A stretch of DNA of 64,000 nt from Thalassospira lucentensis. GTDB taxonomy: Bacteria > Pseudomonadota > Alphaproteobacteria > Rhodospirillales > Thalassospiraceae. The translations under genes and the position numbers were made by a program. Shown here in pieces: positions 1 through 64,000 of the stretch (position 1 is its first letter; each line of letters starts with the position of its first letter). The notes beneath the pieces were generated by a model. The model was given only the letters and a program-made list of their open reading frames with translations, searched no databases and was not told the origin of the DNA. Location of the stretch: the NCBI RefSeq assembly GCF_011806425.1, contig NZ_JAATOV010000003.1, forward strand, positions 310,001 through 374,000, written 5' to 3'.

Positions 1-1141
1 GAATGGCAAGTGATCGCGTGTCACCGATATTGGCAACGTGATAGAACAGTTCCAACGCGTTGATGAATTTCTCGCCGGCTTGTTTGCCGCCTGAAAGTTC
101 AAAGCCCATCAGCGAGCCGTAACCACCTTTAAGATAGGTGTCGGCACGTTTGCGGGTTTCGCCCTCTTGCTGACTTGGGTGGTTGACCTTGGTCACCTTT
201 GAGTGATTGGCGAGGAATTCGGCGACTTTATTGGCGTTTTCGCAATGACGTTCCATGCGCAGTGGCAAGGTTTCCATGCCCTGAATGGTTTGGAACGAAT
301 TAAACGGCGATGCCGGTGCGCCAAGATCGCGGAGCACCGTGCAACGCAGTTTGATCGCATAGGCAACCGGGCCAATTGGCTTGACGGCTTCGGTCCACAC
401 AGCACCGTGGTAGCTTGGATCCGGTTCGTTCAAAAGCGGGAAGCGTGCGCTGTGCTTTTCCCAATCAAATTTGCCAGAATCGACAACAATCCCGCCGACA
501 GACGTGCCGTGACCCGCGATGAACTTGGTCGTCGAATACATAACAATGCTGGCACCGTGATCAATCGGTTTGCAAATGACCGGGGCGGCGGTGTTATCGA
601 CAATCAGCGGAATACCAAGTTCATCACCGATATTGGCAACTTCGCGGATCGGGAAGACATGCAATTTCGGATTAGGCAGGGTTTCGGCATAATAGGCGCG
701 GGTTTTGTCATCGGTCAGACGACGGAAGTTTTCCGGGTCGGACGGATCGGCAAAGCGGACCTCGATCCCCATTTGTTTGAAGGTGTTGGCAAACAGGTTC
801 CAGGTCCCGCCATAAAGGTCGGTGGAGCTGACAATATTGTCGCCTGCTTGGGCAATGTTCAAAATGGAGAAGGTCGACGCAGCCTGACCAGACGCCAGTG
901 CGACAGCCGCAACACCACCATCAAGGGCGGCAACGCGTTGTTCCAGCACATCATTGGTCGGGTTCATCAGGCGGGTATAGATATTGCCCAGTTCCTTCAG
1001 CGCAAAAAGGTCGGCGGCGTGCTGGGTGTCACGGAACTGATAGCTGGTGGTTTGATAAAGCGGAACGGCTACGGAACCGGTTGTTGGTTCGGCGCGATAC
1101 CCGGCGTGTAGAACAATGGTTTCCGGCTTCGTGGAGGTCAT
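1..1141 (-). CDS. metY: O-acetylhomoserine sulfhydrylase, 3' end outside window
   Basis: PLP-dependent enzyme of the Cys/Met metabolism family, expected to make homocysteine from O-acetylhomoserine and sulfide in the cytoplasm. About 380 residues are visible of an expected 425-430, and the C-terminus lies beyond base 1. The protein begins MTSTKPETIVLHAGYR, followed by the family's YTRLMNPTNDVLEQR segment. The PLP-lysine motif STTKFIAGHG is encoded near 515-550. The start is the ATG at 1139-1141, with AGGGG about ten bases upstream. This ATG shares one base with the stop of a short upstream ORF. The gene diverges from the valine-degradation operon. Cystathionine gamma-synthase is a less likely alternative because the residues around the PLP site are typical of MetY. 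Confidence 0.9.
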   Translation of the reverse strand, partial: MTSTKPETIVLHAGYRAEPTTGSVAVPLYQTTSYQFRDTQHAADLFALKELGNIYTRLMNPTNDVLEQRVAALDGGVAAVALASGQAASTFSILNIAQAGDNIVSSTDLYGGTWNLFANTFKQMGIEVRFADPSDPENFRRLTDDKTRAYYAETLPNPKLHVFPIREVANIGDELGIPLIVDNTAAPVICKPIDHGASIVMYSTTKFIAGHGTSVGGIVVDSGKFDWEKHSARFPLLNEPDPSYHGAVWTEAVKPIGPVAYAIKLRCTVLRDLGAPASPFNSFQTIQGMETLPLRMERHCENANKVAEFLANHSKVTKVNHPSQQEGETRKRADTYLKGGYGSLMGFELSGGKQAGEKFINALELFYHVANIGDTRSLAI

Positions 1142-1251
1142 TATCGTATTTCCCCTGATTTATGGTTTTTACTCAGGGCAAAAGGTACGCGCACCAGCGG
1201 GCCGCCATCAAGCAACATTTGCTGAATTTGGTAAATGTTTTGCACATCCAT
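1141..1251 (-). CDS. Possible 36-residue upstream ORF coupled to metY
   Basis: An open frame from an ATG at 1249-1251 encodes 36 residues beginning MDVQNIYQIQQMLL and ending in TAA. The last base of that stop is the first base of the metY start (TAATG on the coding strand), an arrangement typical of translational coupling. I see no good Shine-Dalgarno sequence before its ATG, and I recognise no family. It may be a small protein, a leader peptide or chance. Confidence 0.3.
   Translation of the reverse strand: MDVQNIYQIQQMLLDGGPLVRVPFALSKNHKSGEIR
1153..1178 (-). promoter_or_regulatory. Hairpin that would mask the metY ribosome-binding site
   Basis: Inverted repeat CCCTGA / TCAGGG with a 14-base loop. 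On the metY transcript its 3' arm overlaps the AGGGG ribosome-binding site. Closing the hairpin would hide the site; translation of the upstream ORF would open it. No SAM riboswitch consensus was recognised here. Confidence 0.35.
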
Positions 1252-1275
1252 ATGGGGTCGGGATGGATTAACATA

Positions 1276-1297
1276 ATTCGGTACTGTTATACCGAAT
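1276..1297. promoter_or_regulatory. Palindromic operator-like site, valine-degradation operon
   Basis: Perfect inverted repeat ATTCGGTA - 6 bases - TACCGAAT. It ends three bases before a TTGACA hexamer at 1301-1306 that could be a -35 element of the plus-strand operon. The position suits a repressor or activator site in the metY/valine divergent region. The cognate regulator is not in the window. Confidence 0.45.
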
Positions 1298-1367
1298 GAA
1301 TTGACAAGGAGGCGTTTTCACGTTTACGTAAAGGGAAAATAGAAGAATATTCGGAGGCGGCGATCCA

Positions 1368-2507
1368 ATGGAATTCAACCTGTCTGAAGATCAGCAGGCA
1401 TTTGCCCAAGCTGCACGTGATTTTGCCCAAAACGAAATGGCGCCAAATGCGGGCGAGTGGGATGCCCGGCATATCTTCCCGGAAGAAACATTACGCAAGG
1501 CAGCCGAGCTTGGCTTTGCAGCGATTTATACACGTGATGAATATGGCGGATCAGGTTTGGGGCGGCTTGATGCGGCGGTGATTTTCGAAGAATTGGCCGC
1601 TGCATGTCCTTCAACCGCGGCGTATATTTCCATTCATAATATGGCCTGCTGGATGATTGATAGCTTTGGCTCAGATGCGCAACGCGCGCAGTTCCTGCCT
1701 AAGCTTGTCACGATGGAGCATTTTGCCAGTTACTGCCTGACCGAGCCCGGTGCCGGATCGGACGCAGGGGCGCTTCGCACCCGTGCGGAGCGTGAAGGTG
1801 ATCATTACGTTTTAAATGGCGAAAAGGCGTTTATTTCCGGCGGATCGCGCAGCGATGTTTATGTTGTGATGGCGCGCACGGGTGATGATGGGCCGGGCGG
1901 TATATCGACCTTTATCGTTCCCAAGGACACGGACGGTCTATCGTTTGGCAAGCTAGAAGAAAAGATGGGTTGGAACAGCCAGCCGACGACAGCTGTGATC
2001 TTTAGCAATTGCAAGGTCCCGGCTGAAAATCGCCTGGGCGCAGAAGGCGACGGGTTTAAGTTTGCCATGAAGGGGCTTGACGGGGGGCGGCTTAATATTG
2101 CGGCCTGTTCGATCGGCGGCGCGCGCGCCGCGATGGAGCATGCGCGCGAACATATGAAGATCAGAAAGCAATTTGGCCGCAGCCTTGATCAGTTTCAGGC
2201 CCTGCAGTTCAAATTTGCCGATATGGTTACCGAACTCGAAGCCGCCCGATTGATGTTACATAAAGCAGCGTGGAAGCTTGACCTAAAAGCCGATGACGCC
2301 ACACAGTTTTGTGCGATGGCCAAACGGTTTGGGACCGATATTGGCTTCCAAGTTTGTAACGAGGCCCTGCAGCTTCATGGGGGATATGGTTACATCCGAG
2401 AATACCCGATTGAACGCTTGCTGCGTGATTTGCGGGTCCACCAGATTTTGGAAGGCACGAACGAAATCATGCGCCTGATTATTTCACGTGCCGCCCTGAA
2501 GGATTAA
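1368..2507 (+). CDS. Acyl-CoA dehydrogenase, probably isobutyryl-CoA dehydrogenase
   Basis: FAD enzyme of 379 residues, the usual acyl-CoA dehydrogenase length. The flavin/substrate motif YCLTEPGAGSDAG is at residues 122-134, and the C-terminal LEGTNEIMR carries the likely catalytic base Glu362. The early segment SIHNMACWMIDSFG is like the ACAD8 (isobutyryl-CoA) branch. It would convert isobutyryl-CoA to methacrylyl-CoA in valine catabolism. A strong GGAGG lies about ten bases before the ATG. The next two genes carry out later steps of valine breakdown, which supports this substrate over short-chain or 2-methylbutyryl-CoA, although overlap in specificity is likely. Confidence 0.88.
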   Translation: MEFNLSEDQQAFAQAARDFAQNEMAPNAGEWDARHIFPEETLRKAAELGFAAIYTRDEYGGSGLGRLDAAVIFEELAAACPSTAAYISIHNMACWMIDSFGSDAQRAQFLPKLVTMEHFASYCLTEPGAGSDAGALRTRAEREGDHYVLNGEKAFISGGSRSDVYVVMARTGDDGPGGISTFIVPKDTDGLSFGKLEEKMGWNSQPTTAVIFSNCKVPAENRLGAEGDGFKFAMKGLDGGRLNIAACSIGGARAAMEHAREHMKIRKQFGRSLDQFQALQFKFADMVTELEAARLMLHKAAWKLDLKADDATQFCAMAKRFGTDIGFQVCNEALQLHGGYGYIREYPIERLLRDLRVHQILEGTNEIMRLIISRAALKD

Positions 2508-2510
2508 GTG

Positions 2511-3611
2511 ATGACGAGTGACGCCACCAACACCAACGACCGAAACCAAACCACGGAAGCACCCGTTCTGTTTAAGCAGGATGGACCCGTTGGTCATATC
2601 CTCTTGAACCGTCCGCGCGCACTTAATGCGCTTGATCTTGAGATGGTCGATTTGATGGCCGCAAAGCTTAAATCATGGGAAAGCGATTCTTCGATCAAGG
2701 TGGTTATCGTTGAAGGTGCGGGCGAGAAAGCATTTTGTGCCGGGGGTGATATTCGCGGTCTATATGATGCGCGCGCCGTTGATGACGAGGAAATGCTCGA
2801 TGCGTTTTACCGCCGCGAGTATCAGCTGAACCATTATATTGCCCAATATCCAAAACCGTACGTCGCATTGATGGATGGCATTACGATGGGGGGCGGTGTT
2901 GGCGTTTCCATCCATGGGCGGTTCCGGGTTGCGACCGAGTGCACAATGTTTGCGATGCCCGAAACCGGGATCGGATTTTTCCCCGATGTTGGCGGCGGTT
3001 ATTTCCTGCCGCGGTGTCCCGGTCAAATCGGAATGTATCTTGGCCTGACTGGTGCGCGGCTTAAGGCCGCCGATTGCATGTATGCCGGGCTTGCGACGCA
3101 TGCGACGACATCAGATCAGGTGGCGGCGATTAAGTCGGCGTTGACCAAGGCCGACTACACCAATGACACGTTTGATACGGTATCTGACATCCTGTCAGGA
3201 TTTAATAAAGACATGGGGGAGGCGGCACTGGCATCAGACCGCGATCACATTGATCGTCTGTTTTCGGGGGGCAGCGTTGCAGCGATCCTTGAAGGCCTTG
3301 GGCAGGATGACAGTGCGTTTGCGCAAAACTGCCTTAAAATGCTGGGTACGAAATCCCCCACGGCCCTGTGTGTTAGTTTTGAGCAAATTCGTCTGGGACA
3401 GGATATGACGTTGGCGGATGTGCTTAAGATGGAATTTCGGTTGTCGCAGCGCATGGTGTGCAAGCCTGATTTGTTCGAAGGCGTGCGTGCCGTGATCATT
3501 GATAAGGACCATGCCCCCAAATGGCAGTTTGGCGATGTCGGGCAGGTCGACCCGCGCGAAGTGGCTGAGTATTTCGAGCTGCTGCCGACAGAGCGGGAAC
3601 TCAACCTTTAA
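2511..3611 (+). CDS. 3-hydroxyisobutyryl-CoA hydrolase
   Basis: Crotonase-fold thioesterase of about 366 residues that releases 3-hydroxyisobutyrate from its CoA ester in valine degradation. Visible signatures are the oxyanion-hole segment CAGGDIRGLYDA near residues 76-87, and MPETGIGFFPDVGGGY, which contains the Glu and Asp (about 151 and 159) used by this hydrolase family. The length and C-terminal extension separate it from ordinary enoyl-CoA hydratases. The ATG at 2511 has GAAGGA at good spacing; a GTG at 2508 is an alternative. It follows the dehydrogenase by three bases, so the two are surely cotranscribed. A hydratase for methacrylyl-CoA is not seen nearby. Confidence 0.92.
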   Translation: MTSDATNTNDRNQTTEAPVLFKQDGPVGHILLNRPRALNALDLEMVDLMAAKLKSWESDSSIKVVIVEGAGEKAFCAGGDIRGLYDARAVDDEEMLDAFYRREYQLNHYIAQYPKPYVALMDGITMGGGVGVSIHGRFRVATECTMFAMPETGIGFFPDVGGGYFLPRCPGQIGMYLGLTGARLKAADCMYAGLATHATTSDQVAAIKSALTKADYTNDTFDTVSDILSGFNKDMGEAALASDRDHIDRLFSGGSVAAILEGLGQDDSAFAQNCLKMLGTKSPTALCVSFEQIRLGQDMTLADVLKMEFRLSQRMVCKPDLFEGVRAVIIDKDHAPKWQFGDVGQVDPREVAEYFELLPTERELNL

Positions 3612-3680
3612 CACACAGCGATTTATAACGAACTTTATCAAAACAAAGTCCCGAAAACGGGATATCAGAGGAGGATTGAA

Positions 3681-4571
3681 ATGGCGAATATCGGTTTTAT
3701 CGGTCTGGGTAATATGGGCGGCCCGATGGCAGAAAACCTGCTTAAGGCCGGGCATGCCGTAAAGGTTTTTGATCTTTCGGCCGATGCGGTTGCCGCCGCG
3801 GTTAAGGCCGGTGCGACCAAGGCGGAAAACGTCGCCGATGCCGCACGCGATGTCAGTTTTGTTGTCACCGTTCTTCCGGCGGGTAAACATGTGTTGTCGG
3901 TATATGATGGGCCCGATGGTGTTGTGGCCAACGCCGCCGCTGGAACGATCCTGATAGACAGTTCGACCATCGAGGTCGACGCCGCGCGTAAGGCGGCGGA
4001 CCTTGCGAAAGCCAAGGGGCTTGGTGTTGTCGATGCCCCCATTTCTGGCGGCACGGCGGGTGCGGCGGCTGGTACGCTGACATTCATGGTTGGCGGTAAT
4101 GAATCTGATTTCGCCAGTGTCGAGCCGATCCTTGATGCAATGGGAAGCAATATCATTCATGCAGGTGACAACGGGGCCGGGCAGGCGGCTAAGATCTGTA
4201 ACAATATGGTTCTTGGTGTGAATATGATTGCCGTGTCAGAGGCCTTTATGCTGGCCAAGCGTCTTGGACTGGATGCGCAAAAGCTGTTTGATATTTCATC
4301 AAAGGCATCAGGGCAGTGTTGGGCCTTGACCAGTTATTGCCCGGTTCCGGGGCCCGTGCCAACATCGCCGGCAAACCGCGATTATCAGGCGGGGTTTGCG
4401 GTTGATATGATGCTCAAGGACTTGAAATTGGCCCAGCAGGCATCAGCAACATCCGGGGCGACGACCCCGATGGGGGCCTTGGCGGAAAGTCTTTATGCGC
4501 TTTATTCCAATGGTGGTAATGGCGGTATGGACTTCTCGGCCATTGTGAAGATGCTTGACGGCGAAAAGTAA
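3681..4571 (+). CDS. mmsB: 3-hydroxyisobutyrate dehydrogenase
   Basis: NAD-dependent beta-hydroxyacid dehydrogenase of 296 residues that oxidises 3-hydroxyisobutyrate to methylmalonate semialdehyde. The Rossmann motif GLGNMG is at residues 8-13, the family signature DAPISGGTAGA at 118-128, and the catalytic lysine is Lys171 in GQAAKICNN. An AGAGGAGG ribosome-binding site precedes the ATG. It is the third gene of the valine operon and is followed by a strong terminator. The next enzyme, methylmalonate semialdehyde dehydrogenase, is not in the window. Confidence 0.95.
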   Translation: MANIGFIGLGNMGGPMAENLLKAGHAVKVFDLSADAVAAAVKAGATKAENVADAARDVSFVVTVLPAGKHVLSVYDGPDGVVANAAAGTILIDSSTIEVDAARKAADLAKAKGLGVVDAPISGGTAGAAAGTLTFMVGGNESDFASVEPILDAMGSNIIHAGDNGAGQAAKICNNMVLGVNMIAVSEAFMLAKRLGLDAQKLFDISSKASGQCWALTSYCPVPGPVPTSPANRDYQAGFAVDMMLKDLKLAQQASATSGATTPMGALAESLYALYSNGGNGGMDFSAIVKMLDGEK

Positions 4572-4593
4572 AATTTGAACAGCATTTATCAAA

Positions 4594-4620
4594 CGGGTCC
4601 GGTTCGCCGGGCCCGTTTTT
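4594..4620 (+). terminator. Intrinsic terminator of the valine operon
   Basis: GC-rich stem CGGGTCCGG - TTCG - CCGGGCCCG followed directly by a run of five T. It lies 22 bases after the mmsB stop. Confidence 0.9.
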
Positions 4621-4721
4621 GTATGACTGGATACGGATATTCTATCCTTTGATATTGCGTTGCCGGAAAATGGGCGCAAAATAGAGACGTATTTTTCCCC
4701 AATCAAGGTTTTGCGTTCGTC

Positions 4722-4913
4722 ATGAGTACCCGTTCAAACACCCCGCGTGAGGTTTATTTCGAGCTACGACAGGTCGGAAGCTATTTGCGGTGTACAGCGA
4801 TTGACGGAAAAACTGGAACTGAGGTGACGGTGGCCGGTCCGGTTAGCCGGAATCCGGAACAACTCAAACGCGTGGCAGCGCAAAAACTTGAATACGTTCT
4901 AAACAAGGGATAA
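4722..4913 (+). CDS. Small conserved alphaproteobacterial protein (DUF6898-like)
   Basis: A 63-residue protein beginning MSTRSNTPREVYFELRQ and ending QKLEYVLNKG. The pattern 'EVYFE...G.YLR.TAID..TGTEV...GP....LKR.A..KL.YVL' matches, from memory, a short alphaproteobacterial family named DUF6898. No membrane segment, metal motif or signal peptide is visible, and the function is unknown. It stands alone between the mmsB terminator and the liv leader, with no strong ribosome-binding site. The amino acid pattern supports a real gene. Confidence 0.65.
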   Translation: MSTRSNTPREVYFELRQVGSYLRCTAIDGKTGTEVTVAGPVSRNPEQLKRVAAQKLEYVLNKG

Positions 4914-5169
4914 AATATACAATATCGAGCGGTGGTTGAGTTGGTGGTCAGTGTTTTATTCCAATTATAAAACCGGATTTGGTGGTTTCTGCTAAATTTT
5001 GAAAGCCACTTGCAGCCTTTGACCACATGTGTCTAAGGTTCTCGCTCTAATCGCGTTTCTGGACGGAAGAGCCACAAAAAGAATGGCCGTCTCCAGGAGC
5101 TAAACGGGGGCTACCCGATAACAAGAAGACGGAGGCTTCGCGGGTTTGCTAGGGGGCAATGGGGAGACT
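4914..5169 (+). other. Non-coding leader upstream of the liv operon
   Basis: No gene was found on either strand. The stretch 5087-5132 can fold: CCGTCT at 5087-5092 pairs with AGACGG at 5127-5132 and encloses a smaller CGGG/CCCG stem. It probably contains the livH promoter, but no convincing -35/-10 pair could be assigned. Confidence 0.4.
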
Positions 5170-5295
5170 ATGTCTCATCCAATCAATAGACATATCTATG
5201 ACTTGATGCCTTCGGTGGATCAGGCGACGACCTTGTTTGTCTGTGCCAAATCTAAGGTTGTGCAATGGATTGGGCTTATTTCTTACAACAATTAA
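5170..5295 (+). CDS. Possible 41-residue leader ORF overlapping livH start
   Basis: ATG at 5170 preceded by GGGGAG, a better ribosome-binding site than that of livH. The peptide begins MSHPINRHIYDLMPS and ends at TAA 5293-5295, overlapping the first 31 bases of livH in another frame. About a quarter of its residues (11 of 41) are Leu, Ile or Val, though they are not in a run. It could couple or attenuate livH translation, or be chance. Confidence 0.35.
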   Translation: MSHPINRHIYDLMPSVDQATTLFVCAKSKVVQWIGLISYNN

Positions 5296-6188
5296 TCAAC
5301 GGTCTCACGCTGGGCGCTATCTATGGTTTAATCGCGATCGGTTACACCATGGTGTATGGCATTATCGGTATGATCAACTTCGCGCACGGCGAGATCTATA
5401 TGATCGGTGCGTTTCACTCTCTGATTACCTTCCTGATTTGTCAGGCGGCAGGGATTAGTGGCATTTTGCCGCTTACACTTCTTTTGATGCTGTTCGTTTC
5501 AATGATTCTGACCTCGATCTATGGGTGGGGCGTTGAACGGGTTGCCTATCGGCCGCTGCGTGGATCATTCCGTCTTGCAGCGCTGATTTCGGCGATTGGC
5601 ATGTCGATCTTTTTGCAGAACTTCGTTCAGATTTCGCAAGGTGCACGCGTAAAGCCGATGCAGCCGCTTATTGAAGGCGGTATTACCTTGATGCGAAGCC
5701 CGAACTTTGACGTTCAGCTTAGCTATATGCAGATCATCATTATCCTTCTGACCTTTGTCTTGATGGTAGTGTTTTCGACCCTGATTGCAAAAACGTCCTT
5801 GGGGCGTGCGCAGCGCGCGTGTGAGCAGGATCGGACCATGGCAGGTCTTTTGGGGGTCAATGTTGACCGTACCATTTCGACCACCTTTGTGATGGGGGCT
5901 GCTTTGGCATCTGTCGCGGGGATGATGGTGACGCTTTATTACGGCGTGATTGACTTCTATATCGGCTTCCTTGCCGGTGTGAAGGCCTTTACCGCAGCTG
6001 TTCTGGGCGGCATTGGGTCGCTTCCAGGTGCGATGCTTGGTGGCCTTTTGATTGGTCTGATCGAAGCATTCTGGTCGGGGTATCTGACGATTGAATATAA
6101 GGACGTTGCGACGTTCGGTATTCTTGTTCTGGTTCTGATCTTCCGCCCGTGGGGGCTGCTTGGTAAGCCGGAGGTGGAGAAAGTCTGA
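5265..6188 (+). CDS. livH: Branched-chain amino acid ABC transporter permease LivH
   Basis: Inner-membrane permease of 307 residues with about eight hydrophobic segments. It begins [32 protein letters not shown]-like, the typical N-terminus of LivH. It forms the transmembrane channel with LivM. The conserved cytoplasmic segment around [19 protein letters not shown] should contact the ATPases. A modest AAGG lies eight bases before the ATG. Its stop overlaps the livM start by one base. Substrate specificity within the leucine/isoleucine/valine and related amide class cannot be read from sequence. Confidence 0.93.
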
Positions 6189-7708
6189 TGTCTTCTGCAT
6201 TTGCTTCATCTCGAACGAGCGGCTCTGAAATCGTCAAGGAACTTGCGTTCTTTGCCGTGATCGCGCTCTTGATGTCGGTCATGATCCTTGGGGTCGAAAC
6301 CGTTGACCGACCGACCGGACTTGAACTTGCGGTGCGTTGGGACCTTGTCCTGATTGCCATTGGATCAACGGTTATTGGTCGTCTTGCCCTGATTGTCCGC
6401 CGCGAAGGTATTTCGCGACTGGCTCAGGCGATTTTGATTACGCTGGCTGCGGTTTGCGTTTTTGAGATGTTTGTCCGCTTCCGTGAAATGGACGACCGCT
6501 GGGCGCCGCCTGTGGTGCTTGATATGGCGTTTGGTAGCGTCTCAAGCATGATCGTCACACTTTGCTTCCTCGCAATTGTGTTTGCGATTGCGTATTTTTC
6601 GATGAAAGAAAAAAGCGCCGCGGAAGTTGATGAAAGCACGAAGCTTTCGTCGAAAATTCAGGTCGCTTATCGTTCCAACACCAAGAAAATCGGTTTGATC
6701 GGGATTATCTTCTTTATCATTTTCCCGTTCCTGTTTGGCGAAAACCGTTCCGCGATCGACCTTGCGACCCTTGTGATGATTTACATCATGTTGGGCTGGG
6801 GGCTTAACATCGTGGTCGGTCTGGCTGGTTTGCTTGATCTGGGGTATGTGGCGTTTTATGCGGTGGGGGCTTATTCTTATGCGCTGCTGTCACAGAACTT
6901 CGATCTCAGCTTCTGGCTGTGTTTGCCACTTGCCGGTATCTTTGCCGCAAGTTTCGGGATTGTTCTTGGCTTCCCGGTTCTGCGGTTGCGCGGTGACTAT
7001 CTTGCGATTGTGACCTTGGGCTTTGGTGAAATCATCCGTGTTGTTTTGATCAACTGGTATGATTTGACCGGTGGCCCGGATGGTATTTCGTCCATCGAAC
7101 GCCCAAGCTTCTTTGGACTGGCGGAATTTTCCCGCCGTGTTCCAGAAGGGTCCATTGGGTTTGGCGACTTGATGGGGATTGAATACTCATCAATGCATCG
7201 CCTGATCTTCCTGTATTACCTGATCCTTGCGCTGGCGCTTGTCACCAACTTTGTCACGATGCGGTTGCGCAAATTGCCGATCGGGCGTGCTTGGGAAGCG
7301 CTACGCGAAGACGAAATCGCTTGTCGTTCTCTTGGTATTAATCCGACAAACACCAAGCTGTCTGCTTTTGCAATCGGTGCGATGTTTGGGGGCTTTGCCG
7401 GTGCATTCTTTGCCACCCGTCAGGGCTTTATCAGCCCGGAAAGCTTCACCTTCCTGGAATCTGCTGTGATCTTGGCCATCGTTGTGATGGGCGGTATGGG
7501 CAGTCAGATCGGTGTGGTTCTTGCGGCGGTGGTGATGATCGGTTTCCCGGAAATGTTCCGTGAACTGGCCGAGTATCGCATGCTGATTTTCGGGGCTGGT
7601 ATGGTTGCCATCATGTTGTGGCGTCCGCGCGGACTTCTGTCCTTCCGTGATCCGACCATCCTTTTGAATATGAGCAAGAAAGAAAAAGTTGCCGGAGAAG
7701 CCAAATGA
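6188..7708 (+). CDS. livM: Branched-chain amino acid ABC transporter permease LivM
   Basis: Second permease, 506 residues. The C-terminal 330 or so residues are the conserved permease, including [19 protein letters not shown] and the coupling segment [20 protein letters not shown]. The first 170 residues are an extension with three or four hydrophobic helices, as in enterobacterial LivM proteins that carry a DUF3382-type N-terminus. The ATG overlaps the livH stop and the end overlaps livG by four bases, so the operon is translationally coupled. Confidence 0.92.
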
Positions 7709-8559
7709 CCGACAACGTCCAACTTGAAGTCGAACACTTGACCATGCGCTTTGGCGGGTTGGTCGCCATCGATGATCTTTCTTTCACCGCACGAAAGGGT
7801 GAGATCACCGCCATCATTGGCCCGAACGGGGCAGGGAAGACCACGGTCTTTAACTGTCTTACCGGGTTCTACGTTCCGACTGAGGGTCGTCTAACGCTTT
7901 ATGCCAATGACGGACCGCGACTTTTGGAGCGGAGCGAGGGTTTCCGCATTCCGCGCAACAATGGTGTGGCACGGACATTCCAAAACATCCGCCTGTTTAC
8001 TGGGATGACTGTTTTGGAAAACCTGATCGTTGCCCAGCATAATGCGTTGATGGAGGCATCAGCCTTTTCGCTAGCGGGGCTGTTTAACCTTGGTCGTTAT
8101 GCTAAGGCGGAAAAGCAGGCGCTTGAAACCGCCAAGTTCTGGCTAAACAAGGTTGGCCTGTATGAGCAGGCCGACTGGAATGCTGGCAACTTGCCATATG
8201 GGTCCCAGCGTCGTCTCGAGATTGCGCGTGCGATGTGCGTCAATCCATCCCTTTTGTGTCTGGATGAACCAGCAGCTGGCCTTAACCCACGTGAATCGGC
8301 GGAACTTAATGTTCTGCTTCAAAGCATTCGCGATGATCAAGGGATTGGCCTTCTGTTGATTGAACATGACATGAGCGTTGTCATGAAGATTTCCGACCAT
8401 GTGATCGTGCTTGATTACGGCAAAAAGATCGCTGATGGCGATCCGGAAGCAGTGAAGAACGATCCGGCAGTTATTCGTGCATATCTGGGTGAAGATGATG
8501 ACGATGAGCTGCCGCCGGAAGTCGCAGCAGACCTTCATCTTGATCCGAAAGCGACGTGA
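7705..8559 (+). CDS. livG: Branched-chain amino acid ABC transporter ATPase LivG
   Basis: ATP-binding subunit of 284 residues. The Walker A motif GPNGAGKTT is at residues 39-47, and the nucleotide-binding signature appears as the variant [13 protein letters not shown]. Walker B is [13 protein letters not shown]. The extra loop [19 protein letters not shown] is typical of LivG. The acidic tail [18 protein letters not shown] is longer than in enterobacteria. The start overlaps the livM stop by four bases. Confidence 0.93.
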
Positions 8560-8573
8560 GGGAGTAAATCGAT

Positions 8574-9290
8574 ATGTCCATGCTAAAAATTGAAGGTGTA
8601 CATACCTTCTATGGCAATATCGAAGCCCTCCGGGGCATTGATATGGAAGTCAATGAAGGTGAAATCGTCACATTGATCGGCGCCAACGGTGCCGGCAAAA
8701 CGACGTTGCTGATGACGTGTTGCGGTTCGCCGCAGGCCACCAAGGGGCGCATTTTGTTTGAGGGCCAAGATATCAGTCGCATGCCAACGCATGAGATTTG
8801 CCATCTTGGTATTCAGCAATCGCCCGAAGGTCGTCGGATTTTTCCGCGCATGTCCGTGCATGAAAACCTGCAGATGGGGGCGAGCACCCAGGATCCGAAA
8901 TATTTCGATGACGATCTTGAAATGGTGTTCGATTTGTTCCCGCGTCTTAAGGAACGTATCAGCCAGCGTGCCGGGACGATGTCGGGCGGTGAACAACAAA
9001 TGTTGGCGATTGGTCGTGCATTGATGGGCCGTCCGCGTTTGTTGCTGCTTGACGAACCTTCCCTTGGCATTGCGCCGCTGGTCGTTAAGCAAATCTTTGA
9101 GACCATCAAAAAGATTAACCGCGAGAAGAAGGTAACGGTCTTCTTGGTCGAGCAGAATGCGTTTCATGCGCTGAAGCTTGCCCATCGTGGGTATGTGATG
9201 GTGAACGGCAACATTACCCTGTCGGGAACAGGTGCCGAACTTCTGGCCAATCCGGAAGTCCGTGCCGCCTATCTCGAGGGTGGCCACTAG
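8574..9290 (+). CDS. livF: Branched-chain amino acid ABC transporter ATPase LivF
   Basis: Second ATP-binding subunit, 238 residues. The Walker A motif GANGAGKTT is at 36-44, the signature is MSGGEQQMLAIGRAL, and Walker B is LLLLDEPSLGIAP. QQSPEGRRIFPRMSVHENL is a LivF hallmark. It lies 14 bases after livG with a GGGAG ribosome-binding site, and pairs with LivG on the cytoplasmic face of LivHM. Confidence 0.93.
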   Translation: MSMLKIEGVHTFYGNIEALRGIDMEVNEGEIVTLIGANGAGKTTLLMTCCGSPQATKGRILFEGQDISRMPTHEICHLGIQQSPEGRRIFPRMSVHENLQMGASTQDPKYFDDDLEMVFDLFPRLKERISQRAGTMSGGEQQMLAIGRALMGRPRLLLLDEPSLGIAPLVVKQIFETIKKINREKKVTVFLVEQNAFHALKLAHRGYVMVNGNITLSGTGAELLANPEVRAAYLEGGH

Positions 9291-9299
9291 GAGACGGAT

Positions 9300-9653
9300 A
9301 TGGAAACGATTACAGGTACCAGTACGGGTGTCACAATCGGCATGACCGTCATCCTGATGGGGTTCTGCGCGTTTATGACCGGGCAGGCGATCGCCAATAC
9401 CTGGCGTTCGGTGCATCAGCTGTATGCATATTCATTGCTGCTTGGTCTTGTTGACCGGTTTCTGACCTATGCCTTGTTCGAGGGCGAGTTACTTTCGCTG
9501 TCGGGGTATATTTTTGACACCGTGATCCTGTTTGCGATCATGTCAGCAGCATTCCGCGTGACCCGGGTCAATAAAATGCTGTCGCAATATCCGTGGCTTT
9601 ATGAGCGTGTCGGACCGTTTGGGTATCGCGCACGCGAAGGCGCGGATGTCTGA
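9300..9653 (+). CDS. Small membrane protein of the liv operon (DUF6867-like)
   Basis: A 117-residue protein with three predicted hydrophobic stretches (about 12-32, 42-58 and 66-84), then a cytoplasmic tail with the segment RVNKMLSQYPWLYERVGPFGYRAR. From memory this matches a family (DUF6867) that often follows livF in alphaproteobacteria. The start is ten bases after the livF stop. Its function is unknown; the constant position suggests an accessory role in the Liv transporter, which is inference. Confidence 0.7.
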   Translation: METITGTSTGVTIGMTVILMGFCAFMTGQAIANTWRSVHQLYAYSLLLGLVDRFLTYALFEGELLSLSGYIFDTVILFAIMSAAFRVTRVNKMLSQYPWLYERVGPFGYRAREGADV

Positions 9654-9659
9654 TCTTTT

Positions 9660-9685
9660 GATGGCGGCAGTCGGCTGCCGCCATC
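9660..9685 (+). terminator. Strong hairpin at the end of the livHMGF transcript
   Basis: Perfect stem GATGGCGGCAG - TCGG - CTGCCGCCATC, starting five bases after the stop of the small membrane protein gene. There is no T run after it, so it may act as a Rho-assisted or partial terminator or protect the 3' end while the binding protein is expressed separately. Confidence 0.6.
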
Positions 9686-9761
9686 GCGTTGCTAAATAGT
9701 TGGTAACGCACCGCTTTGCACTATTGCATGTCAATTCTGGGGTGTTAAAGTGTGGGGAGAT

Positions 9762-9836
9762 GAAACCGGTAATCTGATGATAAAAAGAGCCGGTTTCTTG
9801 TCCAGTTAAAGATGGTTCCGTCGCGGTGATGGAACC
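9762..9836 (+). promoter_or_regulatory. Two hairpins in the leader of the liv binding-protein gene
   Basis: GAAACCGG (9762-9769) pairs with CCGGTTTC (9790-9797), and GGTTCC (9814-9819) pairs with GGAACC (9831-9836). Both lie in the untranslated leader just before the binding-protein start. They could stabilise this abundant message or mark an operator. Confidence 0.4.
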
Positions 9837-9863
9837 TACCTTTGGAACAGGGAGACTTCACTA

Positions 9864-10970
9864 ATGTCGAAAACAAAGCTCGGCCTTCTGGCAACTGCGT
9901 CTGCACTCGTTCTGTCGATGGGTGCTGCAAAAGCAGACATCGTTATCGCGACCGTTGGTCCGATGACCGGCCCATATGCCGCCTTTGGCGAGCAGATGAC
10001 CAAGGGCGCAGAAAAAGTTGTTGCTGATCTCAATGCTGCTGGTGGCGTGAACGGTGAACAAGTTGTTCTTGAAATCGGCGATGATGCTTGCGATCCGAAA
10101 CAGGCTGTTGCTGTTGCCAACCAACTCGTGAGCAAAGACGTCGCCCTTGTGGCTGGTCACTTCTGCTCGGGTTCATCGATCCCGGCTTCTGAAGTGTACT
10201 TCGAAGAAGGCATCGTTCAGATTTCCCCGGCTTCGACCAACCCGCAGCTAACCGAACGCGATATGGACAACGTTTTCCGTGTTTGCGGCCGTGATGACCA
10301 GCAGGGCGAAGTTGCCGGTAAATACTTGGCTGAAAAATATGGCGACAAGAAAATCGCCATCGTTCACGACAAACAGGCTTATTCCAAAGGCCTCGCTGAC
10401 GAAACCAAGAAAAACCTGAACGCTGCTGGCGTTGAAGAAGTGATGTATGAAGCCATCACCCCGGGTGAGAAAGATTACTCGGCACTGGTAACCAAGCTGA
10501 AATCTGAAGGCGTTGACGTCCTGTATTACGGTGGTTACCACACCGAATTGGGCCTCATTGTCCGTCAGATGCGCAGCCAGGGTCTTGATACGCTTGCCAT
10601 TTCCGGTGATGCGCTGAACTCGCTTGAGTATTGGTCCATCACGGGTGACGCTGGTAAAGGTACGCTCTTTACTGCTGGTCCGGCGCTTGAAAAAGATCCG
10701 CGCAACGCTGAGCTCGTGAAATACTTCGAAGCTCAGAACTACAAGCCAGAAGGTTACACCCTTTACACCTATGGTGCGATCCAGGCTTGGGCGCAGGCAG
10801 CTGAAAAAGCGGGTACCACCGACTCTGAAGCTGTGATCGAAGCGCTGCATAGCGGCGATGAATTCGACACCGTTCTTGGTTCGATCTCGTTTGATGCCAA
10901 AGGTGACGTTGCTGCACCGGGTTACGTATTCTACGAGTGGGCAGACGGCTCTTACGATTACGCAAAATAA
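9864..10970 (+). CDS. Branched-chain amino acid ABC transporter binding protein
   Basis: Periplasmic type I binding protein of 368 residues that delivers substrate to LivHMGF. A Sec signal peptide (Lys near the N-terminus, then LGLLATASALVLSMGAAKA) is cut at about residue 24. The mature start DIVIATVGPMTGPYAAFGEQ and the segment GHFCSGSSIPASEVYFEEG are typical of LivJ/LivK proteins. It is separated from livHMGF by 210 bases with its own leader, and a terminator follows, so it is probably transcribed at a higher level than the membrane genes. Codons here look more biased (GCT, CTG, GTT) than in the neighbours, in line with high expression. Confidence 0.92.
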   Translation: MSKTKLGLLATASALVLSMGAAKADIVIATVGPMTGPYAAFGEQMTKGAEKVVADLNAAGGVNGEQVVLEIGDDACDPKQAVAVANQLVSKDVALVAGHFCSGSSIPASEVYFEEGIVQISPASTNPQLTERDMDNVFRVCGRDDQQGEVAGKYLAEKYGDKKIAIVHDKQAYSKGLADETKKNLNAAGVEEVMYEAITPGEKDYSALVTKLKSEGVDVLYYGGYHTELGLIVRQMRSQGLDTLAISGDALNSLEYWSITGDAGKGTLFTAGPALEKDPRNAELVKYFEAQNYKPEGYTLYTYGAIQAWAQAAEKAGTTDSEAVIEALHSGDEFDTVLGSISFDAKGDVAAPGYVFYEWADGSYDYAK

Positions 10971-10989
10971 TCAAATCATATGATGATGG

Positions 10990-11018
10990 AAAAGCCCGGC
11001 ACAGAGCCGGGCTTTTTT
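10990..11018 (+). terminator. Intrinsic terminator after the liv binding-protein gene
   Basis: AAAAGCCCGGC - ACAGA - GCCGGGCTTTTTT: a seven-pair GC stem flanked by A and T runs. Confidence 0.92.
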
Positions 11019-11041
11019 ATTGCGGTATCGCAGACAAAAAG

Positions 11042-11076
11042 AAAACGCCGCACAGTTTATGACCGTGCGGCGTTTT
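11042..11076 (-). terminator. Terminator of mucR, bidirectional in form
   Basis: AAAACGCCGCAC - 11 bases - GTGCGGCGTTTT. It lies just after the mucR stop on the minus strand, and the A and T flanks would let it work in both directions between convergent genes. Confidence 0.88.
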
Positions 11077-11108
11077 ATTTGATCGAATGATCGGAAGGGG
11101 CAAGCGGT

Positions 11109-11528
11109 TTACTTCGCTTTGCGGCCCAGACCGATTTTCTTGGCGAACTGTGAACGCTGTTTTGCGTAGTTCGGTGCAACCATCGGATAATCAGACGGCA
11201 GGCCCCATTTCGCACGGTATTCTTCCGGCGTCAGGTTGTAGGTCGTACGCAGGTGGCGTTTGAGCATTTTCAGCTTTTTGCCGTCTTCAAGGCAAATGAT
11301 GTATTCGTCGCCAACAGACTTGCGGATCGGAACAGCCGGTTTCAGCGGCTCTTGTTCGGGTTCGCTTTCGTCCATATGAATTTCATCAAGGGAACCGAAT
11401 ACGGTCGAAATCAATTCAGGAATCTGAGCAGCGGCAAGCGAATTGTTGCTTACATACGCAGAAACAATATCCACGGTCATTTGCAAGAGTTCGTCGCGAT
11501 CAATCACGCTTTTTGAGGCGTCTGACAT
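11109..11528 (-). CDS. MucR/Ros-family transcriptional regulator
   Basis: A 139-residue DNA-binding protein of the MucR/Ros family, which controls exopolysaccharide, motility and cell-cycle genes in alphaproteobacteria. The core VGDEYIICLEDGKKLKMLKR leads into HLRTTYNLTPEEYRAKWGLP, with the conserved tail APNYAKQRSQFAKKIGLG. In Ros the zinc ligands are Cys79, Cys82, His92 and His97; here the aligned residues are Cys79, Asp82, His92 and Tyr97, so the classical site is altered. The start has AAGGAAAA about ten bases upstream. It is a single gene with its own terminator. Self-repression is known for the family but not shown here. Confidence 0.93.
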   Translation of the reverse strand: MSDASKSVIDRDELLQMTVDIVSAYVSNNSLAAAQIPELISTVFGSLDEIHMDESEPEQEPLKPAVPIRKSVGDEYIICLEDGKKLKMLKRHLRTTYNLTPEEYRAKWGLPSDYPMVAPNYAKQRSQFAKKIGLGRKAK

Positions 11529-11904
11529 GAGCGATATTTTCCTTTAATTTAAAAACTACGTGAAGCGTAATGCACTATTTAACGGATATAGTCAAACAAG
11601 AGAAAACGGCAAGTCGATTTCACGTTAAAAAGAGTACACAAAAGTATATCCGTCGATGATAACTAATCTGGCCCTTTGGGTCACTACGAAAACGACCGAA
11701 TATCCAAGAGGTTAATATTTCGGGGTGAGAATAATACCATTCGGTGTATCGGTTTGGGCACAGACGTCGGTGCAATTCAAATCTTTTGCGAGAAGAAATT
11801 GGCAAAAAGAAGACTTATACGCGAAACGGGCACGCATCGGCGCTGAGTGCGCAGCGACGCATAGCTGTTCTTTGTAAAACTTGTGGATCATGGCGTCCTG
11901 CGCG
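11529..11904. other. Intergenic region between mucR and the rpiB promoter
   Basis: No gene was found on either strand. The part next to mucR is AT-rich (for example ATTTAAAAACTACGTG and CACTATTTAACGGATATAG). It should hold the mucR promoter and, by family analogy, AT-rich MucR binding sites. No clear palindrome or RNA was recognised. Confidence 0.4.
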
Positions 11905-11933
11905 TTGGCAGTTTGCATCCTGTATGCTACAAG
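11905..11933 (+). promoter_or_regulatory. Sigma-70-type promoter of rpiB
   Basis: TTGGCA (five of six matches to TTGACA), a 17-base spacer, then TACAAG (four of six matches to TATAAT). Transcription would start near 11940, about 35 bases before the rpiB ATG. Confidence 0.6.
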
Positions 11934-11974
11934 GCGCTCAATTTCCTTTACTGACTTCGATCAAGGGCGCACCC

Positions 11975-12409
11975 ATGAACGTTAAGACCGTTGCTATTGC
12001 TGCCGACCATGGCGGTGTTGAGCTTAAATCCACAATTATCAGTGCCTTGAAAGATCGCGGCATCGAGGTTTTTGATTTAGGCACAAACAGTTCAGAGTCC
12101 GTGGATTATCCCGACTATGCCAAAGTTGTTGCCCAATCGATTATCGAGGGCAAGTCAGACGCGGGTATTCTTGTATGTGGTTCGGGCATTGGTATGAGCA
12201 TCGCGGCCAACCGATACCCTGAAATCCGTGCAGCCTTGGCGCATGATCGCCTTTCGGCGACATTGAGCCGCCAGCACAATAACGCAAATGTTTTGTGCCT
12301 TGGCGCACGCCTCGTCGGGGATTTGTTAGCGCTTGATTGTATCGATGCGTTTCTATCGACCGAATTTGAAGGCGGCCGCCACGCGCTCCGTGTTGCGAAA
12401 ATGTCTTAA
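11975..12409 (+). CDS. rpiB: Ribose-5-phosphate isomerase B
   Basis: A 144-residue cytoplasmic isomerase interconverting ribose 5-phosphate and ribulose 5-phosphate in the pentose phosphate pathway. The N-terminus is AIAADHGGVELK, the active-site Cys68 lies in GILVCGSGIGMSIAANR, and the conserved SRQHNNANVLCLGAR follows. The ATG at 11975 was chosen over longer reading frames because RpiB starts here and a promoter lies just upstream. It precedes glyA by about 95 bases, the usual alphaproteobacterial order. Confidence 0.93.
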   Translation: MNVKTVAIAADHGGVELKSTIISALKDRGIEVFDLGTNSSESVDYPDYAKVVAQSIIEGKSDAGILVCGSGIGMSIAANRYPEIRAALAHDRLSATLSRQHNNANVLCLGARLVGDLLALDCIDAFLSTEFEGGRHALRVAKMS

Positions 12410-12504
12410 TCCAACTAATTACATCGCCATCTGGCATTCACCAAAACGGGCGGTGCGCTTAACTGTATAGCCACCCGTTATATTGCATCGAGAGAGGCCC
12501 CAAC

Positions 12505-13779
12505 ATGTCGTTCAAAGGCTTTTTCACCACCAGCTTGTCCGACGCCGACCCGGCATTGTTCAAATCCGTTACCGATGAACTGGACCGTCAGCAGAACCAA
12601 ATCGAGATGATTGCTTCGGAAAACATTGTTTCCAAAGCCGTTATAGAAGCACAGGGTACTGTTCTGACCAACAAATATGCCGAAGGTTATCCTTCGCGCC
12701 GTTATTACGGCGGGTGCGAATTTGTTGACGTGGCCGAGCAGCTTGCGATTGATCGTGCCAAAGAACTGTTTGGTTGCGAGTTCGTCAACGTCCAGCCGCA
12801 TTCCGGCGCGCAGGCAAATGGTGCGGTTATGTTGGCCCTTTGCAAGCCGGGCGATACCATTTTGGGTATGTCGCTTGATGCTGGTGGTCACTTGACGCAT
12901 GGCGCACGTCCGGCGCTGTCGGGCAAATGGTTCAATGCGGTTCAGTATGGTGTGCGTGAAGACGACCTGACCCTTGATTACGATCAGGTTGAAGCACTTG
13001 CTATTGAGCACAAACCGGCCTTGATCATTGCGGGTGGTTCGGCCATTCCGCGTCAGATTGACTTCAAGCGTTTCCGTGAAATCGCGGATAAAGTTGGCGC
13101 GCTTTTGATGGTTGATATGGCCCACTTTGCCGGTCTGGTTGCTGGCGGCGTTCACCCAAGCCCGCTTCCTTATGCCGATGTTGTTACCACCACCACGCAC
13201 AAAACCCTTCGCGGTCCGCGCGGCGGCATGATTTTGTCGAACAATCTTGATATCGGCAAAAAGATCAATTCGGCTGTCTTCCCGGGTCTGCAAGGTGGTC
13301 CGTTGATGCATGTGATTGCAGCCAAGGCCGTGGCCTTTGGCGAAGCACTGCGTCCGGAATTTAAAGAATACACCCAGCAGATCATTGATAATGCCAAAGC
13401 ACTGGCCGAAGTTCTGGTCAAACGTGGCTTTGACATCGTGACCAAAGGGACCGACACGCACCTGATGCTTGTTGACCTGCGTCCGAAGGGCCTTAAAGGC
13501 AACGCAGCAGAAGAAGCGCTTGAGCGGGCAGGGATCACCTGCAACAAAAACGGTATCCCGTTTGATACCGAAAAGCCGACCATTACATCTGGTATCCGTC
13601 TAGGCACCCCTGCAGGAACTACCCGTGGGTTCGGTGTTGCTGAGTTCCAACAGATCGGTGAGCTGATCGGTGACGTTCTCGATGCGATGGTTGATCGCCC
13701 GGAAGGTGATTCCGACGTTGAAGCCGCTGTTCGTGCGAAGGTCGAAGACCTTTGCAAACGCTTCCCGATCTATTCCTGA
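12505..13779 (+). CDS. glyA: Serine hydroxymethyltransferase
   Basis: PLP enzyme of 424 residues converting serine and tetrahydrofolate to glycine and 5,10-methylenetetrahydrofolate. The PLP lysine is Lys233 in [13 protein letters not shown]. Other signatures are [10 protein letters not shown] near residue 38 and [11 protein letters not shown] near 99. GAGAGAGG lies about nine bases before the ATG. It sits between rpiB and nrdR, a common order, and supplies one-carbon units for purine and thymidylate synthesis. Confidence 0.97.
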
Positions 13780-13804
13780 TCGCGCAAAGAGCGAGTAAAT
13801 AAAT

Positions 13805-14278
13805 ATGCGTTGCCCGTTCTGCGGACATACTGACACACAGGTAAAGGACTCCCGCCCGACCGAAGAGCATCATGCTATTCGGCGGCGGCGGTTCTGTCCT
13901 GCGTGTGGATCACGGTTTACGACCTTTGAACGTGTTCAATTGCGTGAACTGATGGTCGTTAAAACGGACGGGCAACGCGAATTGTTCGACCGCGACAAAT
14001 TGGCGCGGTCGATCTTTCTTGCCTGCCGTAAGCGCCCCATTGAAGACGAGCGCGTTGAAAAGGCCCTTAATGGCATTCAACGACGTCTTGAAAGCAGTGG
14101 TGAAAGCGACATTACCACCGATACCATTGGTGAAATGGTGATGGAGGCGTTAAACGCCCTCGATCAGGTGGCGTATGTGCGCTACGCTTCGGTTTATAAA
14201 AACTTCCGCGAAGCCCGTGATTTCGAGCAATTCGTGGAAAATATGAATGATGGGGAAGAAGAGGCGGACGCAGAGTAA
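13805..14278 (+). CDS. nrdR: Transcriptional repressor NrdR
   Basis: A 157-residue repressor of ribonucleotide reductase genes. The N-terminal zinc ribbon has CPFC at 3-6 and CPAC near 32-35, in [18 protein letters not shown] and [17 protein letters not shown]. An ATP-cone domain follows (residues about 49-139) and senses ATP and dATP. It is 25 bases after glyA and overlaps the ribD start by one base, so it is probably in one transcript with the riboflavin genes. Confidence 0.97.
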
Positions 14279-15399
14279 TGACAGCCCCCGCGTTTACAGA
14301 AGATGACCGGCATTTCATGCGGGTCGCATTAAGCCTGTCTAAACGCGGTTTGGGAAATGTCTGGCCAAATCCGTCGGTTGGGTGTGTCCTGGTATCGCCA
14401 GAAGGCACGATTGTCGGGCATGGTCATACGCAGCCGGGCGGACGTCCGCACGCGGAACGCGTTGCTCTTGATGTCGCCGGAAACCTTGCCAAGGGGGCAA
14501 CCGCCTATGTCACCCTTGAACCATGTAGTCATTTTGGAAAATCACCCCCCTGTGCTGCAGGCCTGATCGAAGCGGGCGTTGCACGGGTTGTTTGTGCGCT
14601 TGAGGATCCTGATGATCGGGTTTCTGGGCGCGGTCATCAAATGCTACTTGATGCGGGCATTCGTGTAGATATCGGACTTTTTGCGGATGAAGCACGGCGC
14701 GTGAACGAAGGTTTCCTATCCCGTATCGAGCGCGACAGACCGTTTGTTACCTTAAAACTTGCGTCCACCTTGGATGCGCGGTCAGCGACCCATAGCGGCG
14801 AAAGCCAATGGATTACCGGTGCAGCAGCCCGTGAACAGGGGCATTTGTTGCGCGCCAATCACGACGCTATCCTTGTTGGGGCCAACACAGTCATTGCCGA
14901 TGATCCAACGCTGACATGTCGGATTGCAGGTCGCGAAGATCAGTCGCCGGTGCGGGTTATTTTGGATCGCAAAGGTGATGTCCCTGTTTCCGCAAAGCTG
15001 ATTGAGACGGCGGAAGTTGTTCCCACATGGCTTGTCGTGTCGGACACACATTTCAGCGAACTATCGGAAAAATTTGAAAAAACCTCGGTAAAAGTCGTTT
15101 CAGCGGGATGCGCCGATGGTCATTTTGACTTACATGACGTGTTGCGCACGTTGGCCGGTTTGGGGTTAACACGCGTTTTGGTCGAAAGCGGCGGAAGCCT
15201 TGCGGCAGCGTTGCTTAAGGTCGGTGTTGTCGACCGGGTTGTCCATTTTGTCGCCCCGTCAATGATCGGGGATGACGGCAAAGCAATGATTGCGCAACTT
15301 GGTGTGACGCAGCTTTCAGATATGCCACGGTTTGAGCGTGTTTCGGTTCGCGAAGTGGGCGAAGACATTGTGGTAACATACGATAATAAAACGGATTAA
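14278..15399 (+). CDS. ribD: Riboflavin biosynthesis deaminase/reductase RibD
   Basis: Bifunctional enzyme of 373 residues. The N-terminal deaminase domain has HAE at 58-60 and the zinc cysteines Cys83 and Cys92 in EPCSHFGKSPPC. The C-terminal domain (about 150-370) is the NADPH-dependent pyrimidine reductase, with FVTLKLASTLDA and VLVESGGSLAAALL. It carries out the second and third steps after GTP ring opening. Start and stop are closely packed with nrdR and ribE. Confidence 0.96.
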   Translation: MTAPAFTEDDRHFMRVALSLSKRGLGNVWPNPSVGCVLVSPEGTIVGHGHTQPGGRPHAERVALDVAGNLAKGATAYVTLEPCSHFGKSPPCAAGLIEAGVARVVCALEDPDDRVSGRGHQMLLDAGIRVDIGLFADEARRVNEGFLSRIERDRPFVTLKLASTLDARSATHSGESQWITGAAAREQGHLLRANHDAILVGANTVIADDPTLTCRIAGREDQSPVRVILDRKGDVPVSAKLIETAEVVPTWLVVSDTHFSELSEKFEKTSVKVVSAGCADGHFDLHDVLRTLAGLGLTRVLVESGGSLAAALLKVGVVDRVVHFVAPSMIGDDGKAMIAQLGVTQLSDMPRFERVSVREVGEDIVVTYDNKTD

Positions 15400-15403
15400 G
15401 TTC

Positions 15404-15991
15404 ATGTTTACGGGCATCATCACCGATATTGCAAAAGTTCGCTCGATTGAAAAAACCGGCGATACGCGTTTTGAATTTACAACGTCTTTTGACACCACCA
15501 AGATTGATTTGGGTGCGTCAATTGCCTGTAACGGTGCCTGCATGACCGTAATCGAAACCGGTGATGACTGGTTTGCGATTGAAGCATCGGCAGAAAGTCT
15601 GGATAAAACGACGCTTGGCGATCTTTCGGTCGGATCGAACGTGAACCTTGAACAAGCAACCCGTGTCGGCGACGAGCTGGGCGGGCACATCGTTTCTGGC
15701 CATGTAGATGGTGTCGCGGTTTTGACCAAACGTATCCCCGAGGGGGATTCTTTGCGCCTGACATTCGAAGTGCCCGAAGCCTTTGCGAAATATATCGCGT
15801 CCAAAGGGTCGGTTACGCTTGAAGGAGTGTCTTTGACGGTCAATGAGGTTGACGGAAACACTTTTGGTATCAATCTGATACCACATACACAGACACACAC
15901 CACGTTGGGATCGAAACATCCGGGCGACCGGATTAATTTCGAAATCGACATGCTTGCACGTTACGTCGCGCGCATGCTGGGCAAGGATTGA
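15404..15991 (+). CDS. ribE: Riboflavin synthase, alpha subunit
   Basis: A 195-residue enzyme that dismutates two 6,7-dimethyl-8-ribityllumazines to riboflavin. It has the family's MFTGII N-terminus and two internally similar barrels. The second begins near residue 97 (SGHVDGVAVL) and contains GVSLTVNEVDGNTFGINLIPHT. It starts five bases after ribD, within the ribD-ribE-ribBX-ribH cluster. The gene is called ribC in some species. Confidence 0.95.
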   Translation: MFTGIITDIAKVRSIEKTGDTRFEFTTSFDTTKIDLGASIACNGACMTVIETGDDWFAIEASAESLDKTTLGDLSVGSNVNLEQATRVGDELGGHIVSGHVDGVAVLTKRIPEGDSLRLTFEVPEAFAKYIASKGSVTLEGVSLTVNEVDGNTFGINLIPHTQTHTTLGSKHPGDRINFEIDMLARYVARMLGKD

Positions 15992-15997
15992 TCAGAA

Positions 15998-17152
15998 ATG
16001 CCAAACAGTTATCTGTCGCCGATTGAAGACGTCATCGAAGAAGCGCGCAATGGCCGGATGTTTATTCTGGTGGATGACGAAGATCGCGAAAACGAAGGCG
16101 ATCTTGTCATTCCCGCACAGATGGCAACCCCGGATGCGATCAACTTTATGGCTACGCATGGGCGCGGGCTGATTTGTCTGACCCTTGAAAACGAACGGTG
16201 CGACGAATTGGGCCTGACGATGATGAGTGCCCATAACGGTACACGTCACGAAACTGCCTTTACCGTTTCAATCGAAGCCAAAACCGGTGTGACCACAGGG
16301 ATTTCCGCACCGGATCGTGCGCGCACTGTCGCGGTTGCGATTGATCCAACCGCGGGTCGGCATGATATCGTGACGCCAGGCCATGTTTTCCCGCTACGTG
16401 CGCGGGCAGGCGGGGTGTTGGTACGTGCAGGCCATACTGAGGCATCTGTTGATATTGCGCGTCTTGCCGGCTTGAACCCATCTGGCGTGATTTGCGAAAT
16501 CATGAGCGATTCTGGCGAAATGGCCCGCCTGCCAGAACTTGTCGAGTTTGCCAAGAAACATGACCTTAAAATCGCACAGATTGCCGATTTGATCCGCTAT
16601 CGCCGCAAGCATGAAAAAGTCGTGCAACGCAAAGCGACGACGAAGATCACCAGCACAAACGGTGGCGAGTTTGATCTTCATCTGTATGTTAATAATGTCA
16701 CCTATGCCGAACATATCGCCCTTGTAAAAGGCGATATCAGCGACGACGCGCCGGTATTAACCCGCGTCCATGCACTTAATGTTCTGGATGATGTTTTGGG
16801 CGATACCCAATCGGGTCATAATGGGCAATTGGCCGCTGCCATGCGTCAGATCGGCGCGGAGGGACGCGGTGTCGTTGTTTTGATCCGCGAACCGCGTGCA
16901 AATAGTTTATCGTCGTCGGTGGCCAAGCTGATCGAGCTTAATGGTGGCGACAGCGCAGCACTGCGTCAGGAACTTGCGCAGGCCGACGATGATACAGATT
17001 TACGTGATTACGGCGTGGGCGCGCAAATCTTGCATGATTTGGGCATTCGCGACATGATTCTGCTTTCAAATACCAAACGCCACATTGTAGGACTTGACGG
17101 CTTCGGCCTAAATCTGGTTGATCAGCGTCCGCTTGTCGTCTCGGAGGAATAG
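15998..17152 (+). CDS. ribBX: DHBP synthase fused to a degenerate GTP cyclohydrolase II domain
   Basis: A 384-residue protein. Residues 1-205 are a complete 3,4-dihydroxy-2-butanone-4-phosphate synthase with [15 protein letters not shown] and the segment [10 protein letters not shown]. Residues 206-384 have the GTP cyclohydrolase II fold pattern ([15 protein letters not shown]), but the zinc-binding cysteines of RibA are gone; there is no cysteine at all after residue 166. This matches the RibBX type described in Proteobacteria, in which the second domain has lost GTP cyclohydrolase activity. It supplies the four-carbon unit to RibH. A separate ribA should be elsewhere in the genome. Confidence 0.9.
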
Positions 17153-17156
17153 AACC

Positions 17157-17621
17157 ATGAAAACCGCCCCCCACATTTTGATTGTGGATGCCCCTTATTA
17201 TACGCATATCGTCGAAGACCTCGTTAAGGGGGCTGCTTCGACGTTAGAAGCTGGTGGCGCAACATGGGACCGCATTTCGGTGTCTGGTGCATTTGAAGTG
17301 CCAATTGCGATCCGTTATGCGGTACAATCCATGCAAGAGCTGGCAACCGGTCCGCGTTACGACGGGTATTTGGCCCTTGGCTGTGTGATCCGCGGCGAGA
17401 CGACCCATTACGATCATATCTGCGAAGAAGCCAACCGTGCTTTGATGCAGCTTTGCCTCGATTTTCGTTTGGCGATTGGAAACGGTATTCTGACCGTTGA
17501 GAACGAGGCACAAGCTATCGCGCGCAGTAAGGCCGATCAGAAGAACAAGGGTGGCGAAGCTGCCAATGCCGTTCTTCGTATGATCGAAGTTCAAAACCAT
17601 TTTGGAATCCATCACAAGTAA
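17157..17621 (+). CDS. ribH: 6,7-dimethyl-8-ribityllumazine synthase
   Basis: Lumazine synthase of 154 residues, the penultimate riboflavin enzyme. Signature segments are VSGAFEVPIAIRYAV (near 41-55) and ALGCVIRGETTHYDHI, which contains the catalytic His. The ATG at 17157 follows GGAGGAA and lies five bases after ribBX. The stop TAA overlaps the nusB ATG (TAATG), a fixed ribH-nusB arrangement in many bacteria. Confidence 0.96.
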   Translation: MKTAPHILIVDAPYYTHIVEDLVKGAASTLEAGGATWDRISVSGAFEVPIAIRYAVQSMQELATGPRYDGYLALGCVIRGETTHYDHICEEANRALMQLCLDFRLAIGNGILTVENEAQAIARSKADQKNKGGEAANAVLRMIEVQNHFGIHHK

Positions 17622-18118
17622 TGACCGATAAACCAAAGGCATCTGCCGCACAGCGGCGCAGCGCAGCGCGCTTTTCCGCTATTCAGGCGCTTTATCAAGC
17701 CGAATTGTCGCAGCTTTCGGCTGGCGACATCGTACGGGAATATTCCGATTTCCGTCTTGATGGCGAAGGCGGACGTGATCTTGATATCACCAACGAAGAT
17801 CTCATTGATCCGGATCGCGGTTTCTTTGCTGATCTGGTGCAAGGCGTCGCATCACGCATGGTTGATATCGATGCGTTGATTGATGGTGCGCTTGAAAAGG
17901 GTTGGAAAACCAACCGTCTTGAAACCGTTCTGCGCAGCATCATGCGCGCGGGTACCTATGAATTGATGGCGCGCGAAGACGTTCCCATGCGTGTTGTCAT
18001 TACCGAATATGTCGATGCAGCCCATTCGTTCTTTGACGAGAACGAGCCAAAGCTTGTGAATGCGGTTCTTGATCGCATTGGCAAAACGCTGCGTCCCGGT
18101 GAAGCCGGAAACGTCTGA
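17621..18118 (+). CDS. nusB: Transcription antitermination factor NusB
   Basis: All-helical RNA-binding protein of 165 residues that works with NusE (ribosomal protein S10) at boxA in rRNA transcripts. The N-terminus is rich in Arg and Ala (SAAQRRSAARFSAIQALYQAEL), and NAVLDRIGKTLR closes the domain. It is translationally coupled to ribH by a one-base overlap and followed at once by thiL. Confidence 0.95.
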   Translation: MTDKPKASAAQRRSAARFSAIQALYQAELSQLSAGDIVREYSDFRLDGEGGRDLDITNEDLIDPDRGFFADLVQGVASRMVDIDALIDGALEKGWKTNRLETVLRSIMRAGTYELMAREDVPMRVVITEYVDAAHSFFDENEPKLVNAVLDRIGKTLRPGEAGNV

Positions 18119-18119
18119 T

Positions 18120-19094
18120 ATGGCAGCGCGGTCGGGGGAATTTGATCTGATCGCGCGCCATTTTGCGCCCATCGCGCAACGTGATCCTGCGGCATTGTCG
18201 CTTCAAGATGATGCCGCGATCTTTTCCCCGCCAGAAGGCTGCGAAGTTGTCGTGACCACCGATGCGTTGGTTGCTGACGTTCATTTTCGCAGCGAAGACG
18301 CCCCCGAACTGATCGCTAAAAAGGTTCTTGGTGTGAACCTGTCAGATTTGGCAGCCATGGGCGCAAAGCCCGGTGGCGTGGTTTTGACCGCGGGCTATGG
18401 TCCCGATATTTCCGAAGACTGGATCAAACGTTTCGCCGCAGGATTTGGCGAAGATTGCCAAACCTATTTGGTGTCGCTGATGGGCGGGGATACGGTCGGC
18501 ACCCCCGGGCCGACATTTTTTAGCCTGACGGCGTTTGGCTATGTGTTTGCGGGCCGTGCGCTCCGCCGTGACGCGGCAAAGCCCGGTGACGTTTTGGCAG
18601 TAACCGGGACATTGGGCGACGGGGCACTTGGATTGGCGGTGTTGCAGGGCAAAATTACCGATCTTGATCCGCACGCCAGCGATTACCTGAAAGACCATTA
18701 TTGGGTACCACGACCACGATTGGATATCGGGCAAGCATTGGTTGCGACCAACATGCGGTTTGCCGCGATGGATATCTCAGATGGGTTGGCGGGTGATTGC
18801 CGCAAAATATGCACGGCATCTGGTGTCGGTATGCAGATTGACCAAAGCGCCATTCCGCTTTCACCCGCCGCCGCACAGCTTATCGCGCAAGATGAAGCAT
18901 ATTGGCAGACCATTCTTGCCGGCGGTGATGATTATGAACTTTTGATCGCGGGCGCGCCCGACGATATCGCCGCATTGGGGGATCAGGTTACGGTGATTGG
19001 CCAGATTACCGATAAGGCCGGGCAGGTGGATTTGATTGGCTCGGATGGCAAAATGGCCGAACTCGCGCCAGGCGGGTTCGACCATTTTCGATAA
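18120..19094 (+). CDS. thiL: Thiamine-monophosphate kinase
   Basis: A 324-residue enzyme that phosphorylates thiamine monophosphate to the diphosphate cofactor. Visible are GEFDLIARHFAP at the N-terminus, QDDAAIF, TTDALVADVHF, LGVNLSDLAAMGAKP and GGDDYELL, all ThiL landmarks for Mg-ATP and substrate binding. The ATG at 18120 follows the nusB stop by one base. A longer frame from 18060 would overlap nusB by about 60 bases and is unlikely. Confidence 0.95.
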   Translation: MAARSGEFDLIARHFAPIAQRDPAALSLQDDAAIFSPPEGCEVVVTTDALVADVHFRSEDAPELIAKKVLGVNLSDLAAMGAKPGGVVLTAGYGPDISEDWIKRFAAGFGEDCQTYLVSLMGGDTVGTPGPTFFSLTAFGYVFAGRALRRDAAKPGDVLAVTGTLGDGALGLAVLQGKITDLDPHASDYLKDHYWVPRPRLDIGQALVATNMRFAAMDISDGLAGDCRKICTASGVGMQIDQSAIPLSPAAAQLIAQDEAYWQTILAGGDDYELLIAGAPDDIAALGDQVTVIGQITDKAGQVDLIGSDGKMAELAPGGFDHFR

Positions 19095-19123
19095 AATCTG
19101 ATTTCTTGACTGTTTAGGCTGGG

Positions 19124-19573
19124 TTACTTGTTCTCGCTAAAGCGGCCAAGGTTGCCAAACAGCTGCTGCAGAATGGTCATTTCACGACCTTCTGTCGGCG
19201 TCACACGATCTGACGGAATAACGGGTTTGCCGTCTTCGAGGTCATATTGGCTTAGGATGTCGACGCGGTTTGACTTGTCAAAGCTGACGAGAACAATTTG
19301 ACGTTCGACGGTTTCCGGTGCGAAGAAGGCAACGGTTTCCTTCCTGCTGGAAATGTACAGCCACACATTTTCGTCGAATGCGGCGACGGTGGAGGGAGAC
19401 CCCAAAATGTCGGTGACATCGCCCTTGGTCGATTCTCCGACCTTGATCTGTTCAAGCATTTCTGGTTCCGGCGCGTTACCGCGCGTCGCAACTCGGGGAC
19501 TGCAAGCCGATACGTACAGGACTGCCAGTCCTGCCAGCATCATCAGGGGAATGCGTAGAGTTTTATTGTGCAT
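19124..19573 (-). CDS. bamE: Outer membrane assembly lipoprotein BamE (SmpA/OmlA)
   Basis: Small lipoprotein of about 149 residues in the BAM complex, which inserts beta-barrel proteins into the outer membrane. It has a lipoprotein signal peptide with the lipobox VSAC (cysteine near residue 24), followed by the BamE fold: EMLEQIKVGESTKGDVTDILGSPS and WLYISSRKE. The ATG at 19573 has GGTGAG upstream; a GTG nine bases earlier is the alternative. It reads convergently toward thiL and divergently from the next gene. Confidence 0.93.
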   Translation of the reverse strand: MHNKTLRIPLMMLAGLAVLYVSACSPRVATRGNAPEPEMLEQIKVGESTKGDVTDILGSPSTVAAFDENVWLYISSRKETVAFFAPETVERQIVLVSFDKSNRVDILSQYDLEDGKPVIPSDRVTPTEGREMTILQQLFGNLGRFSENK

Positions 19574-19737
19574 GAAGCTCACCAGAGCGACCCTCTTATT
19601 GAAACCAAACCGGAATTGCCTTGAGTTTCTGCGCGATGCGCATGATATTGCCGGGCAATGTTTGGGGCAAATGCGCCCCTAAAGATTTACGGCATTCTGC
19701 GTGCCACGACAGGAATGTCAACGAAGGAGTGTTACTG

Positions 19738-20286
19738 TTGTTTGGATGGCTTAAGAAAAAAGACCGCAAGCATGCGTCTGCGGTTGATCTTTACACCGCA
19801 ATGGTCACCCAGGCGCGCCAACCTGAATTTTATTCAAAGCTGGGCGTCGCCGATACGAAAGAAGGCCGCTTTGACCTTATTTTGGTCCATGCCTTTATCC
19901 TGTTTCGCCGCCTGAAGGCGGAAGATGGCGACAAGGATTTGGCCCAAGAAGTGTTTGACGTGATGTTTGCCGATCTTGATCAGAACATGCGCGAAATGGG
20001 CATTGGCGATGTTGGCATTTTAAAGCGTATTCGAAAAATGTCGGACTCCTACCACGGTCGGATCGTTGCATACGAAGAAGGCATGCAAAGTGGTGCCGCA
20101 GAACTTGCCGCGGCTTTGGACCGCAATCTTTATGCCGATACCGACGTGCGTGACGAACAATTGATGGCAGTGGTCGGTTATGTGCATGACGCCCTGACCC
20201 TGCTTGAACAACAAACCCTATCAGAGATACAAAACGGCAAAGTGCGTTTCCCGGATGTGCCGGTGCCTGCCGTAACCACACCGTAA
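19738..20286 (+). CDS. Ubiquinol-cytochrome c chaperone (CBP3/UQCC1 family)
   Basis: A 182-residue protein with the CBP3-type core: DLYTAMVTQARQPEFYSKLGV, then RFDLILVHAFILFRRL and AQEVFDVMFADLDQNMREMGIGD. The family assists assembly of cytochrome b in the bc1 complex. A TTG at 19738 is the likely start because GAAGGAG lies eight bases upstream; no ATG fits the conserved N-terminus. The position next to bamE and yceD is common in alphaproteobacteria. Confidence 0.88.
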   Translation: MFGWLKKKDRKHASAVDLYTAMVTQARQPEFYSKLGVADTKEGRFDLILVHAFILFRRLKAEDGDKDLAQEVFDVMFADLDQNMREMGIGDVGILKRIRKMSDSYHGRIVAYEEGMQSGAAELAAALDRNLYADTDVRDEQLMAVVGYVHDALTLLEQQTLSEIQNGKVRFPDVPVPAVTTP

Positions 20287-20305
20287 TTGAAAAAGAGTTT
20301 TCTAA

Positions 20306-20884
20306 ATGTCTAAGAACGTAACCCCGGAATTTTCGCGCATCGTGAACACCGATGAGCAGGTTGGAAAAAAAGAAAAACTGACCATCAAAGCCAGCGAGAA
20401 AGAGTGCGCTGCACTGGCCAAGCGTTTTGAGCTGATCTCAATTGATAGCCTTCAGGCTGATTTGACGATCCTTGTGGCGTCTAACGGCGAAGTCACCGTG
20501 CGTGGCCCGATGCAAGCTGATATCGTTCAGCGTTGCGTCACGACCCTTGATCCTGTGCCTGAAAAGGTTGAAGACGACGTTGAAGTCCTGTTTTCACCGC
20601 ATGTGTCCGAAGATGATCTTCCGTCGAACCCGGACGACCTTGAAGACCTGTCAGAAGATGAATTGATGGCACTTTTGGATCAGCCAGAGCCGTTGGTTGA
20701 TGGCAAAATCGATGTTGGCGAAGTTGTCGCACAGTTTCTTGCAGTTGCCATGGACCCGTATCCGCGCAAAGAAGGTGCAGAACTGCCCGAAGCCGTTTTG
20801 GTTGAGGAAGAAGCCGAAGAAGAGCGCCCAAATCCGTTTGCCAAGCTTGCTGGTCTTAAAGAAAAGCTTGAAAAGAAGGACTAA
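20306..20884 (+). CDS. YceD/DUF177 family protein
   Basis: An acidic 192-residue protein of the DUF177 family, whose members are linked to accumulation of 23S rRNA (YceD in E. coli). Segments seen are GPMQADIVQRCVTTLDPVP near the middle, then a long acidic stretch, VDVGEVVAQFLAVAMDPYPRKEG-like, and FAKLAGLKEKLEKKD at the C-terminus. The usual CxxC of some YceD proteins is not present; a single Cys lies in QRCVTTLDP. It sits just upstream of plsX as in many alphaproteobacteria. No rpmF (L32) gene is found between them. Confidence 0.85.
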   Translation: MSKNVTPEFSRIVNTDEQVGKKEKLTIKASEKECAALAKRFELISIDSLQADLTILVASNGEVTVRGPMQADIVQRCVTTLDPVPEKVEDDVEVLFSPHVSEDDLPSNPDDLEDLSEDELMALLDQPEPLVDGKIDVGEVVAQFLAVAMDPYPRKEGAELPEAVLVEEEAEEERPNPFAKLAGLKEKLEKKD

Positions 20885-20904
20885 TCTTCTTGGTCTCTAA
20901 GATC

Positions 20905-20919
20905 TGACACGACGTGTCA
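20905..20919. promoter_or_regulatory. 15-base palindrome between yceD and plsX
   Basis: TGACACG - A - CGTGTCA, perfect over seven bases per arm. The form suits a dimeric repressor site, possibly acting on plsX-fabH. The regulator is unknown. Confidence 0.45.
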
Positions 20920-20925
20920 CTTGGG

Positions 20926-20945
20926 ATGCCGGTCTTTACCGGCAT
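20926..20945 (+). terminator. Hairpin after yceD, possible terminator
   Basis: ATGCCGGT - CTTT - ACCGGCAT followed by TTCACTTTTA. The downstream T stretch is interrupted, so termination is probably partial. Confidence 0.55.
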
Positions 20946-20977
20946 TTCACTTTTATGAAATACAGTGCGGGCGGGTT

Positions 20978-21121
20978 ATGCTGGTAAGGTTAGCTCGGCT
21001 TGCGTGCTTTACCTTGTATCTGGTCGCGATTTCCGGTAATTACGGGCGTTCCGGCCAACAGATGACAGGTGCACCTCGCGTTGTGGCCCACCTGCCGGAC
21101 TATCCGGTTCAGATGTTTTAG
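20978..21121 (+). CDS. Doubtful small ORF upstream of plsX
   Basis: A 47-residue frame from an ATG with a weak GGCGGG before it. It has a hydrophobic N-terminal stretch (ARLACFTLYLVAISG) and ends 20 bases before plsX. I recognise no family. It could be a small membrane peptide or a chance frame in a leader; the plsX promoter may lie inside it. Confidence 0.2.
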   Translation: MLVRLARLACFTLYLVAISGNYGRSGQQMTGAPRVVAHLPDYPVQMF

Positions 21122-21141
21122 AACAACCATAAGAGAATACT

Positions 21142-22215
21142 TTGCCTGAACAGGTTTGCATATCACTTGACGCGATGGGCGGAGACCACGCGCCAGAGAT
21201 GGTCGTTGCTGGTGCAGAAATCGCACTTAAGCGGCTCCCTCATCTCAAATTTCTGATGTTTGGCGATGAAGCACGGCTGAAGCCACTTCTTGCCAAATAC
21301 CCAACATTAGAAGCGGTTAGCGAAATCCGCCATGCATCGCAAGAAGTTACAATGGATGACAAGCCGTCCGTCGCGCTGCGTCAACGCCGTGACTCCAGCA
21401 TGCGTCTTGCGATCAATGCAGTTAAAGACGGCAGCGCCCAAGGTGTTATTTCGGCCGGGAACACCGGTGCCTTGATGGCGATGGCAAAATTTGTTCTTAA
21501 AACCGTGCGCGGCATCGACCGTCCGGCGATTGCAACCTATATGCCGACCCAGCGTGGCGAGACCGTCATGCTTGATCTTGGTGCAAACATCGAGTGCGAT
21601 GAAAACAATCTGGTGCAGTTTGCCCTTATGGGCGAAGTGTTTACCCGCATTCTGTTTGGTCTTGAAAAACCGTCGGTCGGCTTGCTGAACGTCGGGATTG
21701 AAGAGCTTAAAGGCAACGAAGCGGTTAAAAAGGCCGCTGTTATTTTGCGTGAAATTGATCTTCCGATCCGCTTTGAAGGCTTTGTCGAGGGCGATGATCT
21801 TGCAAAAGGGACCGTCGACGTCATCGTGACCGATGGCTTTACCGGCAATGTCGCGCTTAAAACCGCCGAGGGTACTGCGCGTCTTTTGGTTCATTTCCTG
21901 CGTGAAACGTTCAAAAGCTCATTCTTTGCCAAGCTAGGCTATCTGCTTGCCCGTCGTTCGCTTCAGCGTTTCCGCGACCGGATGGATCCGCGCCGCTATA
22001 ACGGTGCGATGTTGCTTGGCCTGAATGGTATTGCTGTTAAAAGCCACGGCGGAACAGATGCACTTGGTTTTTCAAATGCAATTGGCGTTTGCCATGATTT
22101 GATTGTCAATAAACTCAATGACAGCATCAAAGATGAGCTTGCTGCTTTTGAACAGGCGATGTCTGGCAAAACAGTAGAAGAAATTGCCGGTTCTGCTGTT
22201 CAAGCCGACGAATAA
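21142..22215 (+). CDS. plsX: Phosphate acyltransferase PlsX
   Basis: A 357-residue peripheral membrane enzyme making acyl phosphate from acyl-ACP for phospholipid synthesis. The N-terminus ISLDAMGGDHAPEMVVAGA is the PlsX signature, with SAGNTGALMAMAKF and DGFTGNVALKTAEG further on. The start is TTG at 21142 with AAGAGAA upstream; the conserved motif begins within a few residues. It is the first gene of the plsX-fabH pair. Confidence 0.95.
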   Translation: MPEQVCISLDAMGGDHAPEMVVAGAEIALKRLPHLKFLMFGDEARLKPLLAKYPTLEAVSEIRHASQEVTMDDKPSVALRQRRDSSMRLAINAVKDGSAQGVISAGNTGALMAMAKFVLKTVRGIDRPAIATYMPTQRGETVMLDLGANIECDENNLVQFALMGEVFTRILFGLEKPSVGLLNVGIEELKGNEAVKKAAVILREIDLPIRFEGFVEGDDLAKGTVDVIVTDGFTGNVALKTAEGTARLLVHFLRETFKSSFFAKLGYLLARRSLQRFRDRMDPRRYNGAMLLGLNGIAVKSHGGTDALGFSNAIGVCHDLIVNKLNDSIKDELAAFEQAMSGKTVEEIAGSAVQADE

Positions 22216-22253
22216 ATTCAACAAAATATTAGAAAGCTGGTGGTCCCCACATC

Positions 22254-23225
22254 ATGACAGTTCGTTCTCGCATTATTGGTTGCGGCTCATACCTTCCTGC
22301 CAACGTTTTAACCAATGATGAGCTGGCAAAGCGCGTCGATACATCAGATGAATGGATTGTTGCGCGTACAGGTATTCGCCAACGCCATATCGCCGCTGAC
22401 GATCAAACCACCAGCGATCTCGCCTTTGAAGCGGCCCAGCGCGCGATGGAACATGCGGGTGTAACCGCCGATGACATTGATCTGATCATTGTCGCAACGG
22501 CGACCCCGGATAACACATTCCCGGCAACCGCGACCAAGGTTCAGAACCGTCTTGGCGTTAATGGCTTTGCCTTTGACGTTCAGGCCGTGTGTTCGGGCTT
22601 TATCTATGGTTTGACGACGGCGGATATGTATATCCGCAACGGACAGGCCAAGACCGCCCTTGTGATTGGCGCTGAGACCTTCTCGCGTATCCTCGATTGG
22701 GAAGATCGCCGAACCTGCGTTTTGTTTGGTGACGGGGCAGGGGCCGTGGTTGTCCAGGGTGTCGAAGGCAATGGCACGATCGAAGATCAAGGCATTCTTG
22801 CCAGCCGCCTGCATTCAGACGGCAGCAAATATGAACTTCTGTATGTTGACGGTGGCCCATCGGCAACCCAGACGGTCGGGCATTTGCGTATGGAAGGCAA
22901 AGAAGTCTTCCGTCATGCGGTTACCAACCTTGCTGGTGTGATCCGCGAGGTTCTAGCTGATACTGGGCTCGAGTCTGCGGATATCGATTGGCTGGTGCCC
23001 CATCAGGCCAACCGTCGTATCCTTGATAGCACGGCCAAAAAGTTTGGTATTTCGCCAGAAAAGGTCGTGGTTACGGTGGATCGTCACGCAAACACTTCAG
23101 CCGCGTCTATTCCATTAGCACTGGCAGAAGCCGTGCATGATGGGCGAATCAACCGTGGTGATATCGTTGTGCTTGAGGCCATGGGTGGTGGATTTACTTG
23201 GGGTGCGTCGCTGGTTCGGTGGTAA
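22254..23225 (+). CDS. fabH: Beta-ketoacyl-ACP synthase III
   Basis: A 323-residue initiating condensing enzyme of fatty-acid synthesis, joining acetyl-CoA with malonyl-ACP. The catalytic triad is Cys113 in [10 protein letters not shown], a His in [11 protein letters not shown] and an Asn in [26 protein letters not shown] at the C-terminus is typical. The ribosome-binding site is weak. It follows plsX by 38 bases. Confidence 0.97.
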
Positions 23226-23383
23226 AATTACTGCTGTAATGTTTGCGATTGGGCGGAAAAGCACGCCATTTCCTTAAAAATCACAACATTCCGCCTTAAA
23301 GCAGTGTATCCTGTTGATATTGACTGATTTCGCCACCAGATATAACCCTGTGTATAAATCCCGAAATAAGGAGGCGGCCTGTT

Positions 23384-23674
23384 ATGTCGGAAACAACGAT
23401 TACCCGTGCGGATCTCGCTGAAGCCGTTTATCAGGAAGTAGGTCTGTCGCGGAATGAGTCCGCCCAGCTGCTTGAAACTGTACTTGACGAAATTTCGTCC
23501 GCGCTGATCAAAGAAGAAGTCGTAAAGATTTCCTCGTTTGGAAGCTTCTCTGTCCGTCAGAAAGGACAGCGTATCGGACGTAACCCGAAAACGGGTGACG
23601 AAGTGCCAATTTTGCCACGGAAGGTTCTTGTGTTCCGCCCGTCGCAGGTGCTGAAGGCCCGCATTAACGCTTAA
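23384..23674 (+). CDS. ihfA: Integration host factor subunit alpha
   Basis: A 96-residue DNA-bending protein of the HU/IHF family, pairing with IhfB. The beta-arm segment [25 protein letters not shown] carries the intercalating proline. A strong AAGGAGG lies ahead of the ATG. The 158-base gap after fabH contains a TATAAC box with a poorly spaced TTGACT, so an own promoter is likely. IHF would also support sigma-54 promoters served by NtrC elsewhere in this window. Confidence 0.95.
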
Positions 23675-23685
23675 GAAAAGAAGTC

Positions 23686-24156
23686 ATGAAAACGAACTTG
23701 GGGGCTGCGGCGGGAACATCCCGCCGGACAGCAAAGTCTGACTCTGCCTTTCGCACAATTAGCGAGGCAGCAAAAGAACTTGGTCTTCAACAGCATGTGT
23801 TGCGATTTTGGGAATCCAAGTTTCCTCAAATCCAGCCGATGAAACGGGCAGGCGGGCGCCGCTATTATCGCCCGGAGGATATCGAGTTCCTCGCCAGTAT
23901 TCGTACGCTTTTGCATGATCAGGGCTTCACCATCAAAGGTGTTCAAAAGCTGCTTGATCAGAACAAGGGCAAGTTGCCTGGTGAAATCACGGTGAATGCC
24001 GCCGAGGTCGAGCCGGTTGACCGCGTTGGTTTGCAACCTGGTGTCGCGCAGAGTTCTGGCGTTGATAAAGCGGCACTTGGGTCCGTTTTGGGTGAATTGC
24101 AGGAGCTGCAAGTCATCCTTCACGATGGTCTGAACGACATCAAAAAAAATCCATAA
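23686..24156 (+). CDS. MerR-family transcriptional regulator
   Basis: A 156-residue regulator. The N-terminal winged helix is [31 protein letters not shown] with [21 protein letters not shown], a clear MerR DNA-binding pattern. There are no metal-binding cysteines at the C-terminus, which instead runs [20 protein letters not shown], a probable dimer helix. It starts 12 bases after ihfA, the conserved ihfA-merR arrangement of alpha- and gammaproteobacteria. Its target is unknown. Confidence 0.9.
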
Positions 24157-24161
24157 AAATC

Positions 24162-24217
24162 ATTTGCGTCTTTGGCGCCGCGCGGCTATTTATCGAGCCG
24201 CGCCAAAGAGCGCAAAT
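24162..24217 (+). terminator. Long inverted repeat between merR and tRNA-Pro
   Basis: The arms run ATTTGCG-TCTTTGGCG and CGCCAAAGAGCGCAAAT, pairing over 16 bases with one bulge, with a further CGGCT/AGCCG inside. No T run follows. It may end the merR transcript or form part of the tRNA precursor leader, since the tRNA starts seven bases later. Confidence 0.55.
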
Positions 24218-24224
24218 ATACGGT

Positions 24225-24301
24225 CGGAGCGTGGCGCAGCCTGGTAGCGCACCTGCATGGGGTGCAGGGGGTCGGAGGTTCGAATCCTCTCGCTCCGACC
24301 A
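24225..24301 (+). tRNA. tRNA-Pro (anticodon GGG)
   Basis: A 77-base cloverleaf. The acceptor arms are CGGAGCG and CGCTCCG with ACCA encoded at the end. The anticodon stem CCTGC/GCAGG encloses loop ATGGGGT, giving anticodon GGG. The T arm is GGAGG-TTCGAAT-CCTCT (one G-T pair). No integrase or attachment repeat follows it. Confidence 0.97.
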
Positions 24302-24358
24302 ATATTTTCCCCAAACATCTCCTTAAAATCGATATCTGGTGAATTGCGTTGTTATGCC

Positions 24359-24928
24359 TTAGGTGTCTGGCATTAAACGCGACAGTATTGCTATGTCTGC
24401 GTCATCAGTGACCTTGATCAGGATTATTTCACCAGAACGCGGGAAAATGCCCGTCAATGCGGTGATATTGACCTGATGGGTAATCAGGATGGCCTTGCTG
24501 TCTTTTGGAAGGTTTTGAAGCCGTTCCAATACCTGTTGGCTTTGGCGACTTTCCGTATTGGGATTGCGGAAAAATGAGTTCAGTGACGGTTCTTCGATTA
24601 CCGGCCCAAGATTAAGCAATTCTGCGGTTTCAAGGCATCGGCACCACTGGCTGCTGAGGACCTTATCGATTTTGATCCCTTGGTCGCGGATAAGGGCGCC
24701 CGTCGTGCGTGCCTGTGTTTTGCCGACGTCATTGATATTGCGTTGGGTGTTGCAATCATCCAATTTGAAGGCGGCGGGGTCACCGGTTCCCGGTGCAATC
24801 GCATGGCGCATCAAGGCATGAACGCCCGGCTTTGACCATATTTTCCATGGATCTTGATCAGACGCGTGCGCCGTCCGGCCGGCCAGCAGCCCAAGGAAAA
24901 CAAACAACATGATGATGATTGATCGCAT
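24359..24928 (-). CDS. Exported histidine phosphatase family protein
   Basis: A 189-residue protein with a signal peptide (MRSIIIMLFVFLGLLAGRTAHA) and a histidine phosphatase fold. The catalytic motif is ALMRHA, where most members have RHG; SSQWCRCLETAEL and a late AILITHQVNITALTG supply the other conserved Arg and His. It is probably periplasmic and its substrate is unknown. The ATG at 24928 has GGAAG upstream and fits the signal peptide; a longer frame adds eight residues. Confidence 0.85.
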   Translation of the reverse strand: MRSIIIMLFVFLGLLAGRTAHASDQDPWKIWSKPGVHALMRHAIAPGTGDPAAFKLDDCNTQRNINDVGKTQARTTGALIRDQGIKIDKVLSSQWCRCLETAELLNLGPVIEEPSLNSFFRNPNTESRQSQQVLERLQNLPKDSKAILITHQVNITALTGIFPRSGEIILIKVTDDADIAILSRLMPDT

Positions 24929-25019
24929 GACACGCACTTCCGTTAGCGACAAGGGGATACCCTTGATACCGAAAAGCGGGTGGTATGGATCAGTTCTGCC
25001 ATAAATAGCAGGTTACGGC

Positions 25020-25286
25020 TTAGGGGTGTGTTTGGGGTTTGGCATCCTCAGCGGTTACAACCCGGCGTCCTTCGTCTGTTAGCTTACAGATCAGCCAGTC
25101 TGGTTTCACTGGATTATCGAACCAAGGTGCTGCCCAGCCGTGATCAATGCAGCTTTGGACCGTTTTGTCGCCGATTTGTTTGCCATTTTTGTCAAACAGC
25201 GGCAACTTTCCGCCCGGCTGCGTAAGGCCGCGTCGCAGCCAGTTCAATTGGACATCTGTGGGTTTTATATGCTTTTTATCCGTCAT
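25020..25286 (-). CDS. Hypothetical small protein
   Basis: An 88-residue soluble protein beginning MTDKKHIKPTDVQLNWLRRG, with the middle segment TVQSCIDHGWAAPWFDNPVK and LICKLTDEGRRVV near the end. The end looks like the wing of a small winged-helix domain ('..LT.EGR..'), but I recognise no family with confidence. The ATG at 25286 has AGGG upstream; in-frame ATGs at 25328 and 25358 have none. It diverges from cutA by about 90 bases. Confidence 0.6.
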   Translation of the reverse strand: MTDKKHIKPTDVQLNWLRRGLTQPGGKLPLFDKNGKQIGDKTVQSCIDHGWAAPWFDNPVKPDWLICKLTDEGRRVVTAEDAKPQTHP

Positions 25287-25374
25287 CGGCACGCCCTGAA
25301 CGTTATGTATGGGTTGTATCGTAGACATTGGATGCGGATCAGTTTGGCGGATAATCAATTTTGGAGCAATCGGA

Positions 25375-25731
25375 ATGACACCAGATCAATTTCAAGCCAG
25401 TGAAATGTCATTTTTGTATGTGACTGTCCCGGATATGGCGACGGCCCGCTTACTTGCTGGTGGTGCGATTGGTGAAAAGCTTGCGGCATGCGCCAATGTG
25501 TTGCCGCAGATGACAGCCATTTACGAATGGGATGGCGAGATTGAAGAAGAAAGCGAGCTTATCGTGATCTTAAAAACCGCCAAATCAATTGCCCCGGCGC
25601 TGGCAAAGTGGATCGAAGACAATCACCCCTATGAGGTGCCCTGTATTCTTGAGGTGCCATTGGGGCGCGGGAATTCGGGCTATGTCGAATGGCTGCAAAA
25701 GCAGATGGGATCACGATCACGGCCGATGTGA
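25375..25731 (+). CDS. cutA: Divalent-cation tolerance protein CutA
   Basis: A 118-residue trimeric PII-like protein. Signature segments are FLYVTVPDMATARLLAGGAIGEKLAACANVLP and AIYEWDGEIEEESELIVILKT, then HPYEVPCILEVPLGRGNSGYVEWL. The original link to copper tolerance is weak; the biochemical role is unsettled. The ATG at 25375 has GGAG upstream. Confidence 0.93.
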   Translation: MTPDQFQASEMSFLYVTVPDMATARLLAGGAIGEKLAACANVLPQMTAIYEWDGEIEEESELIVILKTAKSIAPALAKWIEDNHPYEVPCILEVPLGRGNSGYVEWLQKQMGSRSRPM

Positions 25732-25794
25732 TTGCATCGCAGCGATTTGCCCCCTAGGATGGCACAAATTTAATCCATTAGGTGACGTATTTTA

Positions 25795-26358
25795 ATGAAC
25801 CATCTGACCAAAATGGCCCTTGAAATGGGGCCATTGATTTTATTCTTTGCCGCGAATGCGACAACCAATTTGATGACGGCGACCGCTGTTTTTGTTGCTG
25901 CTACGGTGATCGCACTTAGCGTGTCTTATGCGATCGCGCGTACCATCCCGATCATGCCGCTGATTGGTGGGGCGTTTGTCATCGTTTTTGGTGGGCTGAC
26001 ACTTTACCTTGATGATGATTTGTTTATCAAAATCAAACCAACCATTGTGAACCTTCTGTTTGCCGCAATCCTGTTTGGCGGTTTGATGGCCGGCAAGCTT
26101 TTCTTAAAGCTGGTTTTGGAAAGCGCGTTTAAGGCAACCGACGAAGGTTGGCGCATTCTGACATGGCGTTGGGCGATCTTTTTCGTGGTTCTGGCCGTGA
26201 TTAACGAAGTGGTCTGGCGCAACTTTTCGACCGACACGTGGGTCGCATTCAAGGTCTGGGGCATCATGCCGCTGACCATGTTGTTTGGAATGGCACAGGT
26301 GCCCGTCTTGATGAAGCATCAGCTTGAAGAAGAAGAGGGCGGTTCCGCACCGTCGTGA
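25795..26358 (+). CDS. yciB: Inner membrane septation protein YciB/IspZ family
   Basis: A 187-residue integral membrane protein with about five hydrophobic helices. The N-terminus [16 protein letters not shown] and the segments [21 protein letters not shown] and [20 protein letters not shown] are typical of YciB/IspZ (septation protein A). It affects septation in some bacteria. A clear terminator follows, separating it from convergent ispDF. Confidence 0.93.
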
Positions 26359-26389
26359 CCGGCAACACATAAACGTACCAAGAAATAGA

Positions 26390-26423
26390 AAAGGGCAGGA
26401 TTTTCATCCTGCCCTTGTTTTTG
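26390..26423 (+). terminator. Intrinsic terminator between yciB and ispDF
   Basis: AAGGGCAGGAT - TTTC - ATCCTGCCCTT followed by GTTTTTG; the AA flank also allows use from the ispDF side. Confidence 0.88.
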
Positions 26424-26462
26424 CCTAATGCCTGGAATAACGGGTTGTCTGTCGCAAGTAAG

Positions 26463-27662
26463 TTATTTGACCGGCACAGCAACGCTGACGGCTGCCTGTG
26501 CGGCGATGCCTTCTTCACGGCCGGTAAAGCCAAGTTTTTCGGTGGTGGTGGCTTTGACGTTGACCCGGTCCGCATCAATCGAAAGAATTTCCGCAACCTT
26601 TTGACGCATGGCGGGTGTATGCGGGCCGATTTTGGGGCGCTCGCAAATTAGTGTCAGATCGACATTTACAATCCGACCGCCGCGTTGACGCACAAGATCC
26701 GCCGCATGCTTTAGGAAAATGTCAGAGGCCGCACCTTTCCATTGTATATCGCTCGGTGGGAAATGCTGGCCAATGTCACCAGCACCAATGGCGCCAAGGA
26801 TTGCATCGGTCAGGGTATGCAAACCAACATCGGCATCAGAATGCCCATCAAGGCGGGCGGTGTGCGGAACTTTGATCCCGCAAAGGATGCAATGATCGCC
26901 GGGTGCAAACCGGTGCACGTCAAAGCCGGTTCCTGCGCGATATTCTTCCTGCGACATTGAAGTATCTTTCGTTTCTGTGGTTTCAATCCAATCCTGCGCA
27001 CGGCCAAAATCATCGCGCTGGGTGATCTTATCATTGCTGGCAGCACCTTCGACACAGACCACATCGACGCCGAGCTGTTCAAGAAGCGACGCATCGTCTG
27101 TCAGTTCCTGACCTTCGAACTGGGTGTGCGCATCAAATATGGTTTTAAAGACGAACCCCTGTGGGGTTTGTGCGCGATGCAGGCTCTCACGTGGGATGCT
27201 GCGTAAGATGATATTGTTGCCGTCGGCCTGTTTGATGGTGTCGGCGACGGGCAGGGTGGGAATTACGCCTGCATGGTTTTTCAGGGCGTCAATCACACGG
27301 GTAATCACGGTATCTGAGATCCCCGGCCGCGCGGCATCATGTATCAAAACGATATCTGGCGACTTTGCATTGAGTGCGCGCAAACCATTTAACACCGATT
27401 GCTGGCGCGTCGTGCCGCCGGCAACAGGTTGGGGGATATCAGAACCGCAAGACGCCCCACTGATTGTTTGATCATACCAATCCTGATGGTCGGGATTATA
27501 AACGATCTGAATGAGGTCTGCTGATGTATGACCGGCAAAGCAATCAATGCAATGGCCCAGCAGGCTTTTGCCGCCAAGCTTGTGATATTGTTTTGGTAAT
27601 GGGTCGCCAAATCTGCTACCGCTGCCTGCAGCAACGATGACAACCCCGATTTTTTGGGTCAT
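26463..27662 (-). CDS. ispDF: Bifunctional IspD/IspF of the MEP isoprenoid pathway
   Basis: A 399-residue fusion. The N-terminal part (1-230) is 2-C-methyl-D-erythritol 4-phosphate cytidylyltransferase, with [17 protein letters not shown] and IHDAARPG. The C-terminal part (about 240-399) is 2-C-methyl-D-erythritol 2,4-cyclodiphosphate synthase, with [27 protein letters not shown] and [19 protein letters not shown]. The fusion is typical of alphaproteobacteria. The start is the ATG at 27662 directly before [13 protein letters not shown]; a longer frame is open but lacks homology. Confidence 0.95.
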
Positions 27663-27785
27663 AAATGTGATGCCGTCGCTTGTCTGAATTGCGCCGCAGG
27701 CTATCTTTATGCGGAGAATTTGCCAAGTCGGCATTTTGACAATCTGGATCTTTCGATCAAGATAAACGGATCAACGGACCATCTC

Positions 27786-28595
27786 ATGCTGACTGCATAC
27801 ATTCATATTCTTGCCCTGTTACCGCTGACTGCGCAGATTTTCCGTGCGGAGCCCCGGCGTGACATATGGCTGTATGGATCGATTTTCCTGGCTGCGATCG
27901 GAACAATGGTTTTGCTGGGGGTCACGGGCGAGGAAGTGCAATCGCGCGGATTTTCCGCGGCCCTTCATTGGTCTGAGTTAACCGTCATCATGATTTTCGG
28001 TGGTTTGGTGATTTGCAAGGGGCCGCAGCAGGTTTGGCGGTTGGCGGGCTATATCGGCGGTTACTTACTGCTGTTCGCAATCCTTGCTGTTGTGTTTGGT
28101 GTGCTGTTTTCCCATGACGCACCGGGGGATGTTAGCACACCGGCGTTGTATTCCGGCTGGCTTTGGGCGCATATCGGTAGTTCGCTTGTGACTTATGCGC
28201 TGGTCACGTTGGCCGCAATTGCCGCGATGGCCTATGTTGTGCAGGAACATGCCCTGAAACATCGAAAGCCGACACGTTGGAGCAAACGATTGCCGCCGCT
28301 TCGTGACAGTGAATACATGTTGGTCGGGTTTTTGAAATGGTCGGCATGGGTTCTTGTGGTCGGGATCATTTCCGGCTTTGCAGTGCGCTATGTCGAAGGT
28401 GAAAGCCTGTGGTCGATTGACCATAAGATGTTGTTGACCCTGCTTGGCTTTGCCACGATTTGCACTCTGATCTTTATTCATGAAAGATCGACTTTACGTG
28501 GCCGTATGGCGGTGCGCTTTGTCCTTGGTGCGTGGTTGCTGCTGACACTGGCTTTTCCCGGCGTTCGGTTCGTATCTGGTTATATTGTTGGCTAA
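27786..28595 (+). CDS. CcsA-like cytochrome c assembly membrane protein (YpjD type)
   Basis: A 269-residue membrane protein with about eight helices, beginning MLTAYIHILALLPLTAQIF. The segment GWLWAHIGSSLVTYALVTLAAIAAMAYVVQE with its conserved His, and IISGFAVRYVEGESLWSIDHKMLLTLLGFAT with a second His, match the CcsA/CcmC-like family. Such proteins bind heme, and YpjD homologues are of uncertain role. The ATG at 27786 is preferred because the frame upstream is not hydrophobic and overlaps ispDF. Confidence 0.8.
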   Translation: MLTAYIHILALLPLTAQIFRAEPRRDIWLYGSIFLAAIGTMVLLGVTGEEVQSRGFSAALHWSELTVIMIFGGLVICKGPQQVWRLAGYIGGYLLLFAILAVVFGVLFSHDAPGDVSTPALYSGWLWAHIGSSLVTYALVTLAAIAAMAYVVQEHALKHRKPTRWSKRLPPLRDSEYMLVGFLKWSAWVLVVGIISGFAVRYVEGESLWSIDHKMLLTLLGFATICTLIFIHERSTLRGRMAVRFVLGAWLLLTLAFPGVRFVSGYIVG

Positions 28596-28824
28596 GGCCT
28601 GTGCACTTGTTGGTCAGTGTGCTTCGCGACGTAATAGGGCTCACTGTTCTTAGGCCGTGCCCCATGTTTCCCGCGATCTCGCAGAAATGCGCAAAATTTT
28701 GCGCTGGATTTCGGCAGGTTGACCGTTGAAAGTCCACGATATTTCATTTCATGCGCTTAGAGTTGTTGCAACTGGTGGCCAGTTTTATTAACCTGCCCAA
28801 GTTTTAGGCAATCGGAATTCCTTC

Positions 28825-29835
28825 ATGTCATTGCAGATTGGTTCTGTAAACGTGCCAGAGAATGTCATTCTGGCACCGATGTCAGGTGTGACTGACCTTC
28901 CATTTCGACAGCAAGTCCGCCAATTTGGCGGGCATCTTGTTGTGTCTGAAATGATTGCGTCTGACGCGATGATCCGCATCCAGCGCCATGAAAAAGAAGT
29001 ACGCAAGATGCATGGCGATTGTGCAGCCGAGAGCCCACTTTCCGTTCAGCTTGCCGGGACAGAGCCAGAAGAAATGGCGCAAGCGGCCAAGATGAACGAA
29101 GCCCGCGGCGCCATGATCATTGATATCAATATGGGCTGCCCGGCCAAAAAAGTGACCAAGGGATATGCGGGCTCGGCCTTGATGCGTGATGAATGTCTGG
29201 CTGCGGATATCATCAAAGCCACTGTCGAAGCGGTATCTGTGCCCGTGACGCTGAAAATGCGGTTGGGCTGGGATGATGATAGTCGCAATGCACCGGTTCT
29301 TGCCAAAATTGCCGAAGATCTTGGGATCAAAATGCTGACCATCCATGGTCGCACCCGCTGCCAGTTTTACAAAGGCGAAGCGGACTGGGATGCGATTGCG
29401 CTGGTCAAGGACGCTGTTTCCATTCCGGTGATTGGCAATGGCGATGTGAATAGCGAAGAAGATGCAGAAGAACTGTTAAAACGCTCCGGGGCGGATGGCG
29501 TGATGATCGGACGCGGTGCACAGGGGCGCCCATGGTTCCTGGGTCAGGTTTCCCATTATCTGAAAACCGGTGAAAAATTGGCGGCACCGTCGCTTGATAT
29601 CCAGCTTGAAACCATCCTGCGTCACTATGATGCGATGATTGATCATCACGGACGACAAGGGGTGCGGATCGCACGGAAACATCTGGCGTGGTATTGCAAT
29701 GGCTTGCGCAATGCCACGGAATTTCGTCGCACTGTCAATGTGTTAGATGATCCAGATCAGGTAAAAGATCAAATTCGTACCTTTTACGAGCCATTGGTCG
29801 AAAACGAAATCAAAAGCGATCAGCAAGCAGCGTGA
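28825..29835 (+). CDS. dusB: tRNA-dihydrouridine synthase DusB (NifR3)
   Basis: FMN enzyme of 336 residues that reduces uridines in the tRNA D-loop. It has APMSGVTDLPFRQ near residue 16, the catalytic Cys in INMGCPAKKVTKGYAGSAL near 110, and MLTIHGRTRCQFYKGEADW. It lies immediately upstream of ntrB, the nifR3-ntrB order known in Rhodobacter and rhizobia. The preceding 230-base gap shows no other gene. Confidence 0.95.
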   Translation: MSLQIGSVNVPENVILAPMSGVTDLPFRQQVRQFGGHLVVSEMIASDAMIRIQRHEKEVRKMHGDCAAESPLSVQLAGTEPEEMAQAAKMNEARGAMIIDINMGCPAKKVTKGYAGSALMRDECLAADIIKATVEAVSVPVTLKMRLGWDDDSRNAPVLAKIAEDLGIKMLTIHGRTRCQFYKGEADWDAIALVKDAVSIPVIGNGDVNSEEDAEELLKRSGADGVMIGRGAQGRPWFLGQVSHYLKTGEKLAAPSLDIQLETILRHYDAMIDHHGRQGVRIARKHLAWYCNGLRNATEFRRTVNVLDDPDQVKDQIRTFYEPLVENEIKSDQQAA

Positions 29836-29855
29836 TCGCATTATAACAATAAAAT

Positions 29856-29871
29856 GACGATGAACATCGTC
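29856..29871 (+). promoter_or_regulatory. Short palindrome before ntrB
   Basis: GACGATG - AA - CATCGTC, directly before the ntrB ribosome-binding site. It could shape translation or be a dimer site. Confidence 0.35.
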
Positions 29872-29884
29872 GGGGAAGAATTGA

Positions 29885-31030
29885 ATGAGACTGGGATTTG
29901 GAAAAAGCACCGGGGCGGACCCGGTTGGCGTGCTGAACGCCATTGCGAGTGCAGTCGTGGTTGCCAATCGAGATGGCAATATCCGCTTTGTCAATCAAGC
30001 GACAGAACAGCTGTTTAACACCAGTGCAAGCGTTCTGTGCCGTACCAATTTAACCGACTATATCCCGGGCGACAGTCCTGTATTTTCCCTGATTAAGCAG
30101 GCGATTGATGGCGCGACATTGGTTGCCGATCATAACCTGATGATCGAAAGCCCAAAGATCGGCAAGCATACGGTCAATCTGACTGTTGGCTCTATGCCTG
30201 ATGACAGCGATTGCGCCGTTCTGACCTTTGAATCGCGTTCCATCGCACAGAAAATCGACAATCAGTTGCTCAGCCGTAATTCGGCCCGTTCTGTCAGTGC
30301 CATGGCGGCCATTCTTGCCCATGAAATCAAAAACCCGCTTTCGGGTATTCGCGGTGCGGCCCAGTTGCTTGAGCAAACCAGCAATGACGATGACCGGGTT
30401 CTGACACGTCTGATTTGTGATGAAGCAGACCGGATTGTCGATCTTGTTGATCGGATGGAGATTTTCTCAGACAAGCCGCTGGAACGCGGGGCTGTGAATA
30501 TTCATACGGTGCTTGAGCATGTAAGACGTTTGGCCGAAAATGGTTTTGGCAAAAATGTCGTGTTTGAAGAGATTTACGATCCATCCTTGCCACCTGTGTT
30601 TGGCAATCGCGACCAGCTTATTCAGGTATTCTTGAACCTGCTAAAGAATGCGGGCGAGGCGGTTGATCCAAAGGATGGCAAGATCGTTATTTCAACCCGT
30701 TATCAGCATGGTGTTCGCCTTGCCGTTGCGGGCGGGGATGCGCGGGTGCATTTGCCGCTCGTGGTGTCGGTAAGTGATAATGGTCCGGGTATTTCCGCTG
30801 ATATGCGCGAAAGCCTGTTTGATCCGTTTGTTACAACCAAACCAACTGGCACGGGGCTTGGCCTTGCGCTGGTGGCAAAGATTATCAATGACCATGGTGG
30901 CGTGATCGAGGTGAAGGACGTGCCGGGGGGCGGCGCAGAATTCCAAATCATGTTGCCGATATATAACCGCGCGCTGGCCGAAGGTGCCGACGAGGGGGAA
31001 ACAATGAACAATAGGGGTGAAACGGTATGA
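29885..31030 (+). CDS. ntrB: Nitrogen regulation sensor kinase NtrB
   Basis: A soluble histidine kinase of 381 residues that phosphorylates NtrC when nitrogen is short and is controlled by PII. An N-terminal PAS domain (about 15-115) is followed by the dimerisation helix with His146 in [21 protein letters not shown]. The ATP-binding domain has [19 protein letters not shown] and [17 protein letters not shown] lies ahead of the ATG. The stop overlaps the ntrC start. Confidence 0.95.
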
Positions 31031-32475
31031 GCACGCGCCCGGCAAGAATTCTTGTCGCCGATGATGATCGCGCGATCCGTACTGTGCTGACACAGGCACT
31101 GTCGCGACAAGGACATGAAGTTCGCAGCACCGGTCATGGCCGGACACTTTGGGATTGGATTGCCGATGGTGACGGCGATCTGGTGATCACCGATGTGATG
31201 ATGCCCGATGAAAACGGGCTGGACATGGTGCCGCGTATTCGAAAACTGCGCCCGGATTTGCGCGTGATTGTGATGAGTGCGCAAAACACCCTGATGACAG
31301 CCGTGAAAGCAGCCCAGCGCGGCGCGTTTGAATATCTACCAAAACCGTTCGATTTGAATGAGTTGATGGGGATTGTTGACCGGGCACTTGAGGCGCCGCA
31401 ACAAGATTCCAAACGCGCATCTGAGGACGAAGAAGGCGATGATCGCCTGCCATTGATTGGCCGTTCGTCGGCGATGCAGGAAATTTACCGTGCGCTTGCG
31501 CGGTTGATGAATACCGATCTGACCGTGATGGTGACCGGTGAAAGCGGTACCGGCAAAGAGCTTGTTGCGCGTGCGCTGCATGAATATGGCGGTCGTCGTC
31601 ATGGTCCGTTTGTCGCAATCAATATGGCGGCCATTCCGCGTGAATTGATCGAAAGCGAGCTGTTCGGGCACGAAAAGGGCGCGTTTACGGGGGCGAATGA
31701 ACGCAAAGTCGGCCGGTTTGAGCAGGCCGAAGGCGGTACGCTGTTTTTGGATGAAATCGGCGATATGCCGCTTGAAGCCCAGACCCGGCTTTTGCGCGTG
31801 TTGCAAGAAGGAGAATATACCCGTGTTGGCGGTCGCACCCCGATCCGGGTGAATGTGCGTATCGTTGCCGCAACCCACCGGGATTTGCGCAAACTGATCC
31901 GCGAAGGCACGTTCCGTGAAGATTTGTTCTATCGCTTAAACGTGGTGCCGATCCGCTTGCCATCCTTGCGCGAACGGTTGGAAGACATTCCAGAACTGGT
32001 CAATCACTTCTTGTTGCAAGCCAGCGAAGAGGGGCTTCCGCGCAAAACACTTTCGTCTGATGCGATGGCGCGTCTTAAGGCACATCGTTGGCCGGGCAAC
32101 ATTCGCGAACTGGAAAATATGGTGCGCCGTTTGACCGCACTTTATTCCCATGACGTGATTGGTGTTGATGTCATCGAGACCGAGTTTTCCGAAAACAGTG
32201 TCAGCGATGCCGCGCCAAATGCCGAACCGCAGTCACTTTCGGAATCAATTGAACGGCATGTGCGTGAATATTTTGATGCCCACGATGACGATCTGCCGTC
32301 GGCCGGGCTTTATGATCGCATTTTGCGTGAAATGGAACGCCCGCTTTTGAGCGTCACACTTGAAGCAACCCGTGGAAATCAGGTGAAAGCCGCCGAAGTT
32401 CTGGGTTTGAACCGTAATACGTTGCGAAAGAAAATTCGCGATCTTGGACTTGAAGTCGTCAGAGGCGCGAAATGA
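31027..32475 (+). CDS. ntrC: Nitrogen regulation response regulator NtrC
   Basis: A sigma-54-dependent activator of 482 residues. The receiver domain has the phosphorylation site Asp56 in VITDVMMPD. The AAA+ domain has Walker A GESGTGKE near 171 and GAFTGA at 218-223, needed for contact with sigma-54. A Fis-type helix-turn-helix is at the end ([21 protein letters not shown]). It starts four bases inside ntrB and overlaps ntrY by four, so ntrBC-ntrY are coupled. Targets such as glnA and amtB are not in the window. Confidence 0.96.
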
Positions 32476-34736
32476 ATAATACAGACCGTTCGATCGCCAA
32501 CCGTTTTGTGCGGTCGGGTTTTGTACGGTTTCTGGGGCGCTTGGGCCAGTCGCGCAGATTTGCGTTTGGGCTGGTCTCAGCAGCGCTTATTTCGGTAACG
32601 GCAACCTATCTGGCCATGACCGGGACGGCACCTTTCCAGCCGGATCCGCGTTTGATCTTGTTGCTGTTGAATGCCGACTTGGTTCTGGTGTTGCTCTTGG
32701 CGACGCTGGTTGCCCGGAAACTGGTGCAAATTTGGGTCGAACGTCGGCGCGGTGTTGCCGGTGCAAAGCTTCATACCCGCATGGTTTTGATGTTTTCGCT
32801 GGTGGCTGTGACGCCGGCAATCGTCGTTGCCGTGTTTTCCGCATTGTTCCTGCATTTTGGTATTCAGGGCTGGTTTAGTGACCGGATCCGAACCGCCGTC
32901 GAAGAAAGCATGGTCATTGCCGATGCTTATCTGAAAGAGCATCAGGAACTTATTCGTGCAGACGTCTTGGCGACAACCAATGATTTGCAACGGTTTGGTG
33001 TAACTTTTTCAACCGATGCCGACAGAATTTCAGACATCCTGACCGATCAGGCGCTTGCGCGTGGCTTGCCAGAAGTCGCGATGATTGATGGTTCGGGTCA
33101 GGTAATTGCGCAGTCTGATTATAGCTTTTCCAACGATGCGGAACTGAAAAACATTCCGCCAGAAGTCTATGACGATGCACGTGTTAAGGACGTGGTCCTT
33201 ATGATCGGATCGTCGGATAACCGCATCCGTGCGCTGGCCAAAATCCCAAGTTTTGTCGATGCCTATTTGCTGGTGGGGCGGTTTGTTGATCCGAATGTGA
33301 TTGACCGCATTGATAAGGCGCGACGCGCTGTTGATGCCTATGAAAGCCTGGAAGGCGAACGATCGGGCATCGTCATTACGTTTGTGATGATCTTTGTGCT
33401 GATCTCGGTCGTGCTGTTGCTGGCGGCTGTGACACTTGGCCTGATGGTGGCAACCCGATTGGTACAGCCCGTGTCGCAACTGATCATCGCAGCCGAGCGT
33501 GTGCGCGATGGCGATTTGATGTATCGCGTGCCGCTTGACGGGCAAGGGGATGAGCTTGAAGCACTGTCGCGTGCCTTTAACCGCATGACAGCGCAGCTTG
33601 ATACCCAGCGCAATGAATTGGTTGCGGCCAACCGTTTGAATGATGAACGACGCCGGTTTACCGAGGCGATCCTTGGTGGGGTTACGGCGGGCGTGATTGG
33701 CCTGGATCCGGTAACCAACATCGAACTGCCAAACCGCAGTGCATCCGATTTGCTCGGCATTGATCTTGAAGATTACCAAGGCCAGAAGCTGAGCGAGGTG
33801 ATCCCGGAATTTGCACCGCTCTTTGGCGATCTGAGCCGTGATGGGGATCGGAGCAAGCCGCGTCAAATCGAAATCCGACGCAATGGTGTCAATTTGACTC
33901 TTCTGGCGCGCGTGACGGCGGAATGGGCCGATGATGGCACGGTATTTGGCTATGTCGTGACCTTCGATGACGTGACCGAGCTTCAAACCGCACAGCGCAT
34001 GGCGGCCTGGGCTGATGTTGCACGGCGTATTGCCCACGAGATCAAAAACCCGCTGACCCCAATTCAGCTTTCGGCAGAACGGCTTAAGCGACGTTATTTG
34101 AAGCAAATTGGCGAAGATAAGGAAGTTTTCCAGACCTGTACCGACACGATTATTCGTCAGGTATCCGACATTGGCCGTATGGTTGATGAGTTTTCAAGCT
34201 TTGCGCGGATGCCGTCGCCCAAAATGCGGTACGAGAAAATTACCGAGTTGGTTAAAAACGCCATTTTCCTGCAAAAACAGGCGCATACCAAGATCACTTA
34301 TGATTTTGATTCCGTTGTGTTTAAGGATTTGCAGATTTCCTGCGACGCACGCCAAGTCAACCAGTGCCTGACAAATACCCTTAAAAACGCGGCCGAGGCG
34401 ATTGATGGGCGTGACGGGGATCCAAAGGACCTGCCACCGGGTAAGATCGAAGTATCGATCACGCAATCAAACGAGACAAAACGCGTATTTGTCGCGGTTT
34501 CTGATAACGGTCGCGGGCTTCCGGTTGAACATCGTGAACGCTTAACCGAACCCTATGTTACCACCCGTGCCAAGGGAACTGGTCTTGGGCTGGCAATCGT
34601 CAAGAAAATCATGGAAGATCATGGTGGAGAACTGATATTGTCTGACGGTGTTGAAGCCGGTGCAACGGTAACGCTTTCTTTCCCGTTGGTGGTTGATATT
34701 CCAACCGACGATCCGGCGGATGATACGCCTTCTTAA
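32472..34736 (+). CDS. ntrY: Membrane sensor kinase NtrY
   Basis: A transmembrane histidine kinase of 754 residues. The N-terminus has three or four helices (about 34-55, 64-80, 96-120), then an extracytoplasmic region of about 170 residues and another helix near 295-320. HAMP (about 320-375) and PAS (about 395-500) domains follow. The H-box is [26 protein letters not shown], with ATPase motifs SDNGRGL and GTGLGLAIV. It phosphorylates NtrX, and in relatives the pair responds to nitrogen and redox state. It is coupled to ntrC by overlap. Confidence 0.95.
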
Positions 34737-34758
34737 GGCAGTTGATCTGACTGTCTTA
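34734..34758 (+). promoter_or_regulatory. Hairpin between ntrY and ntrX
   Basis: TAAGGCAGT - 7 bases - ACTGTCTTA with one G-U pair; the 5' arm includes the ntrY stop codon. There is no T run. It may adjust ntrX expression relative to ntrY. Confidence 0.35.
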
Positions 34759-34795
34759 GACTACAACGAAAACAGAAAATTGATTTGGTCACGAT

Positions 34796-36169
34796 ATGGC
34801 GCACGACATTCTGATTGTCGATGATGAAGAAGATATCCGGGCGCTTATTTCCGGTATTTTGGAAGACGAGGGCTATACCACACGCCAAGCCTCTTCAAGT
34901 CAGGAAGCGCTGCAGCAGGTTTCTGCGCGGCGTCCCAGCCTTGTGGTGCTTGATATCTGGATGGATCAAAGTGACCATGACGGTATCGAGACGCTTAAAC
35001 TGATTAAGCGCGAGCATAGCGAAGTGCCTGTGGTGATGATTTCGGGGCACGGCAATATTGAAACCGCGCTCGAAGCATCACGCAGTGGTGCCTATGACTT
35101 CATTGAAAAGCCGTTTAATACGGATCGTCTTTTGCTGGTGGTGGAGCGTGCAATTGATGATGCGCGCCTGCGTCGTGAAAACCGCGAACTGACCCTTAAG
35201 GCCGGCGGTGACACCGAACTGATCGGTAAATCATCGGTTATTAACAACCTGCGTCAGGCCGCCGAACGCGTTGCCCGTACTGGCAGCCGTGTTTTAATCA
35301 GCGGACCGGCAGGGGCCGGTAAGGAAGTTATCGCGCGTCTTATCCATAAAAAATCAGCACGCGCAGAAGCCCCGTTTGTGGTTTTAAATTGCGCTAACAT
35401 TTCGCCTGAAACCATGGAAGAGTCGCTGTTTGGGGCAGAAGCATCAGCGGACCGTGAAGCACGCACAGGGGTTCTTGAACTGGCCCATGGCGGCACGCTT
35501 TTGCTTGATGAAGTGGCAGATATGCCCTTGGAAACGCAGGGAAAGATTGTCCGCGTTTTGCAGGACCAGACGTTTGAACGTGTGGGAGGTGCGGTGCCGG
35601 TCAGTGTTGATGTGCGCGTGATTGCGACAACCGCACGCGACCTTGAAACGCGCATTGCCGAACAAACTTTCCGTCAGGATTTGTATTATCGCTTAAACGT
35701 CGTACCGCTTGAAGTGCCGTCCTTGACGCAACGTCGCGAAGATATCCCGGAATTGGCCGAGCGATTTTTGATCCGCTATGCCGACGCCACCGGTCTTCCG
35801 CAGCGTAAATTATCGCCAGAGGCGATGGCGACCCTTCATGCTTATGATTGGCCGGGCAATGTGCGTCAGCTTCGGAACGTCATTGAACGGCTGATGATCA
35901 TGGCGCCAGATGACAATACGACCGACATCATTACCGGTAAAATGCTGCCCTCTGAGCTGTTTTCGGATATGCCGACGTCGCTAAGCTTTGACAAGACCAG
36001 TGAAATCATGGCATTGCCGCTGCGCGAAGCACGCGAGATGTTCGAAAAAGAATATCTGCAGACACAGATCGACCGTTTTGCTGGAAACATTTCCAAAACG
36101 GCGGCGTTTGTCGGCATGGAACGTTCCGCATTGCATCGTAAGCTTAAAAGTCTAGGTGTCGGTGGTTGA
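34796..36169 (+). CDS. ntrX: Response regulator NtrX
   Basis: A 457-residue NtrC-like regulator. The receiver has Asp53 in VVLDIWMD, the AAA+ domain has GPAGAGKEVIARLIH, and a Fis-type helix-turn-helix is at the end (GNISKTAAFVGMERSALHRKL). The GAFTGA loop of sigma-54 activators is missing: after LFGAEASADREARTG the sequence goes straight to VLELAHGGTLLLDE. This is usual for NtrX, so it probably acts with the main sigma factor or as a repressor. It follows ntrY by 59 bases. Confidence 0.95.
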   Translation: MAHDILIVDDEEDIRALISGILEDEGYTTRQASSSQEALQQVSARRPSLVVLDIWMDQSDHDGIETLKLIKREHSEVPVVMISGHGNIETALEASRSGAYDFIEKPFNTDRLLLVVERAIDDARLRRENRELTLKAGGDTELIGKSSVINNLRQAAERVARTGSRVLISGPAGAGKEVIARLIHKKSARAEAPFVVLNCANISPETMEESLFGAEASADREARTGVLELAHGGTLLLDEVADMPLETQGKIVRVLQDQTFERVGGAVPVSVDVRVIATTARDLETRIAEQTFRQDLYYRLNVVPLEVPSLTQRREDIPELAERFLIRYADATGLPQRKLSPEAMATLHAYDWPGNVRQLRNVIERLMIMAPDDNTTDIITGKMLPSELFSDMPTSLSFDKTSEIMALPLREAREMFEKEYLQTQIDRFAGNISKTAAFVGMERSALHRKLKSLGVGG

Positions 36170-36227
36170 TTGCCATGCGGACCGTCAGTCGCATCATTGC
36201 CGACTGTTGTGAACGGGAGAATACACG

Positions 36228-37607
36228 ATGAAGGTCATCATTTGCGGGGCCGGGCAGGTGGGTTTCCACATTGCCAAATATCTGTCTGCAGAAAACAATG
36301 ATGTAACCGTGATCGACCAGTCCGAAGAACTGGTGCGGAAAATTTCCGATACGCTTGAAGTCAAAGGCATCATCGGGTTCGGCTCACACCCCGACATTTT
36401 GCAGCAAGCTGGCGCCGAAGAAGCCGACATGCTGATTGCGGTGACCTTTGCCGACGAAGTCAACATGACAGCCTGTCAGGTTGCGCATTCGCTGTTTAAC
36501 GTGCCAACCAAAATTGCCCGTATCCGAAGCCAGACCTATTTGCAGCCGGAATGGGCCAGCCTGTTTGGTCGTGAAAAACTGCCGATTGATGTGGTGATTT
36601 CGCCGGAAATGGAAGTTGCCCGTGCGGTTGCCCGCCGTCTTCAGGCGCCTGGCGCGTTTGATATGATCCCGTTTGCCGACGACAAGGTTAAAATCCTTGG
36701 CCTTCGCTGTAACGAAGATTGCCCGGTGATTAATACGCCGTTGCGCCAGCTTCATCAGTTGTTCCCGGATTTGAACATTTCGATCCTTGGCATGATCCGC
36801 AACGACAAACCCGTCTACCCAAAGGGCGATGATCAAATGGTTGCCGGCGATTTGGTGTATTTGGCTGTATCAAGTGATCAGGTCGATCGGGCGATGTCGG
36901 CCTTCGGCCACGAAGACCCTGAAGCACGCCGTATCGTGATCTTTGGCGGCGGTAACATCGCATTGTTCCTGGCCGAAGAAATCAACAAGAACTTCCCGGG
37001 TGTGACGACCCGTCTGGTTGAGTCTGATCCAGAGCGCGCGCGCTATGTCGCCCAGAAGCTTCCGAAGAAAAGTGTTGTTTTGCTGGGTGACGTGCTAGAT
37101 CCCGAATTGCTTGAAGAGGCCAACGTTGGCAATGCCGAGGCCGTCGTTGCTCTTACCAACGATGACGAAACCAACATTTTGTCGTCCCTTCTGGCCAAGC
37201 GGTATGGCTGCCCACGCGCGCTTACGCTGATTAATAAAAGCACCTATAACTCGCTTGTTTCGGAGCTGGGCGTTGATGTTGTCATCAGCCCGCGCATGAC
37301 GACGGTTTCGACGATCCTGCATCATGTGCGCCGCGGGCGTATTCGTGCGGTTCACAGCCTGTCAGAAGGATTTGGCGAGGTTCTTGAGGCCGAGGCACTT
37401 GAGACCGCACCGATTGTTGGCAAGGCAATCAAGGATATTGCGATGCCTGCCAGTGTGGTGTTTGGTGCGATCTTGCGCGACGGCGAAGTTGTGATGCCGC
37501 GTGCGAACACCGTGATCGAGGCCAATGACCGTATTGTCGTGTTTGCCGGCTCTGAGCAGATCAAAAAGGTCGAGAAGATGTTTGCCGTTCGTTTGGAATA
37601 TTTCTGA
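36228..37607 (+). CDS. trkA: Trk potassium transport regulator TrkA
   Basis: A 459-residue cytoplasmic regulator of the Trk K+ channel. It has two RCK repeats, each with a Rossmann motif: VIICGAGQVGFHIAKYLS at the N-terminus and IVIFGGGNIALFLAEEI near residue 230. Each is followed by a TrkA-C domain. The membrane partner TrkH is not in the window. Its position after ntrX is conserved in alphaproteobacteria and may link K+ balance to nitrogen and osmotic state; an ectoine operon lies 5 kb further on. Confidence 0.95.
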   Translation: MKVIICGAGQVGFHIAKYLSAENNDVTVIDQSEELVRKISDTLEVKGIIGFGSHPDILQQAGAEEADMLIAVTFADEVNMTACQVAHSLFNVPTKIARIRSQTYLQPEWASLFGREKLPIDVVISPEMEVARAVARRLQAPGAFDMIPFADDKVKILGLRCNEDCPVINTPLRQLHQLFPDLNISILGMIRNDKPVYPKGDDQMVAGDLVYLAVSSDQVDRAMSAFGHEDPEARRIVIFGGGNIALFLAEEINKNFPGVTTRLVESDPERARYVAQKLPKKSVVLLGDVLDPELLEEANVGNAEAVVALTNDDETNILSSLLAKRYGCPRALTLINKSTYNSLVSELGVDVVISPRMTTVSTILHHVRRGRIRAVHSLSEGFGEVLEAEALETAPIVGKAIKDIAMPASVVFGAILRDGEVVMPRANTVIEANDRIVVFAGSEQIKKVEKMFAVRLEYF

Positions 37608-37669
37608 TCGGGCAGGGCGCATAATAATCCTCATACGAATTAAATTCACCGAATACCCCGGATCGTTTT

Positions 37670-38356
37670 ATGTCTGATAAATTGCCCCACCGACCAAATG
37701 CCGTCATTTTTGACTGGGACAACACCCTTGTTGACAGTTGGGGGACCATTCAAGCAGCGTTGAACATGACGTTCGAGGATTTTGGGAAACCCAAATGGTC
37801 GCTTGATGAAACCAAGCAGCGTGTCGCCAGATCGCTTCGCGATAGTTTCCCTGTCTTGTTTGGCGAAGATCGTTGGGAAGAGGCCAAAGACAGTTTCTAT
37901 GGCCATTTTCGCAGTATTCATCTTGAAACGCTGACACCGCTTACTGGCGCGCATGATCTTTTATGTGCACTGCGTGATAACGAAATTTATACCGGTGTTG
38001 TCAGCAACAAGAATGGCGACGTTTTACGCGAAGAAGCCAATCATCTTGGTTGGACACCATTTTTCGGTCAGATCATCGGGGCAACCGATGCCCAAAACGA
38101 CAAACCCGCCGCTGATCCTGTGCATATGGCGATGGGCGACTCTGCTGCGTCGCAATATGAGAATCTGTGGTTTGTTGGCGATAGCGTTGTCGATATTCAG
38201 TGCGCGCGCAACGTTGGGGCAACCGCAATCCTGATCGGGGACGAAATTACCGGGCACGATGATGCGCAGAATTCTGCGAATCTGACCCCAGATTGGCATT
38301 TCGCTGATTGCGAAGAGCTTGTAAGGGTTGTAAAAACCTTTGCGAAAGTCTTATAG
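37670..38356 (+). CDS. HAD-family hydrolase, phosphoglycolate phosphatase-like
   Basis: A 228-residue haloacid dehalogenase-superfamily phosphatase. Motif I is IFDWDNTLVDSW, motif II is VVSNKNGDVL, the lysine is in QNDKPAADPVHMAM, and motif IV is WFVGDSVVDIQCAR. The helical cap between motifs I and II resembles phosphoglycolate phosphatases. The substrate cannot be fixed from sequence. It sits between trkA and hfq. Confidence 0.88.
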   Translation: MSDKLPHRPNAVIFDWDNTLVDSWGTIQAALNMTFEDFGKPKWSLDETKQRVARSLRDSFPVLFGEDRWEEAKDSFYGHFRSIHLETLTPLTGAHDLLCALRDNEIYTGVVSNKNGDVLREEANHLGWTPFFGQIIGATDAQNDKPAADPVHMAMGDSAASQYENLWFVGDSVVDIQCARNVGATAILIGDEITGHDDAQNSANLTPDWHFADCEELVRVVKTFAKVL

Positions 38357-38477
38357 TTCAGGTTGGTCATGTTAATGGGACTGGAATCACAACGTATTCA
38401 TACGTTTTTGTTTCCGCATTTTCCGTGATCACCCGAAACGAAAAAAAACGCTCATAAAAGAAGGCTAGGTCTAACCA

Positions 38478-38735
38478 ATGGCGGAAAAATCACAAAATGT
38501 TCAGGACGTTTTCCTGAATTATTGCCGTAAAAACAAAACGCCGGTTACCGTGTTTCTGGTCAACGGAGTCAAATTGCAGGGTATCATCACCTGGTTTGAC
38601 AATTTCTCTGTTTTGCTGCGGCGCGATGCTCACACCCAACTCGTTTACAAACATGCGATCTCGACGGTAATGCCGACGACACCGATCAAACTGTTTGACC
38701 CGAGCCAGCCAGCGACGGAAGAAGAAAATAGCTGA
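38478..38735 (+). CDS. hfq: RNA chaperone Hfq
   Basis: An 85-residue Sm-like hexameric RNA chaperone. The Sm1 motif is [29 protein letters not shown] and the Sm2 motif is [13 protein letters not shown]. The C-terminal tail is short, as in alphaproteobacteria. The leader at 38357-38477 has an AACGTAT/ATACGTT stem followed by T residues at 38391-38409, a possible terminator of the preceding gene. The 3' end overlaps the hflX frame. Confidence 0.96.
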
Positions 38736-40074
38736 AGAATCTCTGACATCGGGGGGAGGCACTGAGCCGGAAGCCCCCCGGGTCCTGGTATTCCACCCGG
38801 AACTAAAACGCCCGGACCCTGCGCGGTCTTGGCGTGATGCGTCGTCACGTCTGGCTGAATCTGTCAGCCTGACCGGCGCACTGGATTTTGATGTGGTGGG
38901 TGCGGAAATCGTGCCCGTCGCAAAACTGCGTCCTTCCACATTGTTCGGGAAGGGCGTTACCGAACGTCTTGGCCAGCAAATTCAGGCCGACGATGTCGAC
39001 ATTGTCATGATCAATGGCCAACTTACCCCGATCCAGCAGCGTAATCTGGAAAAGGAGTGGAAGTGCAAGGTTATTGATCGTACAGGCCTGATCCTTGAAA
39101 TTTTTGCCGATCGTGCGCGCACCCGCGAGGGGCGCTTGCAGGTGCAATTGGCATTGTTGAGCTACCAGCGATCACGCCTTGTGCGGACGTGGACGCACCT
39201 TGAACGTCAACGTGGTGGCCGCGGCTTCCTTGCTGGTCCTGGTGAACGGCAGATCGAGATTGACCGTCGTTTGATCGGTGACAAACTGGCCAAACTACGT
39301 CGCGAGCTTGAGGAAGTTAAACGTACGCGTGAACTTCACCGCGAAGCGCGTCGTCGTGTGCCTTATCCGATTGTTGCCTTGGTTGGGTATACCAACTCTG
39401 GCAAATCGACGTTGTTCAATCAGTTAACCACGTCCGAGGTGTTTGCCGAGGATATGCTGTTTGCCACCCTTGATCCGACCATGCGTGGTTTGATCCTGCC
39501 CGGTGGACGCAAGGTTATTCTCTCAGACACCGTTGGGTTCGTGTCGGATTTGCCGCATGATTTGGTCGCAGCGTTCCGTGCGACACTTGAAGAAGTGCTT
39601 GAAGCGGATCTGATTGTTCATGTGCGCGATATCGCGTCACCAGAAACCGAAGAACAGCGCCTTGATGTGCTTGAAGTTCTAAAAGAACTTGGACTGCAAA
39701 AGGCCATCGACGGTGAAGAACTGGTTGAGGCTCTCAATAAAATTGATCAGCTGACCGGTGAAGACCTTCAGGCGGTGTCTGAGGCGTCATCGCGCCACGA
39801 TAACACGATTGCAATTTCGGCCATCAAGGGCACGAATTGTGACGCGTTGCTGTCGCTGATTGAAGACCGGCTGACCGAAGATATGCCGGTGTTTGAGCTT
39901 TGCGTGCCGTATTCAGATGGCAAGTCGCTTGCGCGTTTGTATGAGCAAGGTGAAGTTCTTAAGCGTAGCGAGGGCGATGATGGCATCGCAATTCAGGTGC
40001 GGATTGACACAACCCGTGTTGGTCGTTTTGAAGACTGGTGTGCGAAATCGGGTTTTGACATACAAGTTGTGTAA
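38695..40074 (+). CDS. hflX: GTPase HflX
   Basis: A ribosome-associated GTPase of up to 459 residues that rescues or splits stalled ribosomes. The N-terminal domain runs through [16 protein letters not shown] and [21 protein letters not shown] with the [15 protein letters not shown] hallmark. The G domain has G1 [14 protein letters not shown] and G3 [11 protein letters not shown]. The start is uncertain: a TTG at 38695 overlaps hfq by 41 bases and has no good ribosome-binding site. Translation may begin slightly later, near the hfq stop. The hfq-hflX order is conserved. Confidence 0.9.
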
Positions 40075-40104
40075 GTGCCTTTAAAGGCCAAAGGGAGAGA
40101 TCGC

Positions 40105-40929
40105 GTGGTGGTGAAAGTCGATATTGAAAAGGTAACCGGTATTATCCGGGACGTATCGGCAGAAGAAATCGCCCCGCGTTTTGGCCAATTGGCCGACGAA
40201 GACATCGAAGCCAAGACCCATGCCCTTGATTTGGTCACCATTGCAGATACAGAGGCCGAGCGGGTTCTCACCAAGCGGCTAACCGATCTTTTGCCCGGTA
40301 GCCTTGCGCTGGGCGAAGAAGCCGCGCACGCCGATCCGGATTTACAGGAACGCATCTTTGCCGGCGATGATCCGTTTTGGATCATCGATCCGGTCGATGG
40401 CACAAAGAATTTTGCCCATAACCGTCAGCCATTTCGATGCATGGTAGGTCTGTATGCGGGCGGCGAGACCATTGCCGCCTGGATCATTGATCCGATTGAT
40501 GGGACGGCGACTGTGGCCGAAAAAGGGTCTGGTACCCGATACCAAGACAAGTCGGTTTCGGTCCGGTCACAGATTACCAAACCAAGTGATGCCAAAGGGT
40601 TTCTGATTTCCTATGCGCGGGATCGACTGGTTAAACAGTACGGGCATATGGATTTCTTTGACACTGTTGCGCATTATTCGTGCTGCGGGGCGGAGTACGA
40701 AGAACTGGCGCGTGGTGATTTCGATTTTTGCGCCTATCGCACGTTAAAGCCGTGGGACCATGCACCCGGGACGTTATTGGTGCGCGAAGCGGGCGGTTAT
40801 GCGCGCTATATCACGAAAGATTGGGATAACGAATATAACGCCAACGCCACGGCAGCAGGACTGCTGTGTGCGAGCTCGGAAGAGCTTTGGTTGGAAATGA
40901 ACGAAATCTTGTTGCCGCTATTTTCTTAG
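40105..40929 (+). CDS. Inositol monophosphatase family protein
   Basis: A Mg-dependent phosphatase of about 274 residues. The metal-binding signatures are GEEAAHAD, FWIIDPVDGTKNF, and LKPWDHAPGTLLVREAGGYA near the C-terminus. Relatives act on inositol-1-phosphate, histidinol phosphate or 3'-phosphoadenosine 5'-phosphate; which one applies here is open. The GTG at 40105 was chosen because GGGAGAGA lies just upstream; a GTG at 40075 is also in frame. It follows hflX closely. Confidence 0.87.
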   Translation: MVVKVDIEKVTGIIRDVSAEEIAPRFGQLADEDIEAKTHALDLVTIADTEAERVLTKRLTDLLPGSLALGEEAAHADPDLQERIFAGDDPFWIIDPVDGTKNFAHNRQPFRCMVGLYAGGETIAAWIIDPIDGTATVAEKGSGTRYQDKSVSVRSQITKPSDAKGFLISYARDRLVKQYGHMDFFDTVAHYSCCGAEYEELARGDFDFCAYRTLKPWDHAPGTLLVREAGGYARYITKDWDNEYNANATAAGLLCASSEELWLEMNEILLPLFS

Positions 40930-41023
40930 AGCAATCCGTGTGCTTTGACTCAGGATCGCAAGATTTGTCAAAGTGACGCGTGTTAGCGTTTTCACATTGC
41001 ACAACAGATTGCATGAGAGAACG

Positions 41024-41893
41024 ATGAATAAATTACATGCTCAGCGCTCCTACCAAGAACGGCTTGCACGTGTGCAGGCTTATATTCATGACCATCTGGC
41101 CGACGACCTTGATTTAAACCGTTTGGCCGATATCGCCTGCATGTCACCAACTCATTGGCATCGCATTTATCACGGTGTTTTTGGCGAGACCATCGCGGCG
41201 ACAGTAAAGCGTGTTCGCCTTCATACCGCGGCTGGAATGTTGGCAAATAGCGCAATTTCCATCGAAGATATCGGCAAACGTTGTGGGTATCCGAACCTGC
41301 AATCCTTTACGCGTATCTTTTCGGATTGTTATGGCATGCCACCAGCGAGATACCGCAAGGAAGGTAGTCATGCGAAGTTCCAGAGCGCCCTTGAAGAGCA
41401 AGGTTCTGTCATCAGCGGCCCTTGGGACGTCGAAATCCGCACTGTCCCGGAAATGTCGCTTTTGACGATTGACCACCATGGGTCATTCATGCAGATCGGC
41501 GAGGCGTTTGACCGGTTGTTCGGATGGCTGGCCGTGCGGGACCTGATCACACCAGACGTCAGGTTGATCGGGGTCTATCACACTGACCCGGACAGTTATC
41601 GCGAAGAAGATCTATTTTCCAAAGCTGGGGCACTGCTTTCAAACGAAACGGCGATCAAGCTGGAAGAACCGATAGAGCGCACGACGGTCGCGGCAGGGCG
41701 ATATGCCTGCCTGCATTATAAGGGCCCATATGCCGATATGAAGGCAGCTTATTTGTGGCTGTTTGGCAAATGGTTGCCGCAGTCTGGTGAGGAAGCACGC
41801 GAAGGCCCGGTGTTTGAAGAATATCTCAATAATCCGCGCGAAGTGGCCCCAACTGAACTGCTAACCGAAATCTATATGCCGCTGGAAGATTAG
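41024..41893 (+). CDS. AraC-family regulator with GyrI-like ligand domain
   Basis: A 289-residue regulator. The N-terminal AraC DNA-binding domain (about 8-110) has two helix-turn-helix units, with LNRLADIACMSPTHWHRIYHGVFGETI and SIEDIGKRCGYPNLQSFTRIFSDCYGMPPARYR. The C-terminal 150 residues (from about DVEIRTVPEMSLLTIDHHG) are a GyrI-like/effector-binding domain as in Rob and SbmC. Such proteins often answer to small hydrophobic compounds. GAGAGAA precedes the ATG. It is a single gene facing mazG. Confidence 0.9.
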   Translation: MNKLHAQRSYQERLARVQAYIHDHLADDLDLNRLADIACMSPTHWHRIYHGVFGETIAATVKRVRLHTAAGMLANSAISIEDIGKRCGYPNLQSFTRIFSDCYGMPPARYRKEGSHAKFQSALEEQGSVISGPWDVEIRTVPEMSLLTIDHHGSFMQIGEAFDRLFGWLAVRDLITPDVRLIGVYHTDPDSYREEDLFSKAGALLSNETAIKLEEPIERTTVAAGRYACLHYKGPYADMKAAYLWLFGKWLPQSGEEAREGPVFEEYLNNPREVAPTELLTEIYMPLED

Positions 41894-41912
41894 GCCGAAA
41901 ACCCGAACGGGG

Positions 41913-41932
41913 CAGGTGTGTTGTCACACCTG
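41913..41932. terminator. Hairpin between convergent araC-type gene and mazG
   Basis: CAGGTGTG - TTGT - CACACCTG, lying across the mazG stop codon and 20 bases after the regulator's stop. There is no T run, so function as a terminator is uncertain. Confidence 0.4.
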
Positions 41933-42748
41933 TCCGCGCTCTGTCTTTTTCGCCAGATTCCAAAGGTTATCCATTTCTGCCAAATCTGACTCCGCTGCTG
42001 TTCGGCCGTCGCGCGCCAGCTCGTCTTCGATGAAATGAAAGCGTTTGGTGAATTTGTGGTTGGCACCACGCAGCGCGACTTCGGGGTCGACACCGATCTT
42101 GCGTGCCAGATTGGCCATGACAAACAGCATATCGCCAAGTTCGTCTTGTAATCGGGCTGGATCGGGGGTGTCGGTCATTTCGGCTTTAAGCTCGTCAATT
42201 TCTTCGTGAAGTTTATCAAACACTTCATCTGTGCTGGGCCAGTCAAAACCAACGCGGGCGGCACGTTTGGTGAGTTTTTCCGCGCGCATCAATGCGGGCA
42301 GGGCGCTGGCGACATCGTCAAGCGCACTGTGGCGCTCATGGCCCTTGGTTTCGGCCTTTTGCGCGCGTTCGGCGGCCTTGATCTTTTCCCATGTCTGGTT
42401 AACGCCGTCGGTGGTTGTCGCACTTCCATCGCCAAACACGTGGGGGTGGCGGCTGATCATTTTGGCATTGATGCTGTTGGCAACATCTTCAAACGCGAAA
42501 TGACCTTCTTCTTTCGCCATCTGTGAATGGAAAACCACCTGAAGCAGCAAATCACCCAGTTCGTCGCGAAGCTCGTTCATGTCGCCGTCAGCGATGGCAT
42601 CCGCAACCTCGTAAGCTTCTTCGATTGTGTAGGGGGCGATTGTCGAAAAATCTTGTTCCAAATCCCACGGGCAGCCGCCATCCGGATCGCGGAGTTTTGC
42701 CATGATATCAAGAAGATCATTAATTGCTTTGCTGTCACGGGTGCTCAT
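41924..42748 (-). CDS. mazG: Nucleoside triphosphate pyrophosphohydrolase MazG
   Basis: A 274-residue enzyme that hydrolyses non-canonical and excess nucleoside triphosphates. There are two MazG repeats: the first has CPWDLEQDFSTIAPYTIEEAYEVADAI with DELGDLLLQVVFHSQ, and the second has EEIDELKAEM with DELGDMLFVMANLAR. The start is the ATG at 42748 with AGGA upstream; the open frame beyond it is not homologous. It lies downstream of the ask terminator and is probably a separate unit. Confidence 0.95.
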   Translation of the reverse strand: MSTRDSKAINDLLDIMAKLRDPDGGCPWDLEQDFSTIAPYTIEEAYEVADAIADGDMNELRDELGDLLLQVVFHSQMAKEEGHFAFEDVANSINAKMISRHPHVFGDGSATTTDGVNQTWEKIKAAERAQKAETKGHERHSALDDVASALPALMRAEKLTKRAARVGFDWPSTDEVFDKLHEEIDELKAEMTDTPDPARLQDELGDMLFVMANLARKIGVDPEVALRGANHKFTKRFHFIEDELARDGRTAAESDLAEMDNLWNLAKKTERGQV

Positions 42749-42844
42749 GGGGTGTTTCCTGAAAATCTGGCGGGATGACGAACATCTAAGTCCTATCGCG
42801 GCGCACCATTTATGACAATGGCAAGAATGGGAATTGCGCAAAAC

Positions 42845-42878
42845 AAAACCCGCAAGCTTTGACAGCATTGCGGGTTTT
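42845..42878 (-). terminator. Intrinsic terminator of the ectoine operon
   Basis: AAAACCCGCAA - 12 bases - TTGCGGGTTTT; a T run on either strand. It is located 27 bases after the ask stop. Confidence 0.88.
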
Positions 42879-42904
42879 GATGTGATGTTCGGATGCCTTG
42901 TGCG

Positions 42905-44407
42905 TTATGCCGCTTTAAGCTTTTCCTGTTTGGTTACGCTTGCATCATTTTTTTTTGATGGTGCGCTTTCTTCCGTTTTACCTTCAACAAGGCCGCGGTG
43001 CAGGGCAACAACCGCCTTATTGAAATCGCCTTCTGCAACAACGAACTGCAGATCGACGCGACGGCTTGGATAATGCGAAGCGACAAGTTCCACGCCGGCT
43101 TTATCAAGAACTGTTACAGCACGTGCAAACAGACCCGGCTCGTCGATATTGGCACCAATGACCGACACGATCGCGACCTTGCGGGTCTGAACGGTGGCTT
43201 CTGGGTGCTTTTCTTCGATTTCGTCAACGCAACGACGGATCTGTTTAAGCGGGGCGCTTACATAATGCGTGATCGTATTGGCATTAAGGTTCTTGGTAAC
43301 GGTAGGAACCTTGTAACGTTTCAGGACGCTAAGGATTGATTCCTCGCCGCCTGGCATGCCCACCATGTCCTGATTGAAGACTTCAATCTCGAACGCGGTC
43401 GGAACACCGGTGACAATTTCAACGCGGCTGGTTTCCGGCTCCCAATGATCGTCAATAACCGTACCGGGATGTTCCGGTTCAAAGGTATTGGCGATACGAA
43501 GTGGAATATCATTCTGGCGCAAGCCTTTGGCCGCGCGCGGATGAATGGCTTCCATGCCCATGTTCGACAGCTGATCGGCAACGTCATAGCTGGTGCGGCC
43601 AATCGGACGAACGGAATCTTCGCCAACAATGCGCGGATCCGCACTTGAAAGGTGGAATTCTTTGTGAATGATCGCTTCGCGCGCCTGTGTCAGGCAGGCA
43701 ATCCGCGAGAAGGTCACTTCACTATAACCACGGCCATAAATGCTCATCAGACCTTCGCTGCACTGGGCATAGCCCGTGGCGATGGCAAGTTGGGAGCTAA
43801 GATCAATGTCATTAAAGACCTTCTGGATGCGGCCATCAAGGCTAGAGGCCTCTGGCTCGCGCCAGCCGGAAAGATCGGCGAAGACAGCATTCACACCCTT
43901 GGCACGCAGCAGCAACATCGTGTTGTGCGCACTGTGGGATTCACCTATGGCCGAAAGCATTTCGCGAACGGTCAAAAGGTGCTTTTCAAGTTTGAAATGC
44001 CCAAAGCTGCACAGGCGATGGAGGTCCATCAAGCAGCTGCGCGTTCCTTCGATGCGTTCCTGAACAAAGGCATTAGCCAGTTTCAGTTCTGGTGCTTCAC
44101 CAAAGATTTCTTCGTTGAGGGCACACATCTTATCGGCGACCTTGGACAGAGCATCACCCCACGCCCAATCGGTTTCCGATCCGGCATAAAGCTGATAGAC
44201 GCCTGCTTCACCGGTTTTCTTATTTTCCAGCAAAAGGTCGGTAAAACCGCCATATGCTGAAACGACAAAGACCCGATTATACAGTTCTTCTTCGCTGCGA
44301 TTGCCGACCAGAATGTTGTCCATGACCGCATCTACTTGGGTCATCGACGTACCACCGATCTTGTGAACGCTATGCCCAGCGTCCGTTTTTTTCTGGGCTG
44401 AAAGCAT
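42905..44407 (-). CDS. ask: Aspartate kinase of the ectoine pathway
   Basis: A 500-residue aspartokinase of the ectoine-linked type, feeding aspartyl phosphate to L-aspartate semialdehyde for EctB. The N-terminus is VHKIGGTSMTQVDAVMDNI, with VFVVSAYGGFTDLLLENK and a C-terminal ACT pair containing VSVIGANIDEPGLFARAVTVLDKAGVELV. A duplicated kinase of this kind is thought to escape the feedback control of the lysine/threonine enzyme. A strong AAAGGAGG lies before the ATG at 44407. It is the last gene of ectABC-ask. Confidence 0.93.
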   Translation of the reverse strand: MLSAQKKTDAGHSVHKIGGTSMTQVDAVMDNILVGNRSEEELYNRVFVVSAYGGFTDLLLENKKTGEAGVYQLYAGSETDWAWGDALSKVADKMCALNEEIFGEAPELKLANAFVQERIEGTRSCLMDLHRLCSFGHFKLEKHLLTVREMLSAIGESHSAHNTMLLLRAKGVNAVFADLSGWREPEASSLDGRIQKVFNDIDLSSQLAIATGYAQCSEGLMSIYGRGYSEVTFSRIACLTQAREAIIHKEFHLSSADPRIVGEDSVRPIGRTSYDVADQLSNMGMEAIHPRAAKGLRQNDIPLRIANTFEPEHPGTVIDDHWEPETSRVEIVTGVPTAFEIEVFNQDMVGMPGGEESILSVLKRYKVPTVTKNLNANTITHYVSAPLKQIRRCVDEIEEKHPEATVQTRKVAIVSVIGANIDEPGLFARAVTVLDKAGVELVASHYPSRRVDLQFVVAEGDFNKAVVALHRGLVEGKTEESAPSKKNDASVTKQEKLKAA

Positions 44408-44491
44408 GTTGCCTCCTTTGGGGGCGTTTCCTTGAAAAGTATTGTGCTCTAAGAACTTGGGGCAGTCGTTAGGACCGCCCCAAGCCAAAGC

Positions 44492-44893
44492 TTAACTGGC
44501 GAGTGCGTCGCCACCGAGCGGATAAACACCGTTCTCGTCATGAACTTCGCGGCCATTCAATGGCGGGTTAAATGCGCAGGCAACGACCATGTCTTCGGTG
44601 CCGCCGCGCAGATAGTGGCGGTCATGCTTATTGAGGATGTAAACCGTACCCGGTTCAATTTTGTATTTTTTACCATCTTCGATGGTTTCGACTTCGCCGT
44701 TGCCAGAAATGCAATAGACGGTCTCGAAATGGTTGGCGTAACAAATCTCGGTTTCAGTACCGGCATAGATGGTTGTGATATGGAACGAGAAGCCCATACC
44801 ATCATCAGCCAGTGAAAGGCGCGTGCTTTCCCAATTGTCAGAAACAACACGGCGACCAGATTCTTCACATTCTTTCAGTGTACGAACAATCAT
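44492..44893 (-). CDS. ectC: L-ectoine synthase
   Basis: A cupin enzyme of 133 residues closing the ectoine ring from N-gamma-acetyl-diaminobutyrate. Characteristic segments are [52 protein letters not shown] and [25 protein letters not shown]. The ATG at 44893 begins the conserved sequence; the upstream extension is not part of the family. Confidence 0.97.
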
Positions 44894-44972
44894 TTTTAAC
44901 TCTTTGAAATAATTAGAAGGTGGGGCAGGGCGATGCACAATGGCATCGCCCAAATTCAATGTTTTGGCGCGC

Positions 44973-46256
44973 TTATTCAGCAGCGACTTTCGACGTTACA
45001 ACGTCTTTGCCCATGGCTTTGGCTGTTGCCAGCTCAAGGATATCAAGGCCATGTGCGAGATCCTGTTTGGAGATAATCAAAGGCACGAGGCATTTGACAA
45101 CTTCATCTTCCGGACCACTGGTTTCGATGATCAGGTTATGCTTGAAGCATTCCTTGGTGACTTTCGATGCCATTTCACCGCTTTCAAAACAGATACCCTG
45201 CATCAGGCCGCGGCCCTTGCGATAGATTTTGCCATCGCCATAACGCTCGGCAATTTCACCAAGGCGCTTGGCAAGGAAATCTGACTTTTCACGAACTTCG
45301 CTTGCGAATTTGTCATCCGACCAGAAATGGTCAATCGCAGCAGCGGCAGTCACAAACGCGTGGTTGTTACCGCGGAAGGTGCCGTTATGTTCGCCCGGAT
45401 GCCAGACATCAAATTCCGGCTTCATCAGAACAACTGCAAGCGGAAGGCCATAGGCCGACAGCGACTTGGACAGAGTAATCATGTCCGGCTTGATGCCAGC
45501 AGGCTCAAAGCTAAAGAACGTGCCGGTACGACCACAACCAGCCTGAATGTCATCAACAATCAGAAGGATGTCGTGCTTGCGGCAGGTTTCTTCGAGTTTT
45601 TTCAACCAACCGAAGTCAGCAGCGTTCAAGCCACCTTCACCCTGAACGGCCTCGACGATAACAGCAGCAGGAAGTGTGGTGCCGCTTGAGTTGTCAGACA
45701 GAACGCGATCAAGATATTCAACGGTGTCAACGCCGTCGCCCATGTAACCATCAAATGGGACCGCAACCGCACCATCAAGCGATACGCCAGCAGCGCCGCG
45801 ATGATGTTCGTTACCGGTCACTGCAAGGGAGCCCAAGGTGCAACCATGGAACCCATTGGTGAACGAAATGATGGTTTCGCGGCCTTTAACGCGACGTGCA
45901 AGTTTCAAGGCCGCTTCAACGGCATTGGTGCCGGTCGGACCGGTAAACTGCACTTTGTATTCCATGTCGCGCGGCTTGAAGATTTTGGTTTCAAGTGCTT
46001 CAAGGAAATCGGACTTTGCTTTGGTGTGCATGTCCAGGCCATGGGTAATGCCGTTCGACTTGATGTAGTCAATCAGCTTTTCCTGCAGAACAGGATGGTT
46101 ATGGCCATAGTTCAGGCTGCCAGCACCGGCAAGGAAATCAAGATAGCGGTTGCCGTTTTCGTCGGTCAGCCAAGCGCCCTCTGATGTTTCAAAGGTGACG
46201 GGGAAGGAGCGTGCGTAGCTCTGAACTTCCGATTCAAGGCGATCAAATACAGTCAT
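44973..46256 (-). CDS. ectB: Diaminobutyrate-2-oxoglutarate transaminase EctB
   Basis: A class III PLP aminotransferase of 427 residues converting aspartate semialdehyde to L-2,4-diaminobutyrate. Signatures are [17 protein letters not shown] at the N-terminus, [32 protein letters not shown] and the PLP lysine in [28 protein letters not shown] precedes the ATG at 46256. The gap to ectA is about 130 bases and contains a hairpin. Confidence 0.97.
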
Positions 46257-46324
46257 AGTTCCCTCTTTCAGATTGGGAAAATAAAATCCGCTTAACATAC
46301 AAACGTCCCGAAACCCGGGATGTT

Positions 46325-46354
46325 CCCCCAAAATGGAACTGTCCAGATTGGGGG
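46325..46354 (-). promoter_or_regulatory. Hairpin in the ectA-ectB gap
   Basis: CCCCCAA - 16 bases - TTGGGGG, next to a second small stem TCCCG/CGGGA at 46306-46320. They may set the mRNA ratio of ectA to ectBC-ask by processing or partial termination. Confidence 0.45.
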
Positions 46355-46385
46355 ATTAAAGCGGTAAAAAATGAGTTTGGAAGGA

Positions 46386-46934
46386 TTAGGCGGCGACGCG
46401 TTCGACGTCTTCACGTTCGAACGGACCGATCTGCCAAAGAATTTCACTGGCAGCCGCACCGTCAAAATGGGTTTCACGTTCGAACTGAACTTTGCGCTTG
46501 ATATCCGCGTCAAGTTCGCGTGCCACAGAACGGAACACACCCTGTGAAGGGGCATTGGTTGACGTGATCGTCGTGTTGAGCTGGCTCACGTCATGGCAAA
46601 CCGAACGATCCAAGATATCAAGGATCAAGCGTTTCGCCAGACGAAGGCCGCGGGCCTTGGGCGAAACAGCAACCTGCCAGATGAACAGCTGCTCACGCTT
46701 ATTTGGGACGATATAACCAGATACAAAGCCAACGGCTTCGCCGTCGAGTTCTGCGATCGCGCATGTGTCGCCAAAATGCGAACACTGCAGCAAGTTGCAG
46801 TACATAGAGTTTTCATCCAATGGCTTGCAGTCGGCGATCAGTGCATTGACCGTCGCGCCGTCAGTGGCCTTCGGTTTCCGGATAACTAAGTTGGCTTTGC
46901 GGCCGGTGTTGCCGTTGTTGTTGGCAATTTTCAT
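46386..46934 (-). CDS. ectA: L-2,4-diaminobutyrate acetyltransferase
   Basis: A GNAT acetyltransferase of 182 residues making N-gamma-acetyl-diaminobutyrate. It has the EctA pattern IRKPKATDGATVNALIADCKPLDENSMYCNLL, CAIAELDGEAVGFVSGYI, WQVAVSPKARGLRLAKRL and LNTTITSTNAPSQGVFRSVAREL. The ATG at 46934 has GGGCAG upstream; the ATG at 46970 has no ribosome-binding site. It is the first gene of the operon; no ectD hydroxylase is present in the cluster. Confidence 0.95.
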   Translation of the reverse strand: MKIANNNGNTGRKANLVIRKPKATDGATVNALIADCKPLDENSMYCNLLQCSHFGDTCAIAELDGEAVGFVSGYIVPNKREQLFIWQVAVSPKARGLRLAKRLILDILDRSVCHDVSQLNTTITSTNAPSQGVFRSVARELDADIKRKVQFERETHFDGAAASEILWQIGPFEREDVERVAA

Positions 46935-46985
46935 CGGTCTGCCCGTTCTGTTATTTCGATAAGCGATCATTTATGTCGCGCAAGA

Positions 46986-47014
46986 TGTATAGAACGTCGA
47001 TGCATTTTGATCAA
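46986..47014 (-). promoter_or_regulatory. Promoter of ectA
   Basis: On the minus strand: TTGATC, 17 bases, TATACA. Four of six bases match at each element. Transcription would begin near 46979, about 45 bases before the ectA ATG. Confidence 0.6.
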
Positions 47015-47079
47015 CCCTTTCTCGGTGAAAATAATGTGAAATAACATAAGTTATTGTTTTTGCTGGATATATAAATTGA

Positions 47080-47167
47080 TCGAAGTTCGATGTTGATGGA
47101 TCGATATTGCTGACATATTTCGATCATAAAATAACGAACATCGATGAAATAAAATATCGAAAATCGA
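47080..47167. repeat. Cluster of TCGA-centred repeats between ectA and ectR
   Basis: TCGA occurs at 47080, 47087, 47101, 47120, 47141, 47157 and 47164, mostly as ATCGA or TTCGAT in AT-rich sequence. An eighth copy is at 46998 in the ectA promoter spacer. TTCGATGTT (47086-47094) and AACATCGA (47137-47144) form an inverted pair. A likely binding region for the adjacent MarR-type regulator. Confidence 0.5.
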
Positions 47168-47187
47168 TGGAAGATGGCCTAAAACCG

Positions 47188-47216
47188 TTGCGGTTTGGGC
47201 GCTCGGGGGGTAAAAC
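47188..47216 (+). promoter_or_regulatory. Candidate promoter of ectR
   Basis: TTGCGG, 17 bases, TAAAAC; the -10 matches four of six. It is about 40 bases before the ectR ATG and beside the TCGA repeats. Confidence 0.45.
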
Positions 47217-47257
47217 AGCTTTTGTAACAAGACAACAATTGATGCCCGGAAATTCAA

Positions 47258-47734
47258 ATGGACAAATTGCATGAGGCGCTGATTTCTATCCGCCGCATTC
47301 TTCGCGCGAGCGATATTCACGCAAAAAAACTTGGTAAAGTGACTGGATTAAAAACGTCGCAGCTTCTGGTGTTGCAGTCGCTAGAAGAGTTTGGCGAGAT
47401 GACGGTTGGCCAGATTGCGGCCAAGGTTAATCTGGCGCAGGCATCAACAACCGCACTGGTCGATAAGCTTCAGAAGATGGAGCTTGTGTTGCGCGCACGC
47501 GGCGACACCGACAAGCGCAAAGTCTATGTCCGTTTGACCGAGGAGGGGCGCTCAATCCTTGATCGCGCGCCGATCGCACTGCATGACAGGTTTTCTGATA
47601 AATTCAACAGCCTTGAAGAATGGGAGCAAACATTCTTGATTGCCGCACTTCAGCGCGTTTCAGGCATGATGGATGCCAGCGATATCGATGTCGCGCCGCT
47701 TCTTGATCATGATGTGATTGTCGAAAAGCATTAA
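47258..47734 (+). CDS. ectR: MarR-family regulator of ectoine synthesis
   Basis: A 158-residue winged-helix regulator, with helix-turn-helix MTVGQIAAKVNLAQASTTALVDKLQKMELVLRARGDTDKRKVYVRLTEEG (about 48-97, here quoted only to locate it in pieces: MTVGQIAAKVNLAQ, then STTALVDKLQKM, then RGDTDKRKVYVRLT). It is divergent from ectABC-ask, the same layout as EctR1 of methylotrophs, a MarR-type repressor of ectoine genes. Regulation of the operon is inferred from position and family. A terminator follows the gene. Confidence 0.85.
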   Translation: MDKLHEALISIRRILRASDIHAKKLGKVTGLKTSQLLVLQSLEEFGEMTVGQIAAKVNLAQASTTALVDKLQKMELVLRARGDTDKRKVYVRLTEEGRSILDRAPIALHDRFSDKFNSLEEWEQTFLIAALQRVSGMMDASDIDVAPLLDHDVIVEKH

Positions 47735-47767
47735 GCGCGGCCGGAAAGTCGGACTGTTTCAAATTTG

Positions 47768-47818
47768 ATGGCGGGCAGGGCAAGGTGATGAACAACACTA
47801 TGCCGCCCGCCATTTTTA
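47768..47818 (+). terminator. Intrinsic terminator of ectR
   Basis: ATGGCGGGC (47768-47776) pairs with GCCCGCCAT (47805-47813) and is followed by TTTT. Confidence 0.75.
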
Positions 47819-47875
47819 ATTGGGCATTAGCCAACATCTGACTGATGGTGACGTGGTCGCCTGTCGTTCAGGCTG

Positions 47876-49009
47876 TTATTCCGGTGGGATCGCGTTTTTC
47901 AAGGCCTTGCGGCTCATATGATGTTGGAACCATTTGGCCATGATGGGGGCAAGCAGGACGATTTCAAAAATGCGCACAATGTGATGAAACGCAACAAAGC
48001 TTGGCTCAATATTTAGCGCAAGGGCGATTAGCGACATCTCAGCCACGCCACCGGGCGCAAATGCCAGTAAAACGGCAATGAAATCAAGGTCGAGCCACTG
48101 CGAAACCATCCAGGCAACGCCGCCCGTAAAGGCCAGAATAACCACAGTCGCAAAGATCGAATAACCAGCCAAACGGGCCAAAAATGATAGTTTAACCCCG
48201 GCAAAGCGGCTGCCGATGGCAGCACCAAGGATCAGAAGGCTACCGGCGAGTAACCATTCTGGTAGATTGCCTTCTACGACACCTGTCACGTGCAAAACCA
48301 TGCTGGCGAGCATCGCTCCCGTCATATAAGCGGCAGGCACACGCAGCTTACGAAACACTAAAACCGTGATCAGGGCCGCAAAGCCCGTCAAAATGCCTTC
48401 GGACAATGTCATATAGACCGCGTCACCATCACCATGGCCGCTTGCGACCACGCCGGTGATCATAAGAACGATAAGCGGGGCCGACATCACCAAAAGCAAG
48501 ACGCGCAAGCCTTGCGTGAGTGCGATTTCCTGTTCGTTGCCACCAGCCGCAGCACCCAGAACAACCATCGGGGTTAACCCGCCCGGTGTTGCGGAAAACA
48601 GGGCGGTTGCCGGATCAAGTCGGGCGATTTTGACGTAAAACCACGTGACAATAACGGTAATGATCGGAACGTAGATCAAAACTGCGATCATGCTGATGGG
48701 CCAAAGGGCTGCTTGATCAAGCGTTTCGGGTGTGAAAGACCCGCCCAGAAAAATGCCAATCACCCCCAAGATGACGGAACGAAATTCCATGGGAATGCGC
48801 ATCTGAACGCGCATCAAGCTTGCGATAAAGGTGGCCAACATTGGGCCCATCATCCAGGCCAAAGGCATATTGATACTATGGGCGATCAAGCCACCGACTA
48901 GTCCGATACCAAGTGCAATTGAAAGTCGTTTAAGGAAGGTTGGTGTCAGGACACCCGATAAACGATTGATCCAGCTGTTTTTAGATGGATCTTCGGGGGC
49001 TGTGGTCAT
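47876..49009 (-). CDS. AbrB-family membrane protein
   Basis: A 377-residue membrane protein of the PF05145 type (often labelled 'ammonia monooxygenase' or AbrB), not related to the Bacillus regulator AbrB. Two homologous halves of about five helices are seen, each with the pattern '[12 protein letters not shown]...' and '[15 protein letters not shown]'. [19 protein letters not shown] is repeated as [19 protein letters not shown] in the second half. The function is unproven; a transport role is likely. Its ATG overlaps the stop of the chemoreceptor gene by four bases, so it is the last gene of a probable tctCBA-mcp unit. Confidence 0.85.
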
Positions 49010-50691
49010 GCGGTATCGGCCTTGTTTTTATTGATTTGGTCTAGGAAGCCATCAATTGCGTCCCGCAGACGGGATGCTTCGGTGTTAAGGGTGCTGGTGG
49101 CGCGTGTGACATTTTCCGAACCGTGATGTACCCGTGCCGTTTCGGAATCAAGGGCGTCAACAGCCTCGGCCACGGTACGCATGCCGCCATTCGCATCATG
49201 AATGCGATCCGAAATGCCCGAGGTGGAGGCTTGTTGTTCTTCAACAGCCGACGCAATGGCTGCAGCGGATTGATCAACTTCACCAATCACATCCGCAACG
49301 CTTTGCAAGGCGTTGACAACATTATCCGTTAGGCCGCGAATTTCATCAACTTGGTTTGAAATATCCTCGGTCGCGCGGGCGGTTTGCGATGCAAGATTTT
49401 TAACCTCGCCCGCGACAACGGCGAACCCCTTGCCAGCGTCGCCCGCGCGTGCGGCTTCAATCGTCGCGTTCAGGGCCAGAAGGTTGGTCTGGTTGGCGAT
49501 GTCTTCGATTAGGCTCACGATATCGCCGATGCGTTGGGTGGCGTTGGTAAGCTGCTCAAACAAAGCCCGGGACTGTTCGCTTTCGGTGCGGGCTTTGCCA
49601 GCAACTTCGGCTGATGTTTGTGCCTGTTGGCCAATCTCGGCAATGGCTGCTGACAGGCTAGCCGTTGTTTGTGAAACCGCTTCAATATGATGCAGTACCT
49701 GTTCAGAGTGTTGATTGGCATCGGCTGAGCGAGCGCTGGCCGATGTTGCAATTTGCTCCATATCGCTGGCCGATCCGTTGAGTGACCCAAATTCACGGTC
49801 AAACCCGGAAAGGGCGTCCTGAACGGTCCGTTGAAAATGGTCGGTGGCGTGGATCAGGTCTTTTTGGCGTTCGCTGTCAATCGCGCGGACACGTTCGCGT
49901 TCTTTGCGCAGTGTTTCGGCCTCTTTGGATTGGTCGCGCAGAACGGTGACAGACCGTGCAACCGTGCCGATTTCATCGCGGCGCTGAACACCCCGAACAT
50001 CAATATTCAAATCGCCGTTGGCAATCTGTTCGATCAACTGGGCAAGATCGGTCATTGGCCGCGAAATACGCCGAGAGACAAAGACCGCAACGACCCCAGC
50101 CAGCAGCACAACAATTACCGCGACAATCACGAAAATCCGTTGAACCGCATCGGCACGTGACACTGCATCGGCAAAGGATGTTTGTGCCAATGCGTGGGTC
50201 TGGGTCAAAATTTGGTTAAGGGGAACTTGAAGGGCGCGGAATGTCTCATCGGCCTTGGCGATGACTTCGAGCGCGCCATAGATGTTCATTTCGCTTTCAA
50301 CCAGGAACTGATCGACCTGGTCGATATATGTTTTGTAATTATCGGTGAATTCATCGCCGCCGACAACGGCAAGGCGTTCCGCCAGCGGGGCAAGGTCGTC
50401 TGAAATGTGGCTGGCCTGTTCGCGCAATTCTGGGACAGCAGCAGCATTGATGCCATTGGAATCCCACGTCAGGATACGAAATAGGGACCCGTGCACCTCG
50501 TTTAAGGCATTGCTGAGCGTAAGGGCGTCAGATCGTCTTTCGTAAGCTTCGACGCGAAGGCTGGCAAGCGTGCGTTTCTCACTTTCGAGGGTGGCAACCG
50601 TTGCAATTCCCATTGCAACGATCACAACCATCAAAAAAACCGGGACCAGAAGTGTTTTTGGGCCAATCGCAAGGTTATCGAGAAAGCGCAT
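49006..50691 (-). CDS. Methyl-accepting chemotaxis protein
   Basis: A 561-residue chemoreceptor. A membrane helix at about 12-33 is followed by a periplasmic four-helix-type sensor region (about 34-185), a second helix near 188-208, HAMP (about 209-262) and the signalling domain. The highly conserved hairpin tip reads [20 protein letters not shown], then [20 protein letters not shown]. There is no C-terminal NWETF-like pentapeptide. It begins only 36 bases after tctA, with AAGGG ahead of the ATG, so it may be cotranscribed with the transporter and report on the same ligand. Confidence 0.93.
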
Positions 50692-50727
50692 TCATTCAGT
50701 CCCTTCGCGTCATAAGCTGTTGAGATC

Positions 50728-52263
50728 TTAGATCTCACCATCGTTTGGTACAGATTTACGGTTCTTCATCCAAAGACGCAGATTGCCGATCAATGGTGCC
50801 GCCAAGAACAAGGCGCTGATCAAAAGGATCACAAGGGTAATCGGACGTTCCCAAAGGAAGGCCAGCGACCCGTCGCTGATCATTAGGGCGCGCCGCAGAT
50901 TTTCTTCCATCATGCTGCCCAGAATGAAGCCCAGTAGCATCGGCGCCATCGGGTAGTTCAAAAGGCGCAGGCCGATGGCAATGGCCGCGGCGATGACCAT
51001 CATGTGAATATCAAAGGCGTTAAAGGTCACCAGATAAACACCGATCAACGAGAAGAACAGAACGAACGGGACCAGCAACTGCTGCGGCAGTGCCAACAGG
51101 CGCGAGATGTATGGGATGAGCGGTAGGTTCAGCACCAGAAGAACAATGTTGCCGATATACATCGAAATGATCACGGACCAGAATACTTCTGGCTGTTCAA
51201 CAAACAGGCGCGGGCCCGGCTGAACACCATACGAAATCAGCGCCCCCATCATGACCGCCGTGGTCCCGGAGCCCGGAATGCCAAGGGTCAAAAGCGGCAC
51301 GAAAGAGCCAGAGCATGCTGCGTTATTCGCGGTTTCAGGGGCGGCAAGACCACGGATGGAGCCCTTGCCAAACTGAAGCTTTTCTTTGGCAGATGCGATG
51401 TTGCGTTCCATGCCGTAAGCAAGGAAAGATGCGATCGTTGCACCCGCACCAGGCAAAACGCCGGTAAAGAAGCCAAGCACCGAAGACCGGCCAATGACCG
51501 GCACCATGGTTTTAACTTCTTCTTTCGAAAGCTTCATCGAACCAAGGTTTTTAAGCGCGCGTTCCTCGTCAGAACGGGTGTCCTTGGTTGGGCGCAGGAT
51601 CGAGAGCAGGGCCTCGGACAGTGCGAAGGTCGACATGGCAAGCAAAAGGAAGCTGATGCCGTCAACAAGGTCCATATTGCCAAAGGTAAAGCGCGCAACG
51701 CCCGCCGCCGGATCGGTGCCAATGGTCGACAACATGATGCCAAACAGCGTCATGGTGATGGCCTTAAGAACCTGTCCCTTTCCGGCAAAGGCCGATACGG
51801 CGGTAAGCCCCAAGACCATTAGCGCGAAATAATCACCTGATTGGAACGACAAAGAAACAGACGCAAGGGCAGGGGCCGCGACCAGCAAGAAAATCGCGGC
51901 AATCGTTCCACCCGAGAATGAGGAATAAGCAGCAATTGCAAGTGCCTTACCCGCCTGGCCTTTTTGTGCCATTGGATAACCGTCGAAGGCGGTTGCAACG
52001 GTGCCCGCAACGCCCGGTGCGTTAATCAGGATCGACGATGTCGAGCCGCCAAAAATGGCGCCGTAATACACACCAGCCATCAAGATCAGACCCGTTGATG
52101 GATCAAAGCCATAGGTGATCGGGATCATCAACGCAATTGCGGTGATCGGACCAAGCCCCGGCAACATGCCGATAAACGTCCCGGCAAAGCAGCCCAAAGC
52201 AACCATCATCAGGTTGATCGGCATGACAGCGGTCGAAAGACCGGAGAAAATTCCTTCAAGCAT
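50728..52263 (-). CDS. tctA: Tripartite tricarboxylate transporter, large permease TctA
   Basis: A 511-residue membrane protein with about twelve helices, the main channel of a TTT-family importer. GMLPGLGPITAIALMIPITYG near residue 34, GVYYGAIFGGSTSSILINAPG and the second-half repeat FTGVLPGAGATIASFLAYGMER are its hallmarks. The ATG at 52263 is preferred over a longer frame. It follows tctB by ten bases. TTT systems import citrate, other carboxylates or aromatic acids, driven by an ion gradient. Confidence 0.95.
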   Translation of the reverse strand: MLEGIFSGLSTAVMPINLMMVALGCFAGTFIGMLPGLGPITAIALMIPITYGFDPSTGLILMAGVYYGAIFGGSTSSILINAPGVAGTVATAFDGYPMAQKGQAGKALAIAAYSSFSGGTIAAIFLLVAAPALASVSLSFQSGDYFALMVLGLTAVSAFAGKGQVLKAITMTLFGIMLSTIGTDPAAGVARFTFGNMDLVDGISFLLLAMSTFALSEALLSILRPTKDTRSDEERALKNLGSMKLSKEEVKTMVPVIGRSSVLGFFTGVLPGAGATIASFLAYGMERNIASAKEKLQFGKGSIRGLAAPETANNAACSGSFVPLLTLGIPGSGTTAVMMGALISYGVQPGPRLFVEQPEVFWSVIISMYIGNIVLLVLNLPLIPYISRLLALPQQLLVPFVLFFSLIGVYLVTFNAFDIHMMVIAAAIAIGLRLLNYPMAPMLLGFILGSMMEENLRRALMISDGSLAFLWERPITLVILLISALFLAAPLIGNLRLWMKNRKSVPNDGEI

Positions 52264-52273
52264 TTCTTTCGCC

Positions 52274-52747
52274 TTAACCCAGCATTTCGAAGATGTCACC
52301 CGGCGCCAGATAAATGCCCATCAGTTGGGTCAACAGGTACCAGAAAATGAAAACAACGGGGATGGATGCCCCCAGCAGAACCTTGATCCGGCGTTCGCCA
52401 AGAACGGCAAAACCACCAACCAAGAAGATTGTGGTCGAGATCAGGAAGCCGAGATAGCGAATGGAAAATCCGTAAAAGACCATCAGGATGCCGAGCTGAA
52501 AAACGCGCCCCCATTTCAGGCCTTTGAAGGCAGAAGAAAGTTTGCCAGCTTCTTGATTGGCCGGCATAACCAGTTGAACGAAGGAAACCACACCTAAAAG
52601 CCAAGCAAGCGCATTAGGAAGAGTTTGGGCGTTAAACGGCGCATCTTCGTCGCCAAACAGCAACGGGATATCATCGACATAAAACCCGTATATCAGCGCA
52701 AGGCACAGAAACAGCATTGCGCCGAATTTGTCACGATTGATCGACAT
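52274..52747 (-). CDS. tctB: Tripartite tricarboxylate transporter, small permease TctB
   Basis: A 157-residue membrane protein with four helices: FGAMLFLCLALIYGFY at the start, LPNALAWLLGVVSFVQLVM, VFQLGILMVFYGFSIRYLGFLISTTIF and a final VVFIFWYLLTQLMGIYL. Low sequence conservation is usual for TctB; assignment rests on size, topology and position between tctC and tctA. Confidence 0.88.
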   Translation of the reverse strand: MSINRDKFGAMLFLCLALIYGFYVDDIPLLFGDEDAPFNAQTLPNALAWLLGVVSFVQLVMPANQEAGKLSSAFKGLKWGRVFQLGILMVFYGFSIRYLGFLISTTIFLVGGFAVLGERRIKVLLGASIPVVFIFWYLLTQLMGIYLAPGDIFEMLG

Positions 52748-52792
52748 GGAGTGGTTTCCCTCAGAAGGTCTTTTTATCGGTTTTCTAATGGC

Positions 52793-53791
52793 TTACTTCA
52801 GGAAGCCAAGGTCGCGCATCAGATCGCCAACGACTTTTTCCTGGTTTTCCATAAAGCTTGAGAACTCCGCACGACCTTTATAGATTTTTTCCCAGCCGTT
52901 ACGCTTACGCACGGTTTCCCATTCCGGGGTTGCCTGCAAATCTTTAAGGAGTTTTGCATAGGCATCTGCTTTTTCATCCGAAAGAGCCGGGGAGCCGAAG
53001 TAACCGCGCCAGTTAACGAATTCCGCATCAATGCCGAGTTCGCCAAGTGCGGGTACGTCCGGCGCCGCTTCGATGCGTTCTTTTGACGTAACAGCAAGAA
53101 TGCGAACCTGACCTGCTTTGGCGAGTTCAAGAAGTTCACCAAGACCGGTCGACAGAACATCGGTTTCGCCCGACAGAAGACCCGCAATGGCTTTGCCACC
53201 GGCGTCATACGGGATGTATTTAACCTGTTTGGCATCACCGCCACCTTGTTGAACGGCATAGGCCGCAACAATGTGGTCCATACCGCCACGAACCGAGCCG
53301 CCGCCAAATTTGACAGCCGATGGGTCGGCTTTAACGGCCTCGACAACATCGGTGAAAGATTTAAGTTCGCTGTCTGCTGGGACGGCAAATGCCGCGTATT
53401 CAGCAACAACAGCAGCAATCGGCGTCAGGTCACGGAAGGACTGCGGAAATACACCAGTCAGCGAGCGCACGATGATCGGGGTGGAGTTGACCATCAAGGT
53501 GTTGTCGAGACGGTCGGCTGCTTCGATCATGTAGGCAATGGCTTTACCGCCGCCGCCACCAGACATGTTTTCATAGGATGCAGTGCCAACCAGACCAGAC
53601 TTGGTCAGGGCTTCGCCCGTGCCACGTGCAGTACCGTCCCAGCCGCCGCCTGCGCCGCCCGGAATGATGAAGTGAATTTCATCCATTTCTGCGGCCTTGG
53701 CATGTTGGGTACCAAAAGCAGCAGCCGAAACAGCAACAGCAGTTGCTGCAACCATAAATCCGCGACGCGAGAACATCGTCAGCTTATTCAT
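52793..53791 (-). CDS. tctC: Tripartite tricarboxylate transporter binding protein TctC
   Basis: A 332-residue periplasmic receptor of the Bug/TctC family. The signal peptide has a twin-arginine motif (SRRGFM) before a hydrophobic stretch ending GTQHAKA, suggesting Tat export of the folded protein. The mature part has IHFIIPGGAGGGWDGTARG, the Bug-family ligand-loop pattern, and VKFGGGSVRGGMDHIVAAY. GGAGGAG precedes the ATG at 53791. It is the first gene of the tctCBA operon; the ligand is unknown. Confidence 0.93.
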   Translation of the reverse strand: MNKLTMFSRRGFMVAATAVAVSAAAFGTQHAKAAEMDEIHFIIPGGAGGGWDGTARGTGEALTKSGLVGTASYENMSGGGGGKAIAYMIEAADRLDNTLMVNSTPIIVRSLTGVFPQSFRDLTPIAAVVAEYAAFAVPADSELKSFTDVVEAVKADPSAVKFGGGSVRGGMDHIVAAYAVQQGGGDAKQVKYIPYDAGGKAIAGLLSGETDVLSTGLGELLELAKAGQVRILAVTSKERIEAAPDVPALGELGIDAEFVNWRGYFGSPALSDEKADAYAKLLKDLQATPEWETVRKRNGWEKIYKGRAEFSSFMENQEKVVGDLMRDLGFLK

Positions 53792-53823
53792 CAGGGTCTC
53801 CTCCAGACACAAAAGCATTTTCC

Positions 53824-53846
53824 CATGCCACCAAACTGGTGGCATG
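53824..53846. promoter_or_regulatory. Palindrome in the tctC leader
   Basis: CATGCCACC - AAACT - GGTGGCATG, perfect over nine bases per arm, about 35 bases upstream of the tctC start. It could be an RNA hairpin or a protein-binding site. Confidence 0.5.
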
Positions 53847-54013
53847 CCGACCATAAAGGACAGAACTTCGGCAACGGAGAACGCTAACGACCCATCAGGC
53901 GCGTAAACGCAACCTGCCTATCGAAATTGAAACTAAGTCCTCCCTTGCCGATATTCTTATTTTTGATCCTTGGGGTTTACCCCTGATCGGCAGTGGTAGG
54001 ACGTTAACAGCCA

Positions 54014-54033
54014 AACCTGTCACCAACCTGTCA
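54014..54033 (-). promoter_or_regulatory. Tandem 9-base repeats upstream of tctC
   Basis: AACCTGTCA occurs at 54014-54022 and again at 54025-54033, an 11-base period. On the coding strand of tctC this reads TGACAGGTT twice. Eleven-base tandem spacing is the classic form of OmpR/PhoB-family binding sites, and TctD, encoded 4.3 kb away, is of that family. It lies about 225 bases before the tctC start. Confidence 0.5.
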
Positions 54034-54115
54034 TCGGTCGAAATCAGGTGAAAAAAAGGCATATGTTTTGTGATGTTGTGGCACAAATTGGTTTTAAATG
54101 GCGGAAAATGGAGCC

Positions 54116-54796
54116 TTAAGCCGACAGAGAGCGACCGCAATCAACTGCATGAGATTGCAACAGAGCCAATGTCTTAATCCGAACTTCAGATGTAAAACGG
54201 CTTGCGGGGCCCGACAAAGTTAAAACACCAAGCATCTGTTTATGACGATCTAAAACCGGAACCGCGATGGCCGAAATATCGGGGTCACGTTCTCCGTTGC
54301 TTTGTGCAAAACCGGCCTGCAGGACTTCAAGGGCGCGGTCATCAATCCCGTTTCCCCATGCCCGAATGACGTGTCCGGCAGCCCCGCGATCGGTCGGTAA
54401 TATCGCACCTTCTTCCAGATGATGGCGCAGGCTGCGCGATGAGTTTTCGCGAAACAGACACAAACGATTTGATCCTTCCGGGATGTAGAAGGACGCGGTT
54501 TCGCCGCTTTCCTCGACAAGTGCGGCCAGATGCGGGCGCACAATGTCATCCATCCGAAAAGAGCGCCGGTAGATGGAGCCAAGGCGCCACAAGGCAGGGC
54601 CCAATCGATACCGGCCACGTCCCGAAATCATTAGAAAACCGTGCGACTCTAATGTGCCGGCCAGCCGCGACAGGGTGCTTTTGTACATGCCGGTGCGTTC
54701 AGAAAGGTCTTTGAGCGAAAGGTCCGCATCCTGATCAGTAAAGGCATCGAGGATCATAAGGGCGCGCTCAACGGCACTAACATTCTGTTCTGACAT
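54116..54796 (-). CDS. IclR-family transcriptional regulator
   Basis: A 226-residue regulator. The N-terminal winged helix has SAVERALMILDAFTDQDADLSLKDLSERTGMYKSTLSRLAGTLESHGFL-type pattern (residues about 7-55), and the C-terminal effector domain has ARPHLAALVEESGE-like and AIAVPVLDRHKQMLGVLTLSG segments. AGGAAAA precedes the ATG at 54796. It diverges from the CoA-transferase gene over a 119-base region with a palindrome, and so probably controls it and its own gene. Confidence 0.9.
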   Translation of the reverse strand: MSEQNVSAVERALMILDAFTDQDADLSLKDLSERTGMYKSTLSRLAGTLESHGFLMISGRGRYRLGPALWRLGSIYRRSFRMDDIVRPHLAALVEESGETASFYIPEGSNRLCLFRENSSRSLRHHLEEGAILPTDRGAAGHVIRAWGNGIDDRALEVLQAGFAQSNGERDPDISAIAVPVLDRHKQMLGVLTLSGPASRFTSEVRIKTLALLQSHAVDCGRSLSA

Positions 54797-54866
54797 CTGT
54801 TTTCCTGTTTTGTCGCGGCATCTAAATGGGCGGGATATAAACACGCCATTTTGCAATGGACCGAAA

Positions 54867-54881
54867 TTCTATATAATAGAA
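54867..54881. promoter_or_regulatory. Palindromic site between iclR and CoA-transferase gene
   Basis: TTCTAT - ATA - ATAGAA, a perfect 15-base palindrome of the size bound by IclR-family dimers. It lies 35 bases before the CoA-transferase ATG. A close copy of its right side is found at 60485-60502. Confidence 0.55.
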
Positions 54882-54915
54882 CCTAATTCTACCAGACGGA
54901 ATTTTAGGAAATATC

Positions 54916-56133
54916 ATGCAAAACACCAAACCGCTTCATGGCATCACGGTTTTGGACCTGACCAATGTGCTTGCTGGACCGTTCTGTTGTCACCAATTGG
55001 CGCATTTGGGGGCGACGGTGATTAAGGTCGAAGCCCCCGGACGTGGCGATCTGGCCCGTCAATTGGGCGCAGATGGTGCGTTAAATGAAAAACTGATGGG
55101 CGTTTCGTTTCTGGCGCAAAACGCGGGCAAGAAATCAGTTACGCTGAACTTAAAAGACCCGCGCGGCAAAGATATTTTAAAAAAGTTGGTAAAGCAGGCC
55201 GATGTTTTGGTTGAGAATTTCCGACCGGGTGTGATGGATCGCCTTGAACTGGGCTATGACGTCTTGGCCAAGGTGAACCCGGCACTGATTTATTGCGCCA
55301 TATCCGGGTTTGGCCAAAGCGGCCCGATGAAAAAACTGCCGGCCTATGATCAGATCGTTCAGGGCCTGTCGGGGATTATGACCATCACCGGCGAAGAAGA
55401 TCAGCAAACCTATCGGGTCGGCTATCCGGTTGCCGATACCATTGGTGGTTTGACCGCGGCCTGCGCGATTAGTTCTGCCATCGCGGGCAGGGCGCTCGGT
55501 AACAATGACGGCAAGGGCAGCTTTATCGATATTTCGATGCTGGAATCCGTTATTGCGACCATGGGCTGGGTGGTTTCAAATTTTCTGATTGCCGGTCAAA
55601 AGCCCACTGCAAATGGCAATGATAATTTCACGTCCTCCCCATCTGGCACATTTCGCACCCAAGATGGGCAGATCAATATTGCCGCCAATAAACAAGAACA
55701 GTTTGAAGCCGTTTGTGACGTGCTGGATGTTCCTGACCTTAAAGCTGATGCCAAATTCCTAACCCGGTCTGACAGGCTTGCCAATCGGGCGGTTTTGGCA
55801 GGGTTGCTTGAAGACGCACTTCAAACCCGGCCCACAGATCATTGGGTATCCGCATTTAATGCGGCAGGTGTTCCGGCAGGGGCGGTTTTAACCGTGCCGC
55901 AGGCTCTTTCATTACCGCAAATTGCCGATCGCGGCATGATTGCCGATTTTGCCGAAGTTCCAGGGGTTGAGCGCGATATTCGTGTTTTACGCACCGGTAT
56001 GAAGCTGAACGGTGAAGCACCCAGTGTTGATGCGCCGCCGCCAGTTTTAGGACAGGACAACATCGATATCCTAAGCGGCTTGGGATTTAGTGAGGGCGAG
56101 ATCGATATGTTGAAATCGGAGGGCGTACTATGA
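54916..56133 (+). CDS. Class III (CaiB/BaiF family) CoA-transferase
   Basis: A 405-residue enzyme of the family that moves CoA between acyl-CoA and a free acid. The N-terminus is GITVLDLTNVLAGPFCCHQLAHLGATVIKVE, with NFRPGVMDRLELGYD at 101-115. The probable catalytic aspartate is Asp174 in GYPVADTIGGLTAA. The stop overlaps the following lyase gene by four bases, so the two are translated together. It most likely activates a carboxylate imported by TctABC as its CoA ester, using for example succinyl-CoA or acetyl-CoA as donor. The exact substrate is not known. Confidence 0.92.
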   Translation: MQNTKPLHGITVLDLTNVLAGPFCCHQLAHLGATVIKVEAPGRGDLARQLGADGALNEKLMGVSFLAQNAGKKSVTLNLKDPRGKDILKKLVKQADVLVENFRPGVMDRLELGYDVLAKVNPALIYCAISGFGQSGPMKKLPAYDQIVQGLSGIMTITGEEDQQTYRVGYPVADTIGGLTAACAISSAIAGRALGNNDGKGSFIDISMLESVIATMGWVVSNFLIAGQKPTANGNDNFTSSPSGTFRTQDGQINIAANKQEQFEAVCDVLDVPDLKADAKFLTRSDRLANRAVLAGLLEDALQTRPTDHWVSAFNAAGVPAGAVLTVPQALSLPQIADRGMIADFAEVPGVERDIRVLRTGMKLNGEAPSVDAPPPVLGQDNIDILSGLGFSEGEIDMLKSEGVL

Positions 56134-56978
56134 GCGACAAAACCGCAAATGATGTCGAACAAGAAGTTTCCGATTGGTGGCAAAGTTCGATCATCGAGAT
56201 GAAGCCCGGTGAAATTCACTATTCGGGGTATGCGATCGAAGATTTGATCGGCAATATCAGTTTCCCGGCGATGATCTGGTTAATGACGCGCGGCGATTTA
56301 CCAAGCCCTAGTCAGGCAAAGTTGCTAGAAGCCGCCTTGGTGTCCGCTGTTGACCACGGTCCGCAAGCGCCAAGCATTGCAATTGCCCGGATGGCGGCAA
56401 CATGTGGTGTCGGCCTTAACAATGCGATGGCCAGTGCGGTCAACGTGCTCGGTGATGTGCATGGCGGCGCGGGTGAGCAGGCCGTCGCCCTGTACCATGA
56501 TATCGCGCACCGCATAGAGGCAGGGACGCCGATTGAACAAGCCGTTTCAGACGCCCTTGATCATCAAATCGCCGAACATGGCAAACATATTCCCGGGTTT
56601 GGCCATCGTTTTCATCCCACCGATCCGCGTGCGCCCCGGTTATTGGGGCTTGTCGCGGATGCTGCCAAAGACGGGGTTGTTTCGGGCGTTTTTGGTCAGA
56701 TCGCCCAAGAAGTCGAAAAGGCACTTGAGGCCCGAAAGGGCAAAAAAATCCCGATGAATATCGATGGCGCAACGGCCGTGATCTATGCTGAACTTGGATT
56801 TGATGCGCCATTGGCCCGTGGATTATTTTGCCTATCGCGGTCAGTCGGCATTTTGGCCCATGCATGGGAGCAAACCCAGCAAGGTGGGCGAAACAAGGGA
56901 CCAATCCCGCGTCGCATGATCTGGACCTATTCAGGTCGCGAACATCGTTCAGTACCAGACGACAAGATTGATGAATAA
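56130..56978 (+). CDS. Citryl-CoA lyase-like protein (citrate synthase fold)
   Basis: A 282-residue, shortened citrate-synthase-fold protein. The three catalytic residues of citrate synthase can be matched: His111 in GDVHGGAGEQ, His159 in PGFGHRFHPTDPR and Asp212 in PMNIDGATAVIYAELG. It lacks the long N-terminal region of hexameric citrate synthases and resembles citryl-CoA lyase (Ccl), which splits citryl-CoA to acetyl-CoA and oxaloacetate. Coupling to a CoA-transferase supports cleavage of a CoA ester formed in the previous step. Citryl-CoA is the default guess; a homologue with another side chain is possible. Confidence 0.88.
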   Translation: MSDKTANDVEQEVSDWWQSSIIEMKPGEIHYSGYAIEDLIGNISFPAMIWLMTRGDLPSPSQAKLLEAALVSAVDHGPQAPSIAIARMAATCGVGLNNAMASAVNVLGDVHGGAGEQAVALYHDIAHRIEAGTPIEQAVSDALDHQIAEHGKHIPGFGHRFHPTDPRAPRLLGLVADAAKDGVVSGVFGQIAQEVEKALEARKGKKIPMNIDGATAVIYAELGFDAPLARGLFCLSRSVGILAHAWEQTQQGGRNKGPIPRRMIWTYSGREHRSVPDDKIDE

Positions 56979-57012
56979 AATATTCTATATCAACGGCCTG
57001 GCAGGGTAACTT

Positions 57013-58140
57013 TTAGCGCCTATTTAAAAGGGCATCCTGCCAGTGGCGGATAAAACGCTGCCGCTTGGCCTGATCAAGATAGACCAGCAAGCCGGGGCCG
57101 AGCGGGAAAGACCGCACCCGTTCGCCGTAGCGATCAAAGATCAGCGATGAAAACGGGCTAGGGGCCACATCTGCCCGCACTGGGTTAAAATTCCCAGCAT
57201 CTTGCAGCACACTTTGTCCTTCGACCGACAATAGATAATCAAGGAAGCGCGCGCCAATGTTCGGGCTGCGCGCGCCACGCGGAATAACGGCAATCCGTGA
57301 ATATACGACAATAAAGTCATCTGGCAGGATGACGCCAAGATTTGGGGATCGCTGACTAAAGGTTTCCGCGTATGAGCCGAGCAAGTTGTAGCCCAGCACA
57401 ACCTGACCTTCGGCGATTTTTTCAAGCATTGGCGAGGTGTTAGAATAGAGCTTTACCTTTGATTGGCCCAATTGACGCACGAAATCCCAGACACCCGGGA
57501 AAAACCGTTCATCACGTGCGAGAAACAGAAAGCCAACGCCGCTGCGCTCTATGTCATAGGTGGTAACTTTTTCGCTGAGTAACTCGTCATTTGTGCGCAA
57601 AAGCTCGAGAAAAGCTTCGCGGGTTCGCGGCGGCTCAAGCCCGTTTTCGCGAAAGAATTCCCGGTTATAAGCAATGACAGCGGGCTCCTGTGTGACGGCA
57701 AATGCTTCGTTGCGCCAGCGTGCCCAGCTTGGCAATGCCTCTGTTTGCGGGCTTTTATGGGCTATGGCATAGCCGTCATTGGCAAGCTTCATCTGCAAAT
57801 CCATTGATGAACTGATGATAAGGTCGGCATGCGGCCCGCCGTTGGCCCGCGCCTTGACCGTCATGTCATACATCTCAAGCGTTTGAAGCTGATGATATTC
57901 GATGGCAACGGTTGGGTTGATTTCTTGGAATGCTTCGATCGCCGGTCTAAACGCGCCAATATCGGCAGAACCATAAACAACCGCGACCTGATTGGCTTCA
58001 CTCAGAAGAGTTTGTTCCGGTCCGTTTTGTTGCTGCTTTGCCTGTGGGGCAGGGAAGGTAAACACTTCTGCCAGGGCAGAAGATGCTTGCATCGCGATAG
58101 CAATGACACATAAACGAATACAAGAACGGCCCAAGGTCAT
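57013..58140 (-). CDS. Orphan periplasmic substrate-binding protein
   Basis: A 375-residue exported binding protein of the Fe(III)/extracellular solute-binding type (type II fold). The signal peptide ends at about ASSALA. The mature part contains VAVVYGSADIGAFRPAIEAFQE, DLIISSSMDLQMKLANDGYA and PAVIAYNREFF, then IPRGARSPNIGARFLDYLLSVEGQSVL. No ABC permease or ATPase is nearby; it faces away from tctDE across a 150-base divergent region. A plausible role is as ligand sensor for the TctE kinase, as in similar gene neighbourhoods. AGGA lies nine bases before the ATG. Confidence 0.85.
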   Translation of the reverse strand: MTLGRSCIRLCVIAIAMQASSALAEVFTFPAPQAKQQQNGPEQTLLSEANQVAVVYGSADIGAFRPAIEAFQEINPTVAIEYHQLQTLEMYDMTVKARANGGPHADLIISSSMDLQMKLANDGYAIAHKSPQTEALPSWARWRNEAFAVTQEPAVIAYNREFFRENGLEPPRTREAFLELLRTNDELLSEKVTTYDIERSGVGFLFLARDERFFPGVWDFVRQLGQSKVKLYSNTSPMLEKIAEGQVVLGYNLLGSYAETFSQRSPNLGVILPDDFIVVYSRIAVIPRGARSPNIGARFLDYLLSVEGQSVLQDAGNFNPVRADVAPSPFSSLIFDRYGERVRSFPLGPGLLVYLDQAKRQRFIRHWQDALLNRR

Positions 58141-58171
58141 CGTGTATTATCCTATGTCGCAAGGTGTCTGT

Positions 58172-58199
58172 GATCGACAATTGATACCGATCATCAATT
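58172..58199. promoter_or_regulatory. Direct repeats in the binding protein-tctD divergent region
   Basis: GATCGACAATT (58172-58182) and GATCATCAATT (58189-58199), nine of eleven bases identical, 17 bases apart. A candidate regulator site between the two divergent genes. Confidence 0.4.
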
Positions 58200-58291
58200 A
58201 CCTATCATCCGCCAGAATGATAGCTTTGGCGCGGTTGCGCCAAGTATCGAAAACACGACTATCGGTTTATCAGGGAAGAGTTAGACAAACA

Positions 58292-58957
58292 ATGAGAGTC
58301 CTCGTCGTCGAAGATCACGCCGCATTGGCAGATGGTATCGCTCGATCGCTTCGGCAGTCTGGCTATGCTGTTGATGTGATTGCCGACGGGGAAGAAGCCG
58401 ACGATATTTTGCGTACCCAAGAATATGGGTTGGTGGTGCTTGATTTAAACCTGCCCAAACTTGACGGTTTGGAAATCCTGCGCCGTTTGCGCCATCGCGG
58501 TGCGGAAAGTGCTGTGCTTATTTTGACCGCGCGCGGCGATATCGAAGACCGGGTCAAGGGCCTTGATCTTGGTGCGGATGATTATTTGGCCAAACCCTTT
58601 GAGCTGGTTGAACTTGAAGCACGTGTTCGCGCCCTGATGCGGCGCAATGCGGGCACGCACAACACCCAAATCAAATGCGGTCAGTTGGTGTTTGATAGCG
58701 TTGCAAGGCGGGTTACAGTCAATGGCGACGATGTTGACATACCGCGCCGTGAATTAAAAATCCTTGAAATCCTGCTTTTGCGGTTGGGGCATGTGCTCAG
58801 CAAGGAACAGATTGCCGATCAACTGGCTGGATTTGAAGACGATATCAGTGCCAATGCGGTTGAGCTTTATATCAGCCGTTTGCGTAAACGTGTTGAAGCG
58901 GCGGAAGTTAGAATTCAGACAGTCCGCGGCCTTGGATATTTGTTGAAAAAGACATGA
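58292..58957 (+). CDS. tctD: OmpR-family response regulator TctD
   Basis: A 221-residue response regulator. The receiver has acidic pocket EDH at 7-9, phosphorylation site Asp51 in VVLDLNLPKLDG, and KPFELVELEARV. The C-terminal winged helix runs from about 125 (CGQLVFDSVARRVTVNG) to DIPRRELKILEILLLRLGHVLS and IRTVRGLGYLL-like end. TctD/TctE pairs control TctABC carboxylate transporters in enteric bacteria. The ATG at 58292 matches the family start; the longer frame is not homologous. The stop overlaps the kinase start by four bases. Confidence 0.93.
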   Translation: MRVLVVEDHAALADGIARSLRQSGYAVDVIADGEEADDILRTQEYGLVVLDLNLPKLDGLEILRRLRHRGAESAVLILTARGDIEDRVKGLDLGADDYLAKPFELVELEARVRALMRRNAGTHNTQIKCGQLVFDSVARRVTVNGDDVDIPRRELKILEILLLRLGHVLSKEQIADQLAGFEDDISANAVELYISRLRKRVEAAEVRIQTVRGLGYLLKKT

Positions 58958-60372
58958 AATGGCGTAACGGATCGCTTCGGCGAAGGCTTGTTATCTGGCT
59001 TCTGATCCCGCTTTTGGTGATCAGTTCGCTGATGCTGCTTGAAGTGCGCAGTAATGCAGTGCATTCGACAAATCAAGCATTTGACCGTGCACTTTTAAGT
59101 TCCGCATTAGCAATTGCCGACCGGGTTGTGTTGATCGGGGGCAAGATCGAGGTCGATGTGCCTTATGTCGCGCTTGAGATGCTGACAAGCTCTGCCGAAG
59201 ACCGTGTATTTTATCAGGTCAGTACCATTCAAGGCGACTTTATCACCGGATATGAAGACCTGCCGCCAATACCCGACGCGTTATTGCCGCTGCGTGAAGA
59301 GCCAGTGTTCTATGATGCTGTCTATAACGGTGAGAATGTCCGTATTGGCGCCTTGTCACGCTATGTCGCAAGCGTGCGAAAAGCCACGCGTTTTCAGGTG
59401 TTTGTCGCCGAAACCATGGGCACACGCACAAGCCTAAGCGAAGATATCCTTGCCAGTGCAGCCGCCCGACAAATCGTTTTGATTACCATTGCGGCTGTTA
59501 TTGTGTGGTTTGGCATCGGGCAGGGGCTAAAACCGCTCACCCGGCTGGAAGAAGCCCTTAATCGGCGATCGCCAACTGACTTGCGGCCTATTGAACATGA
59601 TGTGCCCAATGAAGTGCGGCATCTCGTTGGCGCGATTAATCATCTATTTCAGCGGCTTGGCAATAGTTTGGCAACCATGCAACGCTTTACAGCGGATGCG
59701 GCCCATCAGTTGCGGACACCGTTGGCAGCGCTTCGAACGCAATCTGAGCTTGGCCTTCGTGAAGATGATCCTGAAAAACTCCATCAGATTATGGCCACCA
59801 TTGCGACATCAACCCAGCAAACATCGCATTTGGCCAATCAATTACTGGCATCCGCACGCGCAGCACCCGAAGGTCTTGCAGGACGTCCGTTTGAGAAAAT
59901 AGATCTGTGTGAAATCACCCGGAACGTAACCGCGTCCAAAGTCATGAGTGCCATCGAAAGCGGTATCGACCTTGGTTATGAGGGCGTCACAGAACCTGTG
60001 CTGATCCTGGGGAACGCGACCCTGATTGAGGAGCTTTTAAAAAACCTGGTGCACAACGCGCTAACATACTGCCCACAGGGAAGTGCGGTGACCGTCAGAC
60101 TTATCAAAGACGCGGCCGATAACAGTGTGACGCTCATGGTCGAGGATAATGGCCCGGGTATTCCTGAAAAATACCGCAAGGATGTGTTTAAGCGGTTTTA
60201 TCGCATTGCCGAGAACAATCAGGATGGCTGCGGCCTTGGGTTGTCCATCGTCCGCGAAATCTCATTGCGACACCATACATCTGTCGCACTAACAACGGCG
60301 GACGGACACAGTGGGTGTATATTCTCTGTGCGGTTTAACATTGCTGATGCGAACGCGCAGGCATCGATCTAA
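58954..60372 (+). CDS. tctE: Sensor histidine kinase TctE
   Basis: A 472-residue membrane kinase. The first helix is at about 12-29, followed by a periplasmic sensor region (30-170) of the TctE type with RVFYQVSTIQGDFITGYEDLP and RVASVRKATRFQVFVAETM-like segments. A second helix lies at 172-190. The H-box has His251 in FTADAAHQLRTPLAALRTQSEL, and ATP-binding motifs are NLVHNALTY, VEDNGPGIPEKYR and GCGLGLSIV. It phosphorylates TctD on sensing an external carboxylate, perhaps through the adjacent binding protein. Confidence 0.92.
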   Translation: MKWRNGSLRRRLVIWLLIPLLVISSLMLLEVRSNAVHSTNQAFDRALLSSALAIADRVVLIGGKIEVDVPYVALEMLTSSAEDRVFYQVSTIQGDFITGYEDLPPIPDALLPLREEPVFYDAVYNGENVRIGALSRYVASVRKATRFQVFVAETMGTRTSLSEDILASAAARQIVLITIAAVIVWFGIGQGLKPLTRLEEALNRRSPTDLRPIEHDVPNEVRHLVGAINHLFQRLGNSLATMQRFTADAAHQLRTPLAALRTQSELGLREDDPEKLHQIMATIATSTQQTSHLANQLLASARAAPEGLAGRPFEKIDLCEITRNVTASKVMSAIESGIDLGYEGVTEPVLILGNATLIEELLKNLVHNALTYCPQGSAVTVRLIKDAADNSVTLMVEDNGPGIPEKYRKDVFKRFYRIAENNQDGCGLGLSIVREISLRHHTSVALTTADGHSGCIFSVRFNIADANAQASI

Positions 60373-60478
60373 ACACGTAGTCGTCAGGTGGTATTTATCG
60401 GCATTTGAAGGCGTTAGCGCAGTGTGTGAATGACGTGCCTGATTGGTGTCTCCTGAACTCTATAATCAATTATTTGTC

Positions 60479-60502
60479 ATAATATATATTATAGAACTTA
60501 AT
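60479..60502. promoter_or_regulatory. AT palindrome resembling the iclR operator region
   Basis: ATAATAT/ATATTAT is a perfect 14-base palindrome at 60479-60492. The stretch 60485-60502 matches 54870-54887 in 16 of 18 bases. The surrounding gap (60373-60564) holds no gene that I can support. Confidence 0.4.
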
Positions 60503-60564
60503 GACGTGGAGATTTAAGGCCCTATCTCAATGTGAACTTTACCGATCTATCGCGTTTCAATTTC

Positions 60565-61338
60565 TTAGTTTACGTCAATCACAAGGCCATCATAAGCCGG
60601 TTCAACATTGGCTGGCGTGTCGGCCATCGCGGCTGCGTAATCGAACTGGATGCTCATGTGGGTCATGTAAACCTGTTTGGGTTTGAACTCTTCGACCCAT
60701 TCCAGCAATTTTTCGACGTGGGCATGCGTGTTGTGTGGTTTGTGGCGTAGGCAATCGACGACCCAGACATCAAGATCGTAAAGATGTTCTTTTGACGCCT
60801 CGGGGAAATTCACGACGTCGGTCGAATAGGCAAACTTGCCGATCTTAAAGCCAAGGGTTTCGCAATAGCCGTGATCTTGCGAGAAAACCGTTATCGGCAC
60901 CCCTGCTGCTTCGAACGGCCCCGTGATGACGTGCGGCACCAATACGGGCTTGAAAAAGAACTCAACGCCGTCAGGAAGCGGTGTAAAGACATACGCGAAG
61001 CGATCACCGATCTCTGAGATAGTCTGCGATGATGCATACACATCAATCGGCTGCCCCATAGCGACATTGATCCAACGTACATCATCGATGCCGTGCACGT
61101 GATCGGCATGTGCGTGAGTAAACAAGATTGAGTCAATGTGGGTGATATCGTGGCGAAGCGCTTGTTCGCGAAAATCTGGCGTGACATCGACCAAGATTTT
61201 CTTACCAGCTTCTTCGATTAAGATAGAGCTTCTTAAACGCCGGTTTTTCGGGTTGTTCGGGTCACAATGGCCCCATCCTAGGCCAACAGAAGGCACGCCA
61301 TTTGATGATCCGCAGCCTAGAATGGTTACCTTGGTCAC
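60565..61338 (-). CDS. MBL-fold hydrolase, PhnP-like phosphodiesterase
   Basis: A 257-residue metallo-beta-lactamase-fold protein. The metal motif is FTHAHADHVHGIDD near residue 75, with later metal ligands in SQDHGYCETLGFK, STDVVNFPE and VYMTHMS. The N-terminus ILGCGSSNGVPSVGLGWGHCDP and the RLRSSILIE segment match PhnP-type phosphoribosyl cyclic phosphate phosphodiesterases and their relatives. No phosphonate genes are nearby; the gene is fixed behind tatD in many alphaproteobacteria, so the role may be in general nucleotide metabolism. Its start overlaps the tatD stop. Confidence 0.88.
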   Translation of the reverse strand: MTKVTILGCGSSNGVPSVGLGWGHCDPNNPKNRRLRSSILIEEAGKKILVDVTPDFREQALRHDITHIDSILFTHAHADHVHGIDDVRWINVAMGQPIDVYASSQTISEIGDRFAYVFTPLPDGVEFFFKPVLVPHVITGPFEAAGVPITVFSQDHGYCETLGFKIGKFAYSTDVVNFPEASKEHLYDLDVWVVDCLRHKPHNTHAHVEKLLEWVEEFKPKQVYMTHMSIQFDYAAAMADTPANVEPAYDGLVIDVN

Positions 61339-62153
61339 TGTGCGCTGTCCCCCAGCACAAGAAGATTGTTGCGGTCGGCTTTGGTGAACAGCTTAAAGAA
61401 ATTATCCGTGGTTATGCGGGCAATTTCATCAACGCTGACACCCTTGATTTCCGCAAGTTTCGCCGCGGTATGCGCAACGTAGCTTGGCTCATTCGGTTTG
61501 CCACGCTTGGGCACAGGTGCCAGATATGGGGCATCTGTTTCAACTAACAGCCGATCCAATGGGACATCTTCGAGTGCCGCACGGATTTCCTTGGCAGAAT
61601 TGAACGTGATGATGCCCGAGCATGAAATATAAAACCCGATTTTCAATGCACGTTGCGCCAAGGCGGCCGAACTGGAAAAACAATGGATAAGGCCGGGAAA
61701 TGGCCCCTTTTCATATTCTTCTTCAAGAATATCCATCGTGTCATCGTCTGCGTCGCGCGTATGGACAATCAACGGCAACCCGGTTTCACGACAGGCCGCA
61801 ATATGCGCACGGAAGCTTTCTTGCTGCGCATCACGCGGTGCATTGTCATAGAAATAATCAAGGCCGCTTTCGCCAATGCCGATGATTTTCGGGTCAGACG
61901 CCTTTGCGATCAGGACGTCCGGGGATGATATCCCCTCCTCGCCCGCTTCGTGTGGGTGAACGCCGATCGTGCAATAAATGTGGTCGGCCTGATCTGCAAC
62001 GGCGCGTACCTGATCAAATGTTGTCAGTTTCACGCCGATGCTGACCATCATGCCAACGCCAGCATTCTTGGCGCGCGCAACGGTTCCGGCAAAATCATCA
62101 GAAAATTGCGGATAGTCTAGATGGCAGTGGCTGTCGACAAGGGCGACATTCAT
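61335..62153 (-). CDS. tatD: TatD-family metal-dependent DNase
   Basis: A 272-residue TIM-barrel hydrolase. It begins ALVDSHCHLDYPQF with the HxH metal motif, and has EAGEEG, GIGESGLDYFYDNAP, PLIVHTRDADDDTMDIL, GLIHCFSSS and LLVETDAPYLAPVP. Family members are 3'-5' DNases and RNases with roles in DNA repair and D-tyrosyl-tRNA handling. It is coupled by four-base overlaps to metG upstream and to the MBL-fold gene downstream. Confidence 0.94.
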   Translation of the reverse strand: MNVALVDSHCHLDYPQFSDDFAGTVARAKNAGVGMMVSIGVKLTTFDQVRAVADQADHIYCTIGVHPHEAGEEGISSPDVLIAKASDPKIIGIGESGLDYFYDNAPRDAQQESFRAHIAACRETGLPLIVHTRDADDDTMDILEEEYEKGPFPGLIHCFSSSAALAQRALKIGFYISCSGIITFNSAKEIRAALEDVPLDRLLVETDAPYLAPVPKRGKPNEPSYVAHTAAKLAEIKGVSVDEIARITTDNFFKLFTKADRNNLLVLGDSAQ

Positions 62154-63715
62154 GCCTTCTCTCCTTCGGCTTCTGGTTCGACAAAGCGCGGGAAAACACC
62201 TTCGGGCTTGGGCAAGCTTGTCCCAACCGTAAGGGCGTTATCTGGGCCAAGCTGATCAAATCCGCGCTGATCATCCGCAAGGACAAGCAGATCGAGAATT
62301 TTCGCAGCTGATTCCGGCATGATCGGCTGCACAAGAATGCCGACATGGCGAATGACTTCAGCCAAGACATAAAGAACCGTTTCCATCCGTGCCGGATCGG
62401 TTTTCTTTAAGCCCCAAGGCGCCATTTCATCGACATAGCGGTTTGCATCGCCAACCAGGCTCCAGATTGCTTCAAGCGCTTTATGGAAAGCCTGCTCGTC
62501 AAACAATGGGCGGACGGTATCAAGCATCCCGTATGCTTTGCCGAGGATCTCGGTATCTGCGTCCGTAAATTCGCCCGGTGTTGGGACGGCTGCATTACAG
62601 TTTTTGTGGATCATTGACAAAACGCGCTGGCACATATTGCCAAGGTCGTTGGCCAATTCACTGTTCATGCGGCTGACCATGGCTCGATGACCAAAATCAC
62701 CATCATTGCCAAACGGCACTTCGCGCAGCAGGAAATAACGGGTTTGATCAAGGCCGTAGCGTTCTGTCAGATCATACGGATCAATGACATTGCCAATCGA
62801 TTTTGAAATCTTTTGGCCTTCGTTGGTCCACCAGCCGTGTGCAAAAACGCGTTTAGGCGGTGTAATGTCTGCCGCGAGCAGGAATGCCGGCCAATAAACC
62901 GCATGGAAACGCAGGATATCTTTACCAACCATGTGAAGATCGGCTGGCCAGAATTTTTCAAGTTTCGCCGGATCGGCATCGGGATAGCCAATGGCCGTCA
63001 AATAGTTGGTCAGAGCATCAAGCCAAACATACATGACATGGTCATCGTCGCCGGGAACCGGCACACCCCATTTAAAGCTGGTGCGTGAAACGGAAAGGTC
63101 ATGCATGCCGCCTTTGACAAAGCTGATAACTTCGTTGCGACGTGATTGCGGGGCGATGAAATCAGGATTTTCATCATAGAATTTCAAAAGACGATCACCC
63201 CAAGCAGACAGCTTGAAGAAATAGCTCGGCTCAGACACCCATTCAACAGGTGCGCCGGTTGGGGCAAGTTTTTCGCCGTCTTTCTCGATCAGTTCTTTTT
63301 CGCCGTAGAAAGCTTCATCCCGGACCGAATACCAGCCGTCGTAAGAGCCAAGATAAATCTCGCCCTTTTCCAGCAATGTATTCCAAAGCGCCTGACAGGC
63401 TTTCTTATGACGTTCTTCCGTCGTGCGGATGAAATCGTCATTGGAAAAGTTCATGTGACCAGCAAGATCGCGGAAATTTTGCGAAACCTGATCGGTGAAG
63501 GTTTGCGGATCGATGCCTTTGGCCGCAGCAGATTTGTCGACTTTCTGACCATGTTCGTCAGTGCCGGTCAGAAACATCACATCGAAACCGTCAAGGCGCT
63601 TAAAGCGGGCCAATACGTCACATGCCAGGGTGGTATAGGCATGGCCAATATGTGGCTTGTCATTGACGTAATAAATCGGTGTCGTGATGTAATAGGGCTG
63701 TTTGTGCCCGGTCAT
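62150..63715 (-). CDS. metG: Methionyl-tRNA synthetase
   Basis: A class I aminoacyl-tRNA synthetase of 521 residues. The HIGH motif is at residues 22-25 in YYVNDKPHIGHAYTT and the KMSKS-like motif is KISKS in NEGQKISKSIGNVIDP. It lacks the zinc-knuckle cysteines and the C-terminal EMAP domain of E. coli MetG, as is common in alphaproteobacteria. The ATG at 63715 has GAAGGA upstream and starts the conserved sequence. It lies downstream of holB. Confidence 0.96.
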   Translation of the reverse strand: MTGHKQPYYITTPIYYVNDKPHIGHAYTTLACDVLARFKRLDGFDVMFLTGTDEHGQKVDKSAAAKGIDPQTFTDQVSQNFRDLAGHMNFSNDDFIRTTEERHKKACQALWNTLLEKGEIYLGSYDGWYSVRDEAFYGEKELIEKDGEKLAPTGAPVEWVSEPSYFFKLSAWGDRLLKFYDENPDFIAPQSRRNEVISFVKGGMHDLSVSRTSFKWGVPVPGDDDHVMYVWLDALTNYLTAIGYPDADPAKLEKFWPADLHMVGKDILRFHAVYWPAFLLAADITPPKRVFAHGWWTNEGQKISKSIGNVIDPYDLTERYGLDQTRYFLLREVPFGNDGDFGHRAMVSRMNSELANDLGNMCQRVLSMIHKNCNAAVPTPGEFTDADTEILGKAYGMLDTVRPLFDEQAFHKALEAIWSLVGDANRYVDEMAPWGLKKTDPARMETVLYVLAEVIRHVGILVQPIMPESAAKILDLLVLADDQRGFDQLGPDNALTVGTSLPKPEGVFPRFVEPEAEGEKA

Positions 63716-63749
63716 GGCCGAAAATCCTTCGCGTAATTCGTGAAACAAA

Positions 63750-63767
63750 ACGGCCCGAGTGGGCCGT
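63750..63767 (-). terminator. Hairpin after holB
   Basis: ACGGCCC - four bases - GGGCCGT, followed on the minus strand by TTTG. It lies between the holB stop and the metG start, so it may reduce read-through into metG. Confidence 0.6.
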
Positions 63768-63800
63768 GATGGTCAATATTTCAGGTGTTGGGCTGCGATG

Positions 63801-64000
63801 TCAGTTGCGCATGTTTTCTTCAAGGATGAAGAATGCGTTGAGCAAGGCTTGCTTGCGGTCAAGATGCAAACCACGGGTCGCGCCCATCAATTCGTTGATC
63901 TTTTCCCATACCTCTAGCCATTGATCAAGCGGTTGCGAAGCCGCCATGCGTTGCATGGCCGGTAATTCGCCTTCGACAATCTCGCGCGGGGCTTGGCCGG
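63801..64000 (-). CDS. holB: DNA polymerase III subunit delta', C-terminal end only
   Basis: The last 66 codons of a minus-strand gene that begins beyond the window. They encode a segment with AREIVEGELPAM-like helix, then QWLEVWEKINELMGATRGLHLDRKQALLNAFFILEENMRN and a TGA at 63801-63803, quoted in parts: 'LDRKQALLNAFF' is typical of the delta' clamp-loader C-terminus. The holB-metG-tatD-MBL order is common in alphaproteobacteria, which supports the call. Confidence 0.8.
   Translation of the reverse strand, partial: GQAPREIVEGELPAMQRMAASQPLDQWLEVWEKINELMGATRGLHLDRKQALLNAFFILEENMRN

What the first reader, a model, noticed from the sequence alone, without database searches (positions are those of the whole stretch)
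47876..60372. Candidate module for sensing, import and CoA-dependent cleavage of an unknown carboxylate
Seen: tctC-tctB-tctA, a chemoreceptor 36 bases downstream and an AbrB-family protein overlapping it on one strand; then iclR, a class III CoA-transferase overlapping a citryl-CoA-lyase-like gene by four bases, an orphan binding protein and tctDE. Known: TctDE controls TctABC; citryl-CoA lyase splits citryl-CoA. Inference: the imported acid is activated by CoA transfer and cleaved to an acyl-CoA and an oxo acid. Aerobic bacteria do not need this for citrate, so the substrate may be a citrate analogue such as citramalate or an alkyl-substituted citrate.
Basis: partly seen in the sequence, partly recalled or inferred. 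Interest (0 to 1): 0.75.

Follow-up and report, generated by a model that had tools for sequence, protein, structure and literature searches.

The report
Citrate sensing, import and cleavage module
A marine Thalassospira bacterium carries a compact gene set that looks built to sense, import and split citrate by an unusual CoA-transferase route that bypasses aconitase and classical citrate lyase; parts of the set recur in unrelated bacteria, but the chemistry has not been tested.

Summary
The genes are present as described and form a real module. A class III CoA-transferase gene overlaps a lyase gene by 4 bp; the lyase passes the NCBIfam 'citryl-CoA lyase' cut-off (471 bits, cut-off 261). In an even sample of 398 genomes, 21 carry the lyase over its cut-off. 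Of 18 outside Thalassospira, 11 have the CoA-transferase adjacent; 5 of these 11 have TctA within 10 kb (0.21 expected), against 0 of the 7 without it. Three of the 11 also carry the orphan binding protein with tctDE.

The orphan binding protein is a homologue of the Mg2+-citrate-binding protein MctA; all six MctA residues mutated in the solved structures are identical in it. The lyase keeps basic residues expected for a dicarboxylic oxo acid.

I also find a tandem operator over the CoA-transferase promoter; elsewhere its motif occurs in 8 of 13 loci with a divergent iclR and 0 of 60 others.

Best reading: metal-citrate sensing, TTT import, CoA transfer to citrate, retro-Claisen cleavage to oxaloacetate and acetyl-CoA. 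No step has been assayed.

The parts
47876..49009 (-). AbrB-type duplicated membrane protein (PF05145/TIGR03082); companion of TTT genes in some other loci
   Evidence: present in 16 of 16 Thalassospira-type loci and 4 of 60 other CoA-transferase-adjacent loci of the set, 0 of 11 in the even sample
49006..50691 (-). methyl-accepting chemotaxis protein; only the signalling half and HAMP have family matches
   Evidence: seen in 16 of 16 Thalassospira-type loci and 0 of 82 others at a strict threshold
50728..52263 (-). tctA, large TTT membrane subunit (ORF listed from GTG 52299; ATG 52263 more likely)
   Evidence: PF01970 510 bits
52274..52747 (-). tctB, small TTT membrane subunit
   Evidence: PF07331 54.9 bits
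52793..53791 (-). tctC, TTT solute-binding protein; SRRGF in the leader looks like a Tat signal (motif recalled); ORF listed from 53854
54014..54033 (-). direct repeat TGACAGGTT-N2-TGACAGGTT upstream of tctC; candidate TctD site
   Evidence: perfect; expected 0.03 in the window at up to 3 mismatches; only perfect copy in the genome; three others have 3 mismatches, and the reversed control pattern has one match; conserved in the 10 sequences aligned
54116..54796 (-). iclR-family regulator, divergent from the CoA-transferase (ORF listed from TTG 54856)
54850..54877 (+). promoter-like TTTGCA-16-TATAAT for the CoA-transferase/lyase pair; the -10 lies inside operator O1
   Evidence: 10 of 12; 6 promoter-like sites found in the region against 4.1 expected, so a consensus match only
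54867..54881 (.). operator O1 TTCTATATAATAGAA (6-3-6 inverted repeat)
   Evidence: alone is weak (14 of 100 shuffles have a match), conservation carries the claim
54887..54901 (.). operator O2 TTCTACCAGACGGAA, 20 bp after O1, same half-site type with two departures in the window
54916..56133 (+). class III CoA-transferase, proposed citrate CoA-transferase; Asp174 aligns with the conserved Asp of the class
56130..56978 (+). citryl-CoA lyase (citrate-synthase fold, NF004864); H111, H159, R167, D212, R237 invariant in the 31-row alignment, K256 nearly so
57013..58140 (-). orphan periplasmic binding protein, homologue of Mg2+-citrate-binding MctA with S58, D60, S111, S200, T235, Y257 identical; proposed co-sensor
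58292..58957 (+). tctD, OmpR-type response regulator (named from its translation and position)
58954..60372 (+). tctE, sensor kinase with 2CSK_N sensor domain

Best explanation
A citrate catabolic module. Periplasmic citrate, probably as its Mg/Ca complex, is bound by the MctA-like protein, which signals to TctE (inferred). TctE-TctD switches on tctCBA, perhaps at the direct repeat 54014-54033 (inferred), and TctCBA imports citrate (family knowledge). The IclR protein holds down the CoA-transferase/lyase promoter through a tandem operator over the -10 box (site shown; binding and direction inferred) until an inducer releases it. Inside, the class III CoA-transferase moves CoA from a donor such as succinyl-CoA or acetyl-CoA onto citrate (inferred), and the lyase splits citryl-CoA by retro-Claisen cleavage into oxaloacetate and acetyl-CoA (fold and residues shown; activity not). 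Citrate would thus enter metabolism without aconitase, without ATP-citrate lyase and without CitDEF.
For: Lyase family and fold: NF004864 471 bits; nearest PDB sequence and fold H. thermophilus citryl-CoA lyase, then ATP-citrate lyase modules (TM-score 0.73 on the query; model pLDDT 91). Active-site residues conserved. CoA-transferase adjacent in 16/16 Thalassospira-type loci, 60/64 further loci, and 11/18 in the even sample. TctA within 10 kb in 5/11 of these against 0.21 expected from TctA counts, and 0/7 of sample lyases without the CoA-transferase. TTT-linked lyases are scattered over the tree: 8 label changes, at least 2 forced by well-supported branches, though fewer than in shuffles (14.1). 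Binding protein: 191.5 bits to MctA; six of six residues probed by mutation identical at 35% overall identity; it lies with tctDE again in 3 of 11 sample loci. Operator motif: 8/13 loci with divergent iclR, 0/60 others. No CitF match in the four Thalassospira genomes searched. Precedents seen: citrate is the commonest TTT cargo, and BctC acts both in transport and as co-sensor with BctE (PMC5812351 passages).
Against: No activity, binding or expression data. The CoA-transferase passes no NCBIfam cut-off among its listed matches. The same lyase family occurs without a CoA-transferase in another gene setting, so its substrate range may be wider than citryl-CoA. In the set only 14 of 60 CoA-transferase-adjacent loci have TctA within 10 kb; 32 have a TctC-type gene alone, which is weaker evidence because some of these genomes hold very many such genes (123 in C. 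metallidurans, PMC2864759 passage), and 14 have neither in the stretch held. Two of the four loci there without an adjacent CoA-transferase also have TctC within 10 kb. K256 as partner for the second carboxylate rests on recalled citrate-synthase numbering and an alignment with a one-residue shift. The S58 position is T, T and A in the three distant sample homologues. An organism with aconitase has no obvious need for the route. The chemoreceptor was seen only in Thalassospira.
Confidence: 0.6

Rival explanations
1. Same mechanism, but the substrate is a tricarboxylate citrate analogue (2-methylcitrate, hydroxycitrate, homocitrate); cleavage gives another acyl-CoA with oxaloacetate, or acetyl-CoA with a longer oxo diacid.
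For: Explains why an organism with aconitase would keep it; the lyase's residues for a second carboxylate fit all of these. In the same genome another TctDE-TTT set is tied to tricarballylate genes, so TctDE modules are specialised here.
Against: The MctA citrate site is fully kept in the binding protein; the nearest characterised enzymes use citryl-CoA. Neighbour maps gave no pointer to another acid, but most neighbours there were not annotated, so this is weak.
Confidence: 0.2
2. One reading: citramalate or a 2-alkylmalate (2-isopropylmalate) is CoA-activated and cleaved to acetyl-CoA and a mono-carboxylic oxo acid such as pyruvate.
For: Class III CoA-transferases that act on citramalate, mesaconate and itaconate are known (recalled); the best NCBIfam hits of the CoA-transferase include succinyl-CoA:mesaconate CoA-transferase, below cut-off (242 bits against 700).
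Against: R237 (invariant) and K256 (nearly invariant) are kept where citrate synthase holds the distal carboxylate of oxaloacetate (roles recalled); the known citramalyl-CoA lyases are CitE-like TIM barrels, not citrate-synthase folds (recalled); MctA-type sensor.
Confidence: 0.09
3. The binding protein belongs to an ABC importer encoded elsewhere and is a neighbour only; TctC and TctE alone do the sensing.
For: It has an ABC-type family profile and MctA itself is described as an ABC transporter protein (titles).
Against: Its neighbours in the window are the lyase and tctD, not a permease; no close paralogue in the genome (next match 26 bits); it stays with tctDE in 3 of 11 sample loci and with a TctD-type gene in L083.
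Confidence: 0.08
4. The pair runs in the synthetic or salvage direction (making citrate or recycling citryl-CoA), unrelated to the TTT genes beside it.
For: Retro-Claisen enzymes of this fold are reversible (general knowledge).
Against: Repeated TTT linkage in unrelated lineages; co-directional CoA-transferase and TctA/TctC in several loci; a separate 447-aa frame that looks like ordinary citrate synthase is present in the genome (not scanned against families).
Confidence: 0.03

Closest known systems
Citryl-CoA synthetase + citryl-CoA lyase (Hydrogenobacter thermophilus), and the C-terminal module of ATP-citrate lyase
   Same: Lyase of the same fold and catalytic residues; 6hxp is the best sequence and structure match.
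   Different: There CoA is attached with ATP and the enzymes serve the reductive TCA cycle or lipid synthesis (recalled); here a class III CoA-transferase sits in front and the setting is uptake and catabolism.
Classical citrate lyase CitDEF
   Same: Same proposed net cleavage of citrate to oxaloacetate and a C2 unit.
   Different: Acyl-carrier-protein complex, unrelated lyase fold (recalled); no CitF match in the four Thalassospira genomes searched.
TctDE-TctCBA of Salmonella, BctDE-BctCBA of Bordetella, TctDE of Pseudomonas aeruginosa
   Same: Two-component system controlling tricarboxylate uptake; in Bordetella a binding protein needed for signalling (PMC5812351 and PMC6403454, passages).
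   Different: An additional MctA-like binding protein beside tctD, and dedicated CoA-dependent catabolic genes in the same cluster.
MctA, Mg2+-citrate-binding protein (PDB 7f6e to 7f6u)
   Different: No permease beside it; found with TctDE instead.
Class III CoA-transferases (SUGCT, YfdE, FRC, mesaconate CoA-transferases)
   Same: Family PF02515, conserved Asp.
   Different: Below the cut-off of all seven NCBIfam models it matched; acceptor unknown.
tcu (tricarballylate) module in the same genome (L162)
   Same: Its own TctDE pair (TctE 40% identical), TctC, TctA.
   Different: Catabolic genes are TcuA, TcuB, a 4-oxalomesaconate tautomerase and an isocitrate-dehydrogenase-type protein; no match to the MctA-like model was found there.

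Membership tests
citryl-CoA lyase NF004864 | score above the curated cut-off | tested here: met
   471 bits against 261
citryl-CoA lyase NF004864 | catalytic His/His/Asp and citrate-binding Arg of the citrate-synthase fold | tested here: met
   H111, H159, R167, D212, R237 invariant in 31 rows; aligned with 6hxp and citrate synthases; roles recalled
citryl-CoA lyase NF004864 | cleaves citryl-CoA | not testable with these tools
   needs enzyme assay
class III CoA-transferase | PF02515 and conserved catalytic Asp | tested here: met
   383 bits, cut-off 23.3; Asp174 aligned with Asp in 10uh; its catalytic role is recalled
any named class III CoA-transferase (SUGCT, YfdE, mesaconate, formyl-CoA, carnitine) | curated NCBIfam cut-off | tested here: not met
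   seven models matched, none over its cut-off; best 285.5 bits against 750
tripartite tricarboxylate transporter | TctA, TctB and TctC together | tested here: met
tripartite tricarboxylate transporter | citrate as cargo | not testable with these tools
   TctC matches 11 solved TctC/Bug-type sequences of mixed or unknown ligand
TctDE two-component system | 2CSK_N sensor, HisKA, HATPase; partner OmpR-type regulator | tested here: met
   TctE domains; TctD by its position and sequence, not scanned against Pfam
MctA metal-citrate-binding protein | homology over the whole mature protein | tested here: met
MctA metal-citrate-binding protein | site residues S26, D28, S79, S164, T199, Y221 | tested here: met
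   all identical: S58, D60, S111, S200, T235, Y257
MctA metal-citrate-binding protein | binds Mg2+-citrate | not testable with these tools
   needs calorimetry or a co-crystal
classical citrate lyase CitDEF | CitF alpha subunit in the genome | tested here: not met
   no match in G000, G001, G014, G016

The most novel reading that the evidence does not exclude
An undescribed, ATP-free route of citrate catabolism, spread over several proteobacterial classes and Desulfuromonadales, in which a class III citrate CoA-transferase and a free-standing citryl-CoA lyase bypass aconitase. In Thalassospira and a few other genomes it is switched on by a metal-citrate-binding protein acting as co-sensor for TctE.
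Probability: 0.45. Interest if true: 0.62.

Novelty: new variant of a known kind. Interest (0 to 1): 0.5.

Why it matters
If true, many bacteria annotated only with 'CoA transferase' and 'citryl-CoA lyase' have an uncharacterised way to use citrate, an abundant acid in soils, root exudates and seawater (general knowledge), that needs neither aconitase nor ATP. It would give a function to a widespread orphan enzyme pair, make citrate an acceptor for class III CoA-transferases (my one search for a citrate CoA-transferase, listed four papers, none on this by title or abstract start), and offer a testable case of a metal-citrate-binding protein used for signalling rather than transport.

Tried and rejected
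Considered and set aside: citramalate as substrate (residues R237/K256 and the MctA-type sensor argue against it); reading the 'AbrB' gene as a DNA-binding regulator (it is the membrane protein); MCP ligand from sequence (no Pfam sensor domain; PDB matches lie mostly in the HAMP and signalling parts, only 6s18, an aromatic-acid chemoreceptor, spans 18-467); a genome-wide IclR regulon from the half-site pattern (6 palindromic sites in the genome against 8 for the reversed control pattern, so the motif alone is not informative and only conservation and position speak); a terminator signal (7 found, 6.2 expected); TctC ligand from PDB homologues. All-against-all clustering of neighbours in high-GC loci was dominated by spurious overlapping frames and was not used for counts.

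Literature: ten searches (terms as printed there) of the open-access library. For all but three papers I saw listings only (title, start of abstract); none of these shows the pair as a catabolic system, but the papers were not read. Passages only were seen of PMC2864759 (mentions citryl-CoA lyase to say the CO2-fixation route is absent), PMC6403454 and PMC5812351. No MctA paper was found; its ligand is taken from PDB titles.

Limits of the counts: the set is the best 80 of 251 confirmed loci, ranked by similarity, so it is not even; loci on short contigs may miss neighbours. The even sample is (398 genomes, 21 over cut-off; three are Thalassospira: G000, G014, G016; the other 18 were mapped as L142-L159; L160, below cut-off, and L161, the window's own, were left out of the counts). 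L150 counts as CoA-transferase-adjacent although its CoA-transferase scores only 212 bits. Neighbour calls use profiles built from these loci with fixed thresholds, so distant homologues can be missed, and the MCP threshold is strict. In L062, L070, L075 and L095 no adjacent CoA-transferase was found.
Full report
OBSERVATION. The window lies in a 4.5 Mb genome close to Thalassospira lucentensis and T. lohafexi (lyase 87% identical). The tctCBA genes, chemoreceptor and AbrB-type membrane gene run on the minus strand, with 36 bp and then a 4-bp overlap between the last three. iclR is divergent from the CoA-transferase, which overlaps the lyase by 4 bp. The binding-protein gene is convergent with the lyase and divergent from tctDE. 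The 'AbrB' gene is the duplicated membrane protein, not a regulator. Of 28 same-genus genomes searched, 22 have a lyase at 75% identity or more, 2 have a 68-69% copy and 4 have none of this kind.

IS IT A MODULE? The whole set occurs in the 16 Thalassospira-type loci of the similarity-ranked set. In the other 64 loci of that set the CoA-transferase is adjacent in 60; of these 60, 14 have TctA within 10 kb, 32 a TctC-type gene only, and 14 neither in the stretch held. TctC alone is weak evidence in genomes with very many TctC-type genes. Two of the 4 loci without an adjacent CoA-transferase also have TctC within 10 kb (L062, L095). For an even view I took the 398-genome sample of the phylum: 21 carry the lyase over its cut-off, 18 of them outside Thalassospira, and I mapped the surroundings of these 18. 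Eleven have the CoA-transferase adjacent. Of these, 5 have TctA within 10 kb, against 0.21 expected from the number of TctA genes and genome size (chance of 5 or more 5e-7 if genes lay at random), and 7 have TctA or TctC. Of the 7 without the CoA-transferase, none has either. Three of the 11 (L151, L157, L158) also carry the MctA-like protein with TctD and TctE. TTT-linked lyases are scattered over the lyase tree: 8 label changes, at least 2 forced by supported branches, fewer than the 14.1 of shuffled labels, so partly inherited and partly repeated (its bootstrap had not settled). Members include Enterovibrio, Grimontia and Desulfuromusa. Two loci examined, one Enterovibrio and one Desulfuromonadales MAG, carry a sensor kinase whose best NCBIfam match is the DcuS/MalK family, below its cut-off (425 and 452 bits against 520); that family senses di- and tricarboxylates (recalled). 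AbrB-type genes accompany the set in 4 of 60 other loci; the chemoreceptor was seen only in Thalassospira.

THE LYASE. It is a short citrate-synthase-fold protein. H111, H159, R167, D212 and R237 are invariant in 31 aligned rows, and the N-K256-G-P loop is nearly so. In citrate synthase, as I recall it, the residues corresponding to R237 and a basic residue about 20 further on, from the neighbouring subunit, hold the far carboxylate of oxaloacetate; here that place is taken by K256, and H. thermophilus citryl-CoA lyase also has a lysine there (one-residue shift). That favours a dicarboxylic product and speaks against citramalate. The predicted model (pLDDT 91) is nearest to H. thermophilus citryl-CoA lyase and then to ATP-citrate lyase modules (TM-score on the query 0.73 for the first, with a large overall rmsd of 10.7).

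THE BINDING PROTEIN. This was the most informative part. It has no close paralogue in the genome and no permease beside it. By sequence it matches an Agrobacterium protein (3c9h, 298 bits) and the 7f6e-7f6u series (191.5 bits for 7f6e). The structure library names these 'metal-citrate-binding protein (MctA) ... endogenously bound to Mg2+-citrate', with mutants S26A, D28A, S79A, S164A, T199A, Y221F and Y221A. All six positions are identical in the window protein, at 35% identity overall; five stay the same or S/T in all eleven aligned rows, and S58 is T, T and A in three. Because it sits against tctD and not against a permease, I infer a co-sensor role, for which Bordetella BctC/BctE is a precedent (PMC5812351 passages).

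REGULATION. Between iclR and the CoA-transferase, Thalassospira loci share a conserved block: TTCTATATAATAGAA followed 20 bp later by a second copy of the half-site type. In the window alone the first copy is weak evidence (14 of 100 shuffles have a match at up to one mismatch), and genome-wide the half-site pattern is no commoner than its control. A promoter-like TTTGCA-16-TATAAT has its -10 inside the first copy. What carries the claim is its distribution: outside Thalassospira I scanned 73 loci upstream of the CoA-transferase, and the motif (at most one mismatch) is in 8 of 13 loci with a divergent, adjacent iclR and in 0 of 60 others; resampled sequences give 0.05 loci on average. Two Pseudomonas and one gammaproteobacterial locus have the tandem form with the same 20-bp step. 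This is good evidence for an IclR-type operator; that it represses is inferred from its place over the -10. Upstream of tctC a perfect direct repeat, TGACAGGTT with an 11-bp period, is conserved in the 10 sequences aligned and is the only perfect copy in the genome; it suits an OmpR-type regulator such as TctD (inferred).

WHY NOT JUST ACONITASE? No CitF is found in the four Thalassospira genomes searched (of 14 pair-bearing genomes searched, two have a marginal partial match over the cut-off and one below it, 11 none). The same genome has a second TctDE-TTT set, but that one is tied to tricarballylate genes (TcuA, TcuB). So the module may be this organism's citrate system, delivering oxaloacetate and acetyl-CoA directly. 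That is a reasonable design, but it is an inference; I did not search the genome for other citrate carriers or for aconitase.

VERDICT. Observation confirmed. Interpretation partly supported: a sensing-import-cleavage module, yes; a non-citrate substrate, no support. Most likely citrate (0.6), with tricarboxylate analogues next (0.2). The lyase name already exists in NCBIfam. What is new is the CoA-transferase route, its regulation and the metal-citrate sensor, so I rate it a new variant of a known kind.

Noticed in passing
L148, L149, L154 (also L146, L152, L153 for the clade): In six genomes of one family the same lyase family occurs without the CoA-transferase and forms a 100/100 clade. In L148 it sits with TRAP-type genes (by eye), an IolG-like oxidoreductase, a QuiC-like dehydratase, AroE, a TIM-barrel isomerase-type protein, an acylating aldehyde dehydrogenase-like protein and a TPP enzyme; of those scanned against NCBIfam only AroE is seen to pass a curated cut-off. 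L149 and L154 look alike on the gene maps. Idea: a quinate/shikimate-type ring is opened to a citrate-like semialdehyde, made into an acyl-CoA by the dehydrogenase, and cleaved by the lyase.
   Followed up: partly
L162 (own genome C7:347000-366000): A second TctDE pair with TctC, TctA, a 4-oxalomesaconate tautomerase, an isocitrate-dehydrogenase-type gene, TcuA and TcuB: a tricarballylate-type module.
   Followed up: yes
L144: CoA-transferase/lyase pair next to a gene resembling MFS aromatic-acid/H+ symporters (below cut-off) and iclR instead of TTT genes: perhaps the same pair with another kind of importer.
   Followed up: no
L101:10828-11337: A half-length AbrB-type membrane protein (one repeat only) overlapping the lyase gene by 4 bp in a Desulfuromonadales locus.
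   Followed up: no
window 44973-47734: Genes that by their translations look like ectoine synthesis (ectA, ectB) with a MarR-type regulator, just beside the module; not scanned against families.
   Followed up: no
L110:10874-14070: In a Rhodospirillales MAG the pair is followed by genes whose translations look like hydroxyproline-degradation genes (dihydrodipicolinate-synthase type, amino-acid dehydrogenase, epimerase); not scanned against families.
   Followed up: no
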